Origin: Candidatus Chlorohelix allophototropha
Lineage (GTDB): Bacteria; Chloroflexota; Chloroflexia; Chloroheliales; Chloroheliaceae
Length of the DNA: 64,000 bases
Direction of reading: 5' to 3'
Assembly (NCBI RefSeq): GCF_030389965.1
Contig: NZ_CP128399.1
Span: 992,001 to 1,056,000, forward strand
Part shown: piece by piece, positions 1-64,000 of the stretch
Numbering within the stretch: the first letter of the stretch is position 1
Layout: each line of letters starts with the position of its first letter
Translations under genes and position numbers: made by a program
Notes under the pieces: generated by a model
What the model was told of the DNA's origin: nothing
Seen by the model: only the letters and a program-made list of their open reading frames with translations
The model's database searches: none

Positions 1-258
1 CGGCAAGGTCAGAATTTAGAAGAGTGGCTGAAAAAGGTGGAACAGCAGGTGGGGCTGGCACAATTACAGGAATTGGGAAGTTTTGCGAATGGGATAAGGC
101 AAGACCAGGCAGCAGTGAAAGCTGGTCTAACCTTGGAGTTCAGCCAAGGTCAGGTAGAGGGTCAGGTTAATCGATTGAAAACGATTAAGAAAACAATGTT
201 CGGTCGCGCTAGATTCACGTTGCTAAGGGCGAGGGTATTACGCCCTACTGCGGCTTAA
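1..258 (+). CDS. ISL3-family transposase, C-terminal end (partial at window edge)
   Basis: The frame is open from the first base of the window and stops at TAA 256-258, so only the last 85 codons are visible. The end of the protein (NRLKTIKKTMFGRARF, then a short LLR.RVL tail) is the typical C-terminus of ISL3 (IS1096/IS1165-like) DDE transposases, where a glutamate-containing helix precedes the N-R-K-K-x-M-x-G-R-A block. The catalytic Asp residues lie outside the window, so activity cannot be judged. Family call is good; element identity is unknown. Confidence 0.75.
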   Translation, partial: RQGQNLEEWLKKVEQQVGLAQLQELGSFANGIRQDQAAVKAGLTLEFSQGQVEGQVNRLKTIKKTMFGRARFTLLRARVLRPTAA

Positions 259-306
259 CTAATCTGGGTTATCGCCCATATTTTCACGCAAAGTGCGCCA
301 GAACCC
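1..306 (+). mobile_element. Right end of an ISL3-type insertion sequence
   Basis: About 45 bp after the transposase stop lies a sequence at 268-306 whose reverse complement starts GGGTTCTGGCGCACTTTGCG, the form of ISL3-family terminal repeats (GG-T-CTT..GCG..TTTGCGT). The left end is off the window. The neighbouring reverse transcriptase remnant stops being recognisable just beyond this boundary, so the element probably truncated it or sits next to a deletion. Confidence 0.55.
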
Positions 307-317
307 TTTTTAAATTA

Positions 318-721
318 TCATAAACAGATATTGTCAAAAAACGCTTCTATGTCGGCATCCACCGCCCAACGGTAGCCTTCCCGATAGACTTTTTCAATCT
401 CATCCAGCGCGGTTCGGGTAGAGCGGTCAGGTCGGAAACCAAAGCTGCAGGGCAGAAATTCCGGCTCGAAAGCGGCACAATTACGTTCAGCGCCACCCGT
501 TGCGCCACTCTATCGCGCACAGTGAGTATTGAAAGTACCCGGTAACCACCGCCCGGTTTGGGCAAGCGAAAATTGACAATCGGGTCGGGACGGTAACGCC
601 CACTTAACAACTGGTAGCGCAGGTTGGTCAGGCGCTGTGGTAGGCTGCGCTCGAACAAGTCCAATGAAACTCGATCTGCCGCCCCACTCCAGCGCCGCGC
701 GTTGATCCCACGCCCCTTGCC
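318..721 (-). pseudogene. Reverse transcriptase fragment (group II intron or CRISPR-associated type)
   Basis: Two minus-strand frames join into one RT N-terminal half. The first gives LDLFERSLPQRLTNLRYQLL, then SGRYRPDP, IPKPxGG-like FRLPKPGGGYRVL and TVRDRVAQR. After a one-base deletion near 469-472 the second gives FEPEFLPCSFGFRPDRSTRT and then VDADIEAFFDNI, the first catalytic Asp motif of RT domain A. It ends at a TGA at 318-320, so the YxDD motif and everything after it is missing. The RPDRS and DADI..FFD blocks are shared by group II intron RTs and by RTs of type III CRISPR adaptation modules. The CRISPR relic 0.5 kb away makes the second option plausible but not proven. Non-functional. 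Confidence 0.7.
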
Positions 722-1189
722 GTGAAGTGACGTGAAAGGAGATGAGTTGGAGCGCGTTGAGGCTGTTATCTGCCTGCAATCTTTCTATCACGCCCCGGCA
801 CAGGGTCGGGATGCAGCTTGAAGTATCTTCGCGTACTCCTCCGGCCGAGTTAGGAATAGTTCGCCCGGTGAGGGCATCATGTTCAAATTCCTCGATTAAG
901 GAAAGCAGGGTGGCACGGGTGGAGAGTTATCTAGGGTCTGGAGTAAATGAGCGGTATTGGCTGCTTTGAAGGGATCGGTTACCTGAAAGCTCAACACTCC
1001 TGCTAGAGTTACCTGCCATTTGTCCAGACTGAGGGCGGTTTTGCACCGTCATGTTGACCACCTGCACTACCAAAGGTCCGGCGGGTAGGCTCAAATGAGC
1101 GTGGTTGCTGGATCTTAAGGCGGCTTCGTAACCCTGATTGCCTGTGAGCAGGGCACAGGTGCCGGGTCGGACGTTGATGCGCCCGAACA
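722..1189. other. Decayed coding region between the RT remnant and the CRISPR relic
   Basis: No intact gene. On the minus strand short open stretches in different frames look protein-like, for example LFGRINVRPGTCALLTGNQG followed in another frame by VTLAGVLSFQVTDPFKAAN. The second is loosely reminiscent of a band-7/SPFH beta strand pattern, but the similarity is too weak for a call. The frames are broken several times over about 470 bp. Read as a decayed gene or genes of unknown identity. Confidence 0.35.
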
Positions 1190-1301
1190 GTTTGAAGACA
1201 CCTAATCCTCGGAAGGGGATTGAAACTTGACACTTTCTTCACCAGTATAACCCGCAAAGAGTATGTCGGAAAGCACCTAATCCTCGGAAGTTCATCCCAA
1301 T
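1190..1301 (+). CRISPR. Relic CRISPR array: one 37-nt repeat, one 38-nt spacer, one degenerate repeat
   Basis: The sequence 1190-1226 starts GTTTGAAGACACC and ends GGGGATTGAAAC, with the length and the ATTGAAAC 3' end of many type I/III CRISPR repeats. A second copy starts 75 bp later at 1265 and keeps a perfect 17-nt block (CACCTAATCCTCGGAAG, 1199-1215 and 1274-1290) but diverges in its last 11 bases, as terminal repeats do. The spacing equals one 37-nt repeat plus a 38-nt spacer (1227-1264). The degenerate copy on the right implies a leader on the left. No cas gene is intact nearby. With only two copies this is a good but unconfirmed call. Confidence 0.6.
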
Positions 1302-1354
1302 TGCTGAAAACCTAAACCTAATAGAGGCAAAATTAACTTGGTGAATGTCTATAG

Positions 1355-1430
1355 GTAATGACGATTACCATTGTTGGAACTTGGCAAGCCTCATTCCTAA
1401 GTAATGACAATATCTGTTGTGGGAACTTGG
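1355..1430. repeat. Two 30-bp imperfect direct repeats upstream of a tyrosine recombinase
   Basis: Copies at 1355-1384 and 1401-1430 both begin GTAATGAC and end GGAACTTGG, agreeing at 24 of 30 positions with a 46-bp period. The first copy overlaps a perfect inverted repeat GGTAAT-gacg-ATTACC (1354-1369). They lie 60-140 bp upstream of the recombinase start, a usual place for recombinase arm or core sites or for autoregulatory sites. Function is inferred from position only. Confidence 0.4.
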
Positions 1431-1491
1431 ATAGCTGTGGTACACTGTAATAGAAATAAATCAGGTTAAAAACCTCAGCGAAAGAACAAAT

Positions 1492-2472
1492 ATGGCAGAT
1501 GAGCAGGTAATACCAGTAGCACAATCAGTAGAAATAGTCTCGGTAAACCAGGAGGAAACTAACTCGCTGCCGCTTGATCAGAATCCGGCAGCGGTTTATC
1601 TCGCTACTCTGCGCCCGGTTGGTCGGCGTGGAATGCTCCGTGCTCTCACTCTTATAGCCGAAGTCGTCAGTGGTGGCAAACAAACTGCCCTGACCCTGCC
1701 CTGGCATAAACTGCGTTACCAGCATACCGCTGCCATCGCCCCCGTCCTGGTGGAACGCGGCTACCGCCCCGCCACCGTCAATCAGGCTTTGTCAGGCTTG
1801 CGTAGTGTCCTCTACCATGCTTGGAAATTGGGGCTAATGGAAAGCGAAGATTACCAGCGTGCCCGCGATGTTAAAAACCGCCGGGGTGAAACCCTCCCGC
1901 GGGGTCGCGCTTTGGATAAAGATGAGTTAAAGGCCCTGATCAAAACCTGCCAAGCTGAAAAAACGCCGGGCGGGTTACGGGATGCTGCCCTGATCGGGTT
2001 GATGTACGGCACCGGACTGCGCCGTTCGGAAGTGGTCAAGCTAGAGCTGAAGGATTATAACCCTGCCACCGGGGCGCTAACTATTAGAGGAGCCAAGGGT
2101 GGCAAAGACCGACTGGTGTATGTCAAAGGAGGAGCCGCAAAATCTCTGGCGGTCTGGCTGGAGCAGCGAGGTGATACTGCTGGAGCGCTTTTCTGCCCGG
2201 TGCATAAAAGTGGTAAGGTTAGAGTGGAAATTATGACCGACCAATCGGTAATGAAAATATTAAAAAAGCGCGGTTTACAAACCGACCTAGAATCGTTTAG
2301 TCCACACGACCTACGACGCACCTTCATCTCGGATCTCTTGGATGCGGGAGCGGATATAGCTACGGTGCAGAAGTTAGCGGGACATGCCAGTGTCACCACT
2401 ACTGCTCGTTACGATCGGCGGGGAGAAGCAGCCAAAAGCAAAGCCACCGACCTACTTGAAATCCCCTACTAA
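1492..2472 (+). CDS. Tyrosine-type site-specific recombinase/integrase
   Basis: A full-length 326-residue phage-integrase-family protein, likely cutting and rejoining DNA through a 3'-phosphotyrosine link. An N-terminal helical DNA-binding domain (about residues 27-110) precedes the catalytic domain. The catalytic set is visible: Arg in TGLRRSEV (about 178), HDLRR (about 272-276), GHASVTTTARY with the His near 297 and the nucleophile Tyr near 307. The ATG at 1492 is the first in frame. It is not next to typical XerC/XerD neighbours, and with the direct repeats upstream it looks like the integrase of a mobile or remnant element. It is the only apparently intact recombinase gene in the left 2.5 kb. 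Confidence 0.88.
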   Translation: MADEQVIPVAQSVEIVSVNQEETNSLPLDQNPAAVYLATLRPVGRRGMLRALTLIAEVVSGGKQTALTLPWHKLRYQHTAAIAPVLVERGYRPATVNQALSGLRSVLYHAWKLGLMESEDYQRARDVKNRRGETLPRGRALDKDELKALIKTCQAEKTPGGLRDAALIGLMYGTGLRRSEVVKLELKDYNPATGALTIRGAKGGKDRLVYVKGGAAKSLAVWLEQRGDTAGALFCPVHKSGKVRVEIMTDQSVMKILKKRGLQTDLESFSPHDLRRTFISDLLDAGADIATVQKLAGHASVTTTARYDRRGEAAKSKATDLLEIPY

Positions 2473-2747
2473 ACTGTTGCCACAATGGAATTCGTTTTCT
2501 TCCCACGAAATCTTCTGCCAACTTGGGCAAAAGAGTTAGTTCTCAGGTATATTTTTGTCAGAATGGCAAAAAAGCCTCATGCTACAAGGCCTGCTAAGGC
2601 GGTTCTTGAGTATGTTGTGCCATATATTGGTACTCTTTGGGGATTAACGGGGCTTAAAACGGCTTGTAGTGAGAGGTCATATTTATGGCTCTGCTATGAA
2701 AATCCGGTTTCCCCCTAACCAAATAGAGAAAGCGGTCAGAAAAATGA

Positions 2748-4112
2748 TCAAGCTAATTTGGGTTCAGGGTTTTTAAGATTAACCTGATAACCCAACCGCT
2801 CTAACCGCCGAATTAACCGATTAGTAATAGTGCCACGTTTGCGTTCGTCCAAGTAATCATAGCCAAGCTCTTTGTACTCTTCTTTTCGAGTAAACATATA
2901 ATACACACTTACCAGAATGGAATGCGCTACTGCAATAATTGCTCGGCGTTTACCCCGTCTGCCCGCTAGCTTGGTGTAGAGTGCTCCCAAATAACTTTTC
3001 TTACTTTTTGCAGCAGCGTGAGAAGCTTGAATTAAACCCTTTCGTACTGGTCGATCTCCAGAAGATATACGTCCCGGCAATTGTTTTCCGGCACTCCGAT
3101 TATTGCCCGGTGCCACTCCAGCCCAACTAGCCAGATGTGCGGCTGAGGGAAAACGGCTCATATCAATACCTATTTCAGCGATAAGCAGTTGGGCTACTTT
3201 ACGGTCAATTCCAGGAATAGTATCTAATAAAGCCACTGCTTCTTCCCAATTCAACGTAGCTACAGCGGTAGCTGGGGTGCTGGGGTCTGGAGTGAAATTA
3301 TTCTGACTACTTTCAAGAGCTTGACCTATTTTAGTAGCAGGGTCAGGACTGACCAAATTAACCGACGGACCCTCTTTCAATTGTCGTTCAATCTCAGAAC
3401 TGAAAATCTCAACTTGCTCATCCAGGAAATCAAGATGGGCTAAATGCTGGGTGAGTAGGAAACAGTGTTGATCTCGAACCTGGCCTTTCAGAGCTTTAGC
3501 TAATTCAGCTCGTTTGGCACGCATTCTACCACGTGCCAGTTCCGCCAGTTTTTGTGGGTCGGTTTCACCAGCGATGATAGCTTCTAGCATTTGCCTGGCG
3601 GATACTCCCCTAATATCTGAAACTACACTAGCCAGTTTTAGGTTGGCCGCTTCCAGAACCTTTTGTAGACGATTGATCACACTGGCACGTTCCCTGACCA
3701 GATTGCTGCGCTGCCGGGTCAAATCCCTCAGATCACGTTGAGCACGTGGTGGAATAAAACTAGCTCGTAAGAGACCGTGCTGAAGTAATTCTGCCAACCA
3801 TTGCGCGTCTAGAACGTCGGTTTTGCGACCAGGGACGTGTTTAACGTGCTGAGCATTAACCAGTAATATCTCAAGTTGACCCTCCAAAATATTATGCACT
3901 GGTTTCCAATATTCTCCGGTACTTTCCATCGCTACAATCGTAACTTCCTCTTGTGAGAACCAATCCAACAGTTCCAGAAGCTCAATCGTAGTAGTGCCGA
4001 AGGTTCGAGTTTTTTGAAGCTGGGTACCATCTGCTTCCAGCTTAAGGCAACAGGCTACTACGCTCTTTTTATGAACATCCAGACCAGCACAAGAGGGATG
4101 AAGCACCAGCAT
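2748..4112 (-). CDS. IS110-family transposase (DEDD recombinase)
   Basis: A 454-residue IS110 transposase. The N-terminal RuvC-like DEDD domain shows D12 in CAGLDVHKKS, the Glu in MESTGEYWKP (about 64) and Asp residues in KTDVLDAQWLAEL (about 97-101). The C-terminal Tnp domain has the helix-hairpin-helix-like TIPGIDRKVAQLLIAEIG, then FASWAGVAPG-type HLASWAGVAPGNNRSAGK with the catalytic Ser candidate, and GRISSGDRPVR. Known members use a bridge RNA from the element's non-coding end to choose target and donor. Length and motifs are complete, so it may be active. It contains a conspicuous coiled-coil-like charged middle segment, usual for the family. Confidence 0.92.
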   Translation of the reverse strand: MLVLHPSCAGLDVHKKSVVACCLKLEADGTQLQKTRTFGTTTIELLELLDWFSQEEVTIVAMESTGEYWKPVHNILEGQLEILLVNAQHVKHVPGRKTDVLDAQWLAELLQHGLLRASFIPPRAQRDLRDLTRQRSNLVRERASVINRLQKVLEAANLKLASVVSDIRGVSARQMLEAIIAGETDPQKLAELARGRMRAKRAELAKALKGQVRDQHCFLLTQHLAHLDFLDEQVEIFSSEIERQLKEGPSVNLVSPDPATKIGQALESSQNNFTPDPSTPATAVATLNWEEAVALLDTIPGIDRKVAQLLIAEIGIDMSRFPSAAHLASWAGVAPGNNRSAGKQLPGRISSGDRPVRKGLIQASHAAAKSKKSYLGALYTKLAGRRGKRRAIIAVAHSILVSVYYMFTRKEEYKELGYDYLDERKRGTITNRLIRRLERLGYQVNLKNPEPKLA

Positions 4113-4390
4113 ATTTACCTCACTTACTAAGTTAGATATAGTTACTCGTTAAGTAGGGTTGGTTGAATGCCCAGTAAAAAGAACTCTGCTATGCGTGCTC
4201 AACTGCTTCTGTTTAACCAAAGCATTGGCAACAATTAAAGGTGCTCAAAGGCATTCCGGTCCGACTGTTGTCCAGGCTAGCAGCACCATTATCCATTAAC
4301 GACCTCTCGCCCAACTCTACCTTTTTAGAATAACATAGAGCCGCTACACTATCTATTAATTAGAACCCCTAAAATCCATTTTCATGCTTA
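4113..4390 (-). ncRNA. Candidate bridge-RNA region upstream of the IS110 transposase
   Basis: About 280 bp with no gene lie directly upstream of the transposase start. In IS110-group elements this left non-coding end is transcribed as the bridge RNA with target-binding and donor-binding loops. The location and size fit; I did not fold the RNA or define the IS110 termini, and part of this stretch must belong to the neighbouring IS1182 left end. Bounds are approximate. Confidence 0.4.
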
Positions 4391-5007
4391 AAGGTGTCAC
4401 ATGAAAAGTTACATAGTGACTGTTGGCGAAGACAGGGTGGTAAAAACAGAGTAAAATTGTTATCTCCAACTAAAATAATAAGATTACTTGCCCCAATAGG
4501 GAGAATAACATTGTCACTCAAACCTGAACCAATTAGTCCAGTACCTGAGCAGACTGCCTTGACCGCCAGAGCCGCTTTCCCAAAAGGCAGTGTTTTTATC
4601 AAGATGCGCGATGAAATAGGCACACTATATCAAGATCAAGAGTTTGCCGGGCTGTTTTCTACCACAGGGCAACCAGCCATAGCACCCTGGCGTTTGGTGC
4701 TGGTAACTTTAATGCAATTTATGGAAGGTTTGTCTGATAGGCAGGCAGCCGATGCAGTACGCGGTCGTTTGGACTGGAAATATGCTTTAAGCTTGCCTCT
4801 AGAAGATAGCGGCTTCGATTTCTCAGTCCTAAGTGAATTCCGTAACCGCTTGGTAGCTGGTAATGCCGAGCAGCTCATTTTTGAGAAAATGCTGAACTAC
4901 TTTAAGCAAAAGGGTTTGGTGAAAGCAGGTGGTCGCCAAAGAACCGATGCTACCCATGTATTGGCACAAGTAAGAGCCTTGAACCGAGTAGTATTAGTAG
5001 GTGAAAC

Positions 5008-6428
5008 CCCATAGGTTACAAGTTAAGGGTTCTAAAGGATTGTCAAGCAAAAAAGAAGCAAAATAGCTTATAATTTGAGGTATGAGTACCCAAAATAATA
5101 ATAAAAAGAATACCAAAACGAGCCATTCACGTCAGACCAGAGCAATAATGTTGGAGCGCTCAAAACGACCCGTCCCCGCCCCAACCGAGCAGGAAATAGA
5201 GCAACTGCTCAATCAGTTGATCGAACCAGCAATTCTAAATCTGACGCAGCATTATCAAAGCTTAGGCTTACGTTGCCGTACCCTCACCCTACCAGTAATG
5301 GTTTGTTTCCTGATTAGTCTAATCTGGCGACAATTGGGTTCGGTCAGTGCCGCGGTTAGAGAACTTAATCAGTACGGACAACTGTGGCAACCAGCCCTTA
5401 AAGTAAGCCAGCAAGCCGTGAGTGAACGTTTGCGAGAGTTGCCCGCTAGTCTATTTGAAAGTATTTTAAGGGAGGTCTTGCCAGAAGTACAAAAACGTAG
5501 CCAAGCCCGCCAACGTCCCCTCCCGAAAGAGTTGCAAAAGGGGCTGGCTGAGTTCAAACAGATAGTGGCAGTGGACGCTTCCAGTTTGGATGCCTTGATA
5601 AAGAAAGTGGGTTTGTTACCGGAAACTGAGCAGACGGTATTAGGTGGGCGAATGTTAGCAATGTTAGACTTGCGTAGTCAATTACCTACCCAAGTATGGT
5701 ATGAGGAGGATAGTTACTGCCACGAACAGAACTGGTGGGAACAAATTTGTGAAAGCCTGCCCAGTGGGGCTTTACTGTTGTTCGATTTAGGCTTCGTGAA
5801 TTATGGGCGATACGCTCAGTTAAGCTCAGAAGGCAAATACTTTATCAGTCGGGTCAAGAGCAGAATGGTGCATCAAGTTCTCCAGAAGTTAAGCTGGAGA
5901 GAGGGGCAGCGTGAATGGCTAATACAAGTGAAAGATGCGGCTAGGCAACCGTTAATATTAAGGCAAGTGGAAATAGAATATGCGGGTAAATGGTACAGTT
6001 ATGTCACCAATGTGCTGGAGCTAGAGCGGTTAAGTGGCACTCAAATCGCCGAACTATATCGGCAACGCTGGCGGATAGAGGATGCCTTCAAAACGGTAAA
6101 ACGGTTGCTGGGCTTAGCTTATTTTTATGGCAGTAGCCAAAACGCCATATTATTACAGTTATGGACAACCTGGTTAATGTACAGTGTCTTGATTGATTTG
6201 AGTGATGGGGTGGCGGAGGAATTGGAACTGCCTTTGAGCCGAATTTCGGTAGAAATGGTATATCTGGGGCTGGGTCATATAAGCCGTGTGAGGGCTAGAG
6301 GGCTAGAAGTTAGTGTGGTTCAGTATTTGGCCACTAATGCCAAACTTTTAGGGATTGTCAAACGTCCAAGACCCAGACCTAAACCTGATTTGACTTTCCC
6401 TTTAATTTCTTAACTTGTAACTGATGGG
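5008..6428 (+). mobile_element. IS4-family insertion sequence, complete, inside an IS1182 gene
   Basis: The ends are inverted repeats of about 20 bp: the left reads CCCAT-AG-GTTACAAGTTAAG and the right complement reads CCCAT-CA-GTTACAAGTTAAG, two mismatches. Flanks GAAAC (5003-5007) and GACAC (6429-6433) look like a 5-bp target duplication with one later change. The exact match to the reading frame of the host transposase supports the boundaries. Size is 1,421 bp with one transposase gene. Confidence 0.8.
5082..6413 (+). CDS. IS4-family transposase
   Basis: A 443-residue DDE transposase filling the IS. The first Asp is in IVAVDASSLDAL (about 164), the second in LLLFDLGFVNYG (about 234), and the Glu lies in the diagnostic Y-(2)-R-(3)-E-(6)-K signature YRQRWRIEDAFKTVKRLLGL (about 325-340). 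ATG start at 5082 follows the left terminal repeat by about 50 bp and the stop is about 15 bp before the right repeat. No lesion seen, so it may be active. Confidence 0.9.
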   Translation: MSTQNNNKKNTKTSHSRQTRAIMLERSKRPVPAPTEQEIEQLLNQLIEPAILNLTQHYQSLGLRCRTLTLPVMVCFLISLIWRQLGSVSAAVRELNQYGQLWQPALKVSQQAVSERLRELPASLFESILREVLPEVQKRSQARQRPLPKELQKGLAEFKQIVAVDASSLDALIKKVGLLPETEQTVLGGRMLAMLDLRSQLPTQVWYEEDSYCHEQNWWEQICESLPSGALLLFDLGFVNYGRYAQLSSEGKYFISRVKSRMVHQVLQKLSWREGQREWLIQVKDAARQPLILRQVEIEYAGKWYSYVTNVLELERLSGTQIAELYRQRWRIEDAFKTVKRLLGLAYFYGSSQNAILLQLWTTWLMYSVLIDLSDGVAEELELPLSRISVEMVYLGLGHISRVRARGLEVSVVQYLATNAKLLGIVKRPRPRPKPDLTFPLIS

Positions 6429-7372
6429 GACACCCTTAGAGCTACTCTAAATGTACTAGCTGTAGTTGTGCCTGAGTGGCTAAAGAGTAGCATACCAGCC
6501 GAATGGTTTAATCGCTATGACCGTAAGTTCGAGGAATATCGGCTACCAAAAGAAAAGACTAAGCGCAGCACTTTAGTCGAAACAATTGGTAAGGATGGTA
6601 ACTTACTACTTGAAGCTATAGTGAACTCCAAAGAAACTAGCTGGTTGTGGCAAGTACCAGCGGTGAAATTATTAGGTCAAGTGTGGCTCCAACAGTTCGA
6701 GTGGCAAGAGGCTGAACTCAAATTCAGGGAGGATGATAACATTCCTCCTCCCGCTAAAATGATTTGTTCGCCCTACGATCCAGAAGCTAGCTATGGACGC
6801 AAGCGGAAAACCTGGTGGGTGGGTTACAAGGTGCATTTAACAGAGAGTTGTGAGGAAGATAGCCCTCATTTGATTACTCATGTCGAAACCAGTCGTGCTG
6901 GTAATGGCGATGTGGATGTAACCCCACGTATTCACCAAGCTCTCCAGCAAAAAGGGCTTTTACCTAAGGAACATTTAACCGACACCAATTACGCCGAAGC
7001 CAAACAATTTTTAGCAAGCCAGCGCGATTATGGAATAGATTTAGTGGCTCCCGCCCGTGGTAGTAATGATTGGCAAGCAAAAGGAGCTGGTTTTAATGCC
7101 AGTGATTTTGAAATTGACTGGGATAGGCAAAAAGCGAAATGCCCAGCAGGGCAGTCTAGCTCAAGTTGGTCGACTGCTTTAGACCGATATCAAAATGAAG
7201 TGATCAAGATTAAGTTTTCGATGAAATAGTGCAAATGTTGTGAGCTACGTTCCAAATGTGGCTCTTCCGCAGGTTCGCTGATGTGTAATCCATTTTGAGA
7301 TTAGATTACGGTTAAGGTTACAAAATTCCGGTTCAAAATTTAGCTGAATCAGCGAGATTGCGGATGAACCTA

Positions 7373-7391
7373 TTGACAACCGCAATCTACA
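7373..7391. repeat. 19-bp inverted repeat, left copy
   Basis: TTGACAACCGCAATCTACA here is the exact reverse complement of 7871-7889. The copies bracket an IS3 fragment and a recombinase fragment. Both read as ends of IS-like units (TG at one tip, CA at the other) pointing away from the bracketed 480 bp. Related GATTGCGG words recur just to the left (about 7355), as in IS ends with multiple short repeats. Owner element unknown. Confidence 0.6.
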
Positions 7392-7393
7392 GG

Positions 7394-7510
7394 CTAGAAC
7401 GGATTTATAATGAAGGTCGCTTACATTCGTCTTTGGGTTACTTAGCGCCAGTAGAATTTGAACATAATTGGTTGGCTCAAAAGCGGCTAGAATCTGGTCT
7501 GGTCATATAG
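7394..7510 (+). pseudogene. IS3-family transposase, C-terminal fragment
   Basis: Thirty-eight codons read LERIYNEGRLHSSLGYLAPV, then EFEHNW and the stop TAG at 7508. The Y-N-x-x-R-x-H-S-x-L-G-Y-x-x-P-x-x-F pattern is the standard C-terminus of IS3 OrfB. Nothing of the rest of the protein is present upstream, so this is a fragment left by rearrangement. Confidence 0.75.
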
Positions 7511-7870
7511 GGGGCATTCCACACACTGGTGGTACTTCTTTTACATACAGGACTTAGGGCGAGTGAAATTTGTTTGCTTAAACCTGAGCAAGTGAAAATT
7601 GCAGGGCGAAAGGGTACCCTGACTGTAGTAGGTAAAGGTAACAAATACCGAGAAGTACCGCTCAACGCCACTGCCCGCGGGGTCTTGGGTAAATACCTTG
7701 CAAAGTTAGGAACTGAGTTGGTATTCGTATTCCCCTCAGAAAAAACAGGTGAAGCCCTGACTGAGAGAGCTTTAGGTAAGAAATACGCCGACAAAGCTAA
7801 ACTGAAAGATGTTAGTCCCCATGACTTACGCCACCGTTTCGGCTATCGGATGGCAGAACATGTGCCCTTG
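7511..7870 (+). pseudogene. Tyrosine recombinase fragment (central catalytic part)
   Basis: Open frame from just after the IS3 fragment. It shows LLLHTGLRASEICLLKPEQV with the first catalytic Arg, a G-K-G-N-K-Y-R-E-V-P-L beta strand and SPHDLRHRFGYRMAEHVPL with the H-x-x-R. It is then cut at 7870 where the 19-bp repeat begins; a short foreign tail runs to a stop at 7909. The GH..T..Y end is absent, as is the N-terminal domain, so it cannot be catalytic. It is not a copy of the 1492-2472 recombinase. Confidence 0.75.
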
Positions 7871-7889
7871 TGTAGATTGCGGTTGTCAA
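7871..7889. repeat. 19-bp inverted repeat, right copy
   Basis: TGTAGATTGCGGTTGTCAA, exact inverse of 7373-7391. It lies eight bases outside the conserved left repeat of the IS21 element, so it could be the outermost part of that IS21 end or the tip of another element that the IS21 entered. Confidence 0.6.
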
Positions 7890-8050
7890 GACCTAATATT
7901 CCGGGCTAAAAATGCATCTGAATTTAACCCACTTTTTTAAGAAAAAGCTCCAGGCAGTGGCCTGTCGCACGCTGGCGTTCGCACAAAAGCCAAGCTTTTG
8001 CGCTCAACCAGCTCTTATTAGGCTGAAATAATCTTAGCCTCTTGAAATCT

Positions 8051-8521
8051 TTAAGAACCAGTTCCCGCTTCCGGTTTCTTTTCTTCTGGTGGAAGTTGCC
8101 GACGCTCTAAGCCGTAACTCTCCTTTCCTAAAGTGCGGTAACTGCTACCTCTTAAATAAAAAACTTCTCCGTGATGCAATAAACGGTCAATAATCGCCAC
8201 CATCAAGGCAGTATCACCACCCTCGATCAGTTCGCCCCAGTTAGAAAGGCTTTTGTTACTGGTAATGATCGTAGCACCTCTGAGGTAACGTCCGCTGATC
8301 AGCTCATATAAGGCCGGACCTACACGTGCGTCCATCGGTAAATAGCCCAGTTCGTCTAATACCAACACCTGACATTTCAAAAGCGGCTCTAAAATCCTGG
8401 CTATTTCCTGGCGAGTGCTAGCCGCAATCACTTGGTTCGCCAGTTGTTGAGCCGTAATGAACTTTACGGTGTAACCCAACTGCACCATCTTAATTCCGGC
8501 TGCAATCGAAAGATGGGTTTT
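8051..8521 (-). pseudogene. istB: istB, 3' part (IS21 helper ATPase)
   Basis: C-terminal two thirds of IstB, the AAA+ ATPase that activates the IstA transposase. It begins at the Walker A end (K-T-H-L-S-I-A-A-G-I-K), continues with LGYTVKFITAQQLANQV, the Walker B strand CQVLVLDELGYLPMD, sensor-1 ATIITSNKSLSNWGE and DRLLHHGEVFYLRGSSYR. The N-terminal part is 2.7 kb away at 11218-11552. Joining the two after removal of 2,704 bp gives a 265-residue protein, the normal family length, with no other lesion. Confidence 0.88.
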
Positions 8522-8589
8522 AACCCATCCATCAGAATGCCTCCTTTGCTACTATAGGTTCACGCTTTTTTGATTGGTAGGGATTATTT

Positions 8590-10709
8590 CTAAATCTGAC
8601 TATTACGTTTCGCTAGCCAGTCCTCTTTCCGCTGCCAGTATTGTCTTAGTTGTGCAATTAACTCCGCATTGTCCTGGATTAAATAACTATGGCGACGAGG
8701 ATGCTTTTTAAGATATTCCGGCTTTATCCGTTTGTTGGCTATCTGCCTGTATACCCAGTCTACTTTAAAGCCTTCTCGAACAGCCAGTTCCTGCACCGGC
8801 AAATAATTGCCTAAGCGCATGGTCTTTAGATTTAATTCTTCAGGATGTTGTTTTAAGTATTGTAGTCGAATGTCTCTCACGGTTGCTGCTGAAACATTTT
8901 TTGATCGAGCAGAACGATACCCCTCTCGGCTCACCTGCTCAGCTATTTCTTGTTCCGTAAGACCCTCTTTCCACAAAACCTGTAACCGTTCTGCCAATTC
9001 CTCGTACTCTCCCAGATCTCTGGTGCGATGAATAGGGGGGTTTACTTCTAATTTGGTATAGTGACCCGAAATCCAGACTACTCTTAATTCTAACGTGTCA
9101 CTTTTTACCCGGTCCACTATGACCTTGGCTACCAGTGAGCGTAGTAAATCCTTTTTCTGGGCATTGTCCAGCTGACCGCTTTGCCATAATTCCGGCAGGC
9201 TTTCAGAAATTCGACGAAATTGTTCTTTCAGTTCGGTGGGTAATGTCACCGGATAATGGGCCGTTTCAAATCGTCGGTACCCTTCCTGGATTTCTTTCAA
9301 TGCGATGAGAGCGTTTTCCCAACGTTTTTCCAGTTCACCCGCTACCAGGCGGTTTTCCGGATCCACCAGACTGTACTGCCGTTCGGCTAATTGCACCCCA
9401 TACTGTGCCCGTTTTAATTTTTCGTCCCAGTGCCGGAATAACTCCCTTCGTTCTTTTTCCTGTGCTACCAGTACGGCTTCCAGGGCATCAAGTTGGGCCG
9501 GACGTATTGCCTCAAAAAAAGCCTGCACTACCACTTCTTCCACAGCGGCTGCGCTTACCGATAGGCAAATGCGATCTACCATATTTTTGAATTTTCGGTC
9601 ACAGAGATATCGAGGGGCATCTTTGTAGCTTACCCGCATTCGAGCACCACACTTCCCACACACCAGTAAACCTTGCAGTAGTGCCTGGCCTTGTCGGCTA
9701 ACTCCCTGAGCGCCTGCGGTTGTCCGCCTAAAATTTGAGGCATTCTGCCTGAGTTGCGCTTGATTGGACAGGTATTGTTCCCAGCTGATATAAGCTGGAT
9801 AACATTTTGTTGGATGTTAATCCATTCCTCCATCGGTTTGTGCACCTGAATAGGTCGGCCTGTTATCTGCTTGCGAAAGGGATCGGTTGGTCTGCGTCCG
9901 TATACAAAAGCTCCGGCATAACCCGGATTATTTAGTATTTTGTAAACAGCCGCCTCGGTTACCGGTTTCCACAGCAATTGCCCCCGGAAAAAGCCTCCGG
10001 TTTGGCACCGGGGTAAAAGAACTCCCGCTTGTTTTAAAGCCTTGGCTACTTTCCAGGAGCTACCTTTTTCGGCAAACTGATTAAATACCAGTTCAATGGT
10101 ATGGCGAATGCTGTCATCCGGGTCTTTTACCACCGTACCATCTGGCAAGCGCACCAGACCAGTAGGCAAACACTGGCGGTAAGTTCCCTTATGTACCTGA
10201 TTTAGCCGACCGGCATCCATCCGCTGGCGGATTAAATAAAGTTCAGCTTCGCTCATTGTACCCTTCAATCCTAATAAAAGTCTGTCATTGTACAGGCGTG
10301 GATCATAGATACCATCGTTGTCAGCAATCAAAGTCTTAAACAGAGCGGCGAGGTCCAATAAATGATACCAATCGCTGTTATTGCGAGCAAGTCGGGAAAC
10401 TTCCCAACCAAAGATAATGCCCACCAATCCCAACGATACTTCCGCTACCAGATCCTTGAAGCCAGCACGGTGAGAACTGCTAGAGGCAGTTTGGGCCTGA
10501 TCCATATCAATAATCCGGATCCGTTCCGTTGACCAGCCCAGCATTTTGGCGCGTTCCACCAGATGATACTGATTTTCCTGGCTCTCTCGATTTCTTTCCA
10601 CTTGTTTGGCAGTGGATTGGCGTACATAAACATAAGCCAGCCGCTGGCAGTGTTGTAAGGTAAGTTTGGATTGCCCGGTCGCCAAAGCCAGTTTAGTAGA
10701 ATCAGTCAT
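8590..10709 (-). pseudogene. Large serine recombinase with one frameshift
   Basis: The N-terminal frame (from ATG 10709) has the resolvase domain: catalytic Ser in AYVYVRQSTAKQVERN, IFGWEVSRLARN and GLKGTMSEAELYLIRQRM, then the recombinase domain with NPGYAGAFVYGRR. Near 9799-9808 one base is missing. The next frame continues YPAYISWEQYLSNQAQLR, then a zinc-ribbon LLVCGKCGARMRV...YLCD, a coiled coil and a C-terminal helix-turn-helix-like region to 8590. The repaired protein is about 706 residues, a usual size. No standard slippery heptamer lies at the shift, so it is read as a mutation. Start ATG overlaps the stop of the 69-codon gene, implying coupled translation. Confidence 0.85.
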
Positions 10710-10911
10710 AATTAACCTCCTCGGTGTTTATTACCCGATTGCCCAGGGTCTGGCAAATCTTTATGAACGTCTCCAGGACCAGTTGCTGTTGCTGGGGAGA
10801 GAGATGGGTCCATACCTGAGCAGTGGTTACCTGTAGCACTGTCACCGAGACATTGGGTAGTGGAACTGGACGAGCGGACGGTGGTAGTAGTTCCGGCTGA
10901 TTTATCTTCAT
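10702..10911 (-). CDS. Small protein encoded upstream of the serine recombinase
   Basis: Sixty-nine residues with a proline-rich start (INQPELLPPSARPVPLP) and a helical end (LSPQQQQLVLETFIKICQTL). Its TGA overlaps the ATG of the recombinase, so the two are translationally coupled. No family is recognised. The position suggests an accessory to recombination, for example a directionality or DNA-binding factor, but nothing in the sequence proves this. Confidence 0.6.
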   Translation of the reverse strand: MKINQPELLPPSARPVPLPNVSVTVLQVTTAQVWTHLSPQQQQLVLETFIKICQTLGNRVINTEEVNYD

Positions 10912-11236
10912 CGGCTATACCCCTTCCTACTAATTGTGATTGGACACGGGTATAGGCTAACACCAAACGCTTTAAAGCTGCTAAGTATACCGGAATAGAA
11001 ACACTTTCAGGAGGTTCAGGGGCACGGTCGGTAATTCCTATCGGAAGTTGGTGCTCTTGATCCCTGTGATCTAAAACTACACAGGAGAGCCCGATATGTT
11101 GTTTGTTGCAAATTCCTAACAGGCGGAAGGTTTGACGGTAAAAGTGGTGCCTGGGATCAATGACCGTAACGGTACCTTCCCAGCAAGACTTTGTACTAAT
11201 AGGGGTAGTGTTTTGTGTGGGTTTTCCCAAGCCCAC
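10712..11236 (-). CDS. DUF5372-like protein of the serine-recombinase element
   Basis: The first about 110 residues look real: TVTVIDPRHHFYRQTFRLLG, SCVVLDHRDQEHQLPIGITD and PVYLAALKRLVLAYTRVQSQ. The pattern (V-P-x-H-P-F-x-x-x-F, then a short strand, then L-P-x-x-x-T-D, then L-x-x-L) matches my memory of DUF5372, a family commonly encoded beside recombinases in mobile elements. The last about 65 codons run in another frame over the 69-codon gene, have low complexity and may reflect a lost stop. The reading frame starts in the istB half at 11236; the true start is inside the element, possibly a GTG or TTG near 11160-11200. Function unknown. Confidence 0.5.
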   Translation of the reverse strand: MGLGKPTQNTTPISTKSCWEGTVTVIDPRHHFYRQTFRLLGICNKQHIGLSCVVLDHRDQEHQLPIGITDRAPEPPESVSIPVYLAALKRLVLAYTRVQSQLVGRGIADEDKSAGTTTTVRSSSSTTQCLGDSATGNHCSGMDPSLSPATATGPGDVHKDLPDPGQSGNKHRGG

Positions 11237-11552
11237 TTGCCCCGATTAGGAGTAAATTCCCAGCTTTTTCTACAAAACTGCTGTCGAAATAGCGTAAAAT
11301 CACGCTGCGCTTCAGTTCCGGGTGGCGACTGAAATCGAATTGTTCCAGGCTGGCTTCAAAAGGGAAACTGGCTGAGTGCAAACGCTTTTTGAGTTGGTTC
11401 TCCTGACGAGATAGCAACTCTTCGCTTAACAATTCTTCTAAAAACTCCCCGTAATCCATTCCGGTTTCGCGTGCCCGTTCAATCCAATCGCTGTATACCT
11501 GTTTTACCCTGCCCAGTTTTAGGCTGGTGAGTTTATGTTCCAGACTATTCAT
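11218..11552 (-). pseudogene. istB: istB, 5' part (IS21 helper ATPase)
   Basis: N-terminal helical IstA-interacting domain (LTSLKLGRVKQVYSDWIERA, YGEFLEELLSEE) followed by the start of Walker A, LLLIGASGLGKTH, where the serine-recombinase element begins. Its ATG overlaps the istA stop (ATGA), the standard coupled arrangement of IS21 operons. Reads into the element for a few codons before a stop at 11196. Confidence 0.88.
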
Positions 11553-13072
11553 CCCACCGCCCTTTCTATTTCATTTTCCTCAGGTATGGCCGAAAAACGG
11601 TTGGCCACCAGTGGTTCGTATTCACTGAGTAGCCGTTCCACCGCTGGTTGAGTGGGCTTGAGGGTAGCGGCATTACTGCCTGAACCCGCTGGCTTGAGTA
11701 ATAAACCCTTGAGATATTCCGCCCCGTAAAGCTGTTGTTCCGTTGCCAATTCCACCGCCGCCTGGAATTCTTCCAGCCCTACCTGCTGGGCCAGCGCGTA
11801 TAGTTGGTGGATTTGTTCACTCATGGTGGCTCTTTGCCGTCGACAGATTACCGCCACATACTGGTACACTTGCGGTCCTAAATTTAACAACCAATCCCGC
11901 CACACCATGGTTCTGGCTCTGGGTTTGATCTCAAAAGCTTGGGTGTAATGTTCCGGTATTACTAAGCGGCGGTTTCGGGAATAACAACGGGGGTGCTGTG
12001 CCACCAGTTCCGTACCCCGCCATAACTTCAGCCATTCCCGATGTATCCGGGCTGTCAGGGTTTGTCCCATTAGTTCCGCCGGTACGCTATATTTGTTGGT
12101 CTCAAAAATGACTACCCCTTCCCGGTTTACCACCAGGCTGGTAAATAAACCGTAATCCCGGGCACTAGCAGGCAATGGGCTGAAGTGTTTACGCTCTATT
12201 TCCAGTAAGCTACCCGGAATTTCCCCGGTCGCTGCGCATGTACGCTCGTAATTCACTACCCCTAACCATTCTTCCAACTGCCTTACCAGATCCGCCGCAT
12301 CGTAGAATGTACGACCAGCTAGAAAATTGTTTTTGGTATACTTTACCAAATTTTCTACGGCACCTTTCTGGTTTCCGCTGGCCGGGGCACAGGCTTCCGG
12401 GTGAAACTCGAATTCTAGTGCCAGTTTCTGCCACACCGGATGCCACACTGGTTGGTTCTTTTCATCTCGCCTCAGTACCACCGTCTTCATATTATCCGTG
12501 GTAATTACCCACGGTACTCCCCCCATCCGGTTGAGGGCTTCCACCAGGCAGCGCACCAGCGTTTCTTCGGCCATATCTTTCTGAAAGCTCACATACATAA
12601 AACGCGAGTATTTCAGCCGGGCACAGAAAAAGTAGAAGGTTTGGGGTACACTATCTTGTTTACTGAACAGCACTCCCCGAATTTCACCCCAGTCTATTTG
12701 CAAAAACTCTCCAGGTAAGCCCTCAAAACGTATCTGTACCTGATGAGCCTGGTTCTCTCTGGCTTTTTTGAGCTTGCGCACATAGTCATAGAAGGCGGTG
12801 GGTCTGCCACAGTAGGGCTGTTTGGGATCTTCCCACGCTAGTTCCAGCATTCTTTTCACTTGTAGTTTTTGTTCTAGCCAGCCTTCAATCTGTTCTTTGA
12901 AGACTGCCACACTACTTTCACGATTGGGGCGGGTTTGTACCTTGTCGCTAGGTTCATTTAGCACTCTTTTTACGGTACGGGCATCATGTTGCACTTTGCC
13001 CGCAATTACGTTGTAGTTGTCCCCTCGTTTCCGGTGGTACTTTATTGCGCTTCTGGCCATAACTTCTAACAT
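11549..13072 (-). CDS. istA: IS21-family transposase IstA
   Basis: A 507-residue IstA. An N-terminal helix-turn-helix (YNVIAGKVQHDARTVKRVL) is followed by the RNase-H-like DDE core: LQIDWGEIRG (D1), WVITTDNMKTVV (D2) and the Glu in GNQKGAVENLVKY. A C-terminal beta-barrel domain has NKYSVPAELMGQTLTARIH and the SRNRRLVIPEHY block. It is complete and unbroken. With istB split, the element should not transpose on its own, though IstB supplied from another copy could help. Confidence 0.9.
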   Translation of the reverse strand: MLEVMARSAIKYHRKRGDNYNVIAGKVQHDARTVKRVLNEPSDKVQTRPNRESSVAVFKEQIEGWLEQKLQVKRMLELAWEDPKQPYCGRPTAFYDYVRKLKKARENQAHQVQIRFEGLPGEFLQIDWGEIRGVLFSKQDSVPQTFYFFCARLKYSRFMYVSFQKDMAEETLVRCLVEALNRMGGVPWVITTDNMKTVVLRRDEKNQPVWHPVWQKLALEFEFHPEACAPASGNQKGAVENLVKYTKNNFLAGRTFYDAADLVRQLEEWLGVVNYERTCAATGEIPGSLLEIERKHFSPLPASARDYGLFTSLVVNREGVVIFETNKYSVPAELMGQTLTARIHREWLKLWRGTELVAQHPRCYSRNRRLVIPEHYTQAFEIKPRARTMVWRDWLLNLGPQVYQYVAVICRRQRATMSEQIHQLYALAQQVGLEEFQAAVELATEQQLYGAEYLKGLLLKPAGSGSNAATLKPTQPAVERLLSEYEPLVANRFSAIPEENEIERAVG

Positions 13073-13187
13073 CTCCTTCTCGTAGCTCCTCTCTTCTCAC
13101 CCTTCTTGCCAATAGTGTTGCTAGAACAACTATTCTACAAAATTGGTCTTCTAAGAGAAACCCAAAACGGCATTTTTATCCCGGAAT

Positions 13188-13580
13188 CCTTTTCCTTTCC
13201 TTCCCGTATTCTACACCTGAGCCAGGTCCAGTAAAGCTAACAGAGACTGACGAATACTATTGATTGCTCCACGTCTGCGTCGGTTGAAGCGGCTACGCTC
13301 TGGGATATGCGGGAACAAGTACTGGTAGTTTCGCCAGTTGCTAATCAGTTCTGTTTCCTGATCCCAGCCTTTACACTCACCCACCACAGCCAGGGTAATA
13401 AGCTCACTATCAGAGCATGCTGGTTGTGGTCCAGTGCGTGTAAAGGCTGGGCTTAGCTCTTTCCACAGATCATCAATAATAACGAAAGCCCAAGTGCAAA
13501 AATCTTCGAAATTGGTTATCATGTTTTTATCCCTCCGATTGGTATAGGTTGATTCGCACCTTCTATACGTTTCGGAGGGT
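13188..13580 (-). mobile_element. IS982 remnant (5' end of the element)
   Basis: The stretch from the IS21 end to a terminal sequence at 13571-13580, whose complement ACCCTCCGAA is of the IS982 terminal-repeat type (ACCC at the tip). The other end was lost to the IS21 insertion or an adjoining deletion. Confidence 0.55.
13211..13522 (-). pseudogene. IS982-family transposase, N-terminal third
   Basis: About 103 residues with the IS982 start: WAFVIIDDLWKELSPAF, then CSDSELITLAVVGECKGWDQ with the first Asp-Ser-Glu block and HIPERSRFNRRRRGAIN. Family members run to about 290 residues, so two thirds, including the later catalytic residues, are missing; the frame ends next to the IS21 right end. 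Confidence 0.8.
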
Positions 13581-13696
13581 ATTTTGTTTTATCTAGCACA
13601 AGGGCTTAATTACTAATCGAATTACCGCTTTCCCCTTCCCTTTGCAAATACTAACGCTCACCCTACCTGAAGTGTTGTTGGAGAACAAGATAAAAA

Positions 13697-13724
13697 ATCC
13701 CTTCCTGTATATTAGGAAAGGATT
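13697..13724 (-). terminator. Intrinsic terminator after the HU gene
   Basis: On the minus strand AATCCTTTCCT and AGGAAGGGATT form an 11-bp stem with one G-U pair around a short loop, followed by six T. It lies about 50 bp past the HU stop codon. Confidence 0.75.
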
Positions 13725-13774
13725 GAATATTATTAGGATTCGTTTCAACTGATACATTGTACAAATCTGACTGA

Positions 13775-14098
13775 TTACTTCTTGCCCACCGCAACTTTAG
13801 TATCAGCCTTTTTTTCTACTTTCTTACCACTAATAGCAGCTTTTAGCACACTACCGGCGGTAAATCCCGGAACTTTGCCAGCAGGAATGGTGGTTTTGTT
13901 CTTAGTTCTGATGGAAGTAACAGTACGGGCGGAGCGATTACGTACTTCAAATGTACCAAAACCAGTTAAAGTAACCTTTTCACCCTTTTTGAGGTTATCT
14001 TCGATTACTTTCAAGGCAGTTTTTACTACTTTTTCAGCATCTTTGCGGGTTACTCCCGCAGCTTCGGCAACTTCTTTAATAAACCCGGTTTTCTGCAT
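13775..14098 (-). CDS. HU-family nucleoid DNA-binding protein
   Basis: A 107-residue HU/IHF-type protein: helical dimerisation part FIKEVAEAAGVTRKDAEKVV, the strand KGEKVTLTGFGTFEVRNRSA and the DNA-binding arm ending in IPAGKVPGFTAG. Arm residues differ from the usual R-N-P-x-T form (SIRTKNKTTIPAG). A lysine-rich tail of about 15 residues extends beyond the common 90-residue core, as in HU proteins of several high-order phyla. Expected to bind and bend DNA as a homodimer. Monocistronic, with its own terminator. Confidence 0.93.
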   Translation of the reverse strand: MQKTGFIKEVAEAAGVTRKDAEKVVKTALKVIEDNLKKGEKVTLTGFGTFEVRNRSARTVTSIRTKNKTTIPAGKVPGFTAGSVLKAAISGKKVEKKADTKVAVGKK

Positions 14099-14213
14099 AG
14101 TGAAACTCCTTTACTTCGTTGGTTGTGTCTACACTGACGATGCGTGAGCTTCTTTATACTTGTATTATACTATAACTTGTCAATATTTATGTTGATTGTT
14201 ATTTAAACTAGGT

Positions 14214-15563
14214 TTACCCAAGGCTTTTAAATTGCTCAAGCAATATATCTGAGTGTTGTTTGACTATCTCTGTTAACTCATTGTCTTTCACCATAACCAA
14301 TACACGCCTGACATGACGATGGAATTTCTGCATATCATCGCTATTTAAGCCACTCACTTCCCCCCATGGTACAGGGTTTTGCCAATCGTGCGGGGGTTGA
14401 TCACATAGAACCCCCAAAGTGATGTCAAAGCTCTTTGGTTCAGGTATATCCAGTAAAATCTCATAGCCCATCAACTTTCTTCCGGTTAGCTCTGAAACTT
14501 TAGCGCACCATAGCTCTTCAAGGCGTTTGCGACGGTCTGGCACAAATTTAAGAGTGGCAAGCTGATTATAATAAGAATTTTCTTCACTAAGCGCTAAAGC
14601 CCGCTTATAAAAACGTCGAAGATTCAGATCTGTTATTAATTCATAAGCAATTGAGCCTGGTTGAGTATTATTTTGAATAAGTGTGATAATGCTGGCATCA
14701 TTGCTTCGCTCTAATTCTGCGGCGCTAAAAGCGTTTTCTAGTAAAGCCTCCTGCAAGGCACGCAGAAACATTACGGTGGCAATCCGGGTGGTATGGTGCC
14801 AGTACACATTGTAAAACATCAGATAGCGGGCAAAGATAAGCGATTGCAGTGCGCCAACGCCTTTTTCATCAATCACTAACTGGGCTAGCTGTCCCGGTAT
14901 AGGGATTGCGGGGTAGATTCGCAAGGAGTCGAGCAAACGCTGTACATCCACCATACCGTAGGGCACGTTGCAATAGCGCGAATCACGGGTGAGATAATCC
15001 AGTTTATCGGCATCCAACGGTCCGCTAATAAGGCTGCTTAGGACCATTTCATTGGGGGTTAGGGGTAAATCTTTATCTCCGGTAATGAATGCCGCAACCT
15101 TTTCTGGCTCAACGCCCCAGCTATTTCGAAGAATTGACCCAATCTCCGCGCCCATTACAATTTCACGCCCGATAGTTTCATGGCTACGAATGATATTCAA
15201 ATCCAGTTCTTCAACCGCATGACTATAAGGGAAATGTCCGATGTCATGTAATAAGGCAGCAGCAAGCACCGTATTTACTTCGGATTGGGTGAATTGGTAC
15301 TCTGTGCGGCGCAAAAGGTGTAGCACCGCTTGTCTGGTTAAATGGAATACCCCCAGACTATGCTCAAAGCGCGTATGATGTGCGCCCGGCCATGTCCAAC
15401 TTGTAAAGCCTAATTGCTGTACTCCGCGCAAACGCTGGTAAGGTGCTGAGTCAAGAATTTGCAACACTTTACGGTCAAGCTGAATATCTCCCCAAACGGT
15501 ATCACGAATAATAGATACTGATTCTGCCACCAGAGAGAGTATAATTTCGCCTTTTGAATCCAA
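14214..15563 (-). CDS. HD-domain phosphohydrolase (dNTPase-like)
   Basis: A 449-residue HD-superfamily hydrolase. Metal ligands are visible: His in HHTRFEHSLGVFHL (about 60-75), the HD pair in ALLHDIGHFPYSHAVEE and the Asp in SGPLDADKLDYLTRDS. This order, with TRFEHSLGV and DADKLDYL.RD, is that of the YdhJ/SAMHD1-like branch, whose members hydrolyse nucleotides or dNTPs; the substrate here is unknown. ATG at 15563 was taken as first in frame. Soluble, no signal peptide. Confidence 0.85.
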   Translation of the reverse strand: MDSKGEIILSLVAESVSIIRDTVWGDIQLDRKVLQILDSAPYQRLRGVQQLGFTSWTWPGAHHTRFEHSLGVFHLTRQAVLHLLRRTEYQFTQSEVNTVLAAALLHDIGHFPYSHAVEELDLNIIRSHETIGREIVMGAEIGSILRNSWGVEPEKVAAFITGDKDLPLTPNEMVLSSLISGPLDADKLDYLTRDSRYCNVPYGMVDVQRLLDSLRIYPAIPIPGQLAQLVIDEKGVGALQSLIFARYLMFYNVYWHHTTRIATVMFLRALQEALLENAFSAAELERSNDASIITLIQNNTQPGSIAYELITDLNLRRFYKRALALSEENSYYNQLATLKFVPDRRKRLEELWCAKVSELTGRKLMGYEILLDIPEPKSFDITLGVLCDQPPHDWQNPVPWGEVSGLNSDDMQKFHRHVRRVLVMVKDNELTEIVKQHSDILLEQFKSLG

Positions 15564-15649
15564 CAGGTCAACCTCTTGCTAGGGATTTATTTAGCTATAT
15601 TCAACTAAAAGCTTTTAATATCATATGTCAAGCGTACTGTATTTGTCTC

Positions 15650-16645
15650 TCAATTTTGCGGAGATACTTTAAGTCGTTCGTCCAGCGTAGTAACCGGATG
15701 TGCCGCGAATTGAGGCTGCCAGCGTTCTGATTCGGCTTGTTGCTGAGCGGTTTGCCAGTTTACCTTATCAAAAAACGCCAGCACTCGCTTTTTATATTCT
15801 TCCGGTATTTTGGCAAACATTTCTACATGTCCTGCTTCTGGGACAACCCAAAGGGATTTCGGTTCTTTTGCCAGCGCGTGCAGTATTCGGCTATTCTCTA
15901 CTGGAGTCAATCGGTCAGCACCACCATGAATAAAAAAGATTGGACGTGGTGCAATAATGCGTACAAAACTTGAGGGGTGCGTTTTTTTCGCCACGAAGTG
16001 ATGATGTATTGCCATTTGAGCATAGGCATATTTGGCAAGGGGAATTGCCAGCAACACCGGAAGCTTAAACTGGCGATTTATCTCAGTCGTGATGGAACGC
16101 CATAACTCGGCAAAAGGGCTATCGGCTACAACTGCCGCGATGTGCGGGTTCTCAGCCGCCGCTATTATGGCTGCGGCTGCACCCATTGAAAAGCCAATAA
16201 CACCAATCTTTCTCTCACCCCGATTTAAAAGCCAATCCACCGCCGCATGCAGGTCTATACGCTCAATGTATGCCATCGAAGTACCGTTTGCGCCTTCGCT
16301 GCGCCCATGTCCCCGAAAATCAAACATAAGCACATTGTAACCGCCTTGGTGCAACCACTCGGCATGCTGAATATCCGGCACTTTTGAACCGGCGTAACCA
16401 TGTGCAATTATAATAGTAGCTTTAGAGTTTTCAGCGGGGATAAACCAACCGTGCAACTTTAATTTATCTCGCGTGAGGAAGGTAAATTCTTCAAATTCAA
16501 GACCAAGCATTGCTGGAGTTTGTTTATCCAATTGGCGCGGCGGATAACAAAGACGCTTCACCGCATATTTATGTAAAAGCTGTCTAATGCTCAGGCTAAC
16601 AACCCCGGCAGTAACAGCTATAGCCGCAAGACGCATTTTTACCAT
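15650..16645 (-). CDS. Alpha/beta hydrolase, membrane-anchored
   Basis: A 331-residue alpha/beta-hydrolase fold. An N-terminal hydrophobic stretch (LAAIAVTAGVVSLSIRQLL) suggests a membrane anchor or signal. The oxyanion strand ATIIIAHGYAGSK, the FDFRGHGRSEG loop, the nucleophile elbow GVIGFSMGAAAA (Ser), the acid in HGGADRLTPVENS and the His in PEAGHVEMFAK are all present. It resembles BEM46/YqkD-like hydrolases (dienelactone-hydrolase or acyl-protein-thioesterase types). Substrate not predictable. Transcribed in the same direction as the GT-C-like gene 77 bp upstream. Confidence 0.88.
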   Translation of the reverse strand: MVKMRLAAIAVTAGVVSLSIRQLLHKYAVKRLCYPPRQLDKQTPAMLGLEFEEFTFLTRDKLKLHGWFIPAENSKATIIIAHGYAGSKVPDIQHAEWLHQGGYNVLMFDFRGHGRSEGANGTSMAYIERIDLHAAVDWLLNRGERKIGVIGFSMGAAAAIIAAAENPHIAAVVADSPFAELWRSITTEINRQFKLPVLLAIPLAKYAYAQMAIHHHFVAKKTHPSSFVRIIAPRPIFFIHGGADRLTPVENSRILHALAKEPKSLWVVPEAGHVEMFAKIPEEYKKRVLAFFDKVNWQTAQQQAESERWQPQFAAHPVTTLDERLKVSPQN

Positions 16646-16722
16646 ACGCTACTAGACCTCTACATTAAAAAGAATGAGTAATCACTACTTATTAAAGTAT
16701 ACGGACAGAATTAGCGCAAGTT

Positions 16723-18876
16723 TCAACCCGAACCGGGGGGAAGGATGTAGTAAAAAACGCGGGAGTACCAAATCACCAACCCTTCCCATGCCAGATAAAT
16801 TACCAGAATTATTGAGAGGGTTGGGGCAACTATACGCAATAGCGCAGGTTTTTTTGTGTTCAAGAAATCGGAGAGTCTTACCAGCGCAAAGCCGCTCAGC
16901 AAGCAAAGTAAAGGAGCAGCAAAGAGCATATGTTTTTGGAGCAGGTTTACTCGCAAATCAAGCAACGCGAAGAGTAAAAATACCGCCAGCCATGTTGCCC
17001 AGAAACCGTAAACCACTTTTTGAGACGGAGTAGCTTCCTTTTTACGATAGGGGAAGAGTGTAACTATGCCACCTAGCGCCAACAAAAACGGTATTAGTCG
17101 GAAATGTACCCATAACTGCGGGAAAAAGCCGCTTAGCAGTTCTTTGCCCAATAGTGCTTTAGTTTGACCGATTGAGCCTGAACTTCCGAGCTTTTCTAGC
17201 AAAGCCGGGAGTGATACTGTCAAGAAAGAAACCAGATAAAAGCCGTAGTACAGCACCAACGCCAATCCAAAACCAATTGAACCGATTATTGCAAGGCAGA
17301 AGGCGGCATTGCGTGTTTCAGGTCGAGCAAGCCACCAGAAAAATAGCACTATCACCAATGTACCTACTAACAAAAAGGTACTGGTATGTGCCAGCAATGC
17401 CAAGCCCAATGCCAAGCCCGCCGCAATACTTTTCTTGTTGGAAACTTTGTCAGACTTGATTGCGCTGAGCAGAAGCGCGAAAAAGATGAGGGTTAGCCAG
17501 TGGGCGAGCATGGAATTATATCCACCATCGCTAAACAACAAATAACTGAGAGGATAAAATCCCAATAATCCAGCAGCAATAACCCCCGCCCTACCGCCGA
17601 AATCCTTGCCGTAAGCGTGTCTTGCGATGATGTATATTAGGAAAAGTTGGGAGGCTTCCAACCACGCCGCGAGGCAATTTACCGCAGCATATAAATCTGG
17701 ATTGTGTCCCGGAAAGATCAACGCGAGTGGTGCAGCAAAAAGATAGAACAAAGGCGAATAAGGCAAAGTAAAGTTTATGCCCCATTGCCCTAGTACCGCA
17801 GAACCAGATTCTGTTCCCGTTACACTTTTCCCGGCGGTAATATTGAAATATTGGTTCCAGAAATCGCCGGGATTTTCCCAGAAACGTAAAATCTGATGAA
17901 TACGAAACCAATGGTCAATCGTTGAAAAAGCCGGATGATTCATGCCCGCTGCTTTAATTACAAATACGGCGCAAAACAGCAACCCTAACCAACGGGTTTG
18001 TGCGGTCGGAATAACGTCTCCCCCCCATCGTCGGGTTACTCGTAACCCCAGAACCAGCAAGGGATAAGCCAGCAAGATATTGAGCCATAGTTCCGTGAGA
18101 GGAGGCATAAGATAGGGACGGTAGAAACCGAGCGCAATAGCCAGAGCAATGGCTAAACCCGCGCCCCAATACCCTGCCGCCCGTTCTGACCATCCGGCTC
18201 TAACCATCCATAAGAATACGATGGAAAGTATCGCCAGCATTATTGCAAGGTGCGGCAAACTTGGGATTACAGGACGACCTTCAGTGGCGGTTGATTCGAG
18301 CCTTACTTTGCTGACAACCACACCAAGCGGTAGATTATGGGCTTTGTCGGGAAAAGGATTGAGGGTGCGCAAGGTAAAAATCAGGTCGCCTTCAAGTTTG
18401 CTGCCATTAGCCTTATATTCAAAGCGGTAGGGGTTGTTTCCGGGACCAACTTCGACTTCCCCTAGCAAGGTCTGTTCATGCCACACCTGCACTTTGGCAG
18501 GGGCAAGCGCCGCCGGGCGACCCCCCACTGCCATAGTTATAATCAGGCTGGCGGAAGGAACGCGCCCATAGCCATAAAACCTTAACCGACTTTCGTCACT
18601 TGACCAGCGAAAGGAAAATTCATCATTCGACTCAGGTTGGTTGAAAGACTGCGCATATAAATTATCACCGGCGCTGGTAATACCGAGGGTGAACTCAAAG
18701 ACCTGTGGAATCTGATAGGCAAGGGTAAAGAGAATCGTGGCAAAAAGTAGCAGCGCTTGTAACAACCATGAACCTAGTCCCCGCTTGAGATACGCTATCT
18801 CGTCCCGCAATAAAACCAGCACACTATTTTTATGTGGCGGTGTTTGTGTGGAGCTAGGACTTTGCACTTGGGACAT
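16723..18876 (-). CDS. Polytopic membrane protein, GT-C glycosyltransferase-like
   Basis: A 717-residue protein: cytoplasmic start, one membrane segment (about 35-52), an extracytoplasmic beta-rich part to about residue 205, then about ten membrane segments. Loop motifs such as YSPLFYLFAAPLALIFPGH and NCLAAWLEASQLFLIYIIAR resemble lipid-phosphate-sugar-dependent GT-C enzymes (ArnT/PMT-like family 39 and relatives), and the first loop after membrane segment 5 carries IDHWFRIHQIL where the catalytic acidic residue usually sits. Sugar and acceptor unknown. It starts four bases after the CoA-binding gene ends, so the two are probably one operon. Confidence 0.6.
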   Translation of the reverse strand: MSQVQSPSSTQTPPHKNSVLVLLRDEIAYLKRGLGSWLLQALLLFATILFTLAYQIPQVFEFTLGITSAGDNLYAQSFNQPESNDEFSFRWSSDESRLRFYGYGRVPSASLIITMAVGGRPAALAPAKVQVWHEQTLLGEVEVGPGNNPYRFEYKANGSKLEGDLIFTLRTLNPFPDKAHNLPLGVVVSKVRLESTATEGRPVIPSLPHLAIMLAILSIVFLWMVRAGWSERAAGYWGAGLAIALAIALGFYRPYLMPPLTELWLNILLAYPLLVLGLRVTRRWGGDVIPTAQTRWLGLLFCAVFVIKAAGMNHPAFSTIDHWFRIHQILRFWENPGDFWNQYFNITAGKSVTGTESGSAVLGQWGINFTLPYSPLFYLFAAPLALIFPGHNPDLYAAVNCLAAWLEASQLFLIYIIARHAYGKDFGGRAGVIAAGLLGFYPLSYLLFSDGGYNSMLAHWLTLIFFALLLSAIKSDKVSNKKSIAAGLALGLALLAHTSTFLLVGTLVIVLFFWWLARPETRNAAFCLAIIGSIGFGLALVLYYGFYLVSFLTVSLPALLEKLGSSGSIGQTKALLGKELLSGFFPQLWVHFRLIPFLLALGGIVTLFPYRKKEATPSQKVVYGFWATWLAVFLLFALLDLRVNLLQKHMLFAAPLLCLLSGFALVRLSDFLNTKKPALLRIVAPTLSIILVIYLAWEGLVIWYSRVFYYILPPGSG

Positions 18877-18880
18877 TGCT

Positions 18881-19360
18881 CTATATGATACGGCGGCGTG
18901 AGGTAATTACGCCGGTATTTAACCCGATGAGGTTTAAGCCTCCAAAGAAACGTGCGTGTTCAATCTTTACGCAGCGATCCATCACCACTTCAAGTCCCGC
19001 TTCTTGCGCTTTAAGGGCGGCGGCTTCATTAATTACCCCTAACTGCATCCAAACCACCTTTGCGCCTATCTCAATCGCTTCGTCAACGATTGGTGGTACA
19101 TCGGCGCTGTTCCTGAAAATATCCACCACTTCGATTTTTTCGGGTACATCCCGCAAGCTCGGATAGCATTTTCTTCCCAGTATTTCGGGGTAAGCCGGAT
19201 TGACCGGAATGATATTATAGCCCTCGGAAAGCATATATATTGCCGCAAAATGGCTTGGGCGATACTGGTTTGCAGAAAGCCCTACCATCGCAATATTGTG
19301 ATATTTTGTCAGGATTCGCAAGCGATCATATGCAGTGGGTACTAACATTTGAAGCATCAA
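18881..19360 (-). CDS. CoA-binding domain protein (YccU-like)
   Basis: A 159-residue Rossmann-fold protein. The N-terminal strand NIAMVGLSANQYRPSHFAAI is the nucleotide-binding loop of the CoA_binding_2 family, followed by NIIPVNPAYPEILGRKCYPS and the paired KVVWMQLGVINEAAALKAQE with the usual W-x-Q-x-G-V. These proteins are small cytosolic relatives of succinyl-CoA synthetase alpha N-domains; their job is not established. First gene of the pair with the membrane protein downstream. Confidence 0.88.
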   Translation of the reverse strand: MMLQMLVPTAYDRLRILTKYHNIAMVGLSANQYRPSHFAAIYMLSEGYNIIPVNPAYPEILGRKCYPSLRDVPEKIEVVDIFRNSADVPPIVDEAIEIGAKVVWMQLGVINEAAALKAQEAGLEVVMDRCVKIEHARFFGGLNLIGLNTGVITSRRRII

Positions 19361-19526
19361 TTACTCCCATAGTGGTGTTCCTTATCGACTGAGTTAGACT
19401 AGCACGCCCCAATAGAGATGTCAAATCTCGTGATTTCAATTTGTAGGGTAGGACGGTTTGTGCCGGAGGATTGGCCTTCTGAGGCCATTGGTGAGCTTGC
19501 CCCGGTTTAGTGGAGTGTGGGAATAG

Positions 19527-20372
19527 TCAGACAGGCAATAGTTCAAATTCTGTAGGTGTCATAAAACCCAACGCCGAATGTAGCCGCTGCCGATTGTAAA
19601 ATACTTCCATATATTCGAAAATAACTGTTCTAACCTCTGTCATAGTCTTAAAATTATAACGATCTGTACATTCCACTTTCAATGTCCCAAAGAAGCTTTC
19701 TATGAGAGCATTGTCCCAACAATCACCCTTTCGGCTCATACTGGTTTCGATCCCGTACTGCTCCAGCAATCCTCGGTAACCCCTACTGGTGTATTGGCTA
19801 CCTCGATCGGTATGATGTAAAAGACCCTTTCCCGGTTTACGTCGCTCCAATGCCATAACCAAAGCTCTTTCCACCAACGCTTCATCCCGGTTGGCGCCCA
19901 TCGACCAACCCACCACTTTTCTCGAATATATATCTACCAAGGCTGCTAGGTACAACCAACCTTCATTAGTCCACACCCCGGTAATATCTCCCACCCATTT
20001 CTCATCAGGCTTGGTAGCCGTGAAATCCCGCTTTAGTGCCACCGGATTGCTGTGCTGGCTATCAGTCGTTATGACCTTTCGCTTCTTACGACGATGACAG
20101 AAGACTAGCCCCAGCAACCGCATCAGTCTGGCTACCCGCTTCCTCGAACAGTTTATCCCCTTACCCCTTAGCGCCGCCTTTACTCTGGGACTACCGTAAG
20201 TTTGCCGAGACTGCTCGAATATAGGCTCAATTTCTGCTTCCAGTGCTCGGTCAGCCTTGGCTCTGGCACTTTCTGGTCGCGTAATAGCCGCTCTCAGAAA
20301 CCACCTGCACCTTGCACATTAACCTCACCGCAAATTCCTGCTTGTGCTCATAAATGAACTGAAACTTCACTT
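19527..20372 (-). pseudogene. IS3-family transposase OrfB with a frameshift
   Basis: The long intact part holds the full DDE core: PDEKWVGDITGVWTNEGW (D1), LLHHTDRGSQYTSRGY (D2), CWDNALIESFFGTLKVE (E) and the C-terminal NRQRLHSALGF. Upstream the HTH_21-like start (VVSESGYYA / PESARAKADRALEAEIEP / SRQTYGSPRV) is split: after S-G-Y-Y-A one base is missing near 20290 so the frame ends early. Could not make full OrfB. Confidence 0.85.
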
Positions 20373-20662
20373 TTGGTTCTGCGTGAAGATGGCTAGGGCT
20401 TTTTTTAAGATATCCCTTTCCATCCGCAGTCGTTCATTCTCCTGTCGCAGCCGACGGAGTTCTTCTTCAGCCTCAGTTTGATGACCTTTACCAGGAAAAG
20501 CTTGCTCTCCTTTTCAGCCAATATTTTACGCCAATGGTAGAGTACACTGTCGGATACCCCTAGTTCTCTAGCGATTTGTACCGCTGTTTTACCGCTGGTT
20601 TCTATTAACCGCACTGCTTCTCGCTTAAATTCTACTGGATACTCTTTCTGCTTATCTCCCAT
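20372..20662 (-). pseudogene. IS3-family OrfA with a frameshift
   Basis: The start YPVEFKREAVRLIETSGKTA and ELGVSDSVLYHWRKI is the OrfA helix-turn-helix. After K-E-S-K one base is missing (near 20507), and the proper continuation, a leucine-zipper part with LRRLRQENERLRMERDILKK, lies in the next frame up to TGA near 20372. Its own current frame ends at 20405. Confidence 0.82.
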
Positions 20663-20725
20663 TTCTGCCCCTTTCGTGGTTTATTATAGCATCTGCCTCT
20701 TCCTTTACTCCACGATTCCGGGTCA

Positions 20726-21069
20726 ACTTCATTTTAGTAGGGGTTTGTTTGCTGTGGGACTGTGAAATTTCTTTTCATCAAGCCTTTCTTGCAACAGCCC
20801 TGGTGTGAAAACTCCTCAGATTTGCAATTAGTTAAAAAGGTTGTATACTGCTTATATAAGGTAAGTAATGACTTGTTTGATGGTGCATAATACTCACAAG
20901 ATTCTCTCTACTCAAATCTTTTCACAGGATTTGTAAGTTTACATCTTCTTCTAAGTTTCTGCTTCTTCTTTCAAATGGTGTTTTTGCATGATTCCCACAA
21001 GGTCAAGATTACACCTGTTACTGCTTGTATACGATAATTCACGTTAATGTAGAAGAAAGAAATTACAAG
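20726..21069. other. Gene-free stretch upstream of the RRM pseudogene
   Basis: About 340 AT-rich bases with no credible reading frame. It ends in a short inverted repeat CAAATC..GATTTG near 20915-20935 and probably held the promoter and long 5' leader of the RRM gene that follows. No terminator or known riboswitch recognised. Confidence 0.4.
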
Positions 21070-21356
21070 ATGACCAACAAGTTATATGTAGGCGGATTAC
21101 CGTACAGTATCACGGAGGAAAGCCTTCAGAATCTTTTTATGTCATCAGGTCGGGTTGAGTCCACCCGTATAATTATGATCGTGAAATCGGTCGGAGTAAA
21201 GGCTTTGGATTCGTAGAGATGAGTATGGCTGCCGAAGCAGAGCAAGCTATCAAAAGTCTTAATAGTACCGAATTTGAAGGGCGTACTCTCACAGTAAATG
21301 AGGCTCGTCCTTAAGTAGGTAGAGCTAGAAGTGGAGGGTATAATAGTCGCTACTAA
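21070..21356 (+). pseudogene. RRM-type RNA-binding protein, broken
   Basis: Starts MTNKLYVGGLPYSITEESLQ with RNP2 (LYVGGL), runs to RVESTRIIM, then one base is missing near 21176. The next frame continues DREIGRSKGFGFVEMS with RNP1 (K-G-F-G-F-V-E), then EFEGRTLTVNEARP. A stop (TAA 21313) follows at once, yet the frame beyond it still reads VGRARSGGYNSRY, the glycine-arginine tail of these proteins, to TAA 21354-21356. Two lesions, so a recent pseudogene. Intact homologues are small cold-induced RNA-binding proteins in cyanobacteria and other phyla. Confidence 0.85.
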
Positions 21357-21682
21357 AGTAAAAGAGTACAAATTCACTATAATAGCCGGAAGATTCTTTT
21401 GCGGCTGTCCCATCAAAAAGGCTACATCTACCGCTATACCTGTTGCTCCAGAGTTGTTCCCAAGCGATTTTTCCTACTACTAATAAGTTCTAAATCGAAA
21501 ATTTGCTTTTTGAATAGAATCACTCTCTAGGCTAGCTATAGCAACAGTGGAATACTAGATATTTCGGTTGTGCAGGTAATAAAGACTAGAGAGACCTGCT
21601 AATATTTCGTATTCAGCATACTTTCACGGATATAGTTTCACTCAATCGGTGGAATATGCTCGAAAATTAAAGGAGTAAAGAT
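21357..21682. other. Gene-free stretch before the glucan synthase operon
   Basis: About 325 bases without a credible gene. It should contain the promoter for the zinc-ribbon/glucan synthase pair; I could not pick a convincing -35/-10 pair. A good ribosome-binding site (AAAGGAG, 21668-21674) closes it. Confidence 0.35.
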
Positions 21683-22081
21683 ATGCAAAGACCTACCTCA
21701 CAAAACAGAGAGTGCAGTAATTGTGGTAATGAGTTAATGTGGACTGAGTCCCACACTTCCAAGGCTTTTGTGTATAGTTGTTCGGTATGCCATTACGAGG
21801 AAGTAGCTACAGTATCACCAACAGCCTCTCAAAAATCCCTTACGACCGCCGAAATGGCTAACCAGTTAAAGAATTTGCTCAAGCGCGCGCATGCAGACCA
21901 CATCGAATCAGAAGAGATTATCAATATATTACGTGCTGAGATTGAGTTTGAAGCGGAAATGGGTCATCTGGGAAGACGTGTCCTAGTACAGATAATAGAC
22001 CTTGGCTTCCAAGAAACAAATACTGAAATTACCAATGACCGAAATAGCCGCGAAACTCTTCATAATCACGGAACCAATTAA
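21683..22081 (+). CDS. Zinc-ribbon small protein coupled to the glucan synthase
   Basis: A 132-residue protein. The first 40 residues form a four-Cys ribbon (ECSNCGNEL ... YSCSVCHYEE, C-x2-C twice). The rest is a helical, charged region (LTTAEMANQLKNLLKRAHAD, EEIINILRAEIEFEAEMG). No family recognised. It has a strong AAAGGAG site eight bases before ATG. Its TAA overlaps the ATG of the next gene (TAATG), so the giant synthase has no ribosome site of its own and probably depends on reinitiation. A regulatory or assembly role for the synthase is a guess from this coupling. Confidence 0.75.
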   Translation: MQRPTSQNRECSNCGNELMWTESHTSKAFVYSCSVCHYEEVATVSPTASQKSLTTAEMANQLKNLLKRAHADHIESEEIINILRAEIEFEAEMGHLGRRVLVQIIDLGFQETNTEITNDRNSRETLHNHGTN

Positions 22082-25000
22082 TGAACTTTTCTAAAAAAAC
22101 AGCGCTTTCAGCAGGTATCGGGCTGGGTTTTGTCCTAACACTTGCCTGGAAGCGCTTTAGTTCTCGGCGAATATCCCCTTCAAAAGCTATTTCCGGCACT
22201 CAATTTGCTCACCGAGATTTGCTTAGTAGCGAGGCTCTTGAACAAAAAGCCCGCACGCTAGCAGAAGAGCATCGGATAGTACGTCATGCCGGTAGCATCA
22301 AGCAACTGAAAACTAAACTGGATATACACCAGCATTCTCTACTTGAGGCTTATCAGGTTTCAGCAGAAGACGCGAGTAAAAAAAGGACGATTTCACCGGC
22401 AGCAGAATGGCTCCTGGATAATATGCCGGTGGTGCTCGACCAGTTTCGTGAAATTCGAGAAGACCTTCCCGGGGGGTTTTACAAGAAGTTGCCCAAACTG
22501 GCTAACGAACCCTTTGTTGGGTTTCCTCGCGTTTATTCTATCGCAGTAACGCTGGTAGAGCATACTGACGGTCGTTTGGGCTTGGAACAAGTGCTGAATT
22601 TCGTTTCGGCATACCAAACAGTTACCCCTCTGCTTATGGGGGAGCTTTGGGCAATTGCTATTATGTTACGGCTTGTGCTCCTTGAGAATCTGGGGCAGTT
22701 GTCCACGCTTCTAATGGAAGAACGTAAGCTTCGACAAGAGGCTGACCGCTGGGTTGATCGTCTATTAGAAGGTAAAAATAGCAACGATTCTATCCTAGCA
22801 GAGTTAACCGAACAATATTCGGTATTGCCTCCCCCCTTTGCAGCGCAATTTTTGCGAAGGTTGAGAGACTATGACGATGAGAAAAGTATAGAAGCCGAAG
22901 TTGAGTGGTTGGAAAACCATTTAACAATCCATTACAGTAGCACCGAAGCCCTCATCCGGTCTGAGAAACTGCGGCAGGCGGCTAATCAAACTACCATCGG
23001 TAATATTATAACCACTATGCGCACCATGTCCGCCATAAATTGGGCAGATTGGTTCGAGCAGATGTGCTACGTAGAGCAGATTTTGCGCAAAGACCCTGCC
23101 GGTTCATATGGTGTTGATACTTTCGCTACCCGCGACCGCTATCGTCATATCGTCGAGCATCTGGCAAAAGGCACAGCTTTGTCAGAGATAGAAATAGCAT
23201 GGCGGTTGGTTAAAGCCGTGCCTTCTCGCCTTGAAAATATCCAGACAAATGACGTAGCTATATCCCATGTTGGTTATTACCTTACAGGTTCGGGAAGTAA
23301 GTCTTTCCAGAATAGCATTAATTATCATGCCGGTTTGAGGCAGCGTAGCCGGGAGTTTATTCTGAAGCATCCCAAACAATTCTACTTCGGCATAATTACA
23401 GGCGGTTCACTTGCGCTGGTAGTAATGGGGCTGAAGTGGGGAAGCCGCAAGTTTTTTCACCGAAGGTTGCCCTTAACCGCGGCACTACTGCTGCTTCCCA
23501 CCAGTGAAATAGCACAGGGGTTGGTTAATTGGGGTATCTCAAAAGTTTTGCCGCCTAGAGTCTTACCGCGAATTGATTTAAAGGATGGTATTCCCGATAC
23601 CATGCGCACAATGGTAGTCATACCTACCCTTTTTCTCACAAAAGATAGCCTCGAGGGACAATTTGATCGGCTTGAAGTTTGCCATCTTGCTAACGCTGAT
23701 CCAAACTTACATTTTGCGCTACTGACGGATTTTGCGGATGCACCTCACGCGGAAATGCCCGAAGATAAAGCGCTTATCGATTTGGCTATTAACCGTATTG
23801 AAGATTTAAATTATCGCTATGGTCCTAACCGCTTTTTCCTGTTTCACCGTAGGCGAGAATGGAATAATAGCGAAGGGTGTTTTATGGGCTGGGAACGCAA
23901 ACGGGGGAAATTGGAAGAATTTAACCGTTTGCTGGCGGGCGCTACCGAAACTGGTTTTCAGATTCAGGTGGGAAACCTCTCTCTGCTATCCCAAATCCGC
24001 TATGTAATTACGCTTGACGCTGACACCCGTTTACCGCGTGATCAGGCGAAAGTTTTGATTGGGGCGATAGCCCACCCGCTTAACCAAGCTGTAATAGACA
24101 AGTCAACCGGTCGGGTTGTGAAGGGTTACGGTATTTTGCAACCCCGTATCGGAATTGACTTGAGCAGTGCGAATCGCAGCCGCTTTGCCCGAATTTTCTC
24201 AGGCAATGTTGGTCTTGACCCCTACACTACCGCCGTTTCAAATGGTTATATGGATCTTTTCGGAGTAGGAATTTATGCCGGTAAAGGCATTTATGACCCA
24301 CGGATTCTGCAAAAGGTGCTGACCGGGCGTTTTCCTGAGAACACCCTTTTAAGCCACGATCTAATTGAAGGAAGTTACGCCGGAACCGGATTATTATCTG
24401 ATGTCGAGTTGCTGGACAACTACCCTAGTACTTACCCGGCATACGCTGCTAGGATGCACCGTTGGGTTCGAGGGGACTGGCAAATCTTGCGCTGGATTTT
24501 GCCCAACGTGCCACAGGCTGATGGTAATATTGTACCCAATGTATTGTCGCTTATGGCACGTTATAGAATATTCGATAATTTAAGGCGTAGCCTGTTACCG
24601 CCGTCTTTAGTGGCGCTAATGGGTGCAGGTTGGCTTGGGATAATACCCGGAAAAGCAGCCAGATGGACTGCAATAGCGGTTTCTCCATTGGCGCTGCCGC
24701 TTTTGTTTGATTTGCTCGATGTGATACTTAGTACCGCTTCCTCACGAACTCCTATTACTGTCTTGCAAGCGTCTGTCCAAACCTTAAGGCTAGACTTGGT
24801 ACGATTACTGATTAATCTCACCTTTTTGGCTGACGAGGCGAGTAATAGCCTGAATGCAATCGGACGTACTCTTGTGAGGTCGTTTATTACCCATCGCAAT
24901 CTTCTAGAATGGGAAACAGCGGAACAGGTGCATCATCGCAAGGATAAGTCTCACGGTAATTTGCAAAATCGGGTTCTTCTGGGGCTACTCCCTCTGGCGC

Positions 25001-28000
25001 TTTTTTTATGGCGCTTCTGGAAACGCGCAGGGTTGCCAGCATTGCCACTGCTTTTAGACTGGTTGGCTGCCCCTGCTATGGCAGATTGGTTAACCAGTGC
25101 GGTAACTGCGCCAGTCGAACAGCCAAGCGAGGCTGATAACCTTGAACTGCGAAAATTGGCACGTTCTTATTGGGCGTATTTTCATACTTTCACCACAAAA
25201 GAGGGTAACTATCTAGCGCCGGATAATTTTCAGGAAGATCCCTATCCTATTGTAGCGTACCGCACTTCCCCTACAAATATTGGTCTGCAATTACTGGCGG
25301 ATATGGCTGCCTATGATTTGGGTTATATCGGGCTGTATGCTCTTACAGAACGTACAGAACGTACCTTTGCCACCATTAACGCTCTATCCCATTATCGGGG
25401 TCATCTGCTGAACTGGTATGACACCCGCACCCTTCAACCGCTCTCTCCTGCCTATGTTTCCAGCGTAGATAGCGGCAATCTGGCAGGCTATTTAATCACG
25501 CTAAGGCAAGGCTATCTTAATAGATTAAACCAACCGATTATAGAACCACAAATCAGGCTTGGGCTGCTTGACACCATCTCCTTACTACAAGCGGAATTGC
25601 TGCCAAACGACCCGGCACATGAAATAGAAGCGCTGGTTCAGTTTATAACGAATACACAACTTTTGACACTGGGAGATTACGCTCTATTCCTCCAGTTGGC
25701 AGAACGCCGGATAAATGCCCTTACGCCTTTTACAGCGAAAGCCCAGAAATGGCTCGAACATCTGGACGAACAAGTTAGCAACTTCCTCACCGACCTTGAA
25801 AATCTTGCTCCATGGTCTTTTGAACCGTTGCCACACCCGTCTATGGCAGCTTTGTACGCCCCTATTCCGGTTTTGAGTGAGCTACCCGGACTGATTGATA
25901 CTGCCCTGAAAGCTTTTTCGGAGGACTCTGCCGATGAGGAGAAGTTAGTCGAAATGCTTCTGAGAACCCGCGATAATACGCTAGAACTTATTAGGCGCCA
26001 GGAGAAATTAGCCGAAGAAGCTTTCGAGCAGGTTCAAGCGATGGATTTCCAGTTTTTGTATGACTCCACTCGCAGCCTCTTTTCAATCGGTTATTCGATA
26101 AATGATGGGCGAATGGATAACTCCTACTACGATTTGTTGGCATCCGAGGCACGACTGGGAAGTTTTGTTGCAATCGCCAAAGGGGATGTGCCACAGGAGC
26201 ATTGGTTTCATCTGAGTCGGGCGCTTACTCCGGTCGGAATCGAGGCAGGTCTTATTTCGTGGAGCGGTACAATGTTTGAATACTTATTACCTCTCCTCAT
26301 AATGCAAAATTATCCTGATACCCTGCTCGACCAAGCCTATAAAACGGTAGTTTCACAACAAAGGCAGTATGGGCGACAGCATAAAGTAGCTTGGGGTATT
26401 TCCGAATCGGCTTATAGTTTGCGCGATGTGAATATGAACTACCAGTACCGTGCCTTTGGAGTACCGGGATTGGGTTTGAAACGAGGGTTAGGCAATGAAC
26501 TTGTCATAGCGCCCTACGCCACAATCCTAGCATTACCCCTTCAACCGCATGCAGTCGTTGAAAATATCAAAGCGTTGATCGCCGAAGGGCTATGGGGAAA
26601 GTACGGTTTATACGAAGCAGTAGATTATACGCCAGAACGCCTTTTGACAGGAGAAAAAAAGGTAATAATACGCTCTTATATGGTACATCATCAGGCGATG
26701 AGTTTGCTTGCTCTAGATAATTATCTTAATCAGAATATAATGCAGACCCGCTTTCACCGTGAACCGCTGGTACAAGCTACTGAAATGCTTTTGCAAGAGC
26801 AATTTTCTCTTCAGGCTCCACGCCTTGCCCACCCGCAAATTGCGCAGGAAAGCTACGAGAACTATGTTCCAGAAGGGCTTGCCACTCGCCAGTATAGCAC
26901 TCCCCATACTCCTGTACCCTACACCCACCTGCTTTCCAACGGCAAATACACTTTGGTAATAACTAATTCCGGGGGTGGATTCAGTCGTTACAATGGACTG
27001 GCGGTATCGCGCTGGCATGAGGATACTACCCAAGACTCTTGGGGTAACTTCTGCTATATTCAGGATGTGCGTAGTGGTGAAACCTGGTCACCGACTTATC
27101 AGCCTACCTGCCATGAACCGCAGGAATACGAGGTGATATATTCGTTACATAAAGCGGAATTCCGACAACAAAGAGTCGGGATTGATACCAGAATGGAGGT
27201 GACCGTTTCACCGGAGGACAACGCCGAAGTTCGCCACCTTTATCTCACCAATCGAAGCGAATTCGCGCGGGTACTCGAATTAACCAGTTATTGTGAGATT
27301 GTTCTAGCCCCATCCTCAGCAGATAAAGCCCATCCGGCGTTTAGTAACCTATTTGTCGAGACCGAGTTTTTGCCGGAACAAAATGCACTTCTGGCATCCC
27401 GCCGCCCTCGCAAACCTGAGGAAGAACCGATTTGGGGAATACATGTAGTAGCAGTACGTGGTCATACAATTGGTGAAGTCGAGTATGAAACAGATCGAGC
27501 CGCTTTCATTGGCAGAAACCGAACTTTGGAAGAACCCATTGCTTTAAAACAGCCGCTCACCAATACTACTGGGGCAGTGCTTGACCCAATATTCAGCCTT
27601 AGAAAGCAGGTACGTCTTGTTCCCGGTGGCATGGTGCACGTAACCTTTACCACTGCTGTAGCACAATCTCGTAAAGAAGCGGTAGAGTTAGCTGACAAAT
27701 ATCACGATCACAATGTGGTTACACGCACTTTCGAACTAGCCTTAGGCGATGCTCAGGTGGAAATGCAGCATCTTAACATCAACCTTGATGATGTACACCG
27801 CTTTCAACGCCTAGCATCCCTTGCTATTTACAGTGACTCGTGGCTGAGAGCTGATCCTGCAATATTGAAACGCAACACCGGTACTCAACCGCTACTCTGG
27901 AAGTACGGGATTTCAGGAGATTTCCCTCTTATTCTGGTGCAAATTGGCAATCCCGAAGAACTTCCGTTGGTGTGGGAATTGCTACTAGCCCACGAATATT

Positions 28001-30762
28001 GGCGAATTAACGACTTGCAAATAGATTTGGTGATTCTAAATCAAGAAGGGGAGGGTTACAATCAGCCGCTAGAGGATCAAATAATGGCGATGATTCGGAA
28101 TAGCTCAGCGGTTGGTTGGTTGGCAAAGCCCGGTGGCATCTTTGTTCTGGGCGCTAAAAACATGTCGGAAGAAGACCACATTCTATTGCAAACAATAGCC
28201 CGCGCCGTATTGTTAGGCACATGGGGCGATCTTACGCAGCAATTGCGTTTCAAAAAATCGAAAGTACGCCAAGTTTTGTTACAATTGCCCAAAGCAATTG
28301 CCAATACACAAACCTACCCCGACTTACCGACACTAGAAGAACTCGGTTTGGAATATAGCAATGAGTATGGCGGTTTTACGGCAGGTGGGCAGGAGTATGT
28401 TATTAATCTAAAACCGGGAAAGCCAACCCCGGCTCCTTGGGCGAATGTGTTGGCAAACGAGAGTTTTGGTTGTCTTGTGACAGAACGCGGAAGTGGCTAT
28501 ACGTGGTCTCAAAATAGCCGTGAGAACCGCCTGACTCCTTGGTCAAATGATCCGGTGTGCGATAAGCCCGGAGAGTTGCTTTACCTACGAGATGAAGAAC
28601 ACCAATTGGTCTGGACTCCTACCGCTGCTACTAGCGGTGTTGGGCATTACCGCACCAGACACGGATTCGGCTATTCTTCCTTTGAACATATTGAGAACGA
28701 AATTCACAGCGAATTGACCATCTTTGTACCGCCAAATGATTCGGTAAAAATTTTCCGGTTGCGATTACGCAATCTCTCTGGGGCGAAACGGCGGCTTTCC
28801 GCTACGTTTTATGTGGAGTGGGTGCTAGGAGTTCTGCGAGAAGAAACTTCTCTCTTTATAGTTACTTCTCGCGATGAAAAAACAGGCGCGGTACTTGCCC
28901 GTAATCCCTATAATACCGAATTTGGTGGCTTGGTTGCATTTGTGGCAGGGGATAAACCGAATTTAAATTATACCTGTGATCGACGGGAATTTATTGGGCG
29001 GAACGGCAATTTGGGCAAGCCTGCCGGAATGGCGCTTCCAACTTTATCCGAGCGAAGCGGAGCGGAACTCGATCCTTGCGTTGCTATGCGCTCTTATTTA
29101 GAGTTGGCGGCAGGCGAAGAGGGCGAACTAATTTTTCTGCTCGGTCAGGGTGAAAGCGCCTCCCAAGTGCAAGATATGGTAACTCGCTTTCGCGATACAG
29201 CGGAAGTGGAAAATGCTTTTGCCGCAACTCGGCACAACTGGCAAACAATTCTGCAAAAGGTGCAAGTGACTACCCCTGAACCTCAGCTTGATATACTGCT
29301 AAACGGCTGGATGCTCTACCAGACTCTAGCTTGTCGGGTTTGGGCACGCTCGGCTTTTTATCAATCTGGGGGTGCCTACGGTTTCCGGGATCAACTTCAG
29401 GACGTGATGGCGCTGACGCTGGCGGCTCCTGAAATTACCCGCGGGCAGCTTTTACGCGCTGCCGAACGGCAGTTCGTGGAAGGTGATGTGCAGCATTGGT
29501 GGCATCCCCCTTCGGGTCGTGGGATACGTACCAGATTCTCGGACGATTATTTGTGGTTACCTTTTGTTACCGCTCATTACGTAAAAACCACCGGGGATAT
29601 AGAAGTGCTAGACGAACTCCTTCCATTTCTAGAAGGTAGACCACTGGCACAAGGCGAAGCTGAATATTATGGATACCCTGTAACTTCAGGTGAGCAGGGA
29701 ACGCTTTACAATCATTGCATCAAAGCCATCGAGTATGCACTGGGACATCTTGGCAGCCACGGACTACCCCTGATGGGTTCGGGCGATTGGAACGATGGTA
29801 TGAATCTGGTGGGGGAAGAAGGCAAGGGCGAAAGCGTTTGGTTAGGTTGGTTTCTCTATCTTAACCTGTTAGAAATAGCGACGCTGGCTGAAAACAAAGG
29901 TGAAAACGAACGTGCCAATAGCTATCGTATGTCAGCCTGTAACCTTCAAACTGCGCTTGAGGAACATGCTTGGGACGGTGAGTGGTATCTCAGGGCATTT
30001 TATGATGATGGAACTCCGCTAGGTTCGGCTCAGAACGAGGAATGCCGAATTGATTCTCTGTCCCAATCTTGGGCTGTTATTTCAGGAGCGGCTGACCCGA
30101 TTCGTAGCCGCATGGGTATGGAAGCGGTAGAACAGCAGCTTATTGATCGAGAGGCAGGACTCATAAAGCTTTTTACGCCACCCTTTGATAAGACCTCGCA
30201 TAATCCGGGATATATAAAAGGCTATGTACCCGGCGTGCGCGAGAACGGAGGACAATATACGCATGGAGCCGTATGGGTAATTTGGGCTTATGCCCAACTT
30301 GGGGATGGTCAAAAAGCTATGGAGTTGCTTAATATGATTAGCCCGATTACCCACTCGCTGTTAAACCCTGCGCTTTATAAAGTCGAACCCTATGTAATAG
30401 CGGCAGATGTTTACTCTATCGCACCACATACGGGGCGAGGGGGTTGGACATGGTACACTGGGTCTTCTGGTTGGCTATATCGTTTGGGAATTGAGGCGAT
30501 TCTTGGACTACGTAGGGAAGGTGAATTTCTTGCCTTTGTCCCTTGTATCCCCTCGGCATGGAAACAGTATGAAATAAAATATCTTTACAACAATACCACT
30601 TACCATATCAAAGTCGAAAACCCGTCTGGTATAGCAAAAGGGCAAATCAGAGTTGAACTGGATGGGGTCTTTCTCGACACCGGACGGGTTCCTCTGCAGG
30701 ACGATGGGGTGGAACATAGCATAAAGGTTTTAATTTCTGATATGCCGCCAATAGAGTTTTAG
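22081..30762 (+). CDS. ndvB: Cyclic beta-1,2-glucan synthase-like protein (GT84-GH94)
   Basis: At 2,893 residues this has the size and order of NdvB/ChvB/Cgs. After an N-terminal helical region (to about 430) and membrane segments near 437-485 comes the GT84 transferase with VVIPTLFLTKDSLEG, the D-x-D motif in TLDADTRLPRD (about 645) and HRWVRGDWQIL (Q/R-x-x-R-W). More membrane segments lie at about 840-900 and 966-985. A glycoamylase-like domain (FLYDSTRSLFSIGYSINDGR, about 1320) precedes two GH94 substrate-binding modules (from about 1620 and 2130) and the GH94 phosphorylase-like catalytic part with GAYGFRDQLQD (about 2431) and GSGDWNDGMN (about 2567). In Proteobacteria this makes periplasmic cyclic glucan and trims its length. 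Product here is inferred. Confidence 0.88.
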   Translation: MNFSKKTALSAGIGLGFVLTLAWKRFSSRRISPSKAISGTQFAHRDLLSSEALEQKARTLAEEHRIVRHAGSIKQLKTKLDIHQHSLLEAYQVSAEDASKKRTISPAAEWLLDNMPVVLDQFREIREDLPGGFYKKLPKLANEPFVGFPRVYSIAVTLVEHTDGRLGLEQVLNFVSAYQTVTPLLMGELWAIAIMLRLVLLENLGQLSTLLMEERKLRQEADRWVDRLLEGKNSNDSILAELTEQYSVLPPPFAAQFLRRLRDYDDEKSIEAEVEWLENHLTIHYSSTEALIRSEKLRQAANQTTIGNIITTMRTMSAINWADWFEQMCYVEQILRKDPAGSYGVDTFATRDRYRHIVEHLAKGTALSEIEIAWRLVKAVPSRLENIQTNDVAISHVGYYLTGSGSKSFQNSINYHAGLRQRSREFILKHPKQFYFGIITGGSLALVVMGLKWGSRKFFHRRLPLTAALLLLPTSEIAQGLVNWGISKVLPPRVLPRIDLKDGIPDTMRTMVVIPTLFLTKDSLEGQFDRLEVCHLANADPNLHFALLTDFADAPHAEMPEDKALIDLAINRIEDLNYRYGPNRFFLFHRRREWNNSEGCFMGWERKRGKLEEFNRLLAGATETGFQIQVGNLSLLSQIRYVITLDADTRLPRDQAKVLIGAIAHPLNQAVIDKSTGRVVKGYGILQPRIGIDLSSANRSRFARIFSGNVGLDPYTTAVSNGYMDLFGVGIYAGKGIYDPRILQKVLTGRFPENTLLSHDLIEGSYAGTGLLSDVELLDNYPSTYPAYAARMHRWVRGDWQILRWILPNVPQADGNIVPNVLSLMARYRIFDNLRRSLLPPSLVALMGAGWLGIIPGKAARWTAIAVSPLALPLLFDLLDVILSTASSRTPITVLQASVQTLRLDLVRLLINLTFLADEASNSLNAIGRTLVRSFITHRNLLEWETAEQVHHRKDKSHGNLQNRVLLGLLPLALFLWRFWKRAGLPALPLLLDWLAAPAMADWLTSAVTAPVEQPSEADNLELRKLARSYWAYFHTFTTKEGNYLAPDNFQEDPYPIVAYRTSPTNIGLQLLADMAAYDLGYIGLYALTERTERTFATINALSHYRGHLLNWYDTRTLQPLSPAYVSSVDSGNLAGYLITLRQGYLNRLNQPIIEPQIRLGLLDTISLLQAELLPNDPAHEIEALVQFITNTQLLTLGDYALFLQLAERRINALTPFTAKAQKWLEHLDEQVSNFLTDLENLAPWSFEPLPHPSMAALYAPIPVLSELPGLIDTALKAFSEDSADEEKLVEMLLRTRDNTLELIRRQEKLAEEAFEQVQAMDFQFLYDSTRSLFSIGYSINDGRMDNSYYDLLASEARLGSFVAIAKGDVPQEHWFHLSRALTPVGIEAGLISWSGTMFEYLLPLLIMQNYPDTLLDQAYKTVVSQQRQYGRQHKVAWGISESAYSLRDVNMNYQYRAFGVPGLGLKRGLGNELVIAPYATILALPLQPHAVVENIKALIAEGLWGKYGLYEAVDYTPERLLTGEKKVIIRSYMVHHQAMSLLALDNYLNQNIMQTRFHREPLVQATEMLLQEQFSLQAPRLAHPQIAQESYENYVPEGLATRQYSTPHTPVPYTHLLSNGKYTLVITNSGGGFSRYNGLAVSRWHEDTTQDSWGNFCYIQDVRSGETWSPTYQPTCHEPQEYEVIYSLHKAEFRQQRVGIDTRMEVTVSPEDNAEVRHLYLTNRSEFARVLELTSYCEIVLAPSSADKAHPAFSNLFVETEFLPEQNALLASRRPRKPEEEPIWGIHVVAVRGHTIGEVEYETDRAAFIGRNRTLEEPIALKQPLTNTTGAVLDPIFSLRKQVRLVPGGMVHVTFTTAVAQSRKEAVELADKYHDHNVVTRTFELALGDAQVEMQHLNINLDDVHRFQRLASLAIYSDSWLRADPAILKRNTGTQPLLWKYGISGDFPLILVQIGNPEELPLVWELLLAHEYWRINDLQIDLVILNQEGEGYNQPLEDQIMAMIRNSSAVGWLAKPGGIFVLGAKNMSEEDHILLQTIARAVLLGTWGDLTQQLRFKKSKVRQVLLQLPKAIANTQTYPDLPTLEELGLEYSNEYGGFTAGGQEYVINLKPGKPTPAPWANVLANESFGCLVTERGSGYTWSQNSRENRLTPWSNDPVCDKPGELLYLRDEEHQLVWTPTAATSGVGHYRTRHGFGYSSFEHIENEIHSELTIFVPPNDSVKIFRLRLRNLSGAKRRLSATFYVEWVLGVLREETSLFIVTSRDEKTGAVLARNPYNTEFGGLVAFVAGDKPNLNYTCDRREFIGRNGNLGKPAGMALPTLSERSGAELDPCVAMRSYLELAAGEEGELIFLLGQGESASQVQDMVTRFRDTAEVENAFAATRHNWQTILQKVQVTTPEPQLDILLNGWMLYQTLACRVWARSAFYQSGGAYGFRDQLQDVMALTLAAPEITRGQLLRAAERQFVEGDVQHWWHPPSGRGIRTRFSDDYLWLPFVTAHYVKTTGDIEVLDELLPFLEGRPLAQGEAEYYGYPVTSGEQGTLYNHCIKAIEYALGHLGSHGLPLMGSGDWNDGMNLVGEEGKGESVWLGWFLYLNLLEIATLAENKGENERANSYRMSACNLQTALEEHAWDGEWYLRAFYDDGTPLGSAQNEECRIDSLSQSWAVISGAADPIRSRMGMEAVEQQLIDREAGLIKLFTPPFDKTSHNPGYIKGYVPGVRENGGQYTHGAVWVIWAYAQLGDGQKAMELLNMISPITHSLLNPALYKVEPYVIAADVYSIAPHTGRGGWTWYTGSSGWLYRLGIEAILGLRREGEFLAFVPCIPSAWKQYEIKYLYNNTTYHIKVENPSGIAKGQIRVELDGVFLDTGRVPLQDDGVEHSIKVLISDMPPIEF

Positions 30763-30978
30763 TCCAATGATTGGGCGGTTAATTGGGGAGAGACGCTTGA
30801 TTTCAAGCTACTTCAAGGCTGGAAACTGGGATGATTCAGCTATTCATCGTTCTTTAATTTCGTATATAATAAGGGTGGCTTTTATTTGACTTTCTTCGTC
30901 TTATATTCTTGCAAGACAATTAGGGACTTATTTATTCGGAATAAGCTTCCAATTAATTTCTGAAAGGAAATATCTGTC

Positions 30979-31155
30979 ATGGATGAATTAATTAATCAAC
31001 TCGTTTCAAAAGTTGGGATTGACAAAGAGACTGCGGAAAAAGTCGCGAATTTTATCAAGGAAAATGCCGGGCAGATACCGCAATGGCTCGCTAAGAGTAA
31101 TATTGCAGACAAATTGCCGGGCGGTTTAGGTAATATGTTCGGCAATAAAGATTAA
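30979..31155 (+). CDS. Small hypothetical protein (58 residues)
   Basis: ATG at 30979 follows GAAAGGAAA at a fitting distance. The protein is MDELINQLVSKVGIDKETAE then an amphipathic helix VANFIKENAGQIPQWL and a glycine-rich tail LPGGLGNMFG. The shape resembles short DUF2780/DUF2267-like helical domains, but I do not place it in a family. It lies between the glucan synthase and a one-membrane-segment protein, same strand. Confidence 0.6.
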   Translation: MDELINQLVSKVGIDKETAEKVANFIKENAGQIPQWLAKSNIADKLPGGLGNMFGNKD

Positions 31156-31214
31156 GGAACCGACTAAAGCAGTATCTCGTATAATCAATCACTAGAGAAT
31201 ACTTGTGAGACAAA

Positions 31215-31433
31215 ATGGCAAAACCTAAAGATATCGCTAAAGGCAAGGAACCCAGCAAAAAGAAGTCGCGGCGGGGGTTGTTTTTATTATTATTTGTAGC
31301 TTCAGTGCTGGTTGTAGTCTGGTTAAAACGTCGCAATGCCAAAACATCGCAGCCTGAAAAAACTATGGATACCCCTTCTCAAACAACCTATAAGCAGAAA
31401 AAGGATATACCTGAGATCGAAGAAGCGGAATAA
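31215..31433 (+). CDS. Small single-pass membrane protein
   Basis: Seventy-two residues: a lysine-rich start (KGKEPSKKKSRRG), one membrane segment LFLLLFVASVLVVVWL (about 22-37), then a polar tail ending in acidic EIEEAE. Positive residues before the segment suggest the N-terminus stays inside. No family recognised. It follows the 58-residue gene by 59 bp and is ended by the terminator at 31465. Confidence 0.55.
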   Translation: MAKPKDIAKGKEPSKKKSRRGLFLLLFVASVLVVVWLKRRNAKTSQPEKTMDTPSQTTYKQKKDIPEIEEAE

Positions 31434-31464
31434 GCAGAACACTAAACAAGATTAATCAAAAAAA

Positions 31465-31488
31465 GCCCCTTCCCAAACGGGAGGGGGC
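31465..31488. terminator. Bidirectional intrinsic terminator
   Basis: GCCCCTTCCC and GGGAGGGGGC form a GC-rich stem with loop AAAC, with an A run before and a T run after, so it works in both directions. It separates convergent genes: the small membrane protein and the ABC substrate-binding protein. Confidence 0.85.
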
Positions 31489-31498
31489 ATTTTTATAA

Positions 31499-33082
31499 CT
31501 ACTTTTTAACTGTGGCGTTATATTCATCCAATTGTTCATTGGACTTTTTGGCAGCATCATCTAACAATTGCTTGGCAGTACCGCCTTTGGTTATCAATTG
31601 ATCAACCGCCGCTTCGATGTTTTGGCGAGTTGAGATGAAAGTGCCGAAAATCGCTCCAGCAGTCGGGAAGCCGGAAGGGGAAGCCCGCAACTGGTCAACC
31701 GCAACCTGGAACTGCGGGTATTTAGCTAGCGTGTCCTTCATATCCTGTACATTGTAAGCTGCCTTACGAATAGGATAGTAGCCGGTATTAGCTGAGAAGA
31801 ACGCCTGGATTTCGGGCTGGGAGGTAAACTTCACGAAATCCCATGCGGCTTCTTGTTGTTCTTTGCTACCTTGGTCGGTAATCCACAGAGAAGCGCCACC
31901 AATAGCTACGCCACCGGTAGAACCTGTAGGACGTGGCAAGTAAGCAACGCCCACATCTACACCCTTACCTTGGGTTTGAGCGCTACTGATATAACCGCGC
32001 AAACTGGCGATACTATTAAAGGTAATGGCAGATTCACCAGTTACAAAAGAAGCATCGCGAGCCGATCCATTGGCAGCTATGCCGCTATCACGCCCGAAAT
32101 ATTTTGCCGAACCATCATCCACCAGCTTCTTTAGCAAGTTTGGATAATTAGCGCCCGCATCACTGTTGAAAACGAGTTTTGTAGCACGAGTCTCGCGTCC
32201 GTTAGTAGGGTCGGCGAAAAGGGCGTTCTGAAGCGCCAGTTGCTGTTCGAAAATCCAGCTATACATAGTGAATCCGGCACCGAATTGGGTTGTTTTGCCG
32301 CTGCTGTCCTTCTTAGTCAACTTCTTGGCAGCATCGATTACTTCATCGTAAGTCCAGATACGTTTTTCGGTATCCAGACCGGCTTCCTTGAAAGCAGCCT
32401 TGTTGAAGTACATCACCGGGGCAGAAGTATTGAAAGGCATCGAATAGAGTTTGCCCCCAACAGTGTAGTAGTTACGTACTGCGGGTTCAATGTCACTGAT
32501 AAGATCAAGTTTATCACGATCAATAAAATCCTGAACAGGTAAAACGCGCTTGGAATCGATCATACGCTGTGTACCGATGTCGTAAATCTGTACCACGCTG
32601 GGCAAGTTGCCACCTGCCTGAGAAGTATTGAACTTGTTCAAGGTAGCATCGTAATCAGGCTGTTGAATTGCTTCAACATAATATTTGGTCTGGCTGCTGT
32701 TATACTTGTTTACAACTTGCTGTGTAATCGCACCATTGACCCCGGTTAAGCCAAACCAGAAAGTGATTTTTAGCGAACCGGCGGGTTGTGCGACGGTCGG
32801 ATAAGGAGTAGCGGTAGGAGCAGGTGCAGCCGCAGTGGTAGCACCTGCCGCAGTGGTAGCAGCGGAAGCGGTTGTTGCCGCCGCAGTAGTCGCGGCAGCC
32901 GCAGTGGTAGCAGCCGCAGCGGTCGTCGCACCTGCCGCAGTAGTAGCAGCAGCGGTTGTTGCCGCCGCAGTAGTAGCAGGCACAGGAGTAGCGGTACTGT
33001 CACCGCAAGCCACCAGCATAGCAGCCATCATTATGATAACCACTGCCAGCGAAATTGATTTCCACGATTTCCTAATCTTCAA
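31499..33082 (-). CDS. Sugar ABC transporter substrate-binding lipoprotein
   Basis: A cluster-B (UgpB/MalE-like) binding protein. The likely start is TTG at 33082 behind AAGGAGAG, giving 527 residues; upstream in-frame starts would put 32 extra residues before the signal peptide. The signal peptide SISLAVVIIMMAAMLVAC ends in a lipobox with Cys26. An Ala/Thr linker of about 65 residues follows. The binding domain has KITFWFGLTGVNGAITQQVV, YSMPFNTSAPVMYFNKAAF and a GASLWITDQGSKEQQEAAWD block. Last gene of a three-gene transporter operon that lacks an ATPase gene, as is common when a shared MsmK/UgpC-type ATPase is used. Confidence 0.9.
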   Translation of the reverse strand: MKIRKSWKSISLAVVIIMMAAMLVACGDSTATPVPATTAAATTAAATTAAGATTAAAATTAAAATTAAATTASAATTAAGATTAAAPAPTATPYPTVAQPAGSLKITFWFGLTGVNGAITQQVVNKYNSSQTKYYVEAIQQPDYDATLNKFNTSQAGGNLPSVVQIYDIGTQRMIDSKRVLPVQDFIDRDKLDLISDIEPAVRNYYTVGGKLYSMPFNTSAPVMYFNKAAFKEAGLDTEKRIWTYDEVIDAAKKLTKKDSSGKTTQFGAGFTMYSWIFEQQLALQNALFADPTNGRETRATKLVFNSDAGANYPNLLKKLVDDGSAKYFGRDSGIAANGSARDASFVTGESAITFNSIASLRGYISSAQTQGKGVDVGVAYLPRPTGSTGGVAIGGASLWITDQGSKEQQEAAWDFVKFTSQPEIQAFFSANTGYYPIRKAAYNVQDMKDTLAKYPQFQVAVDQLRASPSGFPTAGAIFGTFISTRQNIEAAVDQLITKGGTAKQLLDDAAKKSNEQLDEYNATVKK

Positions 33083-33161
33083 AACGATCTCTCCTTCTTT
33101 GCATAATACGGTCATTGACAGCCAACCTGCCTGTAATTTTGGAGTCAACCTCCCCGTTGTT

Positions 33162-34034
33162 TTAACCTTTAAGCGCACCCGCGGTCAAGCCCCGCACTAA
33201 TTGGCGTTGACCGAAAATGAGCAGTAGCAGCGTTGGTAACATAACGATAATTGTTGCCGCCATTTGTAGATTGTAAACCGAAATTTCGGAAGACCTGAAA
33301 ACTGTAATACCGACCTGAGTGGTACGCCATTCAGGGGCATCTATTACCAGCAAGGGCCAGTAATATTGGTTCCAAGTATTCAAAAAGGCATAAACCGCCA
33401 GAGTTCCCAAAGCAGGGCGCGATAATGGCAGCAATATAGACCACAGATAGCGAGTACGCCCACACCCATCTATAATAGCGGCTTCGTAAAGGTCACGAGG
33501 GATTGTCATAAAATACTGGCGCATCAAAAAGATACCAAAGCCGGATGAAAGAAACGGTGCCACCAAACCTTGATAACTATCTTTCCAACCCCAGTTTGAA
33601 ATAGTCAAATAGTTGGTAATAATTGTAGATTCCCAGGGTATCATAAGTGTCCCCAGAAATATAAAGAAGAAAAGGCTTCTACCCGGAAAATTAAGGGTTG
33701 CCAGCGCGTATCCCGCCAGCGATGAAGTAATAAGTTGTCCGAGTGTAACCAGAAGTGACACCACAAAAGAGTTGAGAATCCAGCGTCCTAAGTTTTTTTC
33801 TATTTTAAAGGCATCCCCGAACGCGGAGAAATCCAATTTACTAAAATCTGGTATTAATGTCGGCGCAATTGTAGGACCTTGCAATGCCAGCGAAAATGAG
33901 AAAAATAGCGGGAACAGCACAATAAGCGATGCCATTACCAACAAGATATAAGTCGCTATTTTTTTGATTAGGCGAATTATCTGATATGCCCCGGAATAGG
34001 CATCCGTTTTAAGCAGCTTAGTTTGGGCGCTCAT
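33162..34034 (-). CDS. Sugar ABC transporter permease (MalG/UgpE-type)
   Basis: A 290-residue inner-membrane permease with six membrane segments and the cytoplasmic EAA loop YEAAIIDGCGRTRYLWSILL that docks the ATPase. It overlaps the upstream permease gene by four bases (coupled translation) and precedes the binding-protein gene by 79 bases. Sugar specificity cannot be read from it; genes nearby act on beta-linked and amino sugars. Confidence 0.92.
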   Translation of the reverse strand: MSAQTKLLKTDAYSGAYQIIRLIKKIATYILLVMASLIVLFPLFFSFSLALQGPTIAPTLIPDFSKLDFSAFGDAFKIEKNLGRWILNSFVVSLLVTLGQLITSSLAGYALATLNFPGRSLFFFIFLGTLMIPWESTIITNYLTISNWGWKDSYQGLVAPFLSSGFGIFLMRQYFMTIPRDLYEAAIIDGCGRTRYLWSILLPLSRPALGTLAVYAFLNTWNQYYWPLLVIDAPEWRTTQVGITVFRSSEISVYNLQMAATIIVMLPTLLLLIFGQRQLVRGLTAGALKG

Positions 34035-35044
34035 TGATAATGCACCTTCCTGTCCAACGATTTGAACTGAATAAAGGTCAGTACAAGTAAGACCACAAAC
34101 AGCACCACCGATAATGCGGAGGCAAAGCCGTAGCGGTTATCTTTCCAGAAGGCAGTAAAAATAGTGTACACCAGCACGTTGGTAGTGCCGTCGGGACCTT
34201 CATTACCTACTAATACGTTGAACTGAGTGAACGCTTGGAAGCTGGAAATAACCGAAATGACAAACAGGAAAAGTAGCGTAGGGGTTAATAATGGCAGCGT
34301 AATAAATCGAAATGCCTTCCAACCACTTGCGCCATCTATGAGACCACTTTCGTATAAATCCTGCGGGATTGCCTGAATACCCGAAAGGGTAATAATAAAG
34401 TTAAAGCCTAGCGAAGACCAAATAGTCATAAAAGCCACTGCCGGTAATGCGGTTAGCGCATCATTAAGCAAAGTGGTGGACTTGATTTGAAGGAAATCAA
34501 TAAGCCATTGGGTTACTTTTACGTTTGGGCTATAGATTAAAGACCAAATGACCGCGGCACTAGCCACAGAAATTGCCACGCTGCTGGTAAAAATCGTGCG
34601 GAAAACGCCTATTATCCGCACTTTAGCAGTTGCCAGAACCGCTAATGCCAGCGAAGCGACAACCCCAAATGGCACTACCATAATAGTAAAAACGATAGTA
34701 GTCCAAATACTACGCAAGTATTCGGATCGCCCGCTATCGTCCAAATTCAGAATGCGTGAGTAGTATTTTACATCGTTAAATTTAACCGGGTCGCCTCTAG
34801 CATCCGTAATAAAAAAGCTAAGGTAGATTGCTCGGAAAAATGGAACATAAGTGAAAGCTATAAATATTATCAAGGCAGGTAGCATGTAAAGCATCGCCCA
34901 AGCAAACTCAATCCGGCGATTTCGCGCCATATTGCGTTTTTCTTCAGGAGTACGCTCAGGCACAATCATTACAGGCTCGCCATTTGCGTTAGCCACTGTC
35001 CCTTTTCCATGCACCTCAGTAGAATTATCCTGTTTTATACTCAT
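34031..35044 (-). CDS. Sugar ABC transporter permease (MalF/UgpA-type)
   Basis: A 337-residue permease, first gene of the transporter operon. An N-terminal cytoplasmic tail of about 45 residues precedes six membrane segments; the EAA loop reads YESGLIDGASGWKAFRFITL. Pairs with the downstream permease as heterodimer. The 150 bp before it hold a perfect 22-bp palindrome that may be its operator. Confidence 0.92.
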   Translation of the reverse strand: MSIKQDNSTEVHGKGTVANANGEPVMIVPERTPEEKRNMARNRRIEFAWAMLYMLPALIIFIAFTYVPFFRAIYLSFFITDARGDPVKFNDVKYYSRILNLDDSGRSEYLRSIWTTIVFTIMVVPFGVVASLALAVLATAKVRIIGVFRTIFTSSVAISVASAAVIWSLIYSPNVKVTQWLIDFLQIKSTTLLNDALTALPAVAFMTIWSSLGFNFIITLSGIQAIPQDLYESGLIDGASGWKAFRFITLPLLTPTLLFLFVISVISSFQAFTQFNVLVGNEGPDGTTNVLVYTIFTAFWKDNRYGFASALSVVLFVVLLVLTFIQFKSLDRKVHYQ

Positions 35045-35170
35045 TGAGGAGTATCCCTTTTATTAATTACAATACGCCCAGATAAATAATTTTGAGAAAA
35101 AGGATAAAATTACTGCTCTAAGCTAAAGAATACTAGACCCTTCTTGTAAAGAGCAGATTAAGGAGTTTTT

Positions 35171-35192
35171 AACAAGATGTGAACATCTTGTT
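35171..35192. promoter_or_regulatory. Perfect 22-bp palindrome upstream of the ABC transporter operon
   Basis: AACAAGATGT-GA-ACATCTTGTT: ten-base arms match without error. It lies 127 bp before the first permease gene and just past the stop of the amidase gene. No T run follows on either strand, so it is a poor terminator and a reasonable candidate operator for a LacI- or GntR-type regulator. The regulator is not in the window. Confidence 0.4.
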
Positions 35193-35197
35193 AGCAT

Positions 35198-36514
35198 TCA
35201 GGAGCGAGGTGGAAAATCATATGGATAATCCAGTCTCACCAACGCCGAATGTATCCAGCTTTCCTCATGTTCATTGGCAACATGGAGCCAGTACACACTA
35301 CCCATCAATTCGGGACCGACCACATAACCATCGAATTGAAATCTATTACCTCGTTGAGCAGTTCGTAATACCGTGCCTTGCTCCATAGAAGGCGATTTGC
35401 GTATATTTGCCAGATCAACATTAATTATGCCGCTTCCAATAGCTGCCCTGATAAAATTATCTGTAGATTCTTTATATGAAACGGGCTTATTGGCAAATAA
35501 CTCATCCTGAAAAAAAGACTCAAACTCTTTTTCAACGTCAAAATTAGGCAACACAGGCGGTGGGGGGGGTAATTCTCCGGGATGCGTGAGAGCGTGGTTA
35601 AAAAACAAGGCGCGATCATCATCACCGATCATTGACGGAATATCGCTAGAGGGGGCTATCTCATAGTCACTAGGTTCAAACGCAATTTCGATGTCCTCAT
35701 CTTGTTGCAAATCTTGAGAGTAATCTTCAAAAGTGAAAGGCTTCAAAGGCTCTTCAGAGGCATCTGTCGCTAGTTGTGCTGTTTCATGTAAATCTATTTC
35801 TGGTTTTAAATCTAAAGCCTCACTAGAGGAGCTTGGCTCGGACGCTTTGAATACTGACTCACCTACAAATAAATCAGCGACCCCAAAGCTGTGCTCTGAA
35901 GGAATCGAGGTCGGGATATCATCCAGCCAAAGTGAAAGCGGTTTTACTTGAGGCTCAATATCAATTTCTACATTATTATGATTAACATTAACGAGAGCTT
36001 GTAATAGACGCGCCCATGGAAAGCCCGCTCCGGGGTCGGCAGCCCGCTCTCGCCTGTCTAATTGAGAATGACCAATAATATGCTTCTCATTGGCAGGTAT
36101 ATTCCACTGAGGCAATAATTGGCGGTGCAATTCTACCGCCGCTTCATATTGTTCCTCAGTCAGTGCTTCCCCGCTGTAACCCTCATATTCAATCGAAATA
36201 GTTATCGCATTAAGATTTACGCCATCCCTTAATGCGTCAGTAACCCAATCAAGGGTAGTATCATGATCTTGCACTATCCCATTCGCCCAAGCAGTATCCT
36301 CAACTGCCACAAATTGCCAGATACGCCCATCCCGCCCTACTCCATAGTGTGCCGAAACCGGGTAATTACCCAACTCGCCGTTAAAATACCGGAACGTATC
36401 CTCCAATGTACCATGCATTGTATGCTCAACTATAGCTACCGGGTGATGTTGTCCTCGCCCCTTCCAGAAATTTTTTACCGGGTGTAGCTCAATGGAAATA
36501 GCATTTGTTTGCAT
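35198..36514 (-). CDS. N-acetylmuramoyl-L-alanine amidase (amidase_2/PGRP) with SH3-like end
   Basis: A 438-residue protein whose first about 175 residues are the zinc amidase fold: AIVEHTMHGTLEDTFRYFNG with the first His ligand, VSAHYGVGRDGRIWQFVAVE, and NEKHIIGHSQLDRRERAADP with the later His and Asp ligands. A long acidic, low-complexity linker (about 190-340) leads to a bacterial SH3-like module (INVDLANIRKSPSMEQGTVL) that may bind cell wall. No signal peptide is apparent, odd for a wall-lytic enzyme; export by another route or a cytosolic muropeptide role is possible. Confidence 0.85.
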   Translation of the reverse strand: MQTNAISIELHPVKNFWKGRGQHHPVAIVEHTMHGTLEDTFRYFNGELGNYPVSAHYGVGRDGRIWQFVAVEDTAWANGIVQDHDTTLDWVTDALRDGVNLNAITISIEYEGYSGEALTEEQYEAAVELHRQLLPQWNIPANEKHIIGHSQLDRRERAADPGAGFPWARLLQALVNVNHNNVEIDIEPQVKPLSLWLDDIPTSIPSEHSFGVADLFVGESVFKASEPSSSSEALDLKPEIDLHETAQLATDASEEPLKPFTFEDYSQDLQQDEDIEIAFEPSDYEIAPSSDIPSMIGDDDRALFFNHALTHPGELPPPPPVLPNFDVEKEFESFFQDELFANKPVSYKESTDNFIRAAIGSGIINVDLANIRKSPSMEQGTVLRTAQRGNRFQFDGYVVGPELMGSVYWLHVANEHEESWIHSALVRLDYPYDFPPRS

Positions 36515-36674
36515 ACTCTCACCTTCATTAGCGAATTCTAGATAGCTTTATGGATTTGTTATGAATATTGCGATTTTTTGGTGTAGCTTTCTATAAAAGA
36601 TTATAGCTTAAATTTCCAAAGTTATCATAAATCTTAGCTATAAGCCTGTTTTTCGGCAAACAGCTTTTGCTAAA

Positions 36675-38732
36675 TCAAGGACGCGGACAGCTATTGACCG
36701 ATTGAAATTTGCTGCCTAGCGACAGAACCTCATACCCAAATTCGTTCCAATCCTTAGTAGAATTTACAAACTTAATAGTTATGTTAAGTTTGTCCTTGCC
36801 TCTGGTCAAATAAGAAGGTAGCAGGAACTCACTATCGCGCCATTCACCACCCTTGATAGTCAACCGCTCTTGCCACAAACCCGCTGAAATCCCGTTTACC
36901 ACTACCTCTGCCGCTTGATTTCCGGTTCCCACATCTGTATGTCGTCTCAATAGAATTGCCTTTGCTTCCGGCTTAACTTTTACGTTAAAAGAACTCTGCC
37001 CAGTAAAGCCAACTCCATCAAAAGTTCGTAAAGTAACCCTTTGATCGCCCGGATAGGGCAAAGTGCGTGAGCCTAAAAAAGTACGCCCTTGCACCTTATA
37101 ATCGTGCGCCTTTTCATCTGCGCTGTTTCCAATAGTTAGCGTATCTGTAATAGCAGAAGGAGAATCGGTTACGCCATACCAGAAAGCAACTGCTCGGCGG
37201 TCGGTAGCAGCAATATCATTTACCGGCCCGATTTCAAATCCCGCATTAAGACTATTTTGAAAATTAAGAGCATCTGGAATGAGCCAGCGATACCAACTCA
37301 TATCACGGTCAGGCTCGCCATTATTGTTTAGGCTGTTGGTAGTGGTGCCGGATAGTGGCGAAACCCAGAAGGAGTTTGGTTCATACGCCATATTGAAAAA
37401 ATCTTCTGTGCCTGTTCCGTTAATTTGAGGAGAACGACTACCATCAATATAAAATCTCTCGTCTCCTTCCCACCAACTATCCTTATCACCTGTCAGGGCT
37501 GTGCTCATGACTACCCCTACCAATTGCCCGCGACCTTTGATACTCAATAATTGCCAATCGGTGCCAAGTGTAGTTTTAGGAGTATTGCGATAAGTGGCAC
37601 GGAAAGTACCGCTTGTATTCTTCTGGTAAATATTAGTACCGGAACTTACCTCAAAATCAACTAGTAGTGGGTTAGCGGTTGAATTTACCAGTTGTATAGT
37701 GGCATTTTTCCAGTAGGGCATGGGGAAATAATTATACCATAGACCTTTTTCCGGCATTCCTGCCATCAAGGAACTGAAGGGACGCAAGCTCATTCCCCCG
37801 CCAAAGAAAAAACCAACCGGAACTTCAACTGAAGGTGTAGGCTCATCATCCCAAAAAATCTGGATTTTCAGGTTTAGCAACACATCTGCATCTATGCGGT
37901 CTGGGCGCAAAGCAATTGCCGAGATTGAACCGGGACTTAGGTCTGAAAATAACGCTACGGGCTTACCATCATTTAACAACTTCTTCTGTGCAGAAACTGT
38001 CCTTTGTGCCTTTAGCTCTTTCGGGTCACTACCGCTATTTCCCCAGATGCGGCGCACTTCACTCAGATTTTCCTTGCCGTTATAAGTGCTTACCCCCAAA
38101 TTAGAAGCATATTTTTTTACATAAAAATGATAATAACCGGGTACATTCTGCAAGGTCACTTTAGCCGATTTCAGAAAACCAATCGGATAACTATTAAAGT
38201 AAGTAGATTTACAGCGCACACAGCCGTTAGCATTGCCAACCGCTGCCGTGAAACTCAAAGGTTCAGAAAAGGGTGCGGTTGTGCCATCAAAGAAACTGGC
38301 GACAGGAATATCAATAAGCGGCTTGGAAGAGCCATCAAAGTAGAAACGGATGTTTCCACCCGGCAACCCACCACCCGGCAAGCTGGTCATCCACGAATTA
38401 TAAATATAACCGGGACCTTGTTCATCCAGAATCACATATTCGCCGTTGGGGTCACGATCTAGAAAATTAAAGGCATCCACATTGCCTCCAGTAGGGTCAA
38501 CACTGGAAATCTCTTTAACTGTGCTGTCTTCCTGAAAAGTTGGCAATGCTTCAAAATCGGTTAATGCTGCTACACCCCGTGAGCCATCTCCTTTTAGCAG
38601 ACCTGCTATACTGTTCGTCAATTGCAGCAAAGTCGGTTCAACGCAAATATCCGTTGATTTTTGTTCAGGTGGTAGTAATGGTGGCAAGATAAGTTGGAAC
38701 ATCAAAATTACAGCCACCATGAAATTTAACAA
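36675..38732 (-). CDS. DUF2961 / GH172 family protein, secreted
   Basis: A 685-residue protein with an N-terminal hydrophobic signal (FMVAVILMFQLILPPLLPP). The GH172 (DUF2961) core shows FNFLDRDPNGEYVILDEQGP, a GYIYNSWMTS strand, NIRFYFDGSSKPLIDIPVAS and, further on, WEGDERFYIDGS followed by NGTGTEDFFNMAYE with the paired acidic residues of the family. A C-terminal beta domain binds the rest. Characterised members act on fructofuranosides or D-arabinofuranosides. Exact substrate is unknown. Downstream of the alpha/beta hydrolase gene by ten bases, so likely co-transcribed. Confidence 0.8.
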   Translation of the reverse strand: MLNFMVAVILMFQLILPPLLPPEQKSTDICVEPTLLQLTNSIAGLLKGDGSRGVAALTDFEALPTFQEDSTVKEISSVDPTGGNVDAFNFLDRDPNGEYVILDEQGPGYIYNSWMTSLPGGGLPGGNIRFYFDGSSKPLIDIPVASFFDGTTAPFSEPLSFTAAVGNANGCVRCKSTYFNSYPIGFLKSAKVTLQNVPGYYHFYVKKYASNLGVSTYNGKENLSEVRRIWGNSGSDPKELKAQRTVSAQKKLLNDGKPVALFSDLSPGSISAIALRPDRIDADVLLNLKIQIFWDDEPTPSVEVPVGFFFGGGMSLRPFSSLMAGMPEKGLWYNYFPMPYWKNATIQLVNSTANPLLVDFEVSSGTNIYQKNTSGTFRATYRNTPKTTLGTDWQLLSIKGRGQLVGVVMSTALTGDKDSWWEGDERFYIDGSRSPQINGTGTEDFFNMAYEPNSFWVSPLSGTTTNSLNNNGEPDRDMSWYRWLIPDALNFQNSLNAGFEIGPVNDIAATDRRAVAFWYGVTDSPSAITDTLTIGNSADEKAHDYKVQGRTFLGSRTLPYPGDQRVTLRTFDGVGFTGQSSFNVKVKPEAKAILLRRHTDVGTGNQAAEVVVNGISAGLWQERLTIKGGEWRDSEFLLPSYLTRGKDKLNITIKFVNSTKDWNEFGYEVLSLGSKFQSVNSCPRP

Positions 38733-38742
38733 GCGCGCCCCC

Positions 38743-39645
38743 TTATTCTAGGTGTTTGGTTACGAGGCTCATTACCTCATCACGCCCCTGCCCCTCATCC
38801 ATGAGAATGGTGAAATGGTTAGTTCCGTTAATATCTATTGTTCTACCGCCACCCGGAATACTTTGTGCCATTTTCTCGCTACCATCGGGAGTTAGAATGA
38901 AACCGGCTTTGCCGTTGTCAAGCAAGCCATCGGTAGCACGCAGAATCAGGGTTGGCGCTTTGATATGCGTATGCAGAGCGGAAAGATATTTTTCCATATT
39001 ATTTAGGTTGTGCTGCTCCTCCATTATGGCTTCTTTCTGGCATTTTGGAGTCACAGTTCCATCCTGATTCTGGATTACATCGTACTTATAGTAATTTGCC
39101 ACATAATCGTTCCAAGTCGGGAAGTAGGGAGAAGCCTTGAACAATGAGAGATAGGCTTCAAGCGAAGGGAAAGTTTTACCGAGGCGGTCTAACGAACGAG
39201 CGATTGCTTGCCAAGTGTCTGAAGGTAAAGGTGCGCCGCCATCCAATAAAACCAAACGGCGGACTCTCTCAGGATAGTGTGCGCTAAAATATACCCCTAT
39301 AGCAGCGCCTAAAGAGTGCCCTAATACGTTAGCTTGCTCAATATTGAAGTAATCTAACAAGGCGCGAAGGTCAAAGCTATGGGTGGTAAGGTCATAACCG
39401 TTGGCAGGCTTGCTGCTCTCGCCTCTGCCGCGCAAGTCATAGACGATAAAACGATAGCCAGAAGTTGCTAACTTTTCTGCAAAAGCATCCCAACCTATCA
39501 AGTTGGCAGTAATACCATGTACCCCCACAATTGTTTTTTCAGGGGAGGCATCTACGGGACCCCAATCGGCATAAGCTAATTTGATTCCAGGGTGCGAACC
39601 GGATGCGAAACCGTTACGAGGCTGGTGTATTGTTCTAATCGTCAT
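38743..39645 (-). CDS. Alpha/beta hydrolase (epoxide-hydrolase/esterase-like)
   Basis: A 300-residue cytosolic alpha/beta hydrolase. It has the oxyanion strand KTIVGVHGITANLIGWDAF, VYDLRGRGESSKP, the nucleophile elbow NVLGHSLGAAIGVYF (Ser), a cap region, the acid LRATDGLLDN and the His in INGTNHFTILMDEG. It belongs to the large abH class near 2-hydroxy-muconate or epoxide hydrolases; substrate unknown. The GH172 gene starts ten bases after it. Its leader carries an intrinsic terminator about 100 bp before the start codon. Confidence 0.87.
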   Translation of the reverse strand: MTIRTIHQPRNGFASGSHPGIKLAYADWGPVDASPEKTIVGVHGITANLIGWDAFAEKLATSGYRFIVYDLRGRGESSKPANGYDLTTHSFDLRALLDYFNIEQANVLGHSLGAAIGVYFSAHYPERVRRLVLLDGGAPLPSDTWQAIARSLDRLGKTFPSLEAYLSLFKASPYFPTWNDYVANYYKYDVIQNQDGTVTPKCQKEAIMEEQHNLNNMEKYLSALHTHIKAPTLILRATDGLLDNGKAGFILTPDGSEKMAQSIPGGGRTIDINGTNHFTILMDEGQGRDEVMSLVTKHLE

Positions 39646-39747
39646 CTCACTTCAAATCCTCTACATTGAGTATGAATAAATAGTCTCCAAGAATAACATT
39701 TCGTATTTTACCTCAAAATGAGCTAACGTGAAAATAGGAAAAAAAGA

Positions 39748-39767
39748 CGCCTGTATAGTTACAGGCG
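39748..39767 (-). terminator. Terminator in the leader of the alpha/beta hydrolase gene (attenuator candidate)
   Basis: On the minus strand CGCCTGTA-ACTA-TACAGGCG makes an eight-base perfect stem followed by TC and seven T. It sits 103 bp before the ATG at 39645, with no minus-strand gene upstream of it, so it would stop transcripts of the downstream operon. A complement to its first arm (TTACAGGCG on the minus strand at 39922-39930) lies upstream and could form an alternative pairing. Confidence 0.55.
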
Positions 39768-40248
39768 CCGTTTGTGCTCGCATTATTTGTGTGGGAGGAA
39801 AATTTTACAGGAGAATATAAACTTAGAGGCTAATCACTACAATCGCTTCGTTTGCAATTGTAAAGAGGGCTATCTGATTGTGGCTTCATTGCCTCATCAT
39901 TACCACTCTCAATATATATTACGCCTGTAATACCCTAAATGTTACAATTGCAACAATCGAATTTCTATTTCTTATATAATTCTAATATTATTTATCCATT
40001 AATGGATGATAGTTGCATTTATAATTTCTTTTATATCAAGGTAGGGCATTTGTAATTACAAAAATTCCACTCTGAACGTCCAATTTATAAATACCTCAAG
40101 TGTAGTAGTAGCCAATATTTCAAATAAATGCTAAGTCAAAAAATCGGTTAGTACACCTTGACAAGAGGAGTTTTAGAATATTATAATTGAGTTATGACGC
40201 ACTGCGTTATGGATTCAAAATCAACAATATTGATGAGGGATGTAATCT
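39768..40248. other. Gene-free AT-rich divergent intergenic region
   Basis: Nearly 500 bases between divergent genes without a credible reading frame. The minus side would carry the leader discussed at 39748; the plus side the promoter of the 102-residue gene. Long AT-rich runs near 39960-40050. No known RNA family recognised by eye. Confidence 0.4.
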
Positions 40249-40557
40249 ATGGCAAATGATATCAAAATTAAAGTGAGCGATTCGGACGAGATTGAAGAGT
40301 TGGACAGCTTTAGCTCCTCCACCGGAAACCTGATTGGCACAGTCAGCAATTTTGCAAAGCAGTTAGTCAATCTGGGTCTCGGAGTTGGCACTATTCCTTT
40401 GAAACTGCTACCGGCAGCTTCTCGCTATCACACTAAGAACGCCGTACACGAATGCTTCCTAGCAGTTCGTTCGGTTGTAGACGGTTTCAATGAAACTATT
40501 GATAATACTCTGGTAAAGAGTATGGAAAAAGATAAAGCACGCGCTAACATCGATTAA
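40249..40557 (+). CDS. Hypothetical protein, 102 residues
   Basis: ATG follows GAGGGATG. Sequence begins with a charged stretch (IKIKVSDSDEIEELD), then a mildly hydrophobic middle (VNLGLGVGTIPLKLLPAASR) and a helical end (ECFLAVRSVVDGFNETIDNT). No Cys cluster, no signal peptide, no family known to me. It has its own terminator 24 bp after the stop, so it is an independent, probably well expressed unit. Confidence 0.6.
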   Translation: MANDIKIKVSDSDEIEELDSFSSSTGNLIGTVSNFAKQLVNLGLGVGTIPLKLLPAASRYHTKNAVHECFLAVRSVVDGFNETIDNTLVKSMEKDKARANID

Positions 40558-40580
40558 TTCGGTGCAGATTTAGGGCGGAG

Positions 40581-40603
40581 GGAATGCAAATATATTGCAT
40601 TCC
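40581..40603 (+). terminator. Intrinsic terminator after the 102-residue gene
   Basis: GGAATGCAA and TTGCATTCC pair perfectly around ATATA and are followed by eight T. Confidence 0.9.
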
Positions 40604-40745
40604 TTTTTTTTTGCCTAGTTTTCCCCGCTTTTCTAGCACTAGATAGGTATTAGTACGCAAAAATTATTCGGCTTTTTTGCTATACTGTAAAAGTAACTGC
40701 GTTACCAGCAGTAAATAAATATATTTTTCAGGAGTTTGAACCTTT

Positions 40746-42026
40746 ATGTATACCTACGTTAGTAGCGAAAAAGCAGTAAAAGTAATCAAATCAGGAGACA
40801 GGGTCTATATCCATTCTATTTCGGCTGCGCCTCAACGTTTAATAAATGCAATGACCGACAGAGCGCCGGAATTAAGAAACGTGGAAGTAATTCACCTGCA
40901 CACCGAAGGACAAGCGCCTTACACAGCCCCCGAATTAGCGGAAAGTTTCCAGACCAATGCCCTCTTTGTGGCACCAAATATGCGCAAAGCGGTTGATTTA
41001 GGACAAGCTAATTACACCCCCGTATTTCTAAGTGAAGTGCCAAACCTGTTTCGTCACAATATTATACCCTTGGATGTCGCAATGGTGCAGGTTTCTCCGC
41101 CCGATAAACATGGCTTTTGCTCATTAGGGATCTCGGTGGAAAGCACTCGCGCTGCCGTACAGATGGCAAAGCATGTAATTGCTCAGGTAAATCCTAATAT
41201 GCCGAGAACGCATGGGGATGGACTGGTACATATCAGCGAGTTTGATGCAATTGTGGAATGTGATGACCCCCTTCATGAGCATCCTCGCCCGACTCTTTCT
41301 GAGGAAGAAAAAGCAATTGGTCGCCATATCGCTGAATTAGTCGAAGATGGCGCTACCCTGCAAATGGGTATCGGCGCAATCCCAGATGCCGTTCTGGATT
41401 CTCTCAAGCACCATCAGCGTTTGGGAGTACATACCGAAATGTTCTCCGATGGAGTGATTGAGCTTGTGCAAAGAGGCGTAATTACCGGAGAAGAAAAAGT
41501 CACCCACCCCGGTAAAATTGTCGCAGGGTTTGTAATGGGAACCCGCAAATTATATGATTTCGTGGACGATAATCCGTTGGTAGCTATGTTGGATATTGCT
41601 TATATTAACGATACCCATGTAATTCGTCGCAACCCAAAAGTTGCCGCGATTAACAGCGCATTGGAAGTGGATTTGACTGGGCAGGTTTGCGCCGACTCAA
41701 TCGGAACTTACATGTATTCTGGCGTAGGTGGTCAGATGGACTTCATGCGAGGCGCGATGCTCTCACCGGGTGGCAAACCCATTATTGCGCTGCCCTCAGT
41801 CACCAGCAAGGGTGAATCCAGAATAACGCCTTTCCTCAAGGAAGGGGCAGGCGTAGTAACTACCCGCGCTCATGTCCACTATATCGTAACCGAATACGGT
41901 TATGTTAACCTTTATGGCAAGAATTTAAGGCAACGCGCCCGAATGCTGATTGATATTGCACATCCAAACAACCGCGCTGCCCTTGAAGAATCTGCCTTCA
42001 AACGTTTTGGCAAAATCTATTACTAA
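40746..42026 (+). CDS. Acetyl-CoA hydrolase/CoA-transferase family protein (4-hydroxybutyrate CoA-transferase-like)
   Basis: A 426-residue family I CoA-transferase. Two lobes are seen: an N-terminal part with VEVIHLHTEGQAPYTAPELA and VSPPDKHGFCSLGISVE, and a C-terminal part with LQMGIGAIPDAVLDSL, the catalytic-Glu candidate in GVHTEMFSDGVIEL (about 231) and YGYVNLYGKNLRQRARML. Closest described relatives move CoA between acetyl-CoA and butyrate, 4-hydroxybutyrate or propionate. Preceded by AGGAG nine bases before ATG. Followed by a PaiB-like gene, not obviously linked. Confidence 0.88.
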   Translation: MYTYVSSEKAVKVIKSGDRVYIHSISAAPQRLINAMTDRAPELRNVEVIHLHTEGQAPYTAPELAESFQTNALFVAPNMRKAVDLGQANYTPVFLSEVPNLFRHNIIPLDVAMVQVSPPDKHGFCSLGISVESTRAAVQMAKHVIAQVNPNMPRTHGDGLVHISEFDAIVECDDPLHEHPRPTLSEEEKAIGRHIAELVEDGATLQMGIGAIPDAVLDSLKHHQRLGVHTEMFSDGVIELVQRGVITGEEKVTHPGKIVAGFVMGTRKLYDFVDDNPLVAMLDIAYINDTHVIRRNPKVAAINSALEVDLTGQVCADSIGTYMYSGVGGQMDFMRGAMLSPGGKPIIALPSVTSKGESRITPFLKEGAGVVTTRAHVHYIVTEYGYVNLYGKNLRQRARMLIDIAHPNNRAALEESAFKRFGKIYY

Positions 42027-42104
42027 TTGATTCAAACTTTCCGTTGTACAATGCTCTCTTCCTGGGAAGGTAAGAGAGCATTCCCATTTCTGGAGAATAG
42101 CTAG

Positions 42105-42725
42105 ATGTATATACCAAAATCCTTTGAAGAAAATGATTTGCCCGAATTGCATGCTATGATGCGTCGCTTTAATTTTGCCACTCTAATAACGGCTTTAAAT
42201 GGCGCAATTCAAGCTACTCATATTCCGTTTATGCTGGATGAAACAAGGGGTAAGTATGGGACACTTCAGGCGCATATCGCCCGCGCCAATCAACAATGGC
42301 AAGATTTTAGCGAAGGGGTAGAGGCGTTGGTGATTTTTCAAGGACCGCACGCTTATATTTCTCCTTCATGGTACGAAGTGCATCCAAGTGTGCCGACTTG
42401 GAATTATGTGGCAATCCACGCCTACGGCATACCGCGCCTACTCGAAGGCTATGACAATGTACACCCAATGCTCGGTACATTAGTACAGAATCATGAACAG
42501 CATTACCCACACCCATGGACGATGGATTTACCTGAAGATTATATGCAGAATATGGTTAAAGGAATTGTGGGAATTGAAATCGAAATTACCCGGTTGGAAG
42601 GCAAGTATAAGATGAGCCAGAATCGGGGAGAAAGCGACCGCAGCGGCGTTATAAGGGCTTTAGAGGGCAGTACCGACCCATTGGTAGCCGAAGTGAGTGA
42701 TATTATGAAGCGAGTTGAAAAGTAA
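42105..42725 (+). CDS. PaiB-like FMN-binding protein
   Basis: A 206-residue split-barrel flavin-binding protein of the PaiB family: MYIPKSFEENDLPELHAMMR at the start, HIPFMLDETRGKYGTLQAHI, FQGPHAYISPSWYEVHPSVP and VPTWNYVAIHAYG. This matches the full-length family. PaiB was named for a negative effect on sporulation and protease genes in Bacillus; the biochemical role is still open and may be a flavin-dependent enzyme. Stops six bases before the convergent nagA. Confidence 0.9.
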   Translation: MYIPKSFEENDLPELHAMMRRFNFATLITALNGAIQATHIPFMLDETRGKYGTLQAHIARANQQWQDFSEGVEALVIFQGPHAYISPSWYEVHPSVPTWNYVAIHAYGIPRLLEGYDNVHPMLGTLVQNHEQHYPHPWTMDLPEDYMQNMVKGIVGIEIEITRLEGKYKMSQNRGESDRSGVIRALEGSTDPLVAEVSDIMKRVEK

Positions 42726-42731
42726 TTCGCG

Positions 42732-43874
42732 CTAATTATAGAGAATTTCCCCATTCACCAGCGTCATTAGAGTCTCAAAATTGTCGGGCTTGAAAACTGC
42801 TATATCTGCATCATAGCCTGCTTCAAGCCGTCCTTTACGCTTATCAATACCAAGTAAACGCGCCGGATTCAGGGAAGCCATTCCCACCGCTTCGGCGACA
42901 CTACAATCGGTATAGACAATCATATTGGCAATCGCTTGGTTTAAAGTCAAGATACTACCGGCAAGAGTTCCGGCAAAATTAGCCAGCCTTGCCGTTTTGT
43001 CGGTCACTATTACTTCCTGTCCACCCAGCACGTATTTACCCGGAGGCATGCCCATGCCAGCCATCGCATCTGTCACCAGTAGAATATTTGCTGCGCCCTT
43101 CAAGCGATATACCAGCCTTACTATACCGGGATGGAGGTGTATTCCATCTACTATTATTCCGCAAAAAGTATCTTTGGCTGCCAGAGAAACCCCCACGATA
43201 CCCGGTTTGCGATGGTGTAAGGAGGGCATGGCATTGAACAGGTGAGTAACCAGTCTGATGCCAGATTCAAAAGCCACTAGACCTTCTTCATAAGTTGCAG
43301 CGGTATGCCCCGCCGACACTATTATCCCTTTTTCATGCAACCAGTTTGCAACTTCCAACGCCCCCACCAATTCCGGCGCAAGGGTCATCAATTTCAAGCA
43401 GTCACCAGCGCATTCCCATAAACGGTGCGTTTCTTCCAGTGAAGGGTGACGTAAGAAAGTTTCTTCGTGCGCCCCTTTGTAGCGTGGATTTAGGAAGGGT
43501 CCCTCAATATGTGCGCCGAGTGGGATTGCTCCTTTTGTAGTTGCCGCATTTGCTTTAAGCCATCCCAAAGCCTCAAAATAGGTTTCAATTGGGGCAGTAA
43601 TATAGGTAGGTAGAAAGGCAGTAACACCCCAACGTGGTAAGGCTTTAGCCACTTCTCCCACGCTATTCGGCTGCTGGGTAAAATCAAAACCAAGCCCACC
43701 GTTTATTTGCATATCAATCAAGCCGGGGCATACATAGCTATCGGGAAAAGAATAATCGGCTTTTAAACCCTCGCCATACTCACAGCCCTGAATTTTACCG
43801 TCGGAGATTGTGAGCCTGCCGGCGCGAAAGCCCTCTTCTGTCCAAAGTTGACCGCTGATTGAAAATTCCTGCAT
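42732..43874 (-). CDS. nagA: N-acetylglucosamine-6-phosphate deacetylase
   Basis: A 380-residue amidohydrolase. Visible are GLIDMQINGGLGFDFTQ, the metal site Glu in LGAHIEGPFLNPRYKGAHEE, VSAGHTAATYEEG, THLFNAMPSLHHRKPG, VDGIHLHPGIVRL and the catalytic Asp in VTDAMAGMGMPPG. Splits acetate from GlcNAc-6-P to give GlcN-6-P. Its ATG overlaps the stop of the upstream hexosaminidase gene (TAATG). It is the last gene of the four-gene salvage operon; no nagB is in the window. Confidence 0.95.
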   Translation of the reverse strand: MQEFSISGQLWTEEGFRAGRLTISDGKIQGCEYGEGLKADYSFPDSYVCPGLIDMQINGGLGFDFTQQPNSVGEVAKALPRWGVTAFLPTYITAPIETYFEALGWLKANAATTKGAIPLGAHIEGPFLNPRYKGAHEETFLRHPSLEETHRLWECAGDCLKLMTLAPELVGALEVANWLHEKGIIVSAGHTAATYEEGLVAFESGIRLVTHLFNAMPSLHHRKPGIVGVSLAAKDTFCGIIVDGIHLHPGIVRLVYRLKGAANILLVTDAMAGMGMPPGKYVLGGQEVIVTDKTARLANFAGTLAGSILTLNQAIANMIVYTDCSVAEAVGMASLNPARLLGIDKRKGRLEAGYDADIAVFKPDNFETLMTLVNGEILYN

Positions 43875-45433
43875 TATACTTCCTCTAGCCGTACCGGCAA
43901 CTTACCAACAGGGGTTAACTTACCAAGCAAAACCTCTGCCAATGCCCTGATCGAGCATGGAGGATCGCCAAAAGTGGCAAGACATGCTGCCGCATCTTTG
44001 GTGAGATTCAACTCGTAGGGGTCTCTAGCTGCTACCACCACCGTATGGGGCTGAATTTTGATCAACTCCTTCAATGCCCAAGCCTGTGACTCATTCCTTG
44101 CCGCATTGCGGGCAAGTATAGTCAGATTGTCGGCTGTACTTGCCAAGTGGCAAGCAAGCGCAATCTGCTCAGTAGAAGGTTGAGCAGGTAGCTTTAAATA
44201 TCGCAAGTTCTCCCAGTGGTCGGAAAGCAATGTGCGGAGCAAGAGGGTAGCCTGCCTACCTTCTTCAACCGGAGAAGCGGATGGTAGCGTAAATTCTATA
44301 ACCGCAGGATTTTCAACATGCACGCCAAAGCGGAAACCCGACCGAACCGAAACCAACGTTAGGCTCTCTCGCGCCACCTCAAGGATTGTTTGAGCATCCA
44401 ACGCTTCCTGATATAGGTCGTCTAGCGAATAAGCTCTCTGCTCAGGCTTACAAAAACGCTCTTTGAAAGACAATACCCGTTGCAAGCCTTCCTCAAGTTC
44501 AAAAGCATTTTCAGAAGCAGCGCTCACCATTTGGCGAATAGTGTCGCGTTGGATTTCCATAGTAAAACACGGCAAAGCAACATCTGCGCCTGCTCGCAAA
44601 GTTGCAAGGGCTGATTCGGCAGGGGTGTAGCGTTCGGCAATCGCTTTCATATCAAGCGCATCGGTGAAAACCAACCCACCGAATCCAAGCACTTCGCGTA
44701 AAAGTTCGGTCAGAAATTTCCGGCTTAAGGTAACCGGAACAGCCTGTTCCAAAGCCGGAAACATAACATGGGCAGTCATCAGCGCCGGAACGTTAGCAGC
44801 GAAGGCACGCCGGAAAGGGATAAGCTCTACCGCGTCCAAGCGTTCGCGGGTGTGCGAAATAACCGGCAAGCCAAAATGACTATCCACGCCGGTATCACCA
44901 TGCCCCGGAAAATGTTTTACGCAACTGCCAATCTCGGCAGCGTTATACACTTCTATTGCGGCTGCCACCATCTCCGCCACAATAGCAGAGTCGCTACCGT
45001 AACTGCGGCTACCTATTACAGGGTTGTGGGGATTATTATTTATATCTGCTACAGGTGCAAAATTGAGGTTGATGCCCATACGTTGCAAGCGTCTCGCCGT
45101 TACTCCGGCGGCAGCGCGTACTGCATCAATTCCAGCGGAGGCTTGTGCCATTTGGCTTGGCGCAATCCACGGTGAACCATCCGCGCTCATACGGCTAACT
45201 CTACCGCCCTCCTCATCAATCGCGATAATAAAAGGAGGCAACCCGTTTTGGACGGCTAAATCTTGCAAATTTGTTGTAAGCGCAGCTACCTGCTCGATGC
45301 TTTTTATATTGCGACCGAATAAAATAACTCCACCGGGGCGACACTCCAGCAACCAATCCCGCAAAGTAGGATTCAATTCAATTCCATCGAATGCTACCAC
45401 AAAACGTTGACCGACTTTTTCAAGCAAGTTCAT
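43874..45433 (-). CDS. nagZ: Beta-N-acetylhexosaminidase, GH3 (NagZ-like)
   Basis: A 519-residue GH3 enzyme. The TIM barrel has FIIAIDEEGGRVSRM, VKHFPGHGDTGVDSHFGLPV (the His-Asp dyad region that serves as acid/base in NagZ) and VFTDALDMKAIAERY with the nucleophile Asp. It is longer than E. coli NagZ (about 340) by a C-terminal alpha/beta domain, as in Bacillus-type NagZ. No signal peptide, so it likely releases GlcNAc from anhydro- or plain muropeptides in the cytoplasm. Four bases after the kinase gene. Confidence 0.93.
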   Translation of the reverse strand: MNLLEKVGQRFVVAFDGIELNPTLRDWLLECRPGGVILFGRNIKSIEQVAALTTNLQDLAVQNGLPPFIIAIDEEGGRVSRMSADGSPWIAPSQMAQASAGIDAVRAAAGVTARRLQRMGINLNFAPVADINNNPHNPVIGSRSYGSDSAIVAEMVAAAIEVYNAAEIGSCVKHFPGHGDTGVDSHFGLPVISHTRERLDAVELIPFRRAFAANVPALMTAHVMFPALEQAVPVTLSRKFLTELLREVLGFGGLVFTDALDMKAIAERYTPAESALATLRAGADVALPCFTMEIQRDTIRQMVSAASENAFELEEGLQRVLSFKERFCKPEQRAYSLDDLYQEALDAQTILEVARESLTLVSVRSGFRFGVHVENPAVIEFTLPSASPVEEGRQATLLLRTLLSDHWENLRYLKLPAQPSTEQIALACHLASTADNLTILARNAARNESQAWALKELIKIQPHTVVVAARDPYELNLTKDAAACLATFGDPPCSIRALAEVLLGKLTPVGKLPVRLEEV

Positions 45434-45437
45434 ACGT

Positions 45438-46364
45438 TCACTCCACTTCTTGTGCCAACGCTACTGCTGCTGCTAACGCCGGTTCAGGCACTTGCACGAT
45501 TTTATCCAGTTGAATTTGCGTCCTTAGTAGCGCTTCAACTCTGGCAAGCAGTACCGGGTGATTTAAAATTACCCCACCCGCTACTGCCAGTGAAGGCGAC
45601 CCAGAAAATTCTAGTTTGCGATAAACCGCTTTTACAATTAAAGCTAGTTCTTCCGCCGCTTCTTCGATTAATGCCACCGCGGTTCTATCGCCTGCTGTGG
45701 CAGCTTGAAACACCAGACCCGACAAGCGGGCGATGCGGGCATTATCTACACTGGGGTTGGTATAAACTGCCCCGATTAACTGAGAGGCGCTTGCCAAGTT
45801 CCATTCTCGCAAAACTAAATCCAGCAGCAAGGTTTCAGGTTCACGCCCATCTTCCATACGCGCTGCTTTTTGTAGAACCGCGCGCCCGAACCATAAGCCG
45901 CTGCCCTCATCCCCGAAGAAATGTCCCCAACCACCGGCGCGAGTACGATTTCCAGTATGGTCACGCCCGATTGCAATTGAACCGGTGCCGCAAATCAGGC
46001 ACAACCCGATTGAATGCGGTAGCGCCGCCAGCACCAGTTCCCCATCATTTCCAAACAACATCTCGCGCGCTTGCGGAGAATCAAGCTCGGCAGTTTTTTG
46101 CTTCCAGATTTCTTGGTCATCAGCGCGATCAAGACCGGACAAACCCAAATAGATTTTATCCAGTACAACGGTAGCAGGTGACAGGTTTGCAACTGAGCAT
46201 GCCTCCAGCAAAGCCTTTTTAACCGCCGTTACCGCTTTCTCTAGTCCAAGTGCCTGATAATTCGAGCCTGCTGAAACGCCCCGCCCAAGTTCTTGCCCGC
46301 TCTCATCTACTATTACCACCAGAGTTTTACTGGCTCCGCCATCTACCGCCGCAAAATAGCGCAT
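45438..46364 (-). CDS. BadF/BadG-type amino-sugar kinase (GlcNAc/MurNAc kinase)
   Basis: A 308-residue ASKHA-fold kinase. The phosphate-1 loop YFAAVDGGASKTLVVIVDES, the adenosine part LCLICGTGSIAIGRD and the GGWGHFFGDEGSGLW motif are those of eukaryotic-type GlcNAc kinase and of clostridial MurK. Between murQ and nagZ it most likely makes MurNAc-6-P for MurQ and GlcNAc-6-P for NagA, which would explain why only one kinase is needed. Gaps to neighbours are three and four bases. Confidence 0.88.
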   Translation of the reverse strand: MRYFAAVDGGASKTLVVIVDESGQELGRGVSAGSNYQALGLEKAVTAVKKALLEACSVANLSPATVVLDKIYLGLSGLDRADDQEIWKQKTAELDSPQAREMLFGNDGELVLAALPHSIGLCLICGTGSIAIGRDHTGNRTRAGGWGHFFGDEGSGLWFGRAVLQKAARMEDGREPETLLLDLVLREWNLASASQLIGAVYTNPSVDNARIARLSGLVFQAATAGDRTAVALIEEAAEELALIVKAVYRKLEFSGSPSLAVAGGVILNHPVLLARVEALLRTQIQLDKIVQVPEPALAAAVALAQEVE

Positions 46365-46367
46365 CGC

Positions 46368-47297
46368 TTAGTCTGCCTCTTTTAATGCCAATCGCACCAC
46401 ACCACTGGTTCTGGCAAGTCTTTCGGCTGCCTGATTCGGGCTAACCCCTGCCAACGCCGCTACAATTGCTACTTTTGTTTCTCCATTACAACGCTCCAGC
46501 AAAGTGGTAGCTTCTACTTCTGGTAACCCGGTGCAATCAATTACTATCCGCACCGCCCTGCGCCGGAGTTTGGCATTGCTGACACGTACATCTACCATCA
46601 AATTGCCGTAGGTTTTGCCCATTAATGTCATAGCCGCAGTTGACAGCATATTCAGCACCATTTTCTGGGCTGTTCCGGCTTTAAGACGGGTTGAACCGGA
46701 AACTACTTCGGGACCCGTAACAGGCGCAATATTGATTTGTGCTAACGCTTCCAAAGGGGTGGATTTATTGCAGGCTAGCCCGATAGTGAATGCGCCACAA
46801 CTACGGGCGTATTCTAGCGCACCCAAAACGTAGGGGGTACGCCCACTGGCAGTAATTCCCACCACCGCATCGTTCGCGTTTAGCTGAACCTTAATCAAAT
46901 CCTGTTTACCCAGCTCGGCATTGTCTTCGGCTTCTTCCACCGCACTGGTTAGGGCAATCTCTCCACCAGCGATAATGCCGATAACCATTGATGGCGGAGT
47001 ATTAAAAGTAGGTGGGCACTCGGACGCATCCAACACGCCAAGTCTACCGCTAGTTCCCGCTCCGATATAAATCAGCCTACCACCCTTTTTGAAACGTTCT
47101 ACAATTTCTTCTACCGCACGGGCAATTGAGGGTATTCCCAACTTAATAGCCTGAGCCACCAAGGCGTCTTGATTATTAATTATTTGCACTATTTCAAGTG
47201 CGCTCAAGGTGTCGAGATTAGAGCTTTCCTGATTGCGCCCTTCTGTTGCTAGATTATCGCTATCACGTGCGGATTCTTCTATGTATTTACCTTGCAT
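46368..47297 (-). CDS. murQ: N-acetylmuramic acid 6-phosphate etherase
   Basis: A 309-residue SIS-domain protein: YIGAGTSGRLGVLDASECPP binds the sugar phosphate, EDNAELGKQDL carries the catalytic Glu of MurQ, then GITASGRTPYVLGAL and GSTRLKAGTAQKMVLNMLST. Cleaves the D-lactyl ether of MurNAc-6-P to give GlcNAc-6-P, the NagA substrate. First gene of the operon murQ, kinase, nagZ, nagA, with a promoter-like pair upstream at 47345-47373. Confidence 0.96.
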   Translation of the reverse strand: MQGKYIEESARDSDNLATEGRNQESSNLDTLSALEIVQIINNQDALVAQAIKLGIPSIARAVEEIVERFKKGGRLIYIGAGTSGRLGVLDASECPPTFNTPPSMVIGIIAGGEIALTSAVEEAEDNAELGKQDLIKVQLNANDAVVGITASGRTPYVLGALEYARSCGAFTIGLACNKSTPLEALAQINIAPVTGPEVVSGSTRLKAGTAQKMVLNMLSTAAMTLMGKTYGNLMVDVRVSNAKLRRRAVRIVIDCTGLPEVEATTLLERCNGETKVAIVAALAGVSPNQAAERLARTSGVVRLALKEAD

Positions 47298-47331
47298 GCT
47301 TACCTCTGAATGTGAATCGAGGGTATTGTAT

Positions 47332-47347
47332 AGATGTATATACCAGT
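47332..47347 (-). promoter_or_regulatory. Candidate GntR/NagR-type operator overlapping the murQ -10
   Basis: On the minus strand ACTGGTATATACATCT resembles DasR/NagR (GntR/HutC) sites of the form A-x-T-G-G-T-A/C-T-A-G-A-C-C-A. It overlaps the -10 hexamer, where a repressor would act. The match is partial and the regulator is not in this window. Confidence 0.3.
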
Positions 47348-47373
47348 TTACAGGATATGCCTTTTAGCGTCAA
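47345..47373 (-). promoter_or_regulatory. Promoter candidate of the murQ operon
   Basis: On the minus strand TTGACG, 17 bases, TAAACT. The -10 ends 48 bases before the murQ ATG. Good -35 and spacing, moderate -10. Confidence 0.45.
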
Positions 47374-47384
47374 GCATACAAAAA

Positions 47385-47415
47385 AACCCTCGTCCGGTTA
47401 AACCAAACGAGGGTT
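47385..47415. terminator. Terminator after bciB
   Basis: AACCCTCGT and ACGAGGGTT pair over a 13-base loop that can add two inner pairs (CGGTT/AACC). A and T runs flank both sides, so it works toward the left for bciB and could also act toward the right. Confidence 0.85.
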
Positions 47416-47431
47416 TTTCTAGAACAGAAAT

Positions 47432-48637
47432 TTACATGCCGTATCGCTTGAGAACGCGCTTCGCAAATTCAGGCACAAGTTTGTCTTCGTGTTCCGAGAA
47501 ATTCTTGCGAATATGATCAAGGTTGCGCGCCCACTTCATAGTGAGAGTACCGCGGGCAAAATTGATGCCCTTCAAACCGCGATGCCTTACCACGAAGGTA
47601 AGAAGTTTTGCGCCCCATTTCGGCAATTTGCGGGGTGGCTTATTTAGCATATCTACCGAAAGTTGGACGGCACGATGGTAATCGCCCTTTTCAACCAACG
47701 GCGTAAATTCCAAGTGCGGACGCAGCATTTCGAATAGCTCTTCGCCAACCTTAGTACGAACAGTGATCCATTGGAAGGGCATCGTTGCGCCCAAATAACC
47801 TATCGTTATATCCGAAAGAGCATTGGCGTAGTCAAAGCAACTCAGGCAACTATCCGGGAAAATATCCGCACCCATCTTGTCCAAGTCCAGTTCGAAGAAG
47901 CCGATTTTCTCGATATGTCCATCCTCATGCTTCATCCAGACGCGATAATCCGGCATAAACTCAAGGTGAACTACCGTAGTAGGTGACTCCGATACCACAT
48001 CAAGGAACTTGTTCCACTTCTGATAAGTCACTACATCGGTACAGGGCAAGCCCAGAAAGTAGATTTTGTCAAAGGGCAGAGTCTCTTGAATAGAACGCAC
48101 AGCATGCGTTTGGCAACCGTTACCGATAAAGGCAATTCGTTTAAGCCCTCGCTTTTCGGCTTCTTCGATAGCGGAAACGTTTTGGGATAGGCAGGGCTTG
48201 TTCCCTTTTGCCGCAATTATTTCTTCAACGGTGGTAGCAACTCTAGGCTGGGGTTTAAAGCGAGTGCCGGGTACATTATCTACCACGATTACGCCGTCCA
48301 CCATATTATTTTTCAGCAGCATACTTGCCACTGTACTCATAATGCCGGTCCACTGTGCGCCTTCTATCGGCTGTTTCAAGCGGGCAGCGTACATGTGCTG
48401 GAAAATGCCAAACATATCCTCATCAGAACCGGGTTGTCGCCCCCGACCATGTACTCGCTGCTCAATTTCTTCGTAGCGATTCCCTACAAAGACACAAGCA
48501 TCCACCAATTGTTCGCGGCGGTTTGAATAGCAAAGACCACAGCGACTGCACATCAATGGTTTGTCAAGGCGGTTTGAAGTAGATTCGCCCTTGCGGGAGA
48601 CCTGAATTAATGGATTCTGCTCGTAAGTCTGGCTCAT
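47432..48637 (-). CDS. bciB: 3,8-divinyl (proto)chlorophyllide 8-vinyl reductase, BciB type
   Basis: A 401-residue iron-sulfur flavoprotein of the FrhB family. The match to BciB and plant HCAR is close along its length: PLMCSRCGLCYSNRREQLVD, RVHGRGRQPGSDEDMFGI, GAQWTGIMSTVASMLLKNNM, LKRIAFIGNGCQTHAVRS, VVHLEFMPDYRVWMKHEDGH and SCLSCFDYANALSDITIGYL. The four Cys groups (CSRCGLC, GNGC, SCLSC) would hold two [4Fe-4S] clusters beside FAD. BciB reduces the 8-vinyl group with reduced ferredoxin during (bacterio)chlorophyll synthesis. Generic FrhB-like reductases are the alternative, but they lack the HGRGR and GAQWTG blocks. Stands alone with its own terminator. Confidence 0.82.
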   Translation of the reverse strand: MSQTYEQNPLIQVSRKGESTSNRLDKPLMCSRCGLCYSNRREQLVDACVFVGNRYEEIEQRVHGRGRQPGSDEDMFGIFQHMYAARLKQPIEGAQWTGIMSTVASMLLKNNMVDGVIVVDNVPGTRFKPQPRVATTVEEIIAAKGNKPCLSQNVSAIEEAEKRGLKRIAFIGNGCQTHAVRSIQETLPFDKIYFLGLPCTDVVTYQKWNKFLDVVSESPTTVVHLEFMPDYRVWMKHEDGHIEKIGFFELDLDKMGADIFPDSCLSCFDYANALSDITIGYLGATMPFQWITVRTKVGEELFEMLRPHLEFTPLVEKGDYHRAVQLSVDMLNKPPRKLPKWGAKLLTFVVRHRGLKGINFARGTLTMKWARNLDHIRKNFSEHEDKLVPEFAKRVLKRYGM

Positions 48638-48903
48638 TATCTTAACTCGCTTTTAGTTATCACTATGCTTGCACTTTCTACTATTGCTATGGTTTTGAAA
48701 TGGTAAACTACTGCCTAGTGTAGTGAGTCCTTTCAAAATCAGCTTAAAATGCTAAAGTGCAAAGGTAGTGTATGTGTATTGTAGGGCTGGCAAATAGCAG
48801 CATTAAAAAGCATTTTGAATATTTATAATTGTAAGCATATTAGTGTAGCTGTAGGGCTTGCGTCTGTAGCAGTAACTACCTTATATCCTACCAAGTTGCA
48901 CCG

Positions 48904-49386
48904 CTACCAATTTGTCCCCTCTAAGGGCATTACATGCAAACGTCGCGCATATTCCTGTACCGCGCGCTCCTGCTCCTTGATTTCAATCGAACCAGGACGA
49001 ATCCGCCTTATCTCCGCGATTGCTTGAGAGGCGCTCATACCGCGATGTACCAAATAGCAAGCCAGTATAGTACCGGTTCTGCCATAACCGGCGCGACAAT
49101 GAATCAGCACAGGCTCTAGACGCTGTATTCGTTTCTCAATAAAGTGGACGAGCTTTTCAATCTGTTCAACTGTAGGCGCGCTAAAATCGGGAAGTGGCAA
49201 ATGCTTGTGCATTATCTGGTATTTTTGAAGTAAATCGGGGCGTGGGCTTTTTTGGGACAAAGAAACGATGGCACGAATACCCTGTTGATGCAAAAATAGG
49301 AGGTCTTCATCCTCTTTACCGCTTCCACCCGGAAGAGCGCTACCCGCCAGTTTCCCTTCGATTACCCAACCCCAATTTTCCAGCAT
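48904..49386 (-). CDS. Dual-specificity protein phosphatase
   Basis: A 160-residue Cys-based phosphatase. The P-loop is [20 protein letters not shown] (HC-x5-R-T-G) and the general-acid Asp is in [18 protein letters not shown]. The start [18 protein letters not shown] is that of the DUSP23/YvcJ-like small group, which act on phosphotyrosine, phosphoserine or small phosphate esters. Monocistronic. Confidence 0.88.
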
Positions 49387-49548
49387 AAAGCCAATACCTT
49401 TTCTTCATTTTGGTCTGATAATTCCAGTGATTATATCGCCCGGTGATAGCTTGTACAAGTCTTTTGACAAATCATATTGGCATGGGTAAACTAGGCAAGG
49501 TGTTTTTTAGGGTTATCAAAAAAGTAAGAAGTAACTAAAAGTAGCATT

Positions 49549-50574
49549 ATGGCAGGCTATAATCTTGCAATCGTAGGAGCAACCGAGTTAACCGGACAGG
49601 AATTGATAAAAATCCTCCAAACCCGGCGGTTTCCTATAAACAACATAAAGTTTCTGACAAATCCAGCCCAATATGTGCCAGGTCGCCGCATCTTTTTCGC
49701 AGGTAAAGACTTTGAGGTGCAGGAAATTACCTCCCGCGCTTTTAGAGAGGTAGATATAGCTTTTTTCTGTGGAGATGCCGAAACCGCTCAGCATTTTGCG
49801 CCCAATATAAGCGATTTCGGTTGTTTTGTAATTGACGTGAGTGGCGCATTTCGGGGTGATGATAAAGTTCTTTCGGTAATTCCTGAAATCAATGGGGAAG
49901 AACTTCAGCAACTAAAAAAGAAACGGCTGGTAGCATCACCCAGTCCCGCCGTTATCCAGCTTTTACTACCATTGAACACCTTGCGACAATGGACTAGCTT
50001 GCGTCGTCTGATAGTACACAGCTTTGAGCCTGTTTCGGAGAGTGGACAAAGTGCAGTTGAGTTTCTAACTACCGAGGCACGCACCGTACTGGATGGGAAG
50101 AATGTCATCCCGCACACCTACCACCACCAAATAGCCTTTAACCTATTGCCTGAAACCGAGAATTTTCTGGATACAGGCTTAACCCGTAGCGAAGCGCGCA
50201 TAATCCGCGAAATAAAACGTTTTTGGCGTTTGCCCGACCTCAACATTTCGGTAACGGCAATCCGTGTACCACTTTATCAAGGGATGTCGCAATCGGTAAT
50301 AGTCGATTTAGGGAAAAAAGTTACTCCCGATGAAATGCGCGAAGTGATGGGGGATACGCCCGGCGTAAAGGTATCAGACGATCCAAGTGTAAATATGTAC
50401 CCGCAGCCGTGGCAAAGTATCAATACCGATGAAATAGTGGTTGGGCGTATCCGGGAACTGGATAGCACTTACAACACTATGGCTTTCTGGAGTTGTATGG
50501 ACAATCTCCGAAAAGGCTCGGCTCTAAACGCTATCCAGATAGCGGAGACTGCTTCGCACCTTAAGTTGATATAG
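49549..50574 (+). CDS. Aspartate-semialdehyde dehydrogenase homologue without catalytic Cys and His
   Basis: A 341-residue ASADH-fold protein. The Rossmann start NLAIVGATELTGQELIKIL, FEPVSESGQSAVEFL, the E-x-x-x-x-x-x-E-x-x-R helix TRSEARIIREIKRFW and AIRVPLYQGMSQSV align with Asd. The usual N-C-S/T active-site block is instead SPSPAVIQ, with Pro133 in the Cys place, and the G-H-S near residue 246 reads G-M-S, so the catalytic His is also gone. The gene is otherwise full length and unbroken. It probably cannot make aspartate semialdehyde; like USG-1 proteins it may have a structural or regulatory role. A true asd should exist elsewhere. Confidence 0.85.
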   Translation: MAGYNLAIVGATELTGQELIKILQTRRFPINNIKFLTNPAQYVPGRRIFFAGKDFEVQEITSRAFREVDIAFFCGDAETAQHFAPNISDFGCFVIDVSGAFRGDDKVLSVIPEINGEELQQLKKKRLVASPSPAVIQLLLPLNTLRQWTSLRRLIVHSFEPVSESGQSAVEFLTTEARTVLDGKNVIPHTYHHQIAFNLLPETENFLDTGLTRSEARIIREIKRFWRLPDLNISVTAIRVPLYQGMSQSVIVDLGKKVTPDEMREVMGDTPGVKVSDDPSVNMYPQPWQSINTDEIVVGRIRELDSTYNTMAFWSCMDNLRKGSALNAIQIAETASHLKLI

Positions 50575-50663
50575 CTTCCCGGCTCACCCGCAAATTTAGT
50601 GGCATTTTGAACTCAAACCGTTTTTTTTGGCTCTAATTGTCTTATGAATATAGCCTTTAGTAT

Positions 50664-53318
50664 TTACATGCGCGTGCCTTCTATCCTGATACCGAATTGA
50701 ACCAGTAATAAGGGTGAAGGAGCGGTAAAACGCAAGGAGATTTGCCCGGTACTTGGATTAGTAAAGCGCATCGGGTTATCGATTTCATTGGGCAATACCG
50801 GAAGAGCAGAGTTCGGGGTTGTGCCTGAACCGCTGCTAGCGGGTGCGCTATTTTTCAGCCCATTCAGCACTACCCAATCATTTTGCTGCCAATCGAATAA
50901 TTCTACTTTATCCGGTAAAAAGGGGGTGCGACTGGAATTCGCAGTGAAAGAATTCAGAATCAAAACCATCCGGGTTGTTTTGAAATTCAAATTATCAACC
51001 GGTAACCGATAGTTATTCACCACCGTACCGCGTGAGAGACAAATCTGATCGGAATGTTCAATCTTACTGGTGGGGATAGGAGCACCCTGATCATTATAAG
51101 AATTTTCAGGATACATATAGCTGGAAGGTATCAGGATTTTGCCTTGTTCAAGCGGGTTTTCCACCGAAACTGGCAGCCGTGATAGTAATACTTGATTCGA
51201 GCGCGGTAAAGTAGTCACGCCTGCTACATTTAGCGGAACAGGGTTATTATCTACCCAACCGATAAAATCAAAACCTCTGACAGGGTTTGTAAGGCTATAC
51301 CTTCCGATCTCATATATTTTACGCAAGAAGGCTGCCCTGTTCTGGTAAAGCTTATCATTCTGGTGATCAGCTTGTAGTAGGTTTTGCATCTTTTCGCCAA
51401 TGGAAGTGTTATTGTATCCAGTAAAGTTTCCAAACCCCTGTGTGCAAAATGAGGTCACTAACTGATTTTCAGGCGGTAAAGGGAAATCCACCTCAAGAGT
51501 TTCGCCGGGTTCAATATCTTTTACTTTTTGAAGCTGATCGCCCATCGCCAGCATAATTCCTCTTATTGGCTGACCAATAGTATTTGTTACCGCGCCTTTA
51601 ATATGGATTTCGCCATTTTGCTCGACAAAATACAGATTACTTTGTAATTGATATTGACGAGCAGGTACAAGTGCCTCCACACTCACTCCTTGCGCACTCC
51701 ACTGACGCACATTGAGTTGCTCAACCCGGGGCTGATCACCGCTTACCACGTAACGAACATTGTCCTGATCACTTATGGGAAAAGCAATATTACGGTTTAG
51801 CGGTAAAAGCAGAGGGGGCGCAGCGCTATCTGGAAGTACCGGATCAACTTCATACAGATTGTCGTTAGGCGAAAAAAGAGCAGCGTAACTGCGAACCTGA
51901 GCATTTGTCTGTCCGGGTGAAACCTGTATCACACTCATTTCACTAATTAATACATCACCTGATGGCTGGTTAAGGCTAAGCCACACCGCAATACTAAAAA
52001 ATACTATGCCGGTTATTGGCAAAGTTAGCCAAGCCCACACAAGTTTTTTCAGTCGAACTAACACAAGGTAGTTGAGCGGACAAACTACCAATAAATAAAT
52101 ACCAAAAAGTATAAAGAAAGAAGTTATATTAGGAAGCGGCACTTCGGGTATATTGCCTACATACCCAAAGAAATCGGAGTTATTTTTGAGATGGGGATTA
52201 GTATCATCATAAATCTGGTAGTAGATGCCACTGTTAAAACTAAAAATATCCTGCCAAGCTTTGGAACTTCCAGCCCAATCTGCCAACGGGTTGGTTGTTA
52301 AATCCATAGCAGTAGCTACAATCCTGCCCATTCCCCTAATACGCGCTGCTACTAAAGGAATCACACTTGACCCTGAATTAGAATTGGTAAGCGTAAAAGT
52401 GGTTAAGGGCTTTGCGCCTTGCAATACCTGACCTACCGCAATTGTCACAGGCTGGGATAGCGGGAGTTTATCATTTTCTTCTGCCAAAAGTGCGTTAAGA
52501 TTATCTACTTTCTGGTAATCATACACATCTATAGGCAATAATTTCGGATCAAAGCCGCTACTGACTTTATTCCAGCCATTCCCGCCCATCAAAATTAGCT
52601 GACCACCGGAGTTTACCCAATCCATTAAGGCATTTTGTTGGTCTGCGCTCAAACCACTGCTATTAGTATCACTCAAAACCAAGGCATTAAAAGAACGCCA
52701 GCCATCTGCCCGATCAGGGAAATCTGCCGGGTTAAGGTTAATTATATCGACCCTAGAATTCAATTTTCCCACTCTCATGTTATTCATATAGCTTACCAAA
52801 CTAGGGTCACTATTAATAACACCAACCAAATAATCCTTAGGGCTAATCGGTAGAAGGCGTACATTCTGCGCGAAAAGTGTGCGTTCCCCATCGGCAGTTT
52901 TTAGCTGGATTGGCTGTTCATAACTGACAAAGCGGGAAACGTTGCTATTAGCTACATAGGGCTGGAAATAAATGTGGAATTTCTTGACCGAACGCTCTCC
53001 TAAAGTAATCGGTCGTCTGAAAATAGTGGGGAAATTTGTGCTATTTACGGTATTGGTAACTACCGTTTCAATTTGAACTGAGGTAGCTGCCCCAAAATTT
53101 TCTAGAGTAATCTCAATCGGAAGCCAATCCCCGTATTTGTAAGCTCCATCAAACATTGAACGAGCTGTCATTTTCACATTATATTCGAATTGCTGGTTAG
53201 GTTGTGCTAGACTTTTATCCCCCTGAGCGGCAGTTACGATTCCCACGCCGCCGAAAACGAAAACGAAAACTATACCGAATAACCAAACGGCACGGCTGAA
53301 AAAGTAGAGATGGCGCAT
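50664..53318 (-). CDS. Large membrane-anchored protein, paralogue 2 (unknown function)
   Basis: An 884-residue protein with a signal/anchor (AVWLFGIVFVFVFGGVGIV), a beta-rich exterior region (about 40-180), and a flavodoxin/GATase-like part with FNALVLSDTNSSGLSADQQN and WVNSGGQLILMGGNGW. Near 395-450 come two membrane segments (FFILFGIYLLVVCPLNYLVL and a second), then another long beta domain to the end. Same architecture as the gene 26 bases upstream. Such proteins recur in Chloroflexota and some other phyla, and I know no assigned function. Confidence 0.7.
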   Translation of the reverse strand: MRHLYFFSRAVWLFGIVFVFVFGGVGIVTAAQGDKSLAQPNQQFEYNVKMTARSMFDGAYKYGDWLPIEITLENFGAATSVQIETVVTNTVNSTNFPTIFRRPITLGERSVKKFHIYFQPYVANSNVSRFVSYEQPIQLKTADGERTLFAQNVRLLPISPKDYLVGVINSDPSLVSYMNNMRVGKLNSRVDIINLNPADFPDRADGWRSFNALVLSDTNSSGLSADQQNALMDWVNSGGQLILMGGNGWNKVSSGFDPKLLPIDVYDYQKVDNLNALLAEENDKLPLSQPVTIAVGQVLQGAKPLTTFTLTNSNSGSSVIPLVAARIRGMGRIVATAMDLTTNPLADWAGSSKAWQDIFSFNSGIYYQIYDDTNPHLKNNSDFFGYVGNIPEVPLPNITSFFILFGIYLLVVCPLNYLVLVRLKKLVWAWLTLPITGIVFFSIAVWLSLNQPSGDVLISEMSVIQVSPGQTNAQVRSYAALFSPNDNLYEVDPVLPDSAAPPLLLPLNRNIAFPISDQDNVRYVVSGDQPRVEQLNVRQWSAQGVSVEALVPARQYQLQSNLYFVEQNGEIHIKGAVTNTIGQPIRGIMLAMGDQLQKVKDIEPGETLEVDFPLPPENQLVTSFCTQGFGNFTGYNNTSIGEKMQNLLQADHQNDKLYQNRAAFLRKIYEIGRYSLTNPVRGFDFIGWVDNNPVPLNVAGVTTLPRSNQVLLSRLPVSVENPLEQGKILIPSSYMYPENSYNDQGAPIPTSKIEHSDQICLSRGTVVNNYRLPVDNLNFKTTRMVLILNSFTANSSRTPFLPDKVELFDWQQNDWVVLNGLKNSAPASSGSGTTPNSALPVLPNEIDNPMRFTNPSTGQISLRFTAPSPLLLVQFGIRIEGTRM

Positions 53319-53344
53319 ATTACTACCTTTATTGCAAATCTTTA

Positions 53345-56032
53345 TTAGGTGAAGTTTTGACCTTCAACCCCTATATTTAACTGTTGTAAAATTATAATTT
53401 CCTGATTGGAAGCAAGGCGAAGACGTATTGTGCCTAAGTTGCGGTCAATATAATCGTTTAAATCTGGCATGGTCAAATCAATCCGGTTACGGTTATCTCC
53501 AACCTGACTAACTTCCACCCATGAATTTTTCGCCCAATTAAATAGCTCAATTCGAGGGTTATACTGGTAGGTTGTGACAGGTTGCGGATCACGCCAACCA
53601 GAAATAGATTGGCTATTACCAAAAATTGAACTGCGCTCACGTTCTCTAAAAGAGTTAATATAAATCGATAAAGTGGTTGGTAGGTATCTGGGAAAGGTTA
53701 ACCCACTTGGTAATTGATACTGAAAAGTTGAAGGGCTTTGCCCAATAATCGCTACATTGTTATTAGACCCGGTAGTATCGGTTAATCTCTCAGGAATCAG
53801 AGTGTACGATGGAATAATAAGCTTATTGTTTGCTTCCCCATATGAAAGTGGTAAAGGGCGAATTATCAAGGCGCTATCCTGCTGAGCAACTTTCATGCCG
53901 AGTATTTGGGCTGAGCCAAGTATCGGGCTACTATCCAGCCATCCGGTTAAATATAATTGAGTTGCGCGCTCGTCTGGAATAAAACGACCAGATTGATAGG
54001 CAACATTTAAAATATTCCAGTGAAGCGAGCCTAAACGCGCATCATGGCTGTTGCCCGAAAACCAGGGGTTTTGTGAACCAGCCAAACGCACAGAAGATTC
54101 AGGGTTAGTTTGCAGGTAAGAAAGCGGCACATAAATATTTGAGTCTATAGCCGGGCGTGGTGTTAAGGTGGGACGACGAGTAATAGTAAAGCTAATTTTT
54201 CTCTCATCATTTGGGTTTATCTCTCCCAAATTTAGGTAATTATCTCCATACATCAGTACCGCTTCTGAAAGGTGATAGTTCCCTTTATTTACCAGTGTCC
54301 CGTTAATATTTCCGTTATCAATAGTAAATTTACCTTCAAGACCAAGCCTTAAATCAGTTATGCCCTCTCCCGCAAAACTTTGCAAACGACTATTTGAGTC
54401 GGCATTCTTTATTGAAGCATTTGTTGAGCCTTCTACCAATACTTGAGGAGGCAGGAAATTAACTTGGGAAGAAATGGAAAGAGGCTGCGGTCTGAGCAAA
54501 GACTGCGTCCCTTCCAATTCGAGCTGATATGGAGAATCGGAGGAAGAAGAAACCAGCATATAGCTTTTTACAGCGGCAGGTAATTCATCGCTGGTACTTT
54601 CAATCAAACTCACCCTGCTTAAATGTACATCTCCGGCAGGTGTAAATACTGCAAAAATTGCAGTAATGATGGTGAATACTACCACAAAGCACGGCGCTAC
54701 AAGCCAAAACAACTCAAGACGGCTAAATCTACGAAGGATAAGATAGCTAAACGGTACGACCAATGCCACATATAGCAGCATAATACCCAACAAACTATAT
54801 TCGTCTGGAAGGCTGGGTCCGGGTGCATTTAGCAATGCCCGTCCGATTCCATCCTGACTAAAGAAATTTTGAGTGGCACGGTTCAATGTGAAATTGGGGT
54901 CTGCCGCCAGAATTAAATTTGCCCAGACAAAATTTACCCGATTCCAATTGCTGAGGGGTTGCACTAATAAATCAGCTGCACCCATAGTAATTGAGCCTTG
55001 ACCAAAAGGTCTGGATACAACTAAAGGCAAATCGGCTTCGGGTAATCCGACATCCTGCCGACTTGCGATGAACGCATTGGGATTGGGAATAAAACGGCTA
55101 ATTTCAAGATTAAGTGTTCCGGGTACTTCCAACGCTTGATCAGCAAGGTTGGACTTAAAAGAGAGATGATTTACTACCAGCGTAGAATTTGTCATGGCAG
55201 GCAGCAAATTAGTATCCAAACCTACAGAGGCAATCAGCGAAGGAAGGTTAGAACCCCCGAATAGAATAAGTTGACCACCATTGGCAACCCAAGCTTGCAA
55301 AGCCCGCCTTTTTTCAGCTGTAAATGTATCCGGCTTTATATTTGAAATGACTAGAGCGTTAAGTGGATCAAATTGTTCTTTCCTATCACTCATCTCTACA
55401 GATTGCAAACCTAGCCCTCTTATACCCACCGAGTTACCACGTATCGGGGTAAAACCAATACGTGGAATATCAGGTGGCGTGGGTGAGTCATTTAAAATAC
55501 CTACTATAAAATCTGAAGCAGAAATCTGTTGCAAGCGATGCTGATTCTGAGCTATCAGCTTACCCTGAGAATCATAAAGCCCAACGGTTATATTATTATT
55601 ACGAGTGGTTGGTTGGATATAGTGAAAATATATTTGGCTTTGGTTGGGCGTCAAACTTACCGGAGTAACAAAGCTGAAATCACTGCTTACCGCATTGACG
55701 AGTAGACTAAAATTCGAGCGAATTTCACCTTGAAAAGGATTATTCCCATTGGTAATTTCAATAACTATAGTAGCCCAACCATTCTCACGGTATAAGCCAT
55801 CCACCAGAGGATGTGATTTAAAAGAAGTTATTGGAGATTTATCGTTAGCGGCAGGAGTTTGGGCGAGTACAGTTCGAGGTAAAAACAAACCGATAATTAA
55901 GGAAAGTATCAAAATAAACGCACACACATAAAAAAATAGAACTACTTTTCGTACTCTAATGCTTTGAAAGTATAAGGATTTTAGCCCTGCTCCTATTACG
56001 TTTACGGGCTGCGGTAAACTCGGTAACTGCAT
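53345..56032 (-). CDS. Large membrane-anchored protein, paralogue 1 (unknown function)
   Basis: An 895-residue protein with a hydrophobic segment near 25-55 (VCAFILILSLIIGLFLPR), a beta-rich exterior region, the same LNALVISNIKPDTFTAEKRR and WVANGGQLILFGGSNL block, membrane segments near 410-475 (LLGIMLLYVALVVPFSYLIL and a second) and a long beta-rich C-terminal half. It is similar in plan but not close in sequence to the next gene; an old tandem duplication. Promoter at 56080-56108. The G-G-Q-L-I-L-x-G-G block suggests a class I glutamine-amidotransferase-like fold without the catalytic Cys. Confidence 0.7.
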   Translation of the reverse strand: MQLPSLPQPVNVIGAGLKSLYFQSIRVRKVVLFFYVCAFILILSLIIGLFLPRTVLAQTPAANDKSPITSFKSHPLVDGLYRENGWATIVIEITNGNNPFQGEIRSNFSLLVNAVSSDFSFVTPVSLTPNQSQIYFHYIQPTTRNNNITVGLYDSQGKLIAQNQHRLQQISASDFIVGILNDSPTPPDIPRIGFTPIRGNSVGIRGLGLQSVEMSDRKEQFDPLNALVISNIKPDTFTAEKRRALQAWVANGGQLILFGGSNLPSLIASVGLDTNLLPAMTNSTLVVNHLSFKSNLADQALEVPGTLNLEISRFIPNPNAFIASRQDVGLPEADLPLVVSRPFGQGSITMGAADLLVQPLSNWNRVNFVWANLILAADPNFTLNRATQNFFSQDGIGRALLNAPGPSLPDEYSLLGIMLLYVALVVPFSYLILRRFSRLELFWLVAPCFVVVFTIITAIFAVFTPAGDVHLSRVSLIESTSDELPAAVKSYMLVSSSSDSPYQLELEGTQSLLRPQPLSISSQVNFLPPQVLVEGSTNASIKNADSNSRLQSFAGEGITDLRLGLEGKFTIDNGNINGTLVNKGNYHLSEAVLMYGDNYLNLGEINPNDERKISFTITRRPTLTPRPAIDSNIYVPLSYLQTNPESSVRLAGSQNPWFSGNSHDARLGSLHWNILNVAYQSGRFIPDERATQLYLTGWLDSSPILGSAQILGMKVAQQDSALIIRPLPLSYGEANNKLIIPSYTLIPERLTDTTGSNNNVAIIGQSPSTFQYQLPSGLTFPRYLPTTLSIYINSFRERERSSIFGNSQSISGWRDPQPVTTYQYNPRIELFNWAKNSWVEVSQVGDNRNRIDLTMPDLNDYIDRNLGTIRLRLASNQEIIILQQLNIGVEGQNFT

Positions 56033-56079
56033 AGGCTGTGCTTACCTTAGCGAGGAAAAGCTCTTGCGTGTACGATGTT

Positions 56080-56108
56080 AGAATAGCGCAGCATTAATGG
56101 TTTGTCAA
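56080..56108 (-). promoter_or_regulatory. Promoter of the tandem membrane-protein operon
   Basis: On the minus strand TTGACA, 17 bases, TATTCT, with the -10 ending 47 bases before the ATG at 56032. Consensus -35 and ideal spacing. Confidence 0.6.
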
Positions 56109-56730
56109 AGGTTTTGCGATTTAAAATTCCACCCTTTTTTGACGTTTTGTTACCGTACAGATTTGTGATTTCCACTAGAAACGTAGAAAAAGGACGAATT
56201 TACCCTTAAAAGCAAAAAAACCAGTTAAATTTTACAACTACAATAGTTTAACCAACTCATTTCTATAATACACAATAAATGTACCGACTACTCCGTCTTT
56301 CCATCCCTATCACAGAAAACACAAACGCCTCTTTTAAACTCTTTTCAAGCTGGTGAATTTATAACTATTCCTTTCACAATAAGGGCATCTGCCGATTGTG
56401 ATTGGGTTCATCAGCAGATAGATCAATGAACACAATCCTCTAATAGCTAGCAGTAATGCATAGAATAGCTGCAAGCCTTTGAGGAAACGACTATACTGGT
56501 AGGATAGTAAGTTGGAATTGCACAAAGTGCAAGTTGATCTAAAAACGGGGGTTAACCGAATGGTAGATTTGCTTGTTTAGCCCTTGTGTACTGTTTACCC
56601 GTAGCAACACCCTCTACTATTCTTCGAGACTTCGTAGCCCCCCTCAAATCCGGTGGAAAAGAGTTATATACTGAAAGTAACTTGTACCTTCGCTTGCTCG
56701 CTGTCCAGTGTAGGTGAAAGGATTAAAACA
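56109..56730. other. Gene-free stretch
   Basis: About 620 AT-rich bases before the transposon block. The only longer frame (minus, 56334-56525) has a membrane-like start and a CPYC near its end but no ribosome site and no family; I do not call it a gene. A short repeat-free spacer otherwise. Confidence 0.4.
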
Positions 56731-56931
56731 ATGCAAGATGAAATGCACTGGCAAGCTGACCGGGTCCAACTTCGGTATCTGCAGCAACAACATCCCGATT
56801 GGTCTCGCCCTACTCTCGCCCAAACGCTCCACCGCTCCCTCTCCTGGGTCAAAAAGTGGCGCAAGCGTTTGCGTCTGGCTCCTCCCACCGACCATGCGGT
56901 GCTGCGCAGCTTTTCCACTGCCCCATGGTCG
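56731..56931 (+). pseudogene. HTH transposase N-terminal fragment
   Basis: ATG 56731 behind AGGTGAAAGG gives MQDEMHWQADRVQLRYLQQQ, then HPDWSRPTLAQTLHRSLSWV and KKWRKRLRLAPP, a helix-turn-helix start typical of IS630-like or ISAzo13-like transposases. After about 65 codons the frame is cut by the IS4 remnant that starts at about 56920-56932. Confidence 0.55.
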
Positions 56932-58088
56932 TCAATTTAAGAGCTGCGGAAGCAAAATAGGAGGACTATTAAGCAGCTGAAAACTGGAGGGTTTGGATTT
57001 TTTCCTATCCAAACGACAGCCTTTTTGCATACTAGCACAAATATAAATCAATTCTTGCAATAAGTGGGGCGGATTATCAATACGAAACAGTAAGCTGCGG
57101 GCGTGTGCTCGCACAATACGACTAGCCTTGATGAGACTGCGTTCCGCCTCTTGCCACACCCCTGCCAGCACTAACCAGTGCTGAATAATTTGCCCAATCA
57201 GTTTGGCATATATTTCGCATAATATCGCCCAAGGCTTGTGGCTATGCCAGCGTTCCAATCCACCCCCACTTTTCCACAATTTGAAAAGAAGTTCAATCTG
57301 CCAGCGTAACCGATACAATACTGCCACTTCTGCGGGACTAGCCTGCTCCTGCGATAGATTGGTTAGATACACACTCCAGTAGCTTAAGGCTTGACGTTCG
57401 GCGCTGACCGGACGCTGCTGCTTGCGTGCCAACTCCTTGAAAGCCTGCTGACGAGTTTGTACTACTCCAGAAGGTACTTGCCATGCCACTAACCGACAGC
57501 GCAAACGTTCTTTTACCCCCACCTCTACTACCCTATCTATCAGCTTTTGTGACTGCTGTCCCAACCATTTACTCAAAGCTAAGGGTTGTTGGTGCGCCCC
57601 GTACACTTGTAGTCCGGTTTGAGCTTTGGTTAGGTACAATACCGCTTGCGCTTCTAATTCTTTCAATCGTCCCAATTTGAAATAGCCTAAATCGGTTATC
57701 CGTAGCGCCCCCGCTGGTAAACTTAGCTTTTGATGCGGTCCTTGCCGATCGTGCAGACGGGCTGGACTTAATTCCGGTCCCAGTAGCGCCCCGCTTAGCA
57801 GTTCCAAACCCACGTGCAGTTTCAGACCAGCCTCACTTTGACTACCCTCTTTCCCACACCCTTGCCAATGGGCGCTCAAGGTTGGCGGTAAACTGATAGT
57901 CGAACTATCCAGTACATACACCCCTTTGAAGCGTTGCAGTAGGCTCAAACTCGCTGGTTCCTGCCCTAGCATTTTTTCTACACACCAACCTAACAAAGCC
58001 TGTAAATAACTTGCCGCTTGGCTTGTAAAACTCTGGTCAAGCGCTTGTTTGCTAACCTTGGCTATTTGTGCCAGTTCACTCCGTATAA
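56932..58088 (-). pseudogene. IS4-family transposase truncated at its N-terminus
   Basis: The DDE core is present: VYVLDSSTISLPPTLSAHW (D1), ALRITDLGYFKLGRLKELE (D2) and VLYRLRWQIELLFKLWKSGG with Y-(2)-R-(3)-E-(6)-K. The N-terminus is cut by the IS3 element at 58088; only RSELAQIAKVSKQALDQSF of the first domain remains, and the present start lies in foreign sequence. Different from the IS4 element at 5008-6428. Non-functional or doubtful. Confidence 0.8.
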
Positions 58089-59394
58089 TGAACCAGAAGA
58101 ACTGAACAACTAAAAAGGGTTTGGTAAGGTGTATACTTAAAAACATGACAACACCTAGAAAAAAGTATTCACCCACATTTAAGTCTCAAAGAGTGCAAGA
58201 AGTGCTGGAAGGTAATAAAACCCTTACCCAGATAGCTTCTGAATATGGTATTCATCCGAATATGCTCACTAAATGGAAACAACTGGCTCTAAAAGGTCTG
58301 CCACAATCCTTTGATGAGCGTACTCAGAAGCAAATCGCGCTGCTGACCGCACAGTACGAACAAGAAAAAGAACAACTTTACGCCGAAATAGGTCGCCTGA
58401 CTACACCGCTCAGGTGGTTAGGAAAAAAAGTGAAGCAGGCTTTGCCCAGGTCGGTCAGATTAAGCCTAATCGAAACCCAAAAAGCTGAACTTTCACTCTC
58501 AAAACAAAGTGAGTTGCTAGGAATTAGCCGTTCCAGTTTGTACTACCGCTCAGTAGCACCAACCGAACGAGAAATTGAGCTCAAACACCGAATTGATGAG
58601 ATTTACACCGTTTACCCTTTTTATGGATATCGGCGAATTCATCAACAATTACTGCGGGAAGGCAAGCACCTCAACCGCAAAACGGTGCAAAACTATATGC
58701 GGGAGATGGGGCTAGAAGCAATCTATCCTGGTCCTAATCTTTCGAAACGAGATCAAAAGCAGCGGGTATATCCCTATCTCTTAAGGAACCTGGCTATAAC
58801 CAGACCCGCTCAGGTATTCGGTACCGACATCACATATATCAAGCTCAAACACGGTTGGCTTTATCTGGTGGCTGTCATCGACTGGTACAGCAGATATGTG
58901 GTAAGTTGGGAATTATCTGATACTTTGGAAATCGATTTTGTGCTTAGAACTACCGAGCGAGCGTTGGCGAAGATAAAACCGGAGATCTTTAACAGTGACC
59001 AAGGTAGTCATTTTACCAGTCCTAAATACACTGCTTTGATATTGGGCGCAGGTGTAAAGTTAAGTATGGATGGACGTGGGCGAGCACTAGATAATGTTTT
59101 CACCGAAAGGCTCTGGCGTTCCTTAAAATATGAGTGTGTTTATTTAGCACAATTTGAGAACCCCAAAGAAGCAAAGCTAGGGATTGGTGAGTATTTCGAT
59201 TTCTACAATAATACTCGACCTCATCAGGCTTTGAAATATCAGACACCGGCTCAGGTTTATTTCAATACCGTGACACCAGTAATTATGTTAAAGAGCTAAA
59301 AAGAGTTACTAGCTATTTAACATTATTAGTTCTATAGAAAGGACTGTATCACTCCTTAACCAAGCTTTTATTTTTGTCTTGACAAACTGGGTCA
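58089..59394 (+). mobile_element. IS3-family insertion sequence, structurally complete
   Basis: Ends TGAACCAG (58089) and CTGGGTCA (59394) are inverted, and similarity goes on inward for about 48 bases (AAAA, TTGGT-AAGG and GTATAC or GATAC blocks). TG..CA tips and 1,306 bp fit IS3. No target duplication, and the truncated IS4 does not resume on the right, so a deletion followed insertion. Confidence 0.75.
58145..59299 (+). CDS. IS3-family transposase, OrfA and OrfB in one frame
   Basis: One 384-residue frame: OrfA helix-turn-helix YSPTFKSQRVQEVLEGNKTL and GIHPNMLTKWKQ, leucine-zipper part, then OrfB with SKQSELLGISRSSLYYRSV, the DDE residues in QVFGTDITYIKLKHGW, IFNSDQGSHFTSPKY and NVFTERLWRSLKYE, and NNTRPHQALKYQTP. 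ATG 58145 is preferred over TTG 58121. Members normally need a -1 shift at an A6-7G run to join OrfA and OrfB; such a run (A7G, 58423-58430) is here, but the zero frame is already open through it, so full transposase needs no shift. Confidence 0.88.
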   Translation: MTTPRKKYSPTFKSQRVQEVLEGNKTLTQIASEYGIHPNMLTKWKQLALKGLPQSFDERTQKQIALLTAQYEQEKEQLYAEIGRLTTPLRWLGKKVKQALPRSVRLSLIETQKAELSLSKQSELLGISRSSLYYRSVAPTEREIELKHRIDEIYTVYPFYGYRRIHQQLLREGKHLNRKTVQNYMREMGLEAIYPGPNLSKRDQKQRVYPYLLRNLAITRPAQVFGTDITYIKLKHGWLYLVAVIDWYSRYVVSWELSDTLEIDFVLRTTERALAKIKPEIFNSDQGSHFTSPKYTALILGAGVKLSMDGRGRALDNVFTERLWRSLKYECVYLAQFENPKEAKLGIGEYFDFYNNTRPHQALKYQTPAQVYFNTVTPVIMLKS

Positions 59395-59490
59395 TTTCAT
59401 TAATAGCTTGCTAATTATTGTAAGCTGCTATATGTTGACGGTAGGTATAGGTATTTTATAAGTCTCAAGCTTATTCACAAGCTTCTACTG

Positions 59491-61992
59491 TTAAGCTGTA
59501 AATTTTTTAATAATATAGCCACCTTTTGCAAGGCAACAGGCTGTAATTGTCCCTTCGCCTAATCCGCTTGCAACTATTACTTGCGGATCATCGGGCATCA
59601 GGTCGAGGAAATTGTCGCTCCATTGCACTTCAACATCCGCGCTCAACCACAAGCCCTTTACTGGCTTCTTTACTTCCAGTAACAAGACCTCGCCCTCCAA
59701 ACGGGTTATTTTCAACCGCGGGTCTGGGAGAGCAAGGTATTTGAAAGGTTCTTGCCAGAGCGAGGCGCAACGCACAATTTCGCCGTTGTCGAGCAAAGCG
59801 GCTACTATTACCAGTGGCTCAACCGCTTCGAATTCCAGTTCATCAAGCTCAGTAGCGCAGTTGGCAGGTATTGTTACCTCACTCCGGTTGCTTACTAACT
59901 CTTTTCCTTCCAGAGAAATGACCTTTAGCTCTAGCGTGAGGTTGCGCTCGCGTGAGTCGGTATTTGTAGCCCAATAAGTGGCTTTATTCTTGCTTGCCCA
60001 ATCCAACCCGATAGCTAGATGGTTAAAAGCGCGTTTTAGAGTGTAGAAAGCCGCTTTGGGTTTACCCAGATAATCGGCTATTGCCCAACTTATGGCAGGG
60101 TAACAATCGTTTAATTGCCACACCAGCACACCGGAGACATATTCTTTGCCCTTGCCTTGCCAGCGTCGTTTCCAATCCATAACCGCATATTTGAGCGCCT
60201 CAGCTTGGATAAATTGAGTGGCATAGATGTATTCTTCTAGATTAGCGGGTGTAGGCAAATTATCACTAAGATACACTGCCAATCGTCTATAACCATCAGG
60301 GGCTTTGTTGTGAAATTCGTAAGTGCGGCTTTGGTGGTGCAACTCACCGGGTGGCAAAAAACTTACTAGAGTCTCTAAGGTAGGACTGCCCTGCATGCCA
60401 AACTCTGAAACGAAACGCCCCTCGAATTTCCGGTAATCCTGATATTTAGCCATTTGTTTATGCCAAATTTCCCACGTGTGGCGATCTCCCTGAGTAGGGT
60501 CGTCCGCGTCTGCACCACCGTATGGGCTACCGGGTCGATAAGGGCGGGTAGGGTCTAACCGGGCGCAACTTTCCGGCAATAAACGCTCGTAGATTTCACG
60601 CGCCGGGAAAGCTGTGGCAGTGAAATCACCCTCGAAATTAACATCGTAAACTCCCAGCGATTGGGCAATAGAATAATCCTCGTTATTGCCGTTCCACAGT
60701 ACAAGGCAAGGATGATTTCGCAAGCGACGCAGCGTTGCCTCGGCTTCGACTTTCACGCTTTTGAGAAATTCGGGATGTGCCGGATAAATACCGCAAGCAA
60801 ACATGAAATCTTGCCAGACCATGATGCCCAATTCATCGCACAAATCGTAAAAAGCCTCTTCTTCATAAATGCCGCCACCCCAGATACGCAGCATATTCAT
60901 GTTGGCAGTTACTGCCAATTGTAGCCAGCTTTCATAATTTTCACGGGTTACGCGGGTTGTAAAAGAATCTGCCGGAATCCAGTTCGCGCCACGACAGAAT
61001 ACCGGCATATTGTTTACCTCAAAGGTAAAGCTACTGCCCTCCTCCCCTTCCAGCGGGTTTTGGAGCAATCGCAATCTCCTTATTCCGAATTTACATGCTT
61101 TATTATCAAGCTCTTTCTCACCATATAGCAGGCGGGCTTCTACCCGGTATTGCGGTTGCGCCCCTAATCTGCCGGAAGGCTCCCATAAGAGTGGGTCACT
61201 AATTTCAAAAATCTGGTTTATTTTAGAATCGCTAATAGGGATAGTTGCTTCTGAAATAGCTATGCCGTAATGGTCAAATAATATTAAATTGAGGGAGAGT
61301 GGCAAAGAGGAAGCATTAACTATTTCTACACTTACCGGAACGGTGGCGCTTTTCAAATCCTCGCTGACTTCGGCAGGGCAAAAAATGTTGTCAATACGGG
61401 CGTTGTAGGCTTCCAAACGCACTTCGCGCCATATTCCGGCAGTTATAAGAGTTGGTCCCCAATCCCAGCCGTAATGATACTGTGCCTTACGCACATACAC
61501 ACGCGAGGTATCGGTATTCCAGGCAGCGCGTTTTCCATACTGCTGCTCCAATTCCTTGCCGCGTCGCAACGCCGATTCAAATAGGATACGCAACTCGTTG
61601 TGACCTACCTTAGCAATGCCCCGAATTGGAACTCGATAGGGAACAAACATATTGGCTGTGGTTAAAATTTCTTTCCCATTTAGCCAGATGGTGGCGAAAG
61701 TATCCAATCCATCAAAGCACAAATCCAGCGCAGGTCGCTTTTCAAATTCATCCGGGATGGTAAAGAAATAGCGGTACAGCCAATCGCTTTCCCCTACCCA
61801 TTGTACTTCTTGTTCATTCATGCCATAAAAAGGGTCGGGGATAAGGTCAGCGCCTAACAAATCGGTGTGGATGCAACCCGGTACGCTGGTAGGGTTCCAG
61901 CCTTCCAACAGGTTGAAATCTTCTTCCAATTGCATTGACTGGTCTCTTTGCTTGAATTGCCAACCTGCCGATAAAGTTAGAAATTCTTTCAT
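59491..61992 (-). CDS. Beta-mannosidase, GH2
   Basis: ATG at 61992 follows AGGGAG and begins MKEFLTLSAGWQFKQRDQSM; 833 residues. A GH2 jelly-roll (WVGESDWLYRYFFTIPDEF, LCFDGLDTFATIWLNGKEI), an Ig-like domain and a TIM barrel are present, with CRGANWIPADSF, MLRIWGGGIYEEEAFYDLCD, the acid/base Glu in LVLWNGNNEDYSIAQS and the nucleophile Glu in RFVSEFGMQGSPTLETL. This is the exo-beta-mannosidase pattern rather than beta-galactosidase. No signal peptide, so it acts on imported manno-oligosaccharides or N-glycan-type cores. Confidence 0.92.
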   Translation of the reverse strand: MKEFLTLSAGWQFKQRDQSMQLEEDFNLLEGWNPTSVPGCIHTDLLGADLIPDPFYGMNEQEVQWVGESDWLYRYFFTIPDEFEKRPALDLCFDGLDTFATIWLNGKEILTTANMFVPYRVPIRGIAKVGHNELRILFESALRRGKELEQQYGKRAAWNTDTSRVYVRKAQYHYGWDWGPTLITAGIWREVRLEAYNARIDNIFCPAEVSEDLKSATVPVSVEIVNASSLPLSLNLILFDHYGIAISEATIPISDSKINQIFEISDPLLWEPSGRLGAQPQYRVEARLLYGEKELDNKACKFGIRRLRLLQNPLEGEEGSSFTFEVNNMPVFCRGANWIPADSFTTRVTRENYESWLQLAVTANMNMLRIWGGGIYEEEAFYDLCDELGIMVWQDFMFACGIYPAHPEFLKSVKVEAEATLRRLRNHPCLVLWNGNNEDYSIAQSLGVYDVNFEGDFTATAFPAREIYERLLPESCARLDPTRPYRPGSPYGGADADDPTQGDRHTWEIWHKQMAKYQDYRKFEGRFVSEFGMQGSPTLETLVSFLPPGELHHQSRTYEFHNKAPDGYRRLAVYLSDNLPTPANLEEYIYATQFIQAEALKYAVMDWKRRWQGKGKEYVSGVLVWQLNDCYPAISWAIADYLGKPKAAFYTLKRAFNHLAIGLDWASKNKATYWATNTDSRERNLTLELKVISLEGKELVSNRSEVTIPANCATELDELEFEAVEPLVIVAALLDNGEIVRCASLWQEPFKYLALPDPRLKITRLEGEVLLLEVKKPVKGLWLSADVEVQWSDNFLDLMPDDPQVIVASGLGEGTITACCLAKGGYIIKKFTA

Positions 61993-62079
61993 TGCGCCAC
62001 TCCCTTTGTACATCATTGACTCAAGGCTCTATATAAAATTTTAGCATTAAAATCAGCTTTTTCCAAAGCAAATAAAAAA

Positions 62080-62102
62080 CTACCGGAAAATAGTTCCGGT
62101 AG
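62080..62102 (-). terminator. Terminator after the 62122-62901 hydrolase gene
   Basis: On the minus strand CTACCGGAA and TTCCGGTAG pair perfectly and are followed by six T and ATTT. Confidence 0.88.
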
Positions 62103-62121
62103 CCCAATCTTATTTATTTGA

Positions 62122-62901
62122 CTAACGCTGTGGAAAGTGTTTTTTGAGCCAGTTCAGTCCATCTTCGGCTATTTCGCGCCAATTGGTTTCCAGCATCATA
62201 TTATGCGCAGTACCATAATACACTTGGCGTTCTGCGCCATAGAGTTGGGCAAATTTATCATCCGGCATAAATTTCCGCATTGTATCGGTGGCGTTAATTT
62301 GAAATAGCACCGGGACTTGCTTTACCAGCGCAGGCTTCGGGGATTTTTCCCAAAGTAGCCCCATAAAGCCGAGCATAGAACCGTCACACATCTGGCTGGC
62401 ATAGTGTTGCAACTGTTCTTCCGGCAATTGCTGCGAAAAAAACATGCGCCGTACTGTCTCTGTGCTTTTAGGAGCAGGAACTTTGCGGTTCTTCATCAAG
62501 AAGCGAAACGGCTTTCCCAAGATTGTTCCGGGAATACGCATGTAAAGCGGAAAGGGCAAGGTAGGAGACACCAATAATGCCCCTTTTATAGGGTATTTCT
62601 CCAAATATTTTAAGGCTAGGAATGCGCCTAGCGAATGCCCAACCAGCACCGGAGATTCTGGCAATTGTTCCGCTACTTGTCGAATGTCCTGTAAGTAATC
62701 GGACAGGGTAGTACCTTCGATTTGACCTTCACTTTTTCCATGCCCGCGAAAGCTCAAAGCATACGACGGATAGCCTGCCTCTGCAAAAAAAGGCACGAAA
62801 TATTCCGACCAGCACCATGCGCCATGCATTGCACCATGTATAAAGAGAAGCGGCGGACTCTTGGGATTTTCAGGAATTTGCGAGATAATTTCCAGTTTCA
62901 T
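62122..62901 (-). CDS. Alpha/beta hydrolase (monoglyceride-lipase-like)
   Basis: A 259-residue cytosolic alpha/beta hydrolase: PPLLFIHGAMHGAWCWSEYF, YALSFRGHGKSEGQIEGTTL, the nucleophile elbow SPVLVGHSLGAFLALKYLEK (Ser), Asp in FQINATDTMRKFMPDD and His in VYYGTAHNMMLETNW. FRGHGxSxG and the HGA..AWxW start point to the lysophospholipase/AB-hydrolase 6 group. Single-gene unit between its terminator and the divergent lepA promoter. Confidence 0.87.
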   Translation of the reverse strand: MKLEIISQIPENPKSPPLLFIHGAMHGAWCWSEYFVPFFAEAGYPSYALSFRGHGKSEGQIEGTTLSDYLQDIRQVAEQLPESPVLVGHSLGAFLALKYLEKYPIKGALLVSPTLPFPLYMRIPGTILGKPFRFLMKNRKVPAPKSTETVRRMFFSQQLPEEQLQHYASQMCDGSMLGFMGLLWEKSPKPALVKQVPVLFQINATDTMRKFMPDDKFAQLYGAERQVYYGTAHNMMLETNWREIAEDGLNWLKKHFPQR

Positions 62902-62996
62902 GGCGTTTTATCCTTAGTAAAGTATTGATTGCGTAGGATTATATAACATTCTGCCATAGATTACACGGAACTATAACACCTCTTATAGTACAAATC

Positions 62997-63005
62997 TGCT
63001 ATAAT
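62997..63005 (+). promoter_or_regulatory. lepA: Extended -10 promoter of lepA
   Basis: TGCTATAAT is a perfect extended -10. The -35 region is poor, which extended -10 promoters tolerate. It lies about 38 bases before the TTG start, with AAAGGAAG between. Confidence 0.6.
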
Positions 63006-63042
63006 TAGCCGTGTTTTTGAGTCACTTTAAAGGAAGATATAA

Positions 63043-64000
63043 TTGACTGACCAACGTTTAATCCGAAACTTTTGCATAATTGCCCATATCGATCACGGCA
63101 AATCCACACTGGCAGACCGCTTGCTGGAAATAACCGGCACGGTTACGCAGCGTGAGATGAAAGAACAATTGCTGGATAGCATGGATCTCGAACGTGAGAA
63201 GGGGATCACTATCAAAGCACGTGCTGTACAAATGCATTACAAGGCACATGATGGTCAGGAGTTTGAACTGAACCTGATTGATACTCCCGGTCATGTGGAT
63301 TTCAGTTATGAAGTGAGCCGCAGCCTCAGCGCCTGTGAAGGAGCTTTACTGGTAGTGGATGCCTCGCAAGGTATCGAGGCACAAACACTGGCGAACCTGT
63401 ATCTAGCAGTTGAACATGGACTTGAAATTATCCCAGTGGTCAATAAAATTGACCTTCCTGCTGCCCAACCTGAAGTAGTAATTGCCGAAATAGAAAAAGT
63501 TATCGGTATTCGGGGAGAAGAATGTATTCGTGCTTCCGCCAAAACCGGGCTTGGCGTAGATGAAATCCTTGAAGCGATTGTTTATCGCATCCCACCCCCT
63601 AAAGGTGACTTTGACAAACCCTTACGCGCGCTGATTTTTGATAGCCATTTTGACTCCTATAAAGGGGTGATTGCTTACGTCCGGTTGATGGATGGCGTAT
63701 TGAAATCGCGTGACGTTGTTAAAATGATGTCGAACGGCAAAACCGCCGAGGTGCTGGAAATCGGTGTTTTCCGCCCGGTTATGACTCCGCTACCTGAAAT
63801 TACCGCAGGCGAAACCGGTTATATTGCTACCGGCTTGAAAGTAGTGGGGGATTGCCAAGTAGGCGATACCATTACCCTTTATTCAAATCCTGCGGAAACG
63901 GCATTACCAGGGTATCGCCCTGCCAAGCCGATGGTTTTTGCTGGTATTTATCCTATAAGCTCGGATGACTACACCAACCTACGAGAAGCGCTAGACAAAT
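63043..64000 (+). CDS. lepA: Elongation factor 4 (LepA), partial at window edge
   Basis: The frame starts at TTG 63043 six bases after AAAGGAAG; no in-frame ATG is suitable, so the TTG start is firm. The GTPase domain shows [20 protein letters not shown] (G1), [11 protein letters not shown] (G2), [20 protein letters not shown] (G3), VVNKIDLP (G4) and [14 protein letters not shown] (G5), followed by domain II with [20 protein letters not shown]. The [18 protein letters not shown] start and [11 protein letters not shown] identify LepA rather than BipA/TypA or EF-G. Back-translocates ribosomes under stress. About 319 codons are in view. Confidence 0.96.

Follow-up and report, generated by a model that had tools for sequence, protein, structure and literature searches.

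A probable bciB gene for bacteriochlorophyll C8-vinyl reduction, separated from bchL, in Candidatus Chlorohelix allophototropha

Can one gene, standing alone in a stretch of bacterial DNA, be assigned to pigment synthesis and so reveal a phototrophic host? We asked this of a 64,000-nucleotide window (that is, the whole stretch analysed, C1:992001-1056000) from the genome of Ca. Chlorohelix allophototropha L227-S17. An earlier note, made from the sequence alone, had picked out a single open reading frame as bciB. It took the gene as the sign of a chlorophototrophic organism. The features of the locus are listed in Table 1. Our analysis indicates that the gene product is very probably BciB, which in this organism would catalyse the ferredoxin-dependent C8-vinyl reduction step of bacteriochlorophyll synthesis.

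Table 1. Position and description of bciB and other features of the window
Feature	Coordinates	Strand	Description
ABC sugar importer	31499..35044	-	Binding protein and two permeases; 69, 78 and 67% identity to L227-5C genes
nagA	42732-43874	-	TIGR00221 over cut-off
NagZ-like GH3	43874-45433	-	199.3 v cut-off 207
BadF/NagK-type kinase	45438-46364	-	NagK model 104 bits, cut-off 370
murQ	46368..47297	-	N-acetylmuramic acid 6-phosphate etherase; TIGR00274 386.5 bits, cut-off 302
Hairpin	47379..47421	-	20 pairs, terminator-like, 3' arm ending in U tract; between bciB and murQ, about 10 nt after the bciB stop codon
bciB	47432..48637	-	401 aa, ATG start; BciB/HCAR family; predicted from relatives to be a FAD / two-[4Fe-4S] ferredoxin-dependent 8-vinyl reductase
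Dual-specificity phosphatase-like gene	48904..49386	-	Upstream neighbour of bciB

The protein contains FrhB_FdhB_N and FrhB_FdhB_C domains according to Pfam. Its nearest relative in the PDB is Arabidopsis HCAR (5dqr, E 2.4e-85), with homology over nearly the full length. F420 enzymes come next (best FrhB E 3.4e-16, others weaker). The predicted fold gave the same ranking. Briefly, an AlphaFold2 model of moderate quality (mean pLDDT 68.4, pTM 0.74) was compared with known structures using Foldseek. The top six matches were the six 5dqr chains, with query TM values of 0.83-0.84. F420 enzymes followed, at TM 0.62 or below.

We placed the protein in a maximum-likelihood tree of BciB, HCAR and FrhB-like proteins, as the earlier note had proposed. 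The tree has 63 rows and holds no green sulfur (Chlorobiota) or cyanobacterial BciB, HCAR standing in for that side. A branch with 100/100 support parts the window protein and its BciB/HCAR relatives (53 rows) from the FrhB-like rows (10). Hence, the window protein falls inside the BciB/HCAR family. Its neighbour in the tree is a full-length protein from L227-5C, with 64-65% identity. The bciB gene has a GC content of 0.485 (window, 0.46) and a GC3 of 0.525 (nine other window genes, 0.349-0.471). We considered recent horizontal gain, for which these values are somewhat raised, and set it aside. The L227-5C orthologue argues instead for inheritance within the family.

The earlier note had rested on two sequence blocks, HGRGR and GAQWTG, said to be shared by BciB and HCAR and absent from plain FrhB proteins. 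We inspected these in an alignment of 63 rows (53 of the BciB/HCAR family, query included, and 10 FrhB-like). Two of the rows are identical to each other, and there are three or more further pairs of near copies (L070/L097, L069/L088, L041/L093), so a count such as 53/53 is of rows and not of independent lineages. Rows L070 and L097 are partial; L104, a match that was not reproducible, was dropped before the tree. Both blocks are present in the window protein, at residues 63-67 and 93-98 respectively, and none of the 10 FrhB-like rows contains HGRGR, GAQWTG or the looser AQW[ST]G. However, each exact string occurs in only 3 of the 53 family rows. For HGRGR these are the window protein, L227-5C and Arabidopsis HCAR; for GAQWTG they are the window protein, Thiodictyon syntrophicum and HCAR. 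Seven Chloroflexales rows have HGRNR in place of HGRGR. The blocks therefore tell BciB/HCAR proteins from FrhB, but in their exact form they are not family-wide. By comparison, AQW[ST]G is found in all 53 family rows.

Single residues make the same division. W96 and D201 are invariant in the 53 family rows; the FrhB-like rows have D at the first column (10/10) and E (eight) or K (two) at the second. From its motif position, D201 probably equates to D197 of Synechocystis Slr1923. At the column of C149 in the window protein, HCAR has T. Eight cysteines are also invariant across the family. These would fit two [4Fe-4S] clusters, with C30, C33, C36 and C48 as ligands of one and C175, C199, C264 and C267 as ligands of the other. 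By column counts, the first four are also found in 8/10 FrhB-like rows and the last four in 10/10. The two exceptions are gapped at the N-terminal columns and are presumably the two PDB FrhB segments. Hence, the cysteines alone do not define the BciB/HCAR family.

How might the enzyme work? According to PMC13297055 and PMC7242693, BciB of Chloroherpeton thalassium holds FAD and two [4Fe-4S] clusters and takes electrons from ferredoxin. Through HCAR and the Chloroflexales BciB, we place the window protein in the same family as this enzyme and Slr1923, whose FAD and two-cluster architecture (PMC13297055, PMC7242693) is matched by the eight retained cysteines. Proteins of Chloroflexus, Oscillochloris and Chloroploca are 44-48% identical to it over most of its length and share its invariant residues. 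In Chloroflexus aurantiacus, BciB is listed among the most abundant Bch enzymes at day 12 or 14, the first phototrophic growing phase (PMC9316378). By analogy, reduced ferredoxin would pass electrons to the two [4Fe-4S] clusters of the window protein and on to FAD. The flavin would then reduce 3,8-divinyl-(proto)chlorophyllide a at its 8-vinyl group, which becomes ethyl. The product, 8-ethyl chlorophyllide a, would serve above all the BChl c branch. This branch is taken to diverge upstream of the step catalysed by chlorophyllide a oxidoreductase (COR), which in BChl a makers is the alternative 8-vinyl reductase.

If the gene is bciB, the host should be a phototroph, and the earlier note had suggested a search of the assembly for bch and reaction-centre genes. 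The genome comprises 6,086,194 bp in 5 contigs; C1, of 2,961,161 bp, holds the window. We found BchL (401 bits, cut-off 345), BchU over its cut-off, CsmA and FmoA. There was also a partial match to PF00223, the PsaA/PsaB family of type I reaction centres, in a 616-aa frame (34.2 bits, cut-off 23.3). PF00124, which represents the type II reaction centre (RCII), had no match in the genome. Hence, the gene had pointed to the right kind of organism, and one already published. The 2024 description in Nature gives 2.96 and 2.45 Mb chromosomes, a 375-kb chromid and 241- and 55-kb plasmids (PMC10972752). Section 7 of that paper reports a full gene set for making BChl a and BChl c, and its section on phototrophic gene pathways names BChl a, BChl c and possible Chl a. 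The term bciB has no occurrence in its main text.

Two arrangements in these genomes are recorded here as side observations. The PF00223 and fmoA matches of L227-S17 are on different contigs (G000:C1:264437, G000:C2:1376931), and those of L227-5C share a strand, with about 395 bp separating them (G002:C222:63085-65032). The third contig of L227-S17 has two BchL-like matches about 12 kb apart (C3:39841-40629 and C3:52384-53169). At 234.5 and 234.6 bits, both score under the BchL cut-off of 345, and they are perhaps BchX or nitrogenase-like proteins.

We then examined the distribution of BciB. Among 41 close genomes, full matches (at least 376 bits) occur in 9, and these are the same 9 that have BchL over its cut-off. 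Two of them match PF00223 and seven match PF00124. Two further genomes gave weak FrhB-like matches only. Among 400 Chloroflexota genomes, 39 have a BciB match (23 strong, of at least 505 bits, and 16 weak), 30 have BchL over the cut-off and 22 have CsmA. All 23 genomes with strong BciB fall within the 30 bchL carriers, so the step from BciB to phototrophy is borne out in this sample. BciB is not a general phototroph gene, however. Seven of the 30 bchL carriers are without strong BciB (G191, G236, G335, G342, G349, G354, G409; six of them in f10), and none of the seven has a CsmA or BchU match. Instead, BciB tracks the chlorosome gene csmA; it is present in 22/22 csmA carriers compared with 1/8 other bchL carriers. 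Since the genomes are related, this pattern rests on few independent events. The link is also not strict, because G371, a draft that is 93% complete, has BciB (at a contig end) but matches neither CsmA nor BchU. G236, of the same family (f6), has BchL and no match to BciB, CsmA or BchU. Chlorosome losses or draft gaps are possible explanations for this pair.

The literature offers a possible reason why some bchL carriers do without BciB: in BChl a makers COR is also able to reduce the 8-vinyl group, and Roseiflexus is reported to have neither bciA nor bciB (PMC4214422, PMC4836224). The route to BChl c runs from chlorophyllide a and bypasses COR; hence, chlorosome makers would require a distinct 8-vinyl reductase.

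Wider searches added few lineages. In the genome contig collection, a search with the single BciB protein confirmed no relative. An alignment query, consisting of two narrow peptide patterns by which other phyla would be missed, gave 112 pattern matches and from these 47 relatives at 45 loci. All 45 are from Chloroflexota or Gammaproteobacteria (Chromatiaceae and one MAG). Viral contigs gave 83 pattern matches, none of them a relative. Five plasmid records were found: Ca. Thiodictyon syntrophicum supplied one full BciB, and the other four were weak FrhB-like matches in haloarchaea.

Could the protein be a true BciB that does little in the cell, as a relict or a backup to BciA or COR? Some phototrophs, for example Acaryochloris, have two reductase types (PMC4836224, PMC7242693), and COR has the same capability. 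However, the reading frame is intact with all cofactor residues kept, its L227-5C orthologue is full-length, and every csmA carrier has BciB. We consider so minor a role very improbable.

HCAR, the plant member of the family, works in the chlorophyll cycle, and its substrate arises from Chl b. The statement in the earlier note that BciB works only in synthesis is thus too broad for the family as a whole. The window protein might itself act like HCAR, reducing a 7-hydroxymethyl (bacterio)chlorophyll intermediate and not the 8-vinyl group. Indeed, HCAR is the closest solved structure (TM 0.84), has both exact blocks in common with the window protein, and is alone with the two Chloroheliales proteins in having exact HGRGR among the 53 rows. 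All three lie together on a branch with 100/98 support, and BciB and HCAR activities are not separable by sequence alone. Against this, the HCAR branch is long (1.67), and BciB in the tree is limited to Chloroflexota and purple sulfur bacteria. A tree with bacterial BciB held apart from HCAR is not rejected by the AU test (p 0.341). Furthermore, the substrate of HCAR derives from Chl b. Sections 7, 9 and 28 of PMC10972752 name no 7-formyl pigment or 7-hydroxymethyl substrate for Ca. Chlorohelix. An HCAR-like activity is, in our judgement, very improbable.

That the protein is an F420-linked oxidoreductase subunit of the FrhB/FpoF type, unrelated to pigment, is barely credible: it does have both FrhB_FdhB domains and matches four FrhB and FpoF NCBIfam models (E 4e-27 to 1e-20), but it reaches the curated cut-off of none of them (94.9 v 269, 90.2 v 331.5, 74.9 v 475 and 73.7 v 444 bits), sits inside BciB/HCAR in the tree, differs from 10/10 FrhB-like rows at W96 and D201, and has strong matches confined to bchL carriers among the 400 Chloroflexota.

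We therefore continue with BciB as the preferred identity and turn to its place within the family. PMC10972752 describes Chloroheliales as basal to Chloroflexales for other bch genes. We do not make this claim for BciB, since the four AU tests reject none of the groupings tested. Besides the grouping apart from HCAR, these were all Chloroflexota (p 0.26), Chloroflexales alone (p 0.295) and Chloroflexales with Chromatiaceae (p 0.373). Long branches, of HCAR and the FrhB-like rows, meet in this tree. One review of bacteriochlorophyll evolution omitted C8-vinyl reductase phylogenies as unreliable (PMC7842958).

BciB of purple sulfur bacteria is 43-47% identical to the window protein (rows L038-L040, L044, L045, L047, L049-L051, L053, L055, L057, L060, L065, L068, L071, L073, L074, L150). 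These rows group with the Chloroflexales rows L070/G371, with support of 95/88. The grouping hints at a possible transfer of bciB between the two phyla, which the AU tests do not require. In Ca. Thiodictyon syntrophicum (L150, NZ_CP020372.1), bciB is on plasmid pTs485 beside transposase genes. Within about 6 kb are bchI, a magnesium chelatase D gene and bchO.

The neighbourhood of bciB in the window was also described in the earlier note, as free of other bch genes and beside a wall-salvage operon. The first point holds as far as the window was scanned. No other photosynthesis family was found by Pfam among the 35 scanned of the 40 window ORFs of at least 120 aa (the scan left out those at 7529, 13782, 21683, 50664 and 53345, and shorter ORFs), and bchL, though on C1 as well, is some 685 kb distant. 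The second holds in part. The genes murQ to nagA do lie downstream on the same strand, but a stable hairpin intervenes (MFE -30.3 kcal/mol for 70 nt, z -6.24, 0/200 shuffles as stable) and bciB is probably outside the operon. Hence, the sequence indicates that bciB is most likely its own transcription unit. The hairpin is not listed by a consensus terminator scan, probably because its U tract pairs with an A run.

The corresponding hairpin of L227-5C is weaker (z -2.43, 4/200 shuffles as stable). There, bciB and an ABC importer matching that of the window are transcribed divergently. The 9.2-kb L227-5C contig that carries bciB ends 365 bp past the bciB stop codon and gave no match to the window murQ, kinase, NagZ-like or nagA protein. 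We considered a functional link between bciB and cell-wall salvage and rejected it, since the order and strand of the importer differ in L227-5C and the hairpin splits bciB from murQ. For the same reasons, we read the proximity of bciB and the importer as loose inherited linkage.

Elsewhere in the window, integrase, resolvase and several transposase genes occur at 1492-13072, 19527-20123 and 56932-59299. A 2893-aa ORF at 22081-30762 has glycoamylase-like and GH94 domains; we take it to be of the cyclic beta-glucan synthase type. The two large adjacent ORFs at 50664-56032 (884 and 895 aa) are distantly paralogous, with 22% identity along nearly their full length (E 4e-41).

The distance between bciB and bchL differs from the arrangement in Chloroflexales. 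Of the 22 other BciB genomes, 20 have bciB ahead of bchL on one strand, the two matches being separated by 105-443 bp. The remaining two count as undecided, with both genes near contig ends in G033 and on separate contigs in G371. L227-5C likewise has bciB and bchL on different contigs.

What we report about BciB is mostly already known, and the novelty is low because the organism has been published. Our analysis adds two points: a tally, over 400 Chloroflexota genomes, of BciB relative to csmA, and the observation that bciB and bchL lie apart in Chloroheliales. Even so, a single pigment gene within 64 kb sufficed to identify its host correctly as a phototroph, and a landmark one at that. A further idea, which we regard as speculative and rather unlikely, is that BciB in this type I line uses ferredoxin that receives its electrons straight from the reaction centre. 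This would explain a bciB unit independent of bchL. If true, a BciB fed by the reaction centre would couple the maturation of chlorosome pigment to light by a route not open to the type II Chloroflexales.

Follow-up and report, generated by a model that had tools for sequence, protein, structure and literature searches.

We find that a 341-residue protein of Candidatus Chlorohelix allophototropha, encoded in the 64,000-nucleotide stretch of DNA that we analysed as a whole (the window), belongs to the asd_B family of aspartate-semialdehyde dehydrogenases (Asd) and is very probably no longer an Asd itself but a conserved pseudoenzyme, held under selection. Our alignments demonstrate, at the level of the encoded residues, that the loss of the nucleophile, the acid/base residue, the substrate-site Gln and Glu and the cofactor motifs is joint and is fixed in the whole Chlorohelix family (Table 1).

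Table 1. Features of the Asd-like gene and of its divergent neighbour, with positions counted from the first letter of the window.
Feature	Position	Strand	Basis
Dual-specificity phosphatase-like protein, divergently transcribed neighbour	48904..49386	-	Comparison with the family genomes
Putative asd_B-type aspartate-semialdehyde dehydrogenase pseudoenzyme, 341 aa	49549..50574	+	Full-length domain matches, AlphaFold model
Glu13 replacing the middle Gly of the GATGxxG nucleotide-binding motif	49585..49587	+	Gly in 138/138 intact genes
Residues 37-46, replacing the NADP-binding A-S-x-R-S-A-G loop	49657..49686	+	Alignment
Arg102, phosphate-binding Arg of the SxxFR motif, retained	49852..49854	+	Comparison with 138 intact genes
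Ser132-Pro133 replacing Asn-Cys (Cys being the catalytic nucleophile)	49942..49947	+	Alignment; Asn and Cys in 138 intact genes
Glu160 replacing the invariant active-site Gln	50026..50028	+	Comparison with 138 intact genes
Ser214 and Arg217 replacing the invariant substrate-site Glu and Lys	50188..50199	+	Comparison with 138 intact genes
Arg239 of RVP, substrate carboxylate-binding Arg, retained	50263..50265	+	Comparison with 138 intact genes
Met246 replacing the catalytic His	50284..50286	+	Alignment; His in 138 intact genes

The first-pass annotation described a full-length gene with an Asd-like fold, and both parts of that description hold. The frame opens with ATG and runs uninterrupted through 341 codons to its stop, and the product matches the Pfam families Semialdhyde_dh and Semialdhyde_dhC, the NAD-binding and dimerisation domains (E = 7e-24 and 8e-29). 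The NCBIfam asd_B models span the entire protein, which passes NF011456 (296 bits, cut-off 223) and misses the cut-off of TIGR01296 (295 against 324 bits); among solved Asd structures the best match has an E-value of 5e-56 and the others are weaker. An AlphaFold model built from a 75-sequence alignment, used in place of a 6-sequence alignment that gave a pLDDT of 56.5, has a mean pLDDT of 95.4 and a pTM of 0.93, and superposes on solved Asd structures with TM-scores of 0.94–0.95 and an rmsd of ~1.6 Å, so that the model retains the complete Asd fold. By homology and fold over its full length the protein thus belongs with the asd_B enzymes. Because it passes the NF011456 equivalog model, automatic annotation would call it an Asd, and it would be counted as one in metabolic reconstructions of this cultured Chloroflexota phototroph with a type I reaction centre.

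As reference we used 138 asd_B genes with Asn-Cys and His in place, taken from 301 Chloroflexota genomes. Positions 13, 102, 160, 164, 214, 217, 221 and 239 are identical in all 138 (G, R, Q, G, E, K, E and R), and since Asn, Cys, His and these other active-site positions are uniform in the intact genes, the changes in the Chlorohelix protein are not alignment noise. In H. influenzae Asd numbering, the active-site residues R103, C136, Q163, E243, K246, R270 and H277 comprise the nucleophile, the acid/base residue and those that bind substrate and phosphate. The segment S130-P-S-P-A aligns on the SPNC(S/T) motif of the solved structures, and the alignment bears out the initial observation that Pro stands in place of the SPNC Cys and Met in place of the His of RVPxxxxHS. 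That observation understated the loss, as Q160→E, G164→E, E214→S, K217→R, the Glu at position 13 and the replaced RSAG loop have to be added to it, R102, R239, E221 and D96 being kept. Among the substrate-site residues of asd_B enzymes (Gln, Glu, Lys and two Arg) only R102 and R239 remain; of the NADP motifs, GATGxxG reads GATE and RSAG is gone. Each of the four full-length family sequences has Glu or Asp at residue 13, and the loop at residues 37–46 carries a two-residue insertion and varies in sequence within the family. To judge from these residues, the protein is without a nucleophile and an acid/base, and cofactor binding would be lost as well. A positively charged cluster of R102, R217 and R239 is left in the pocket.

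Orthologues with about 61–67% identity are present in four other family genomes (Ca. Chloroheliaceae L227-5C, Chloroflexi 54-19, RYN_336 and 'isolate 14'; G001–G004). The copy in 'isolate 14' (G004) is divided over contig ends, and every complete copy, across three genera, is open and full length. All four orthologues carry both S-P-S-P and G-M-S, the same replacements thus occurring in five of five family genomes, and Pro133 and Met246 are for this reason not sequencing errors. No further genome among the 158 of the class that we searched has this form. Homologues with a restored Cys, which the first-pass annotation named as evidence against its reading of a repurposed paralogue, are confined to outgroup enzymes at ~39–47% identity, with none inside the family. 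The catalytic residues are therefore missing from all orthologues while selection retains the protein, as the dN/dS of 0.053–0.070 among the three closest family members indicates (dS is unsaturated in these comparisons and saturated in all others). Of the claim that this is a repurposed paralogue and not random decay, the conserved paralogue under selection stands, and its repurposing is what we infer. In the same genomes the working Asd described below is 71–73% identical and the pseudoenzyme 62–67%, so that the pseudoenzyme evolves only slightly faster than the enzyme. Constraint is unevenly spread: 45 substrate-pocket positions are 87% invariant in the four complete family sequences, versus 49% over all positions, and are 74% invariant (sd 5, maximum 87) in 300 quartets of active enzymes chosen to match the family in identity, whereas the NADP-site loops are 43% invariant in the family versus 69% (sd 9) in the active-enzyme quartets. 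These values suggest a pocket that was rewritten and then held, and a cofactor site that was released; as we picked both lists of positions ourselves from knowledge of the family, the comparison is supporting and not decisive.

The Chlorohelix genome also encodes an intact Asd, as the first-pass annotation proposed to look for, albeit of the EA type (archaeal/fungal) and so from another branch of the superfamily. It has 359 residues, with TNPNCTT and the His intact, its gene adjoins one that reads from its sequence as threonine synthase-like, and it recurs in all four relatives (G001–G004) at 423–432 bits against a cut-off of 301. The 341-residue protein, only ~29% identical to it over part of the length, is no recent copy of this working enzyme and descends from the active asd_B enzymes still found in other Chloroflexota. 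Two further superfamily members in the genome are ArgC-like. Genes for LysX, an ArgC/LysY-like protein and LysW-aminoadipate kinase lie together at C1:143947-147354, in a phototrophic member of the Chloroflexota, and because the ArgC-like gene stands beside those for LysX and the kinase, lysine is probably made via the aminoadipate route. A search of the five Chlorohelix-family genomes found dapB above the cut-off in none.

Across the 301 Chloroflexota genomes, asd_B was found in 147 and the EA-type Asd in 126. At the threshold used, the EA type accompanies none of the 138 intact asd_B genes and five of the nine altered ones (Fisher p = 2e-7, a value inflated by shared ancestry). Of the four remaining altered cases, G232 has an intact EA-type Asd that falls below the threshold, G078 has a second, intact asd_B, and G062, at 73% completeness, belongs to the same genus as G074; G287, where asd_B is altered yet keeps its Cys, is an exception to the pattern, with no second Asd found in the genome. 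Outside this sample, G409 provides a counter-example, an intact asd_B together with an EA-type Asd (in a 420-contig assembly), and G387 has an altered asd_B fragment (Q160→C, R239→A) with an EA-type Asd. In a tree built without the catalytic columns the Chlorohelix family, on a long branch of 0.89 changes per column, groups with G071 (95/80) and then with G232 (90/91). The AU test rejects one common origin for all the altered asd_B genes (p = 0.0003); the best tree needs four active-site changes, at least two of them on well-supported branches. The genomes are not phylogenetically independent, and a test of altered site against second Asd finds only two well-supported independent pairs, too few for the association to be significant. 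Since a second Asd accompanies most altered genes, and the EA type none of the 138 intact ones at this threshold, we conclude that asd_B catalysis was lost where another Asd carries out the reaction, and that this probably happened several times. In G232, G112 and G274 the altered gene still has dapB on one side and dapA on the other, with pnp upstream; in G287 it follows pnp and dapB. Taken together, these genes form a natural series for the loss of catalysis with retention of the protein, from active asd_B over partly altered forms in a dap operon to the fully rewritten one.

The neighbours of the gene differ between genera, and no conserved operon emerged among the family genomes. The divergent arrangement with the phosphatase-like gene recurs in G002, and the phosphatase orthologue lies elsewhere in the other three family genomes, all of genus g2, which leaves a functional link unsupported; the neighbour is probably unconnected with the pseudoenzyme. 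In g2, asd_B comes after mutS2, a gene for a P-loop kinase, nth and one for a NUDIX protein, a pattern absent from the other two genera, and we claim no link there either. Apart from the Asd question, several features of the window deserve mention. Adjacent genes for a NagA-like deacetylase, a beta-N-acetylhexosaminidase-like protein, an N-acetylglucosamine kinase-like protein and a MurNAc-6-phosphate etherase make up a cell-wall sugar recycling cluster (42732-47297, minus strand). An F420-hydrogenase-beta-like protein (47432-48637, minus strand) presumably resembles the 8-vinyl reductase BciB, an enzyme of bacteriochlorophyll synthesis, as would fit a phototroph. Two neighbouring large proteins of 884 and 895 aa, alike in layout, have no Pfam or NCBIfam match (50664-56032, minus strand), and DDE_Tnp_1 and rve/IS3-like transposase genes lie on opposite strands with their 5' ends overlapping by 56 bases (56932-59299).

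The reading that we favour, though tentatively and at slightly less than even confidence, is that of a cofactor-free, ligand-binding pseudoenzyme or regulator, an NADP-free paralogue of asd_B. The catalytic centre and the cofactor site are lost, selection is strong and a working enzyme stands alongside, which makes sensing or scaffolding probable as opposed to catalysis. The aspartate pathway would run via the EA-type Asd; the asd_B gene, released from catalysis, would retain its dimer fold and the anion pocket of R102, R217 and R239; a small metabolite, either phosphorylated or a dicarboxylate, may bind in this pocket, and the protein could act by that binding as a sensor, inhibitor or regulatory subunit of another protein, with aspartate-family metabolism as the most plausible setting. 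The conserved pocket residues could also serve folding or dimerisation alone. A bolder proposal, which we regard as somewhat unlikely, is that Chloroflexota repeatedly turn asd_B into a cofactor-free sensor of an aspartate-family metabolite after takeover by an archaeal-type Asd, the Chlorohelix-family protein being the most rewritten and controlling flux via a ligand in its old active site.

Asd is a dimer with communicating sites, and the dead protein might instead heteromerise with the EA-type Asd, aspartokinase or homoserine dehydrogenase for stability or regulation, no ligand being needed. The altered genes that still sit in a pnp-dapB-asd-dapA cluster in other Chloroflexota fit such a pathway complex. 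However, the low and partial identity to the EA-type Asd gives no reason to expect a shared dimer interface, the protein persists in the Chlorohelix family although dapB was not found there above the cut-off, and if the role were structural alone, it would be hard to see why conservation peaks in the pocket; we consider this explanation unlikely. About as unlikely, to our minds, is a new enzyme whose rewritten pocket (E160, E164, S214, M246, C74 and H157, none of which varies within the family) would carry out another reaction, independent of NADP, on a phosphorylated acidic substrate. The pattern of change has the signature of a change of function and not of simple loss: at 18 positions where active enzymes are at least 90% conserved, the whole family shares a single other residue, and invariant C, H, E, K and W residues have newly appeared. 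Nevertheless, we recognise no catalytic constellation among them, the Pro and Met that occupy the two catalytic positions are chemically inert, and pathway genes are absent from the neighbourhood. That the protein still acts as an aspartate-semialdehyde dehydrogenase, with a different nucleophile, would agree with the complete fold and the NF011456 score, but with Cys, His, Asn, Gln, the substrate Glu and the NADP motifs all changed, and with the intact EA-type enzyme making it unnecessary, this is very improbable. A decaying pseudogene with its frameshifts yet to come, which the many lost sites and the long branch might suggest, is scarcely credible given open, full-length complete copies with identical replacements in three genera, a dN/dS near 0.06 and a pocket conserved above average.

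Our literature searches on Asd pseudoenzymes, on USG-1 with semialdehyde dehydrogenase and on Chloroflexota Asd returned nothing relevant. With the asd_B enzymes (TIGR01296, NF011456; structures 8juo, 2r00 and 2gz1/2gz3) the protein shares the fold, the dimerisation domain, R102, R239, E221 and D96, and it differs from them by the replacement of Cys, His, Asn, Gln, the Glu and Lys of the substrate site and the NADP motifs. The other altered Chloroflexota genes (G071, G232, G112, G078, G274, G287 and f15) belong to the same gene family, have lost or changed Asn-Cys and/or His and mostly occur with a second Asd, but each has different residues changed, several keep the NADP loop and some lie between dapB and dapA.

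The first-pass annotation likened the protein in spirit to USG-1. E. coli Usg (b2319), annotated only as a putative semialdehyde dehydrogenase, and its P. aeruginosa homologue 2hjs have the Asd fold, and in E. coli Usg the catalytic Cys is lost as well (Ser, in a VPDS motif, where the Chlorohelix protein has Pro). The accessible portion of a paper on the Salmonella usg operon gives no biochemical role for usg (PMC6358828). Beyond fold and Cys, the two proteins have kept opposite residues: Usg, at ~29% identity, keeps the His (GH) and GATGAVG and has lost both substrate Arg (R102→Ala, FA for FR; R239→Gln, QAP for RVP), whereas the Chlorohelix protein keeps both Arg and has lost the His and the cofactor motifs. 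The E. coli gene lies in a pdxB-usg-truA operon, and neither pdxB nor truA is near the Chlorohelix gene among the ORFs of the window. PRK08040 and PRK05671, models that we take to cover Usg-like proteins, score it at 185.5 and 215.6 bits, below their cut-offs of 273 and 284. The likeness is therefore a loose one, and the two are parallel cases and not members of the same family; asking which pocket residues survive in each could make the role of USG-1 more testable.
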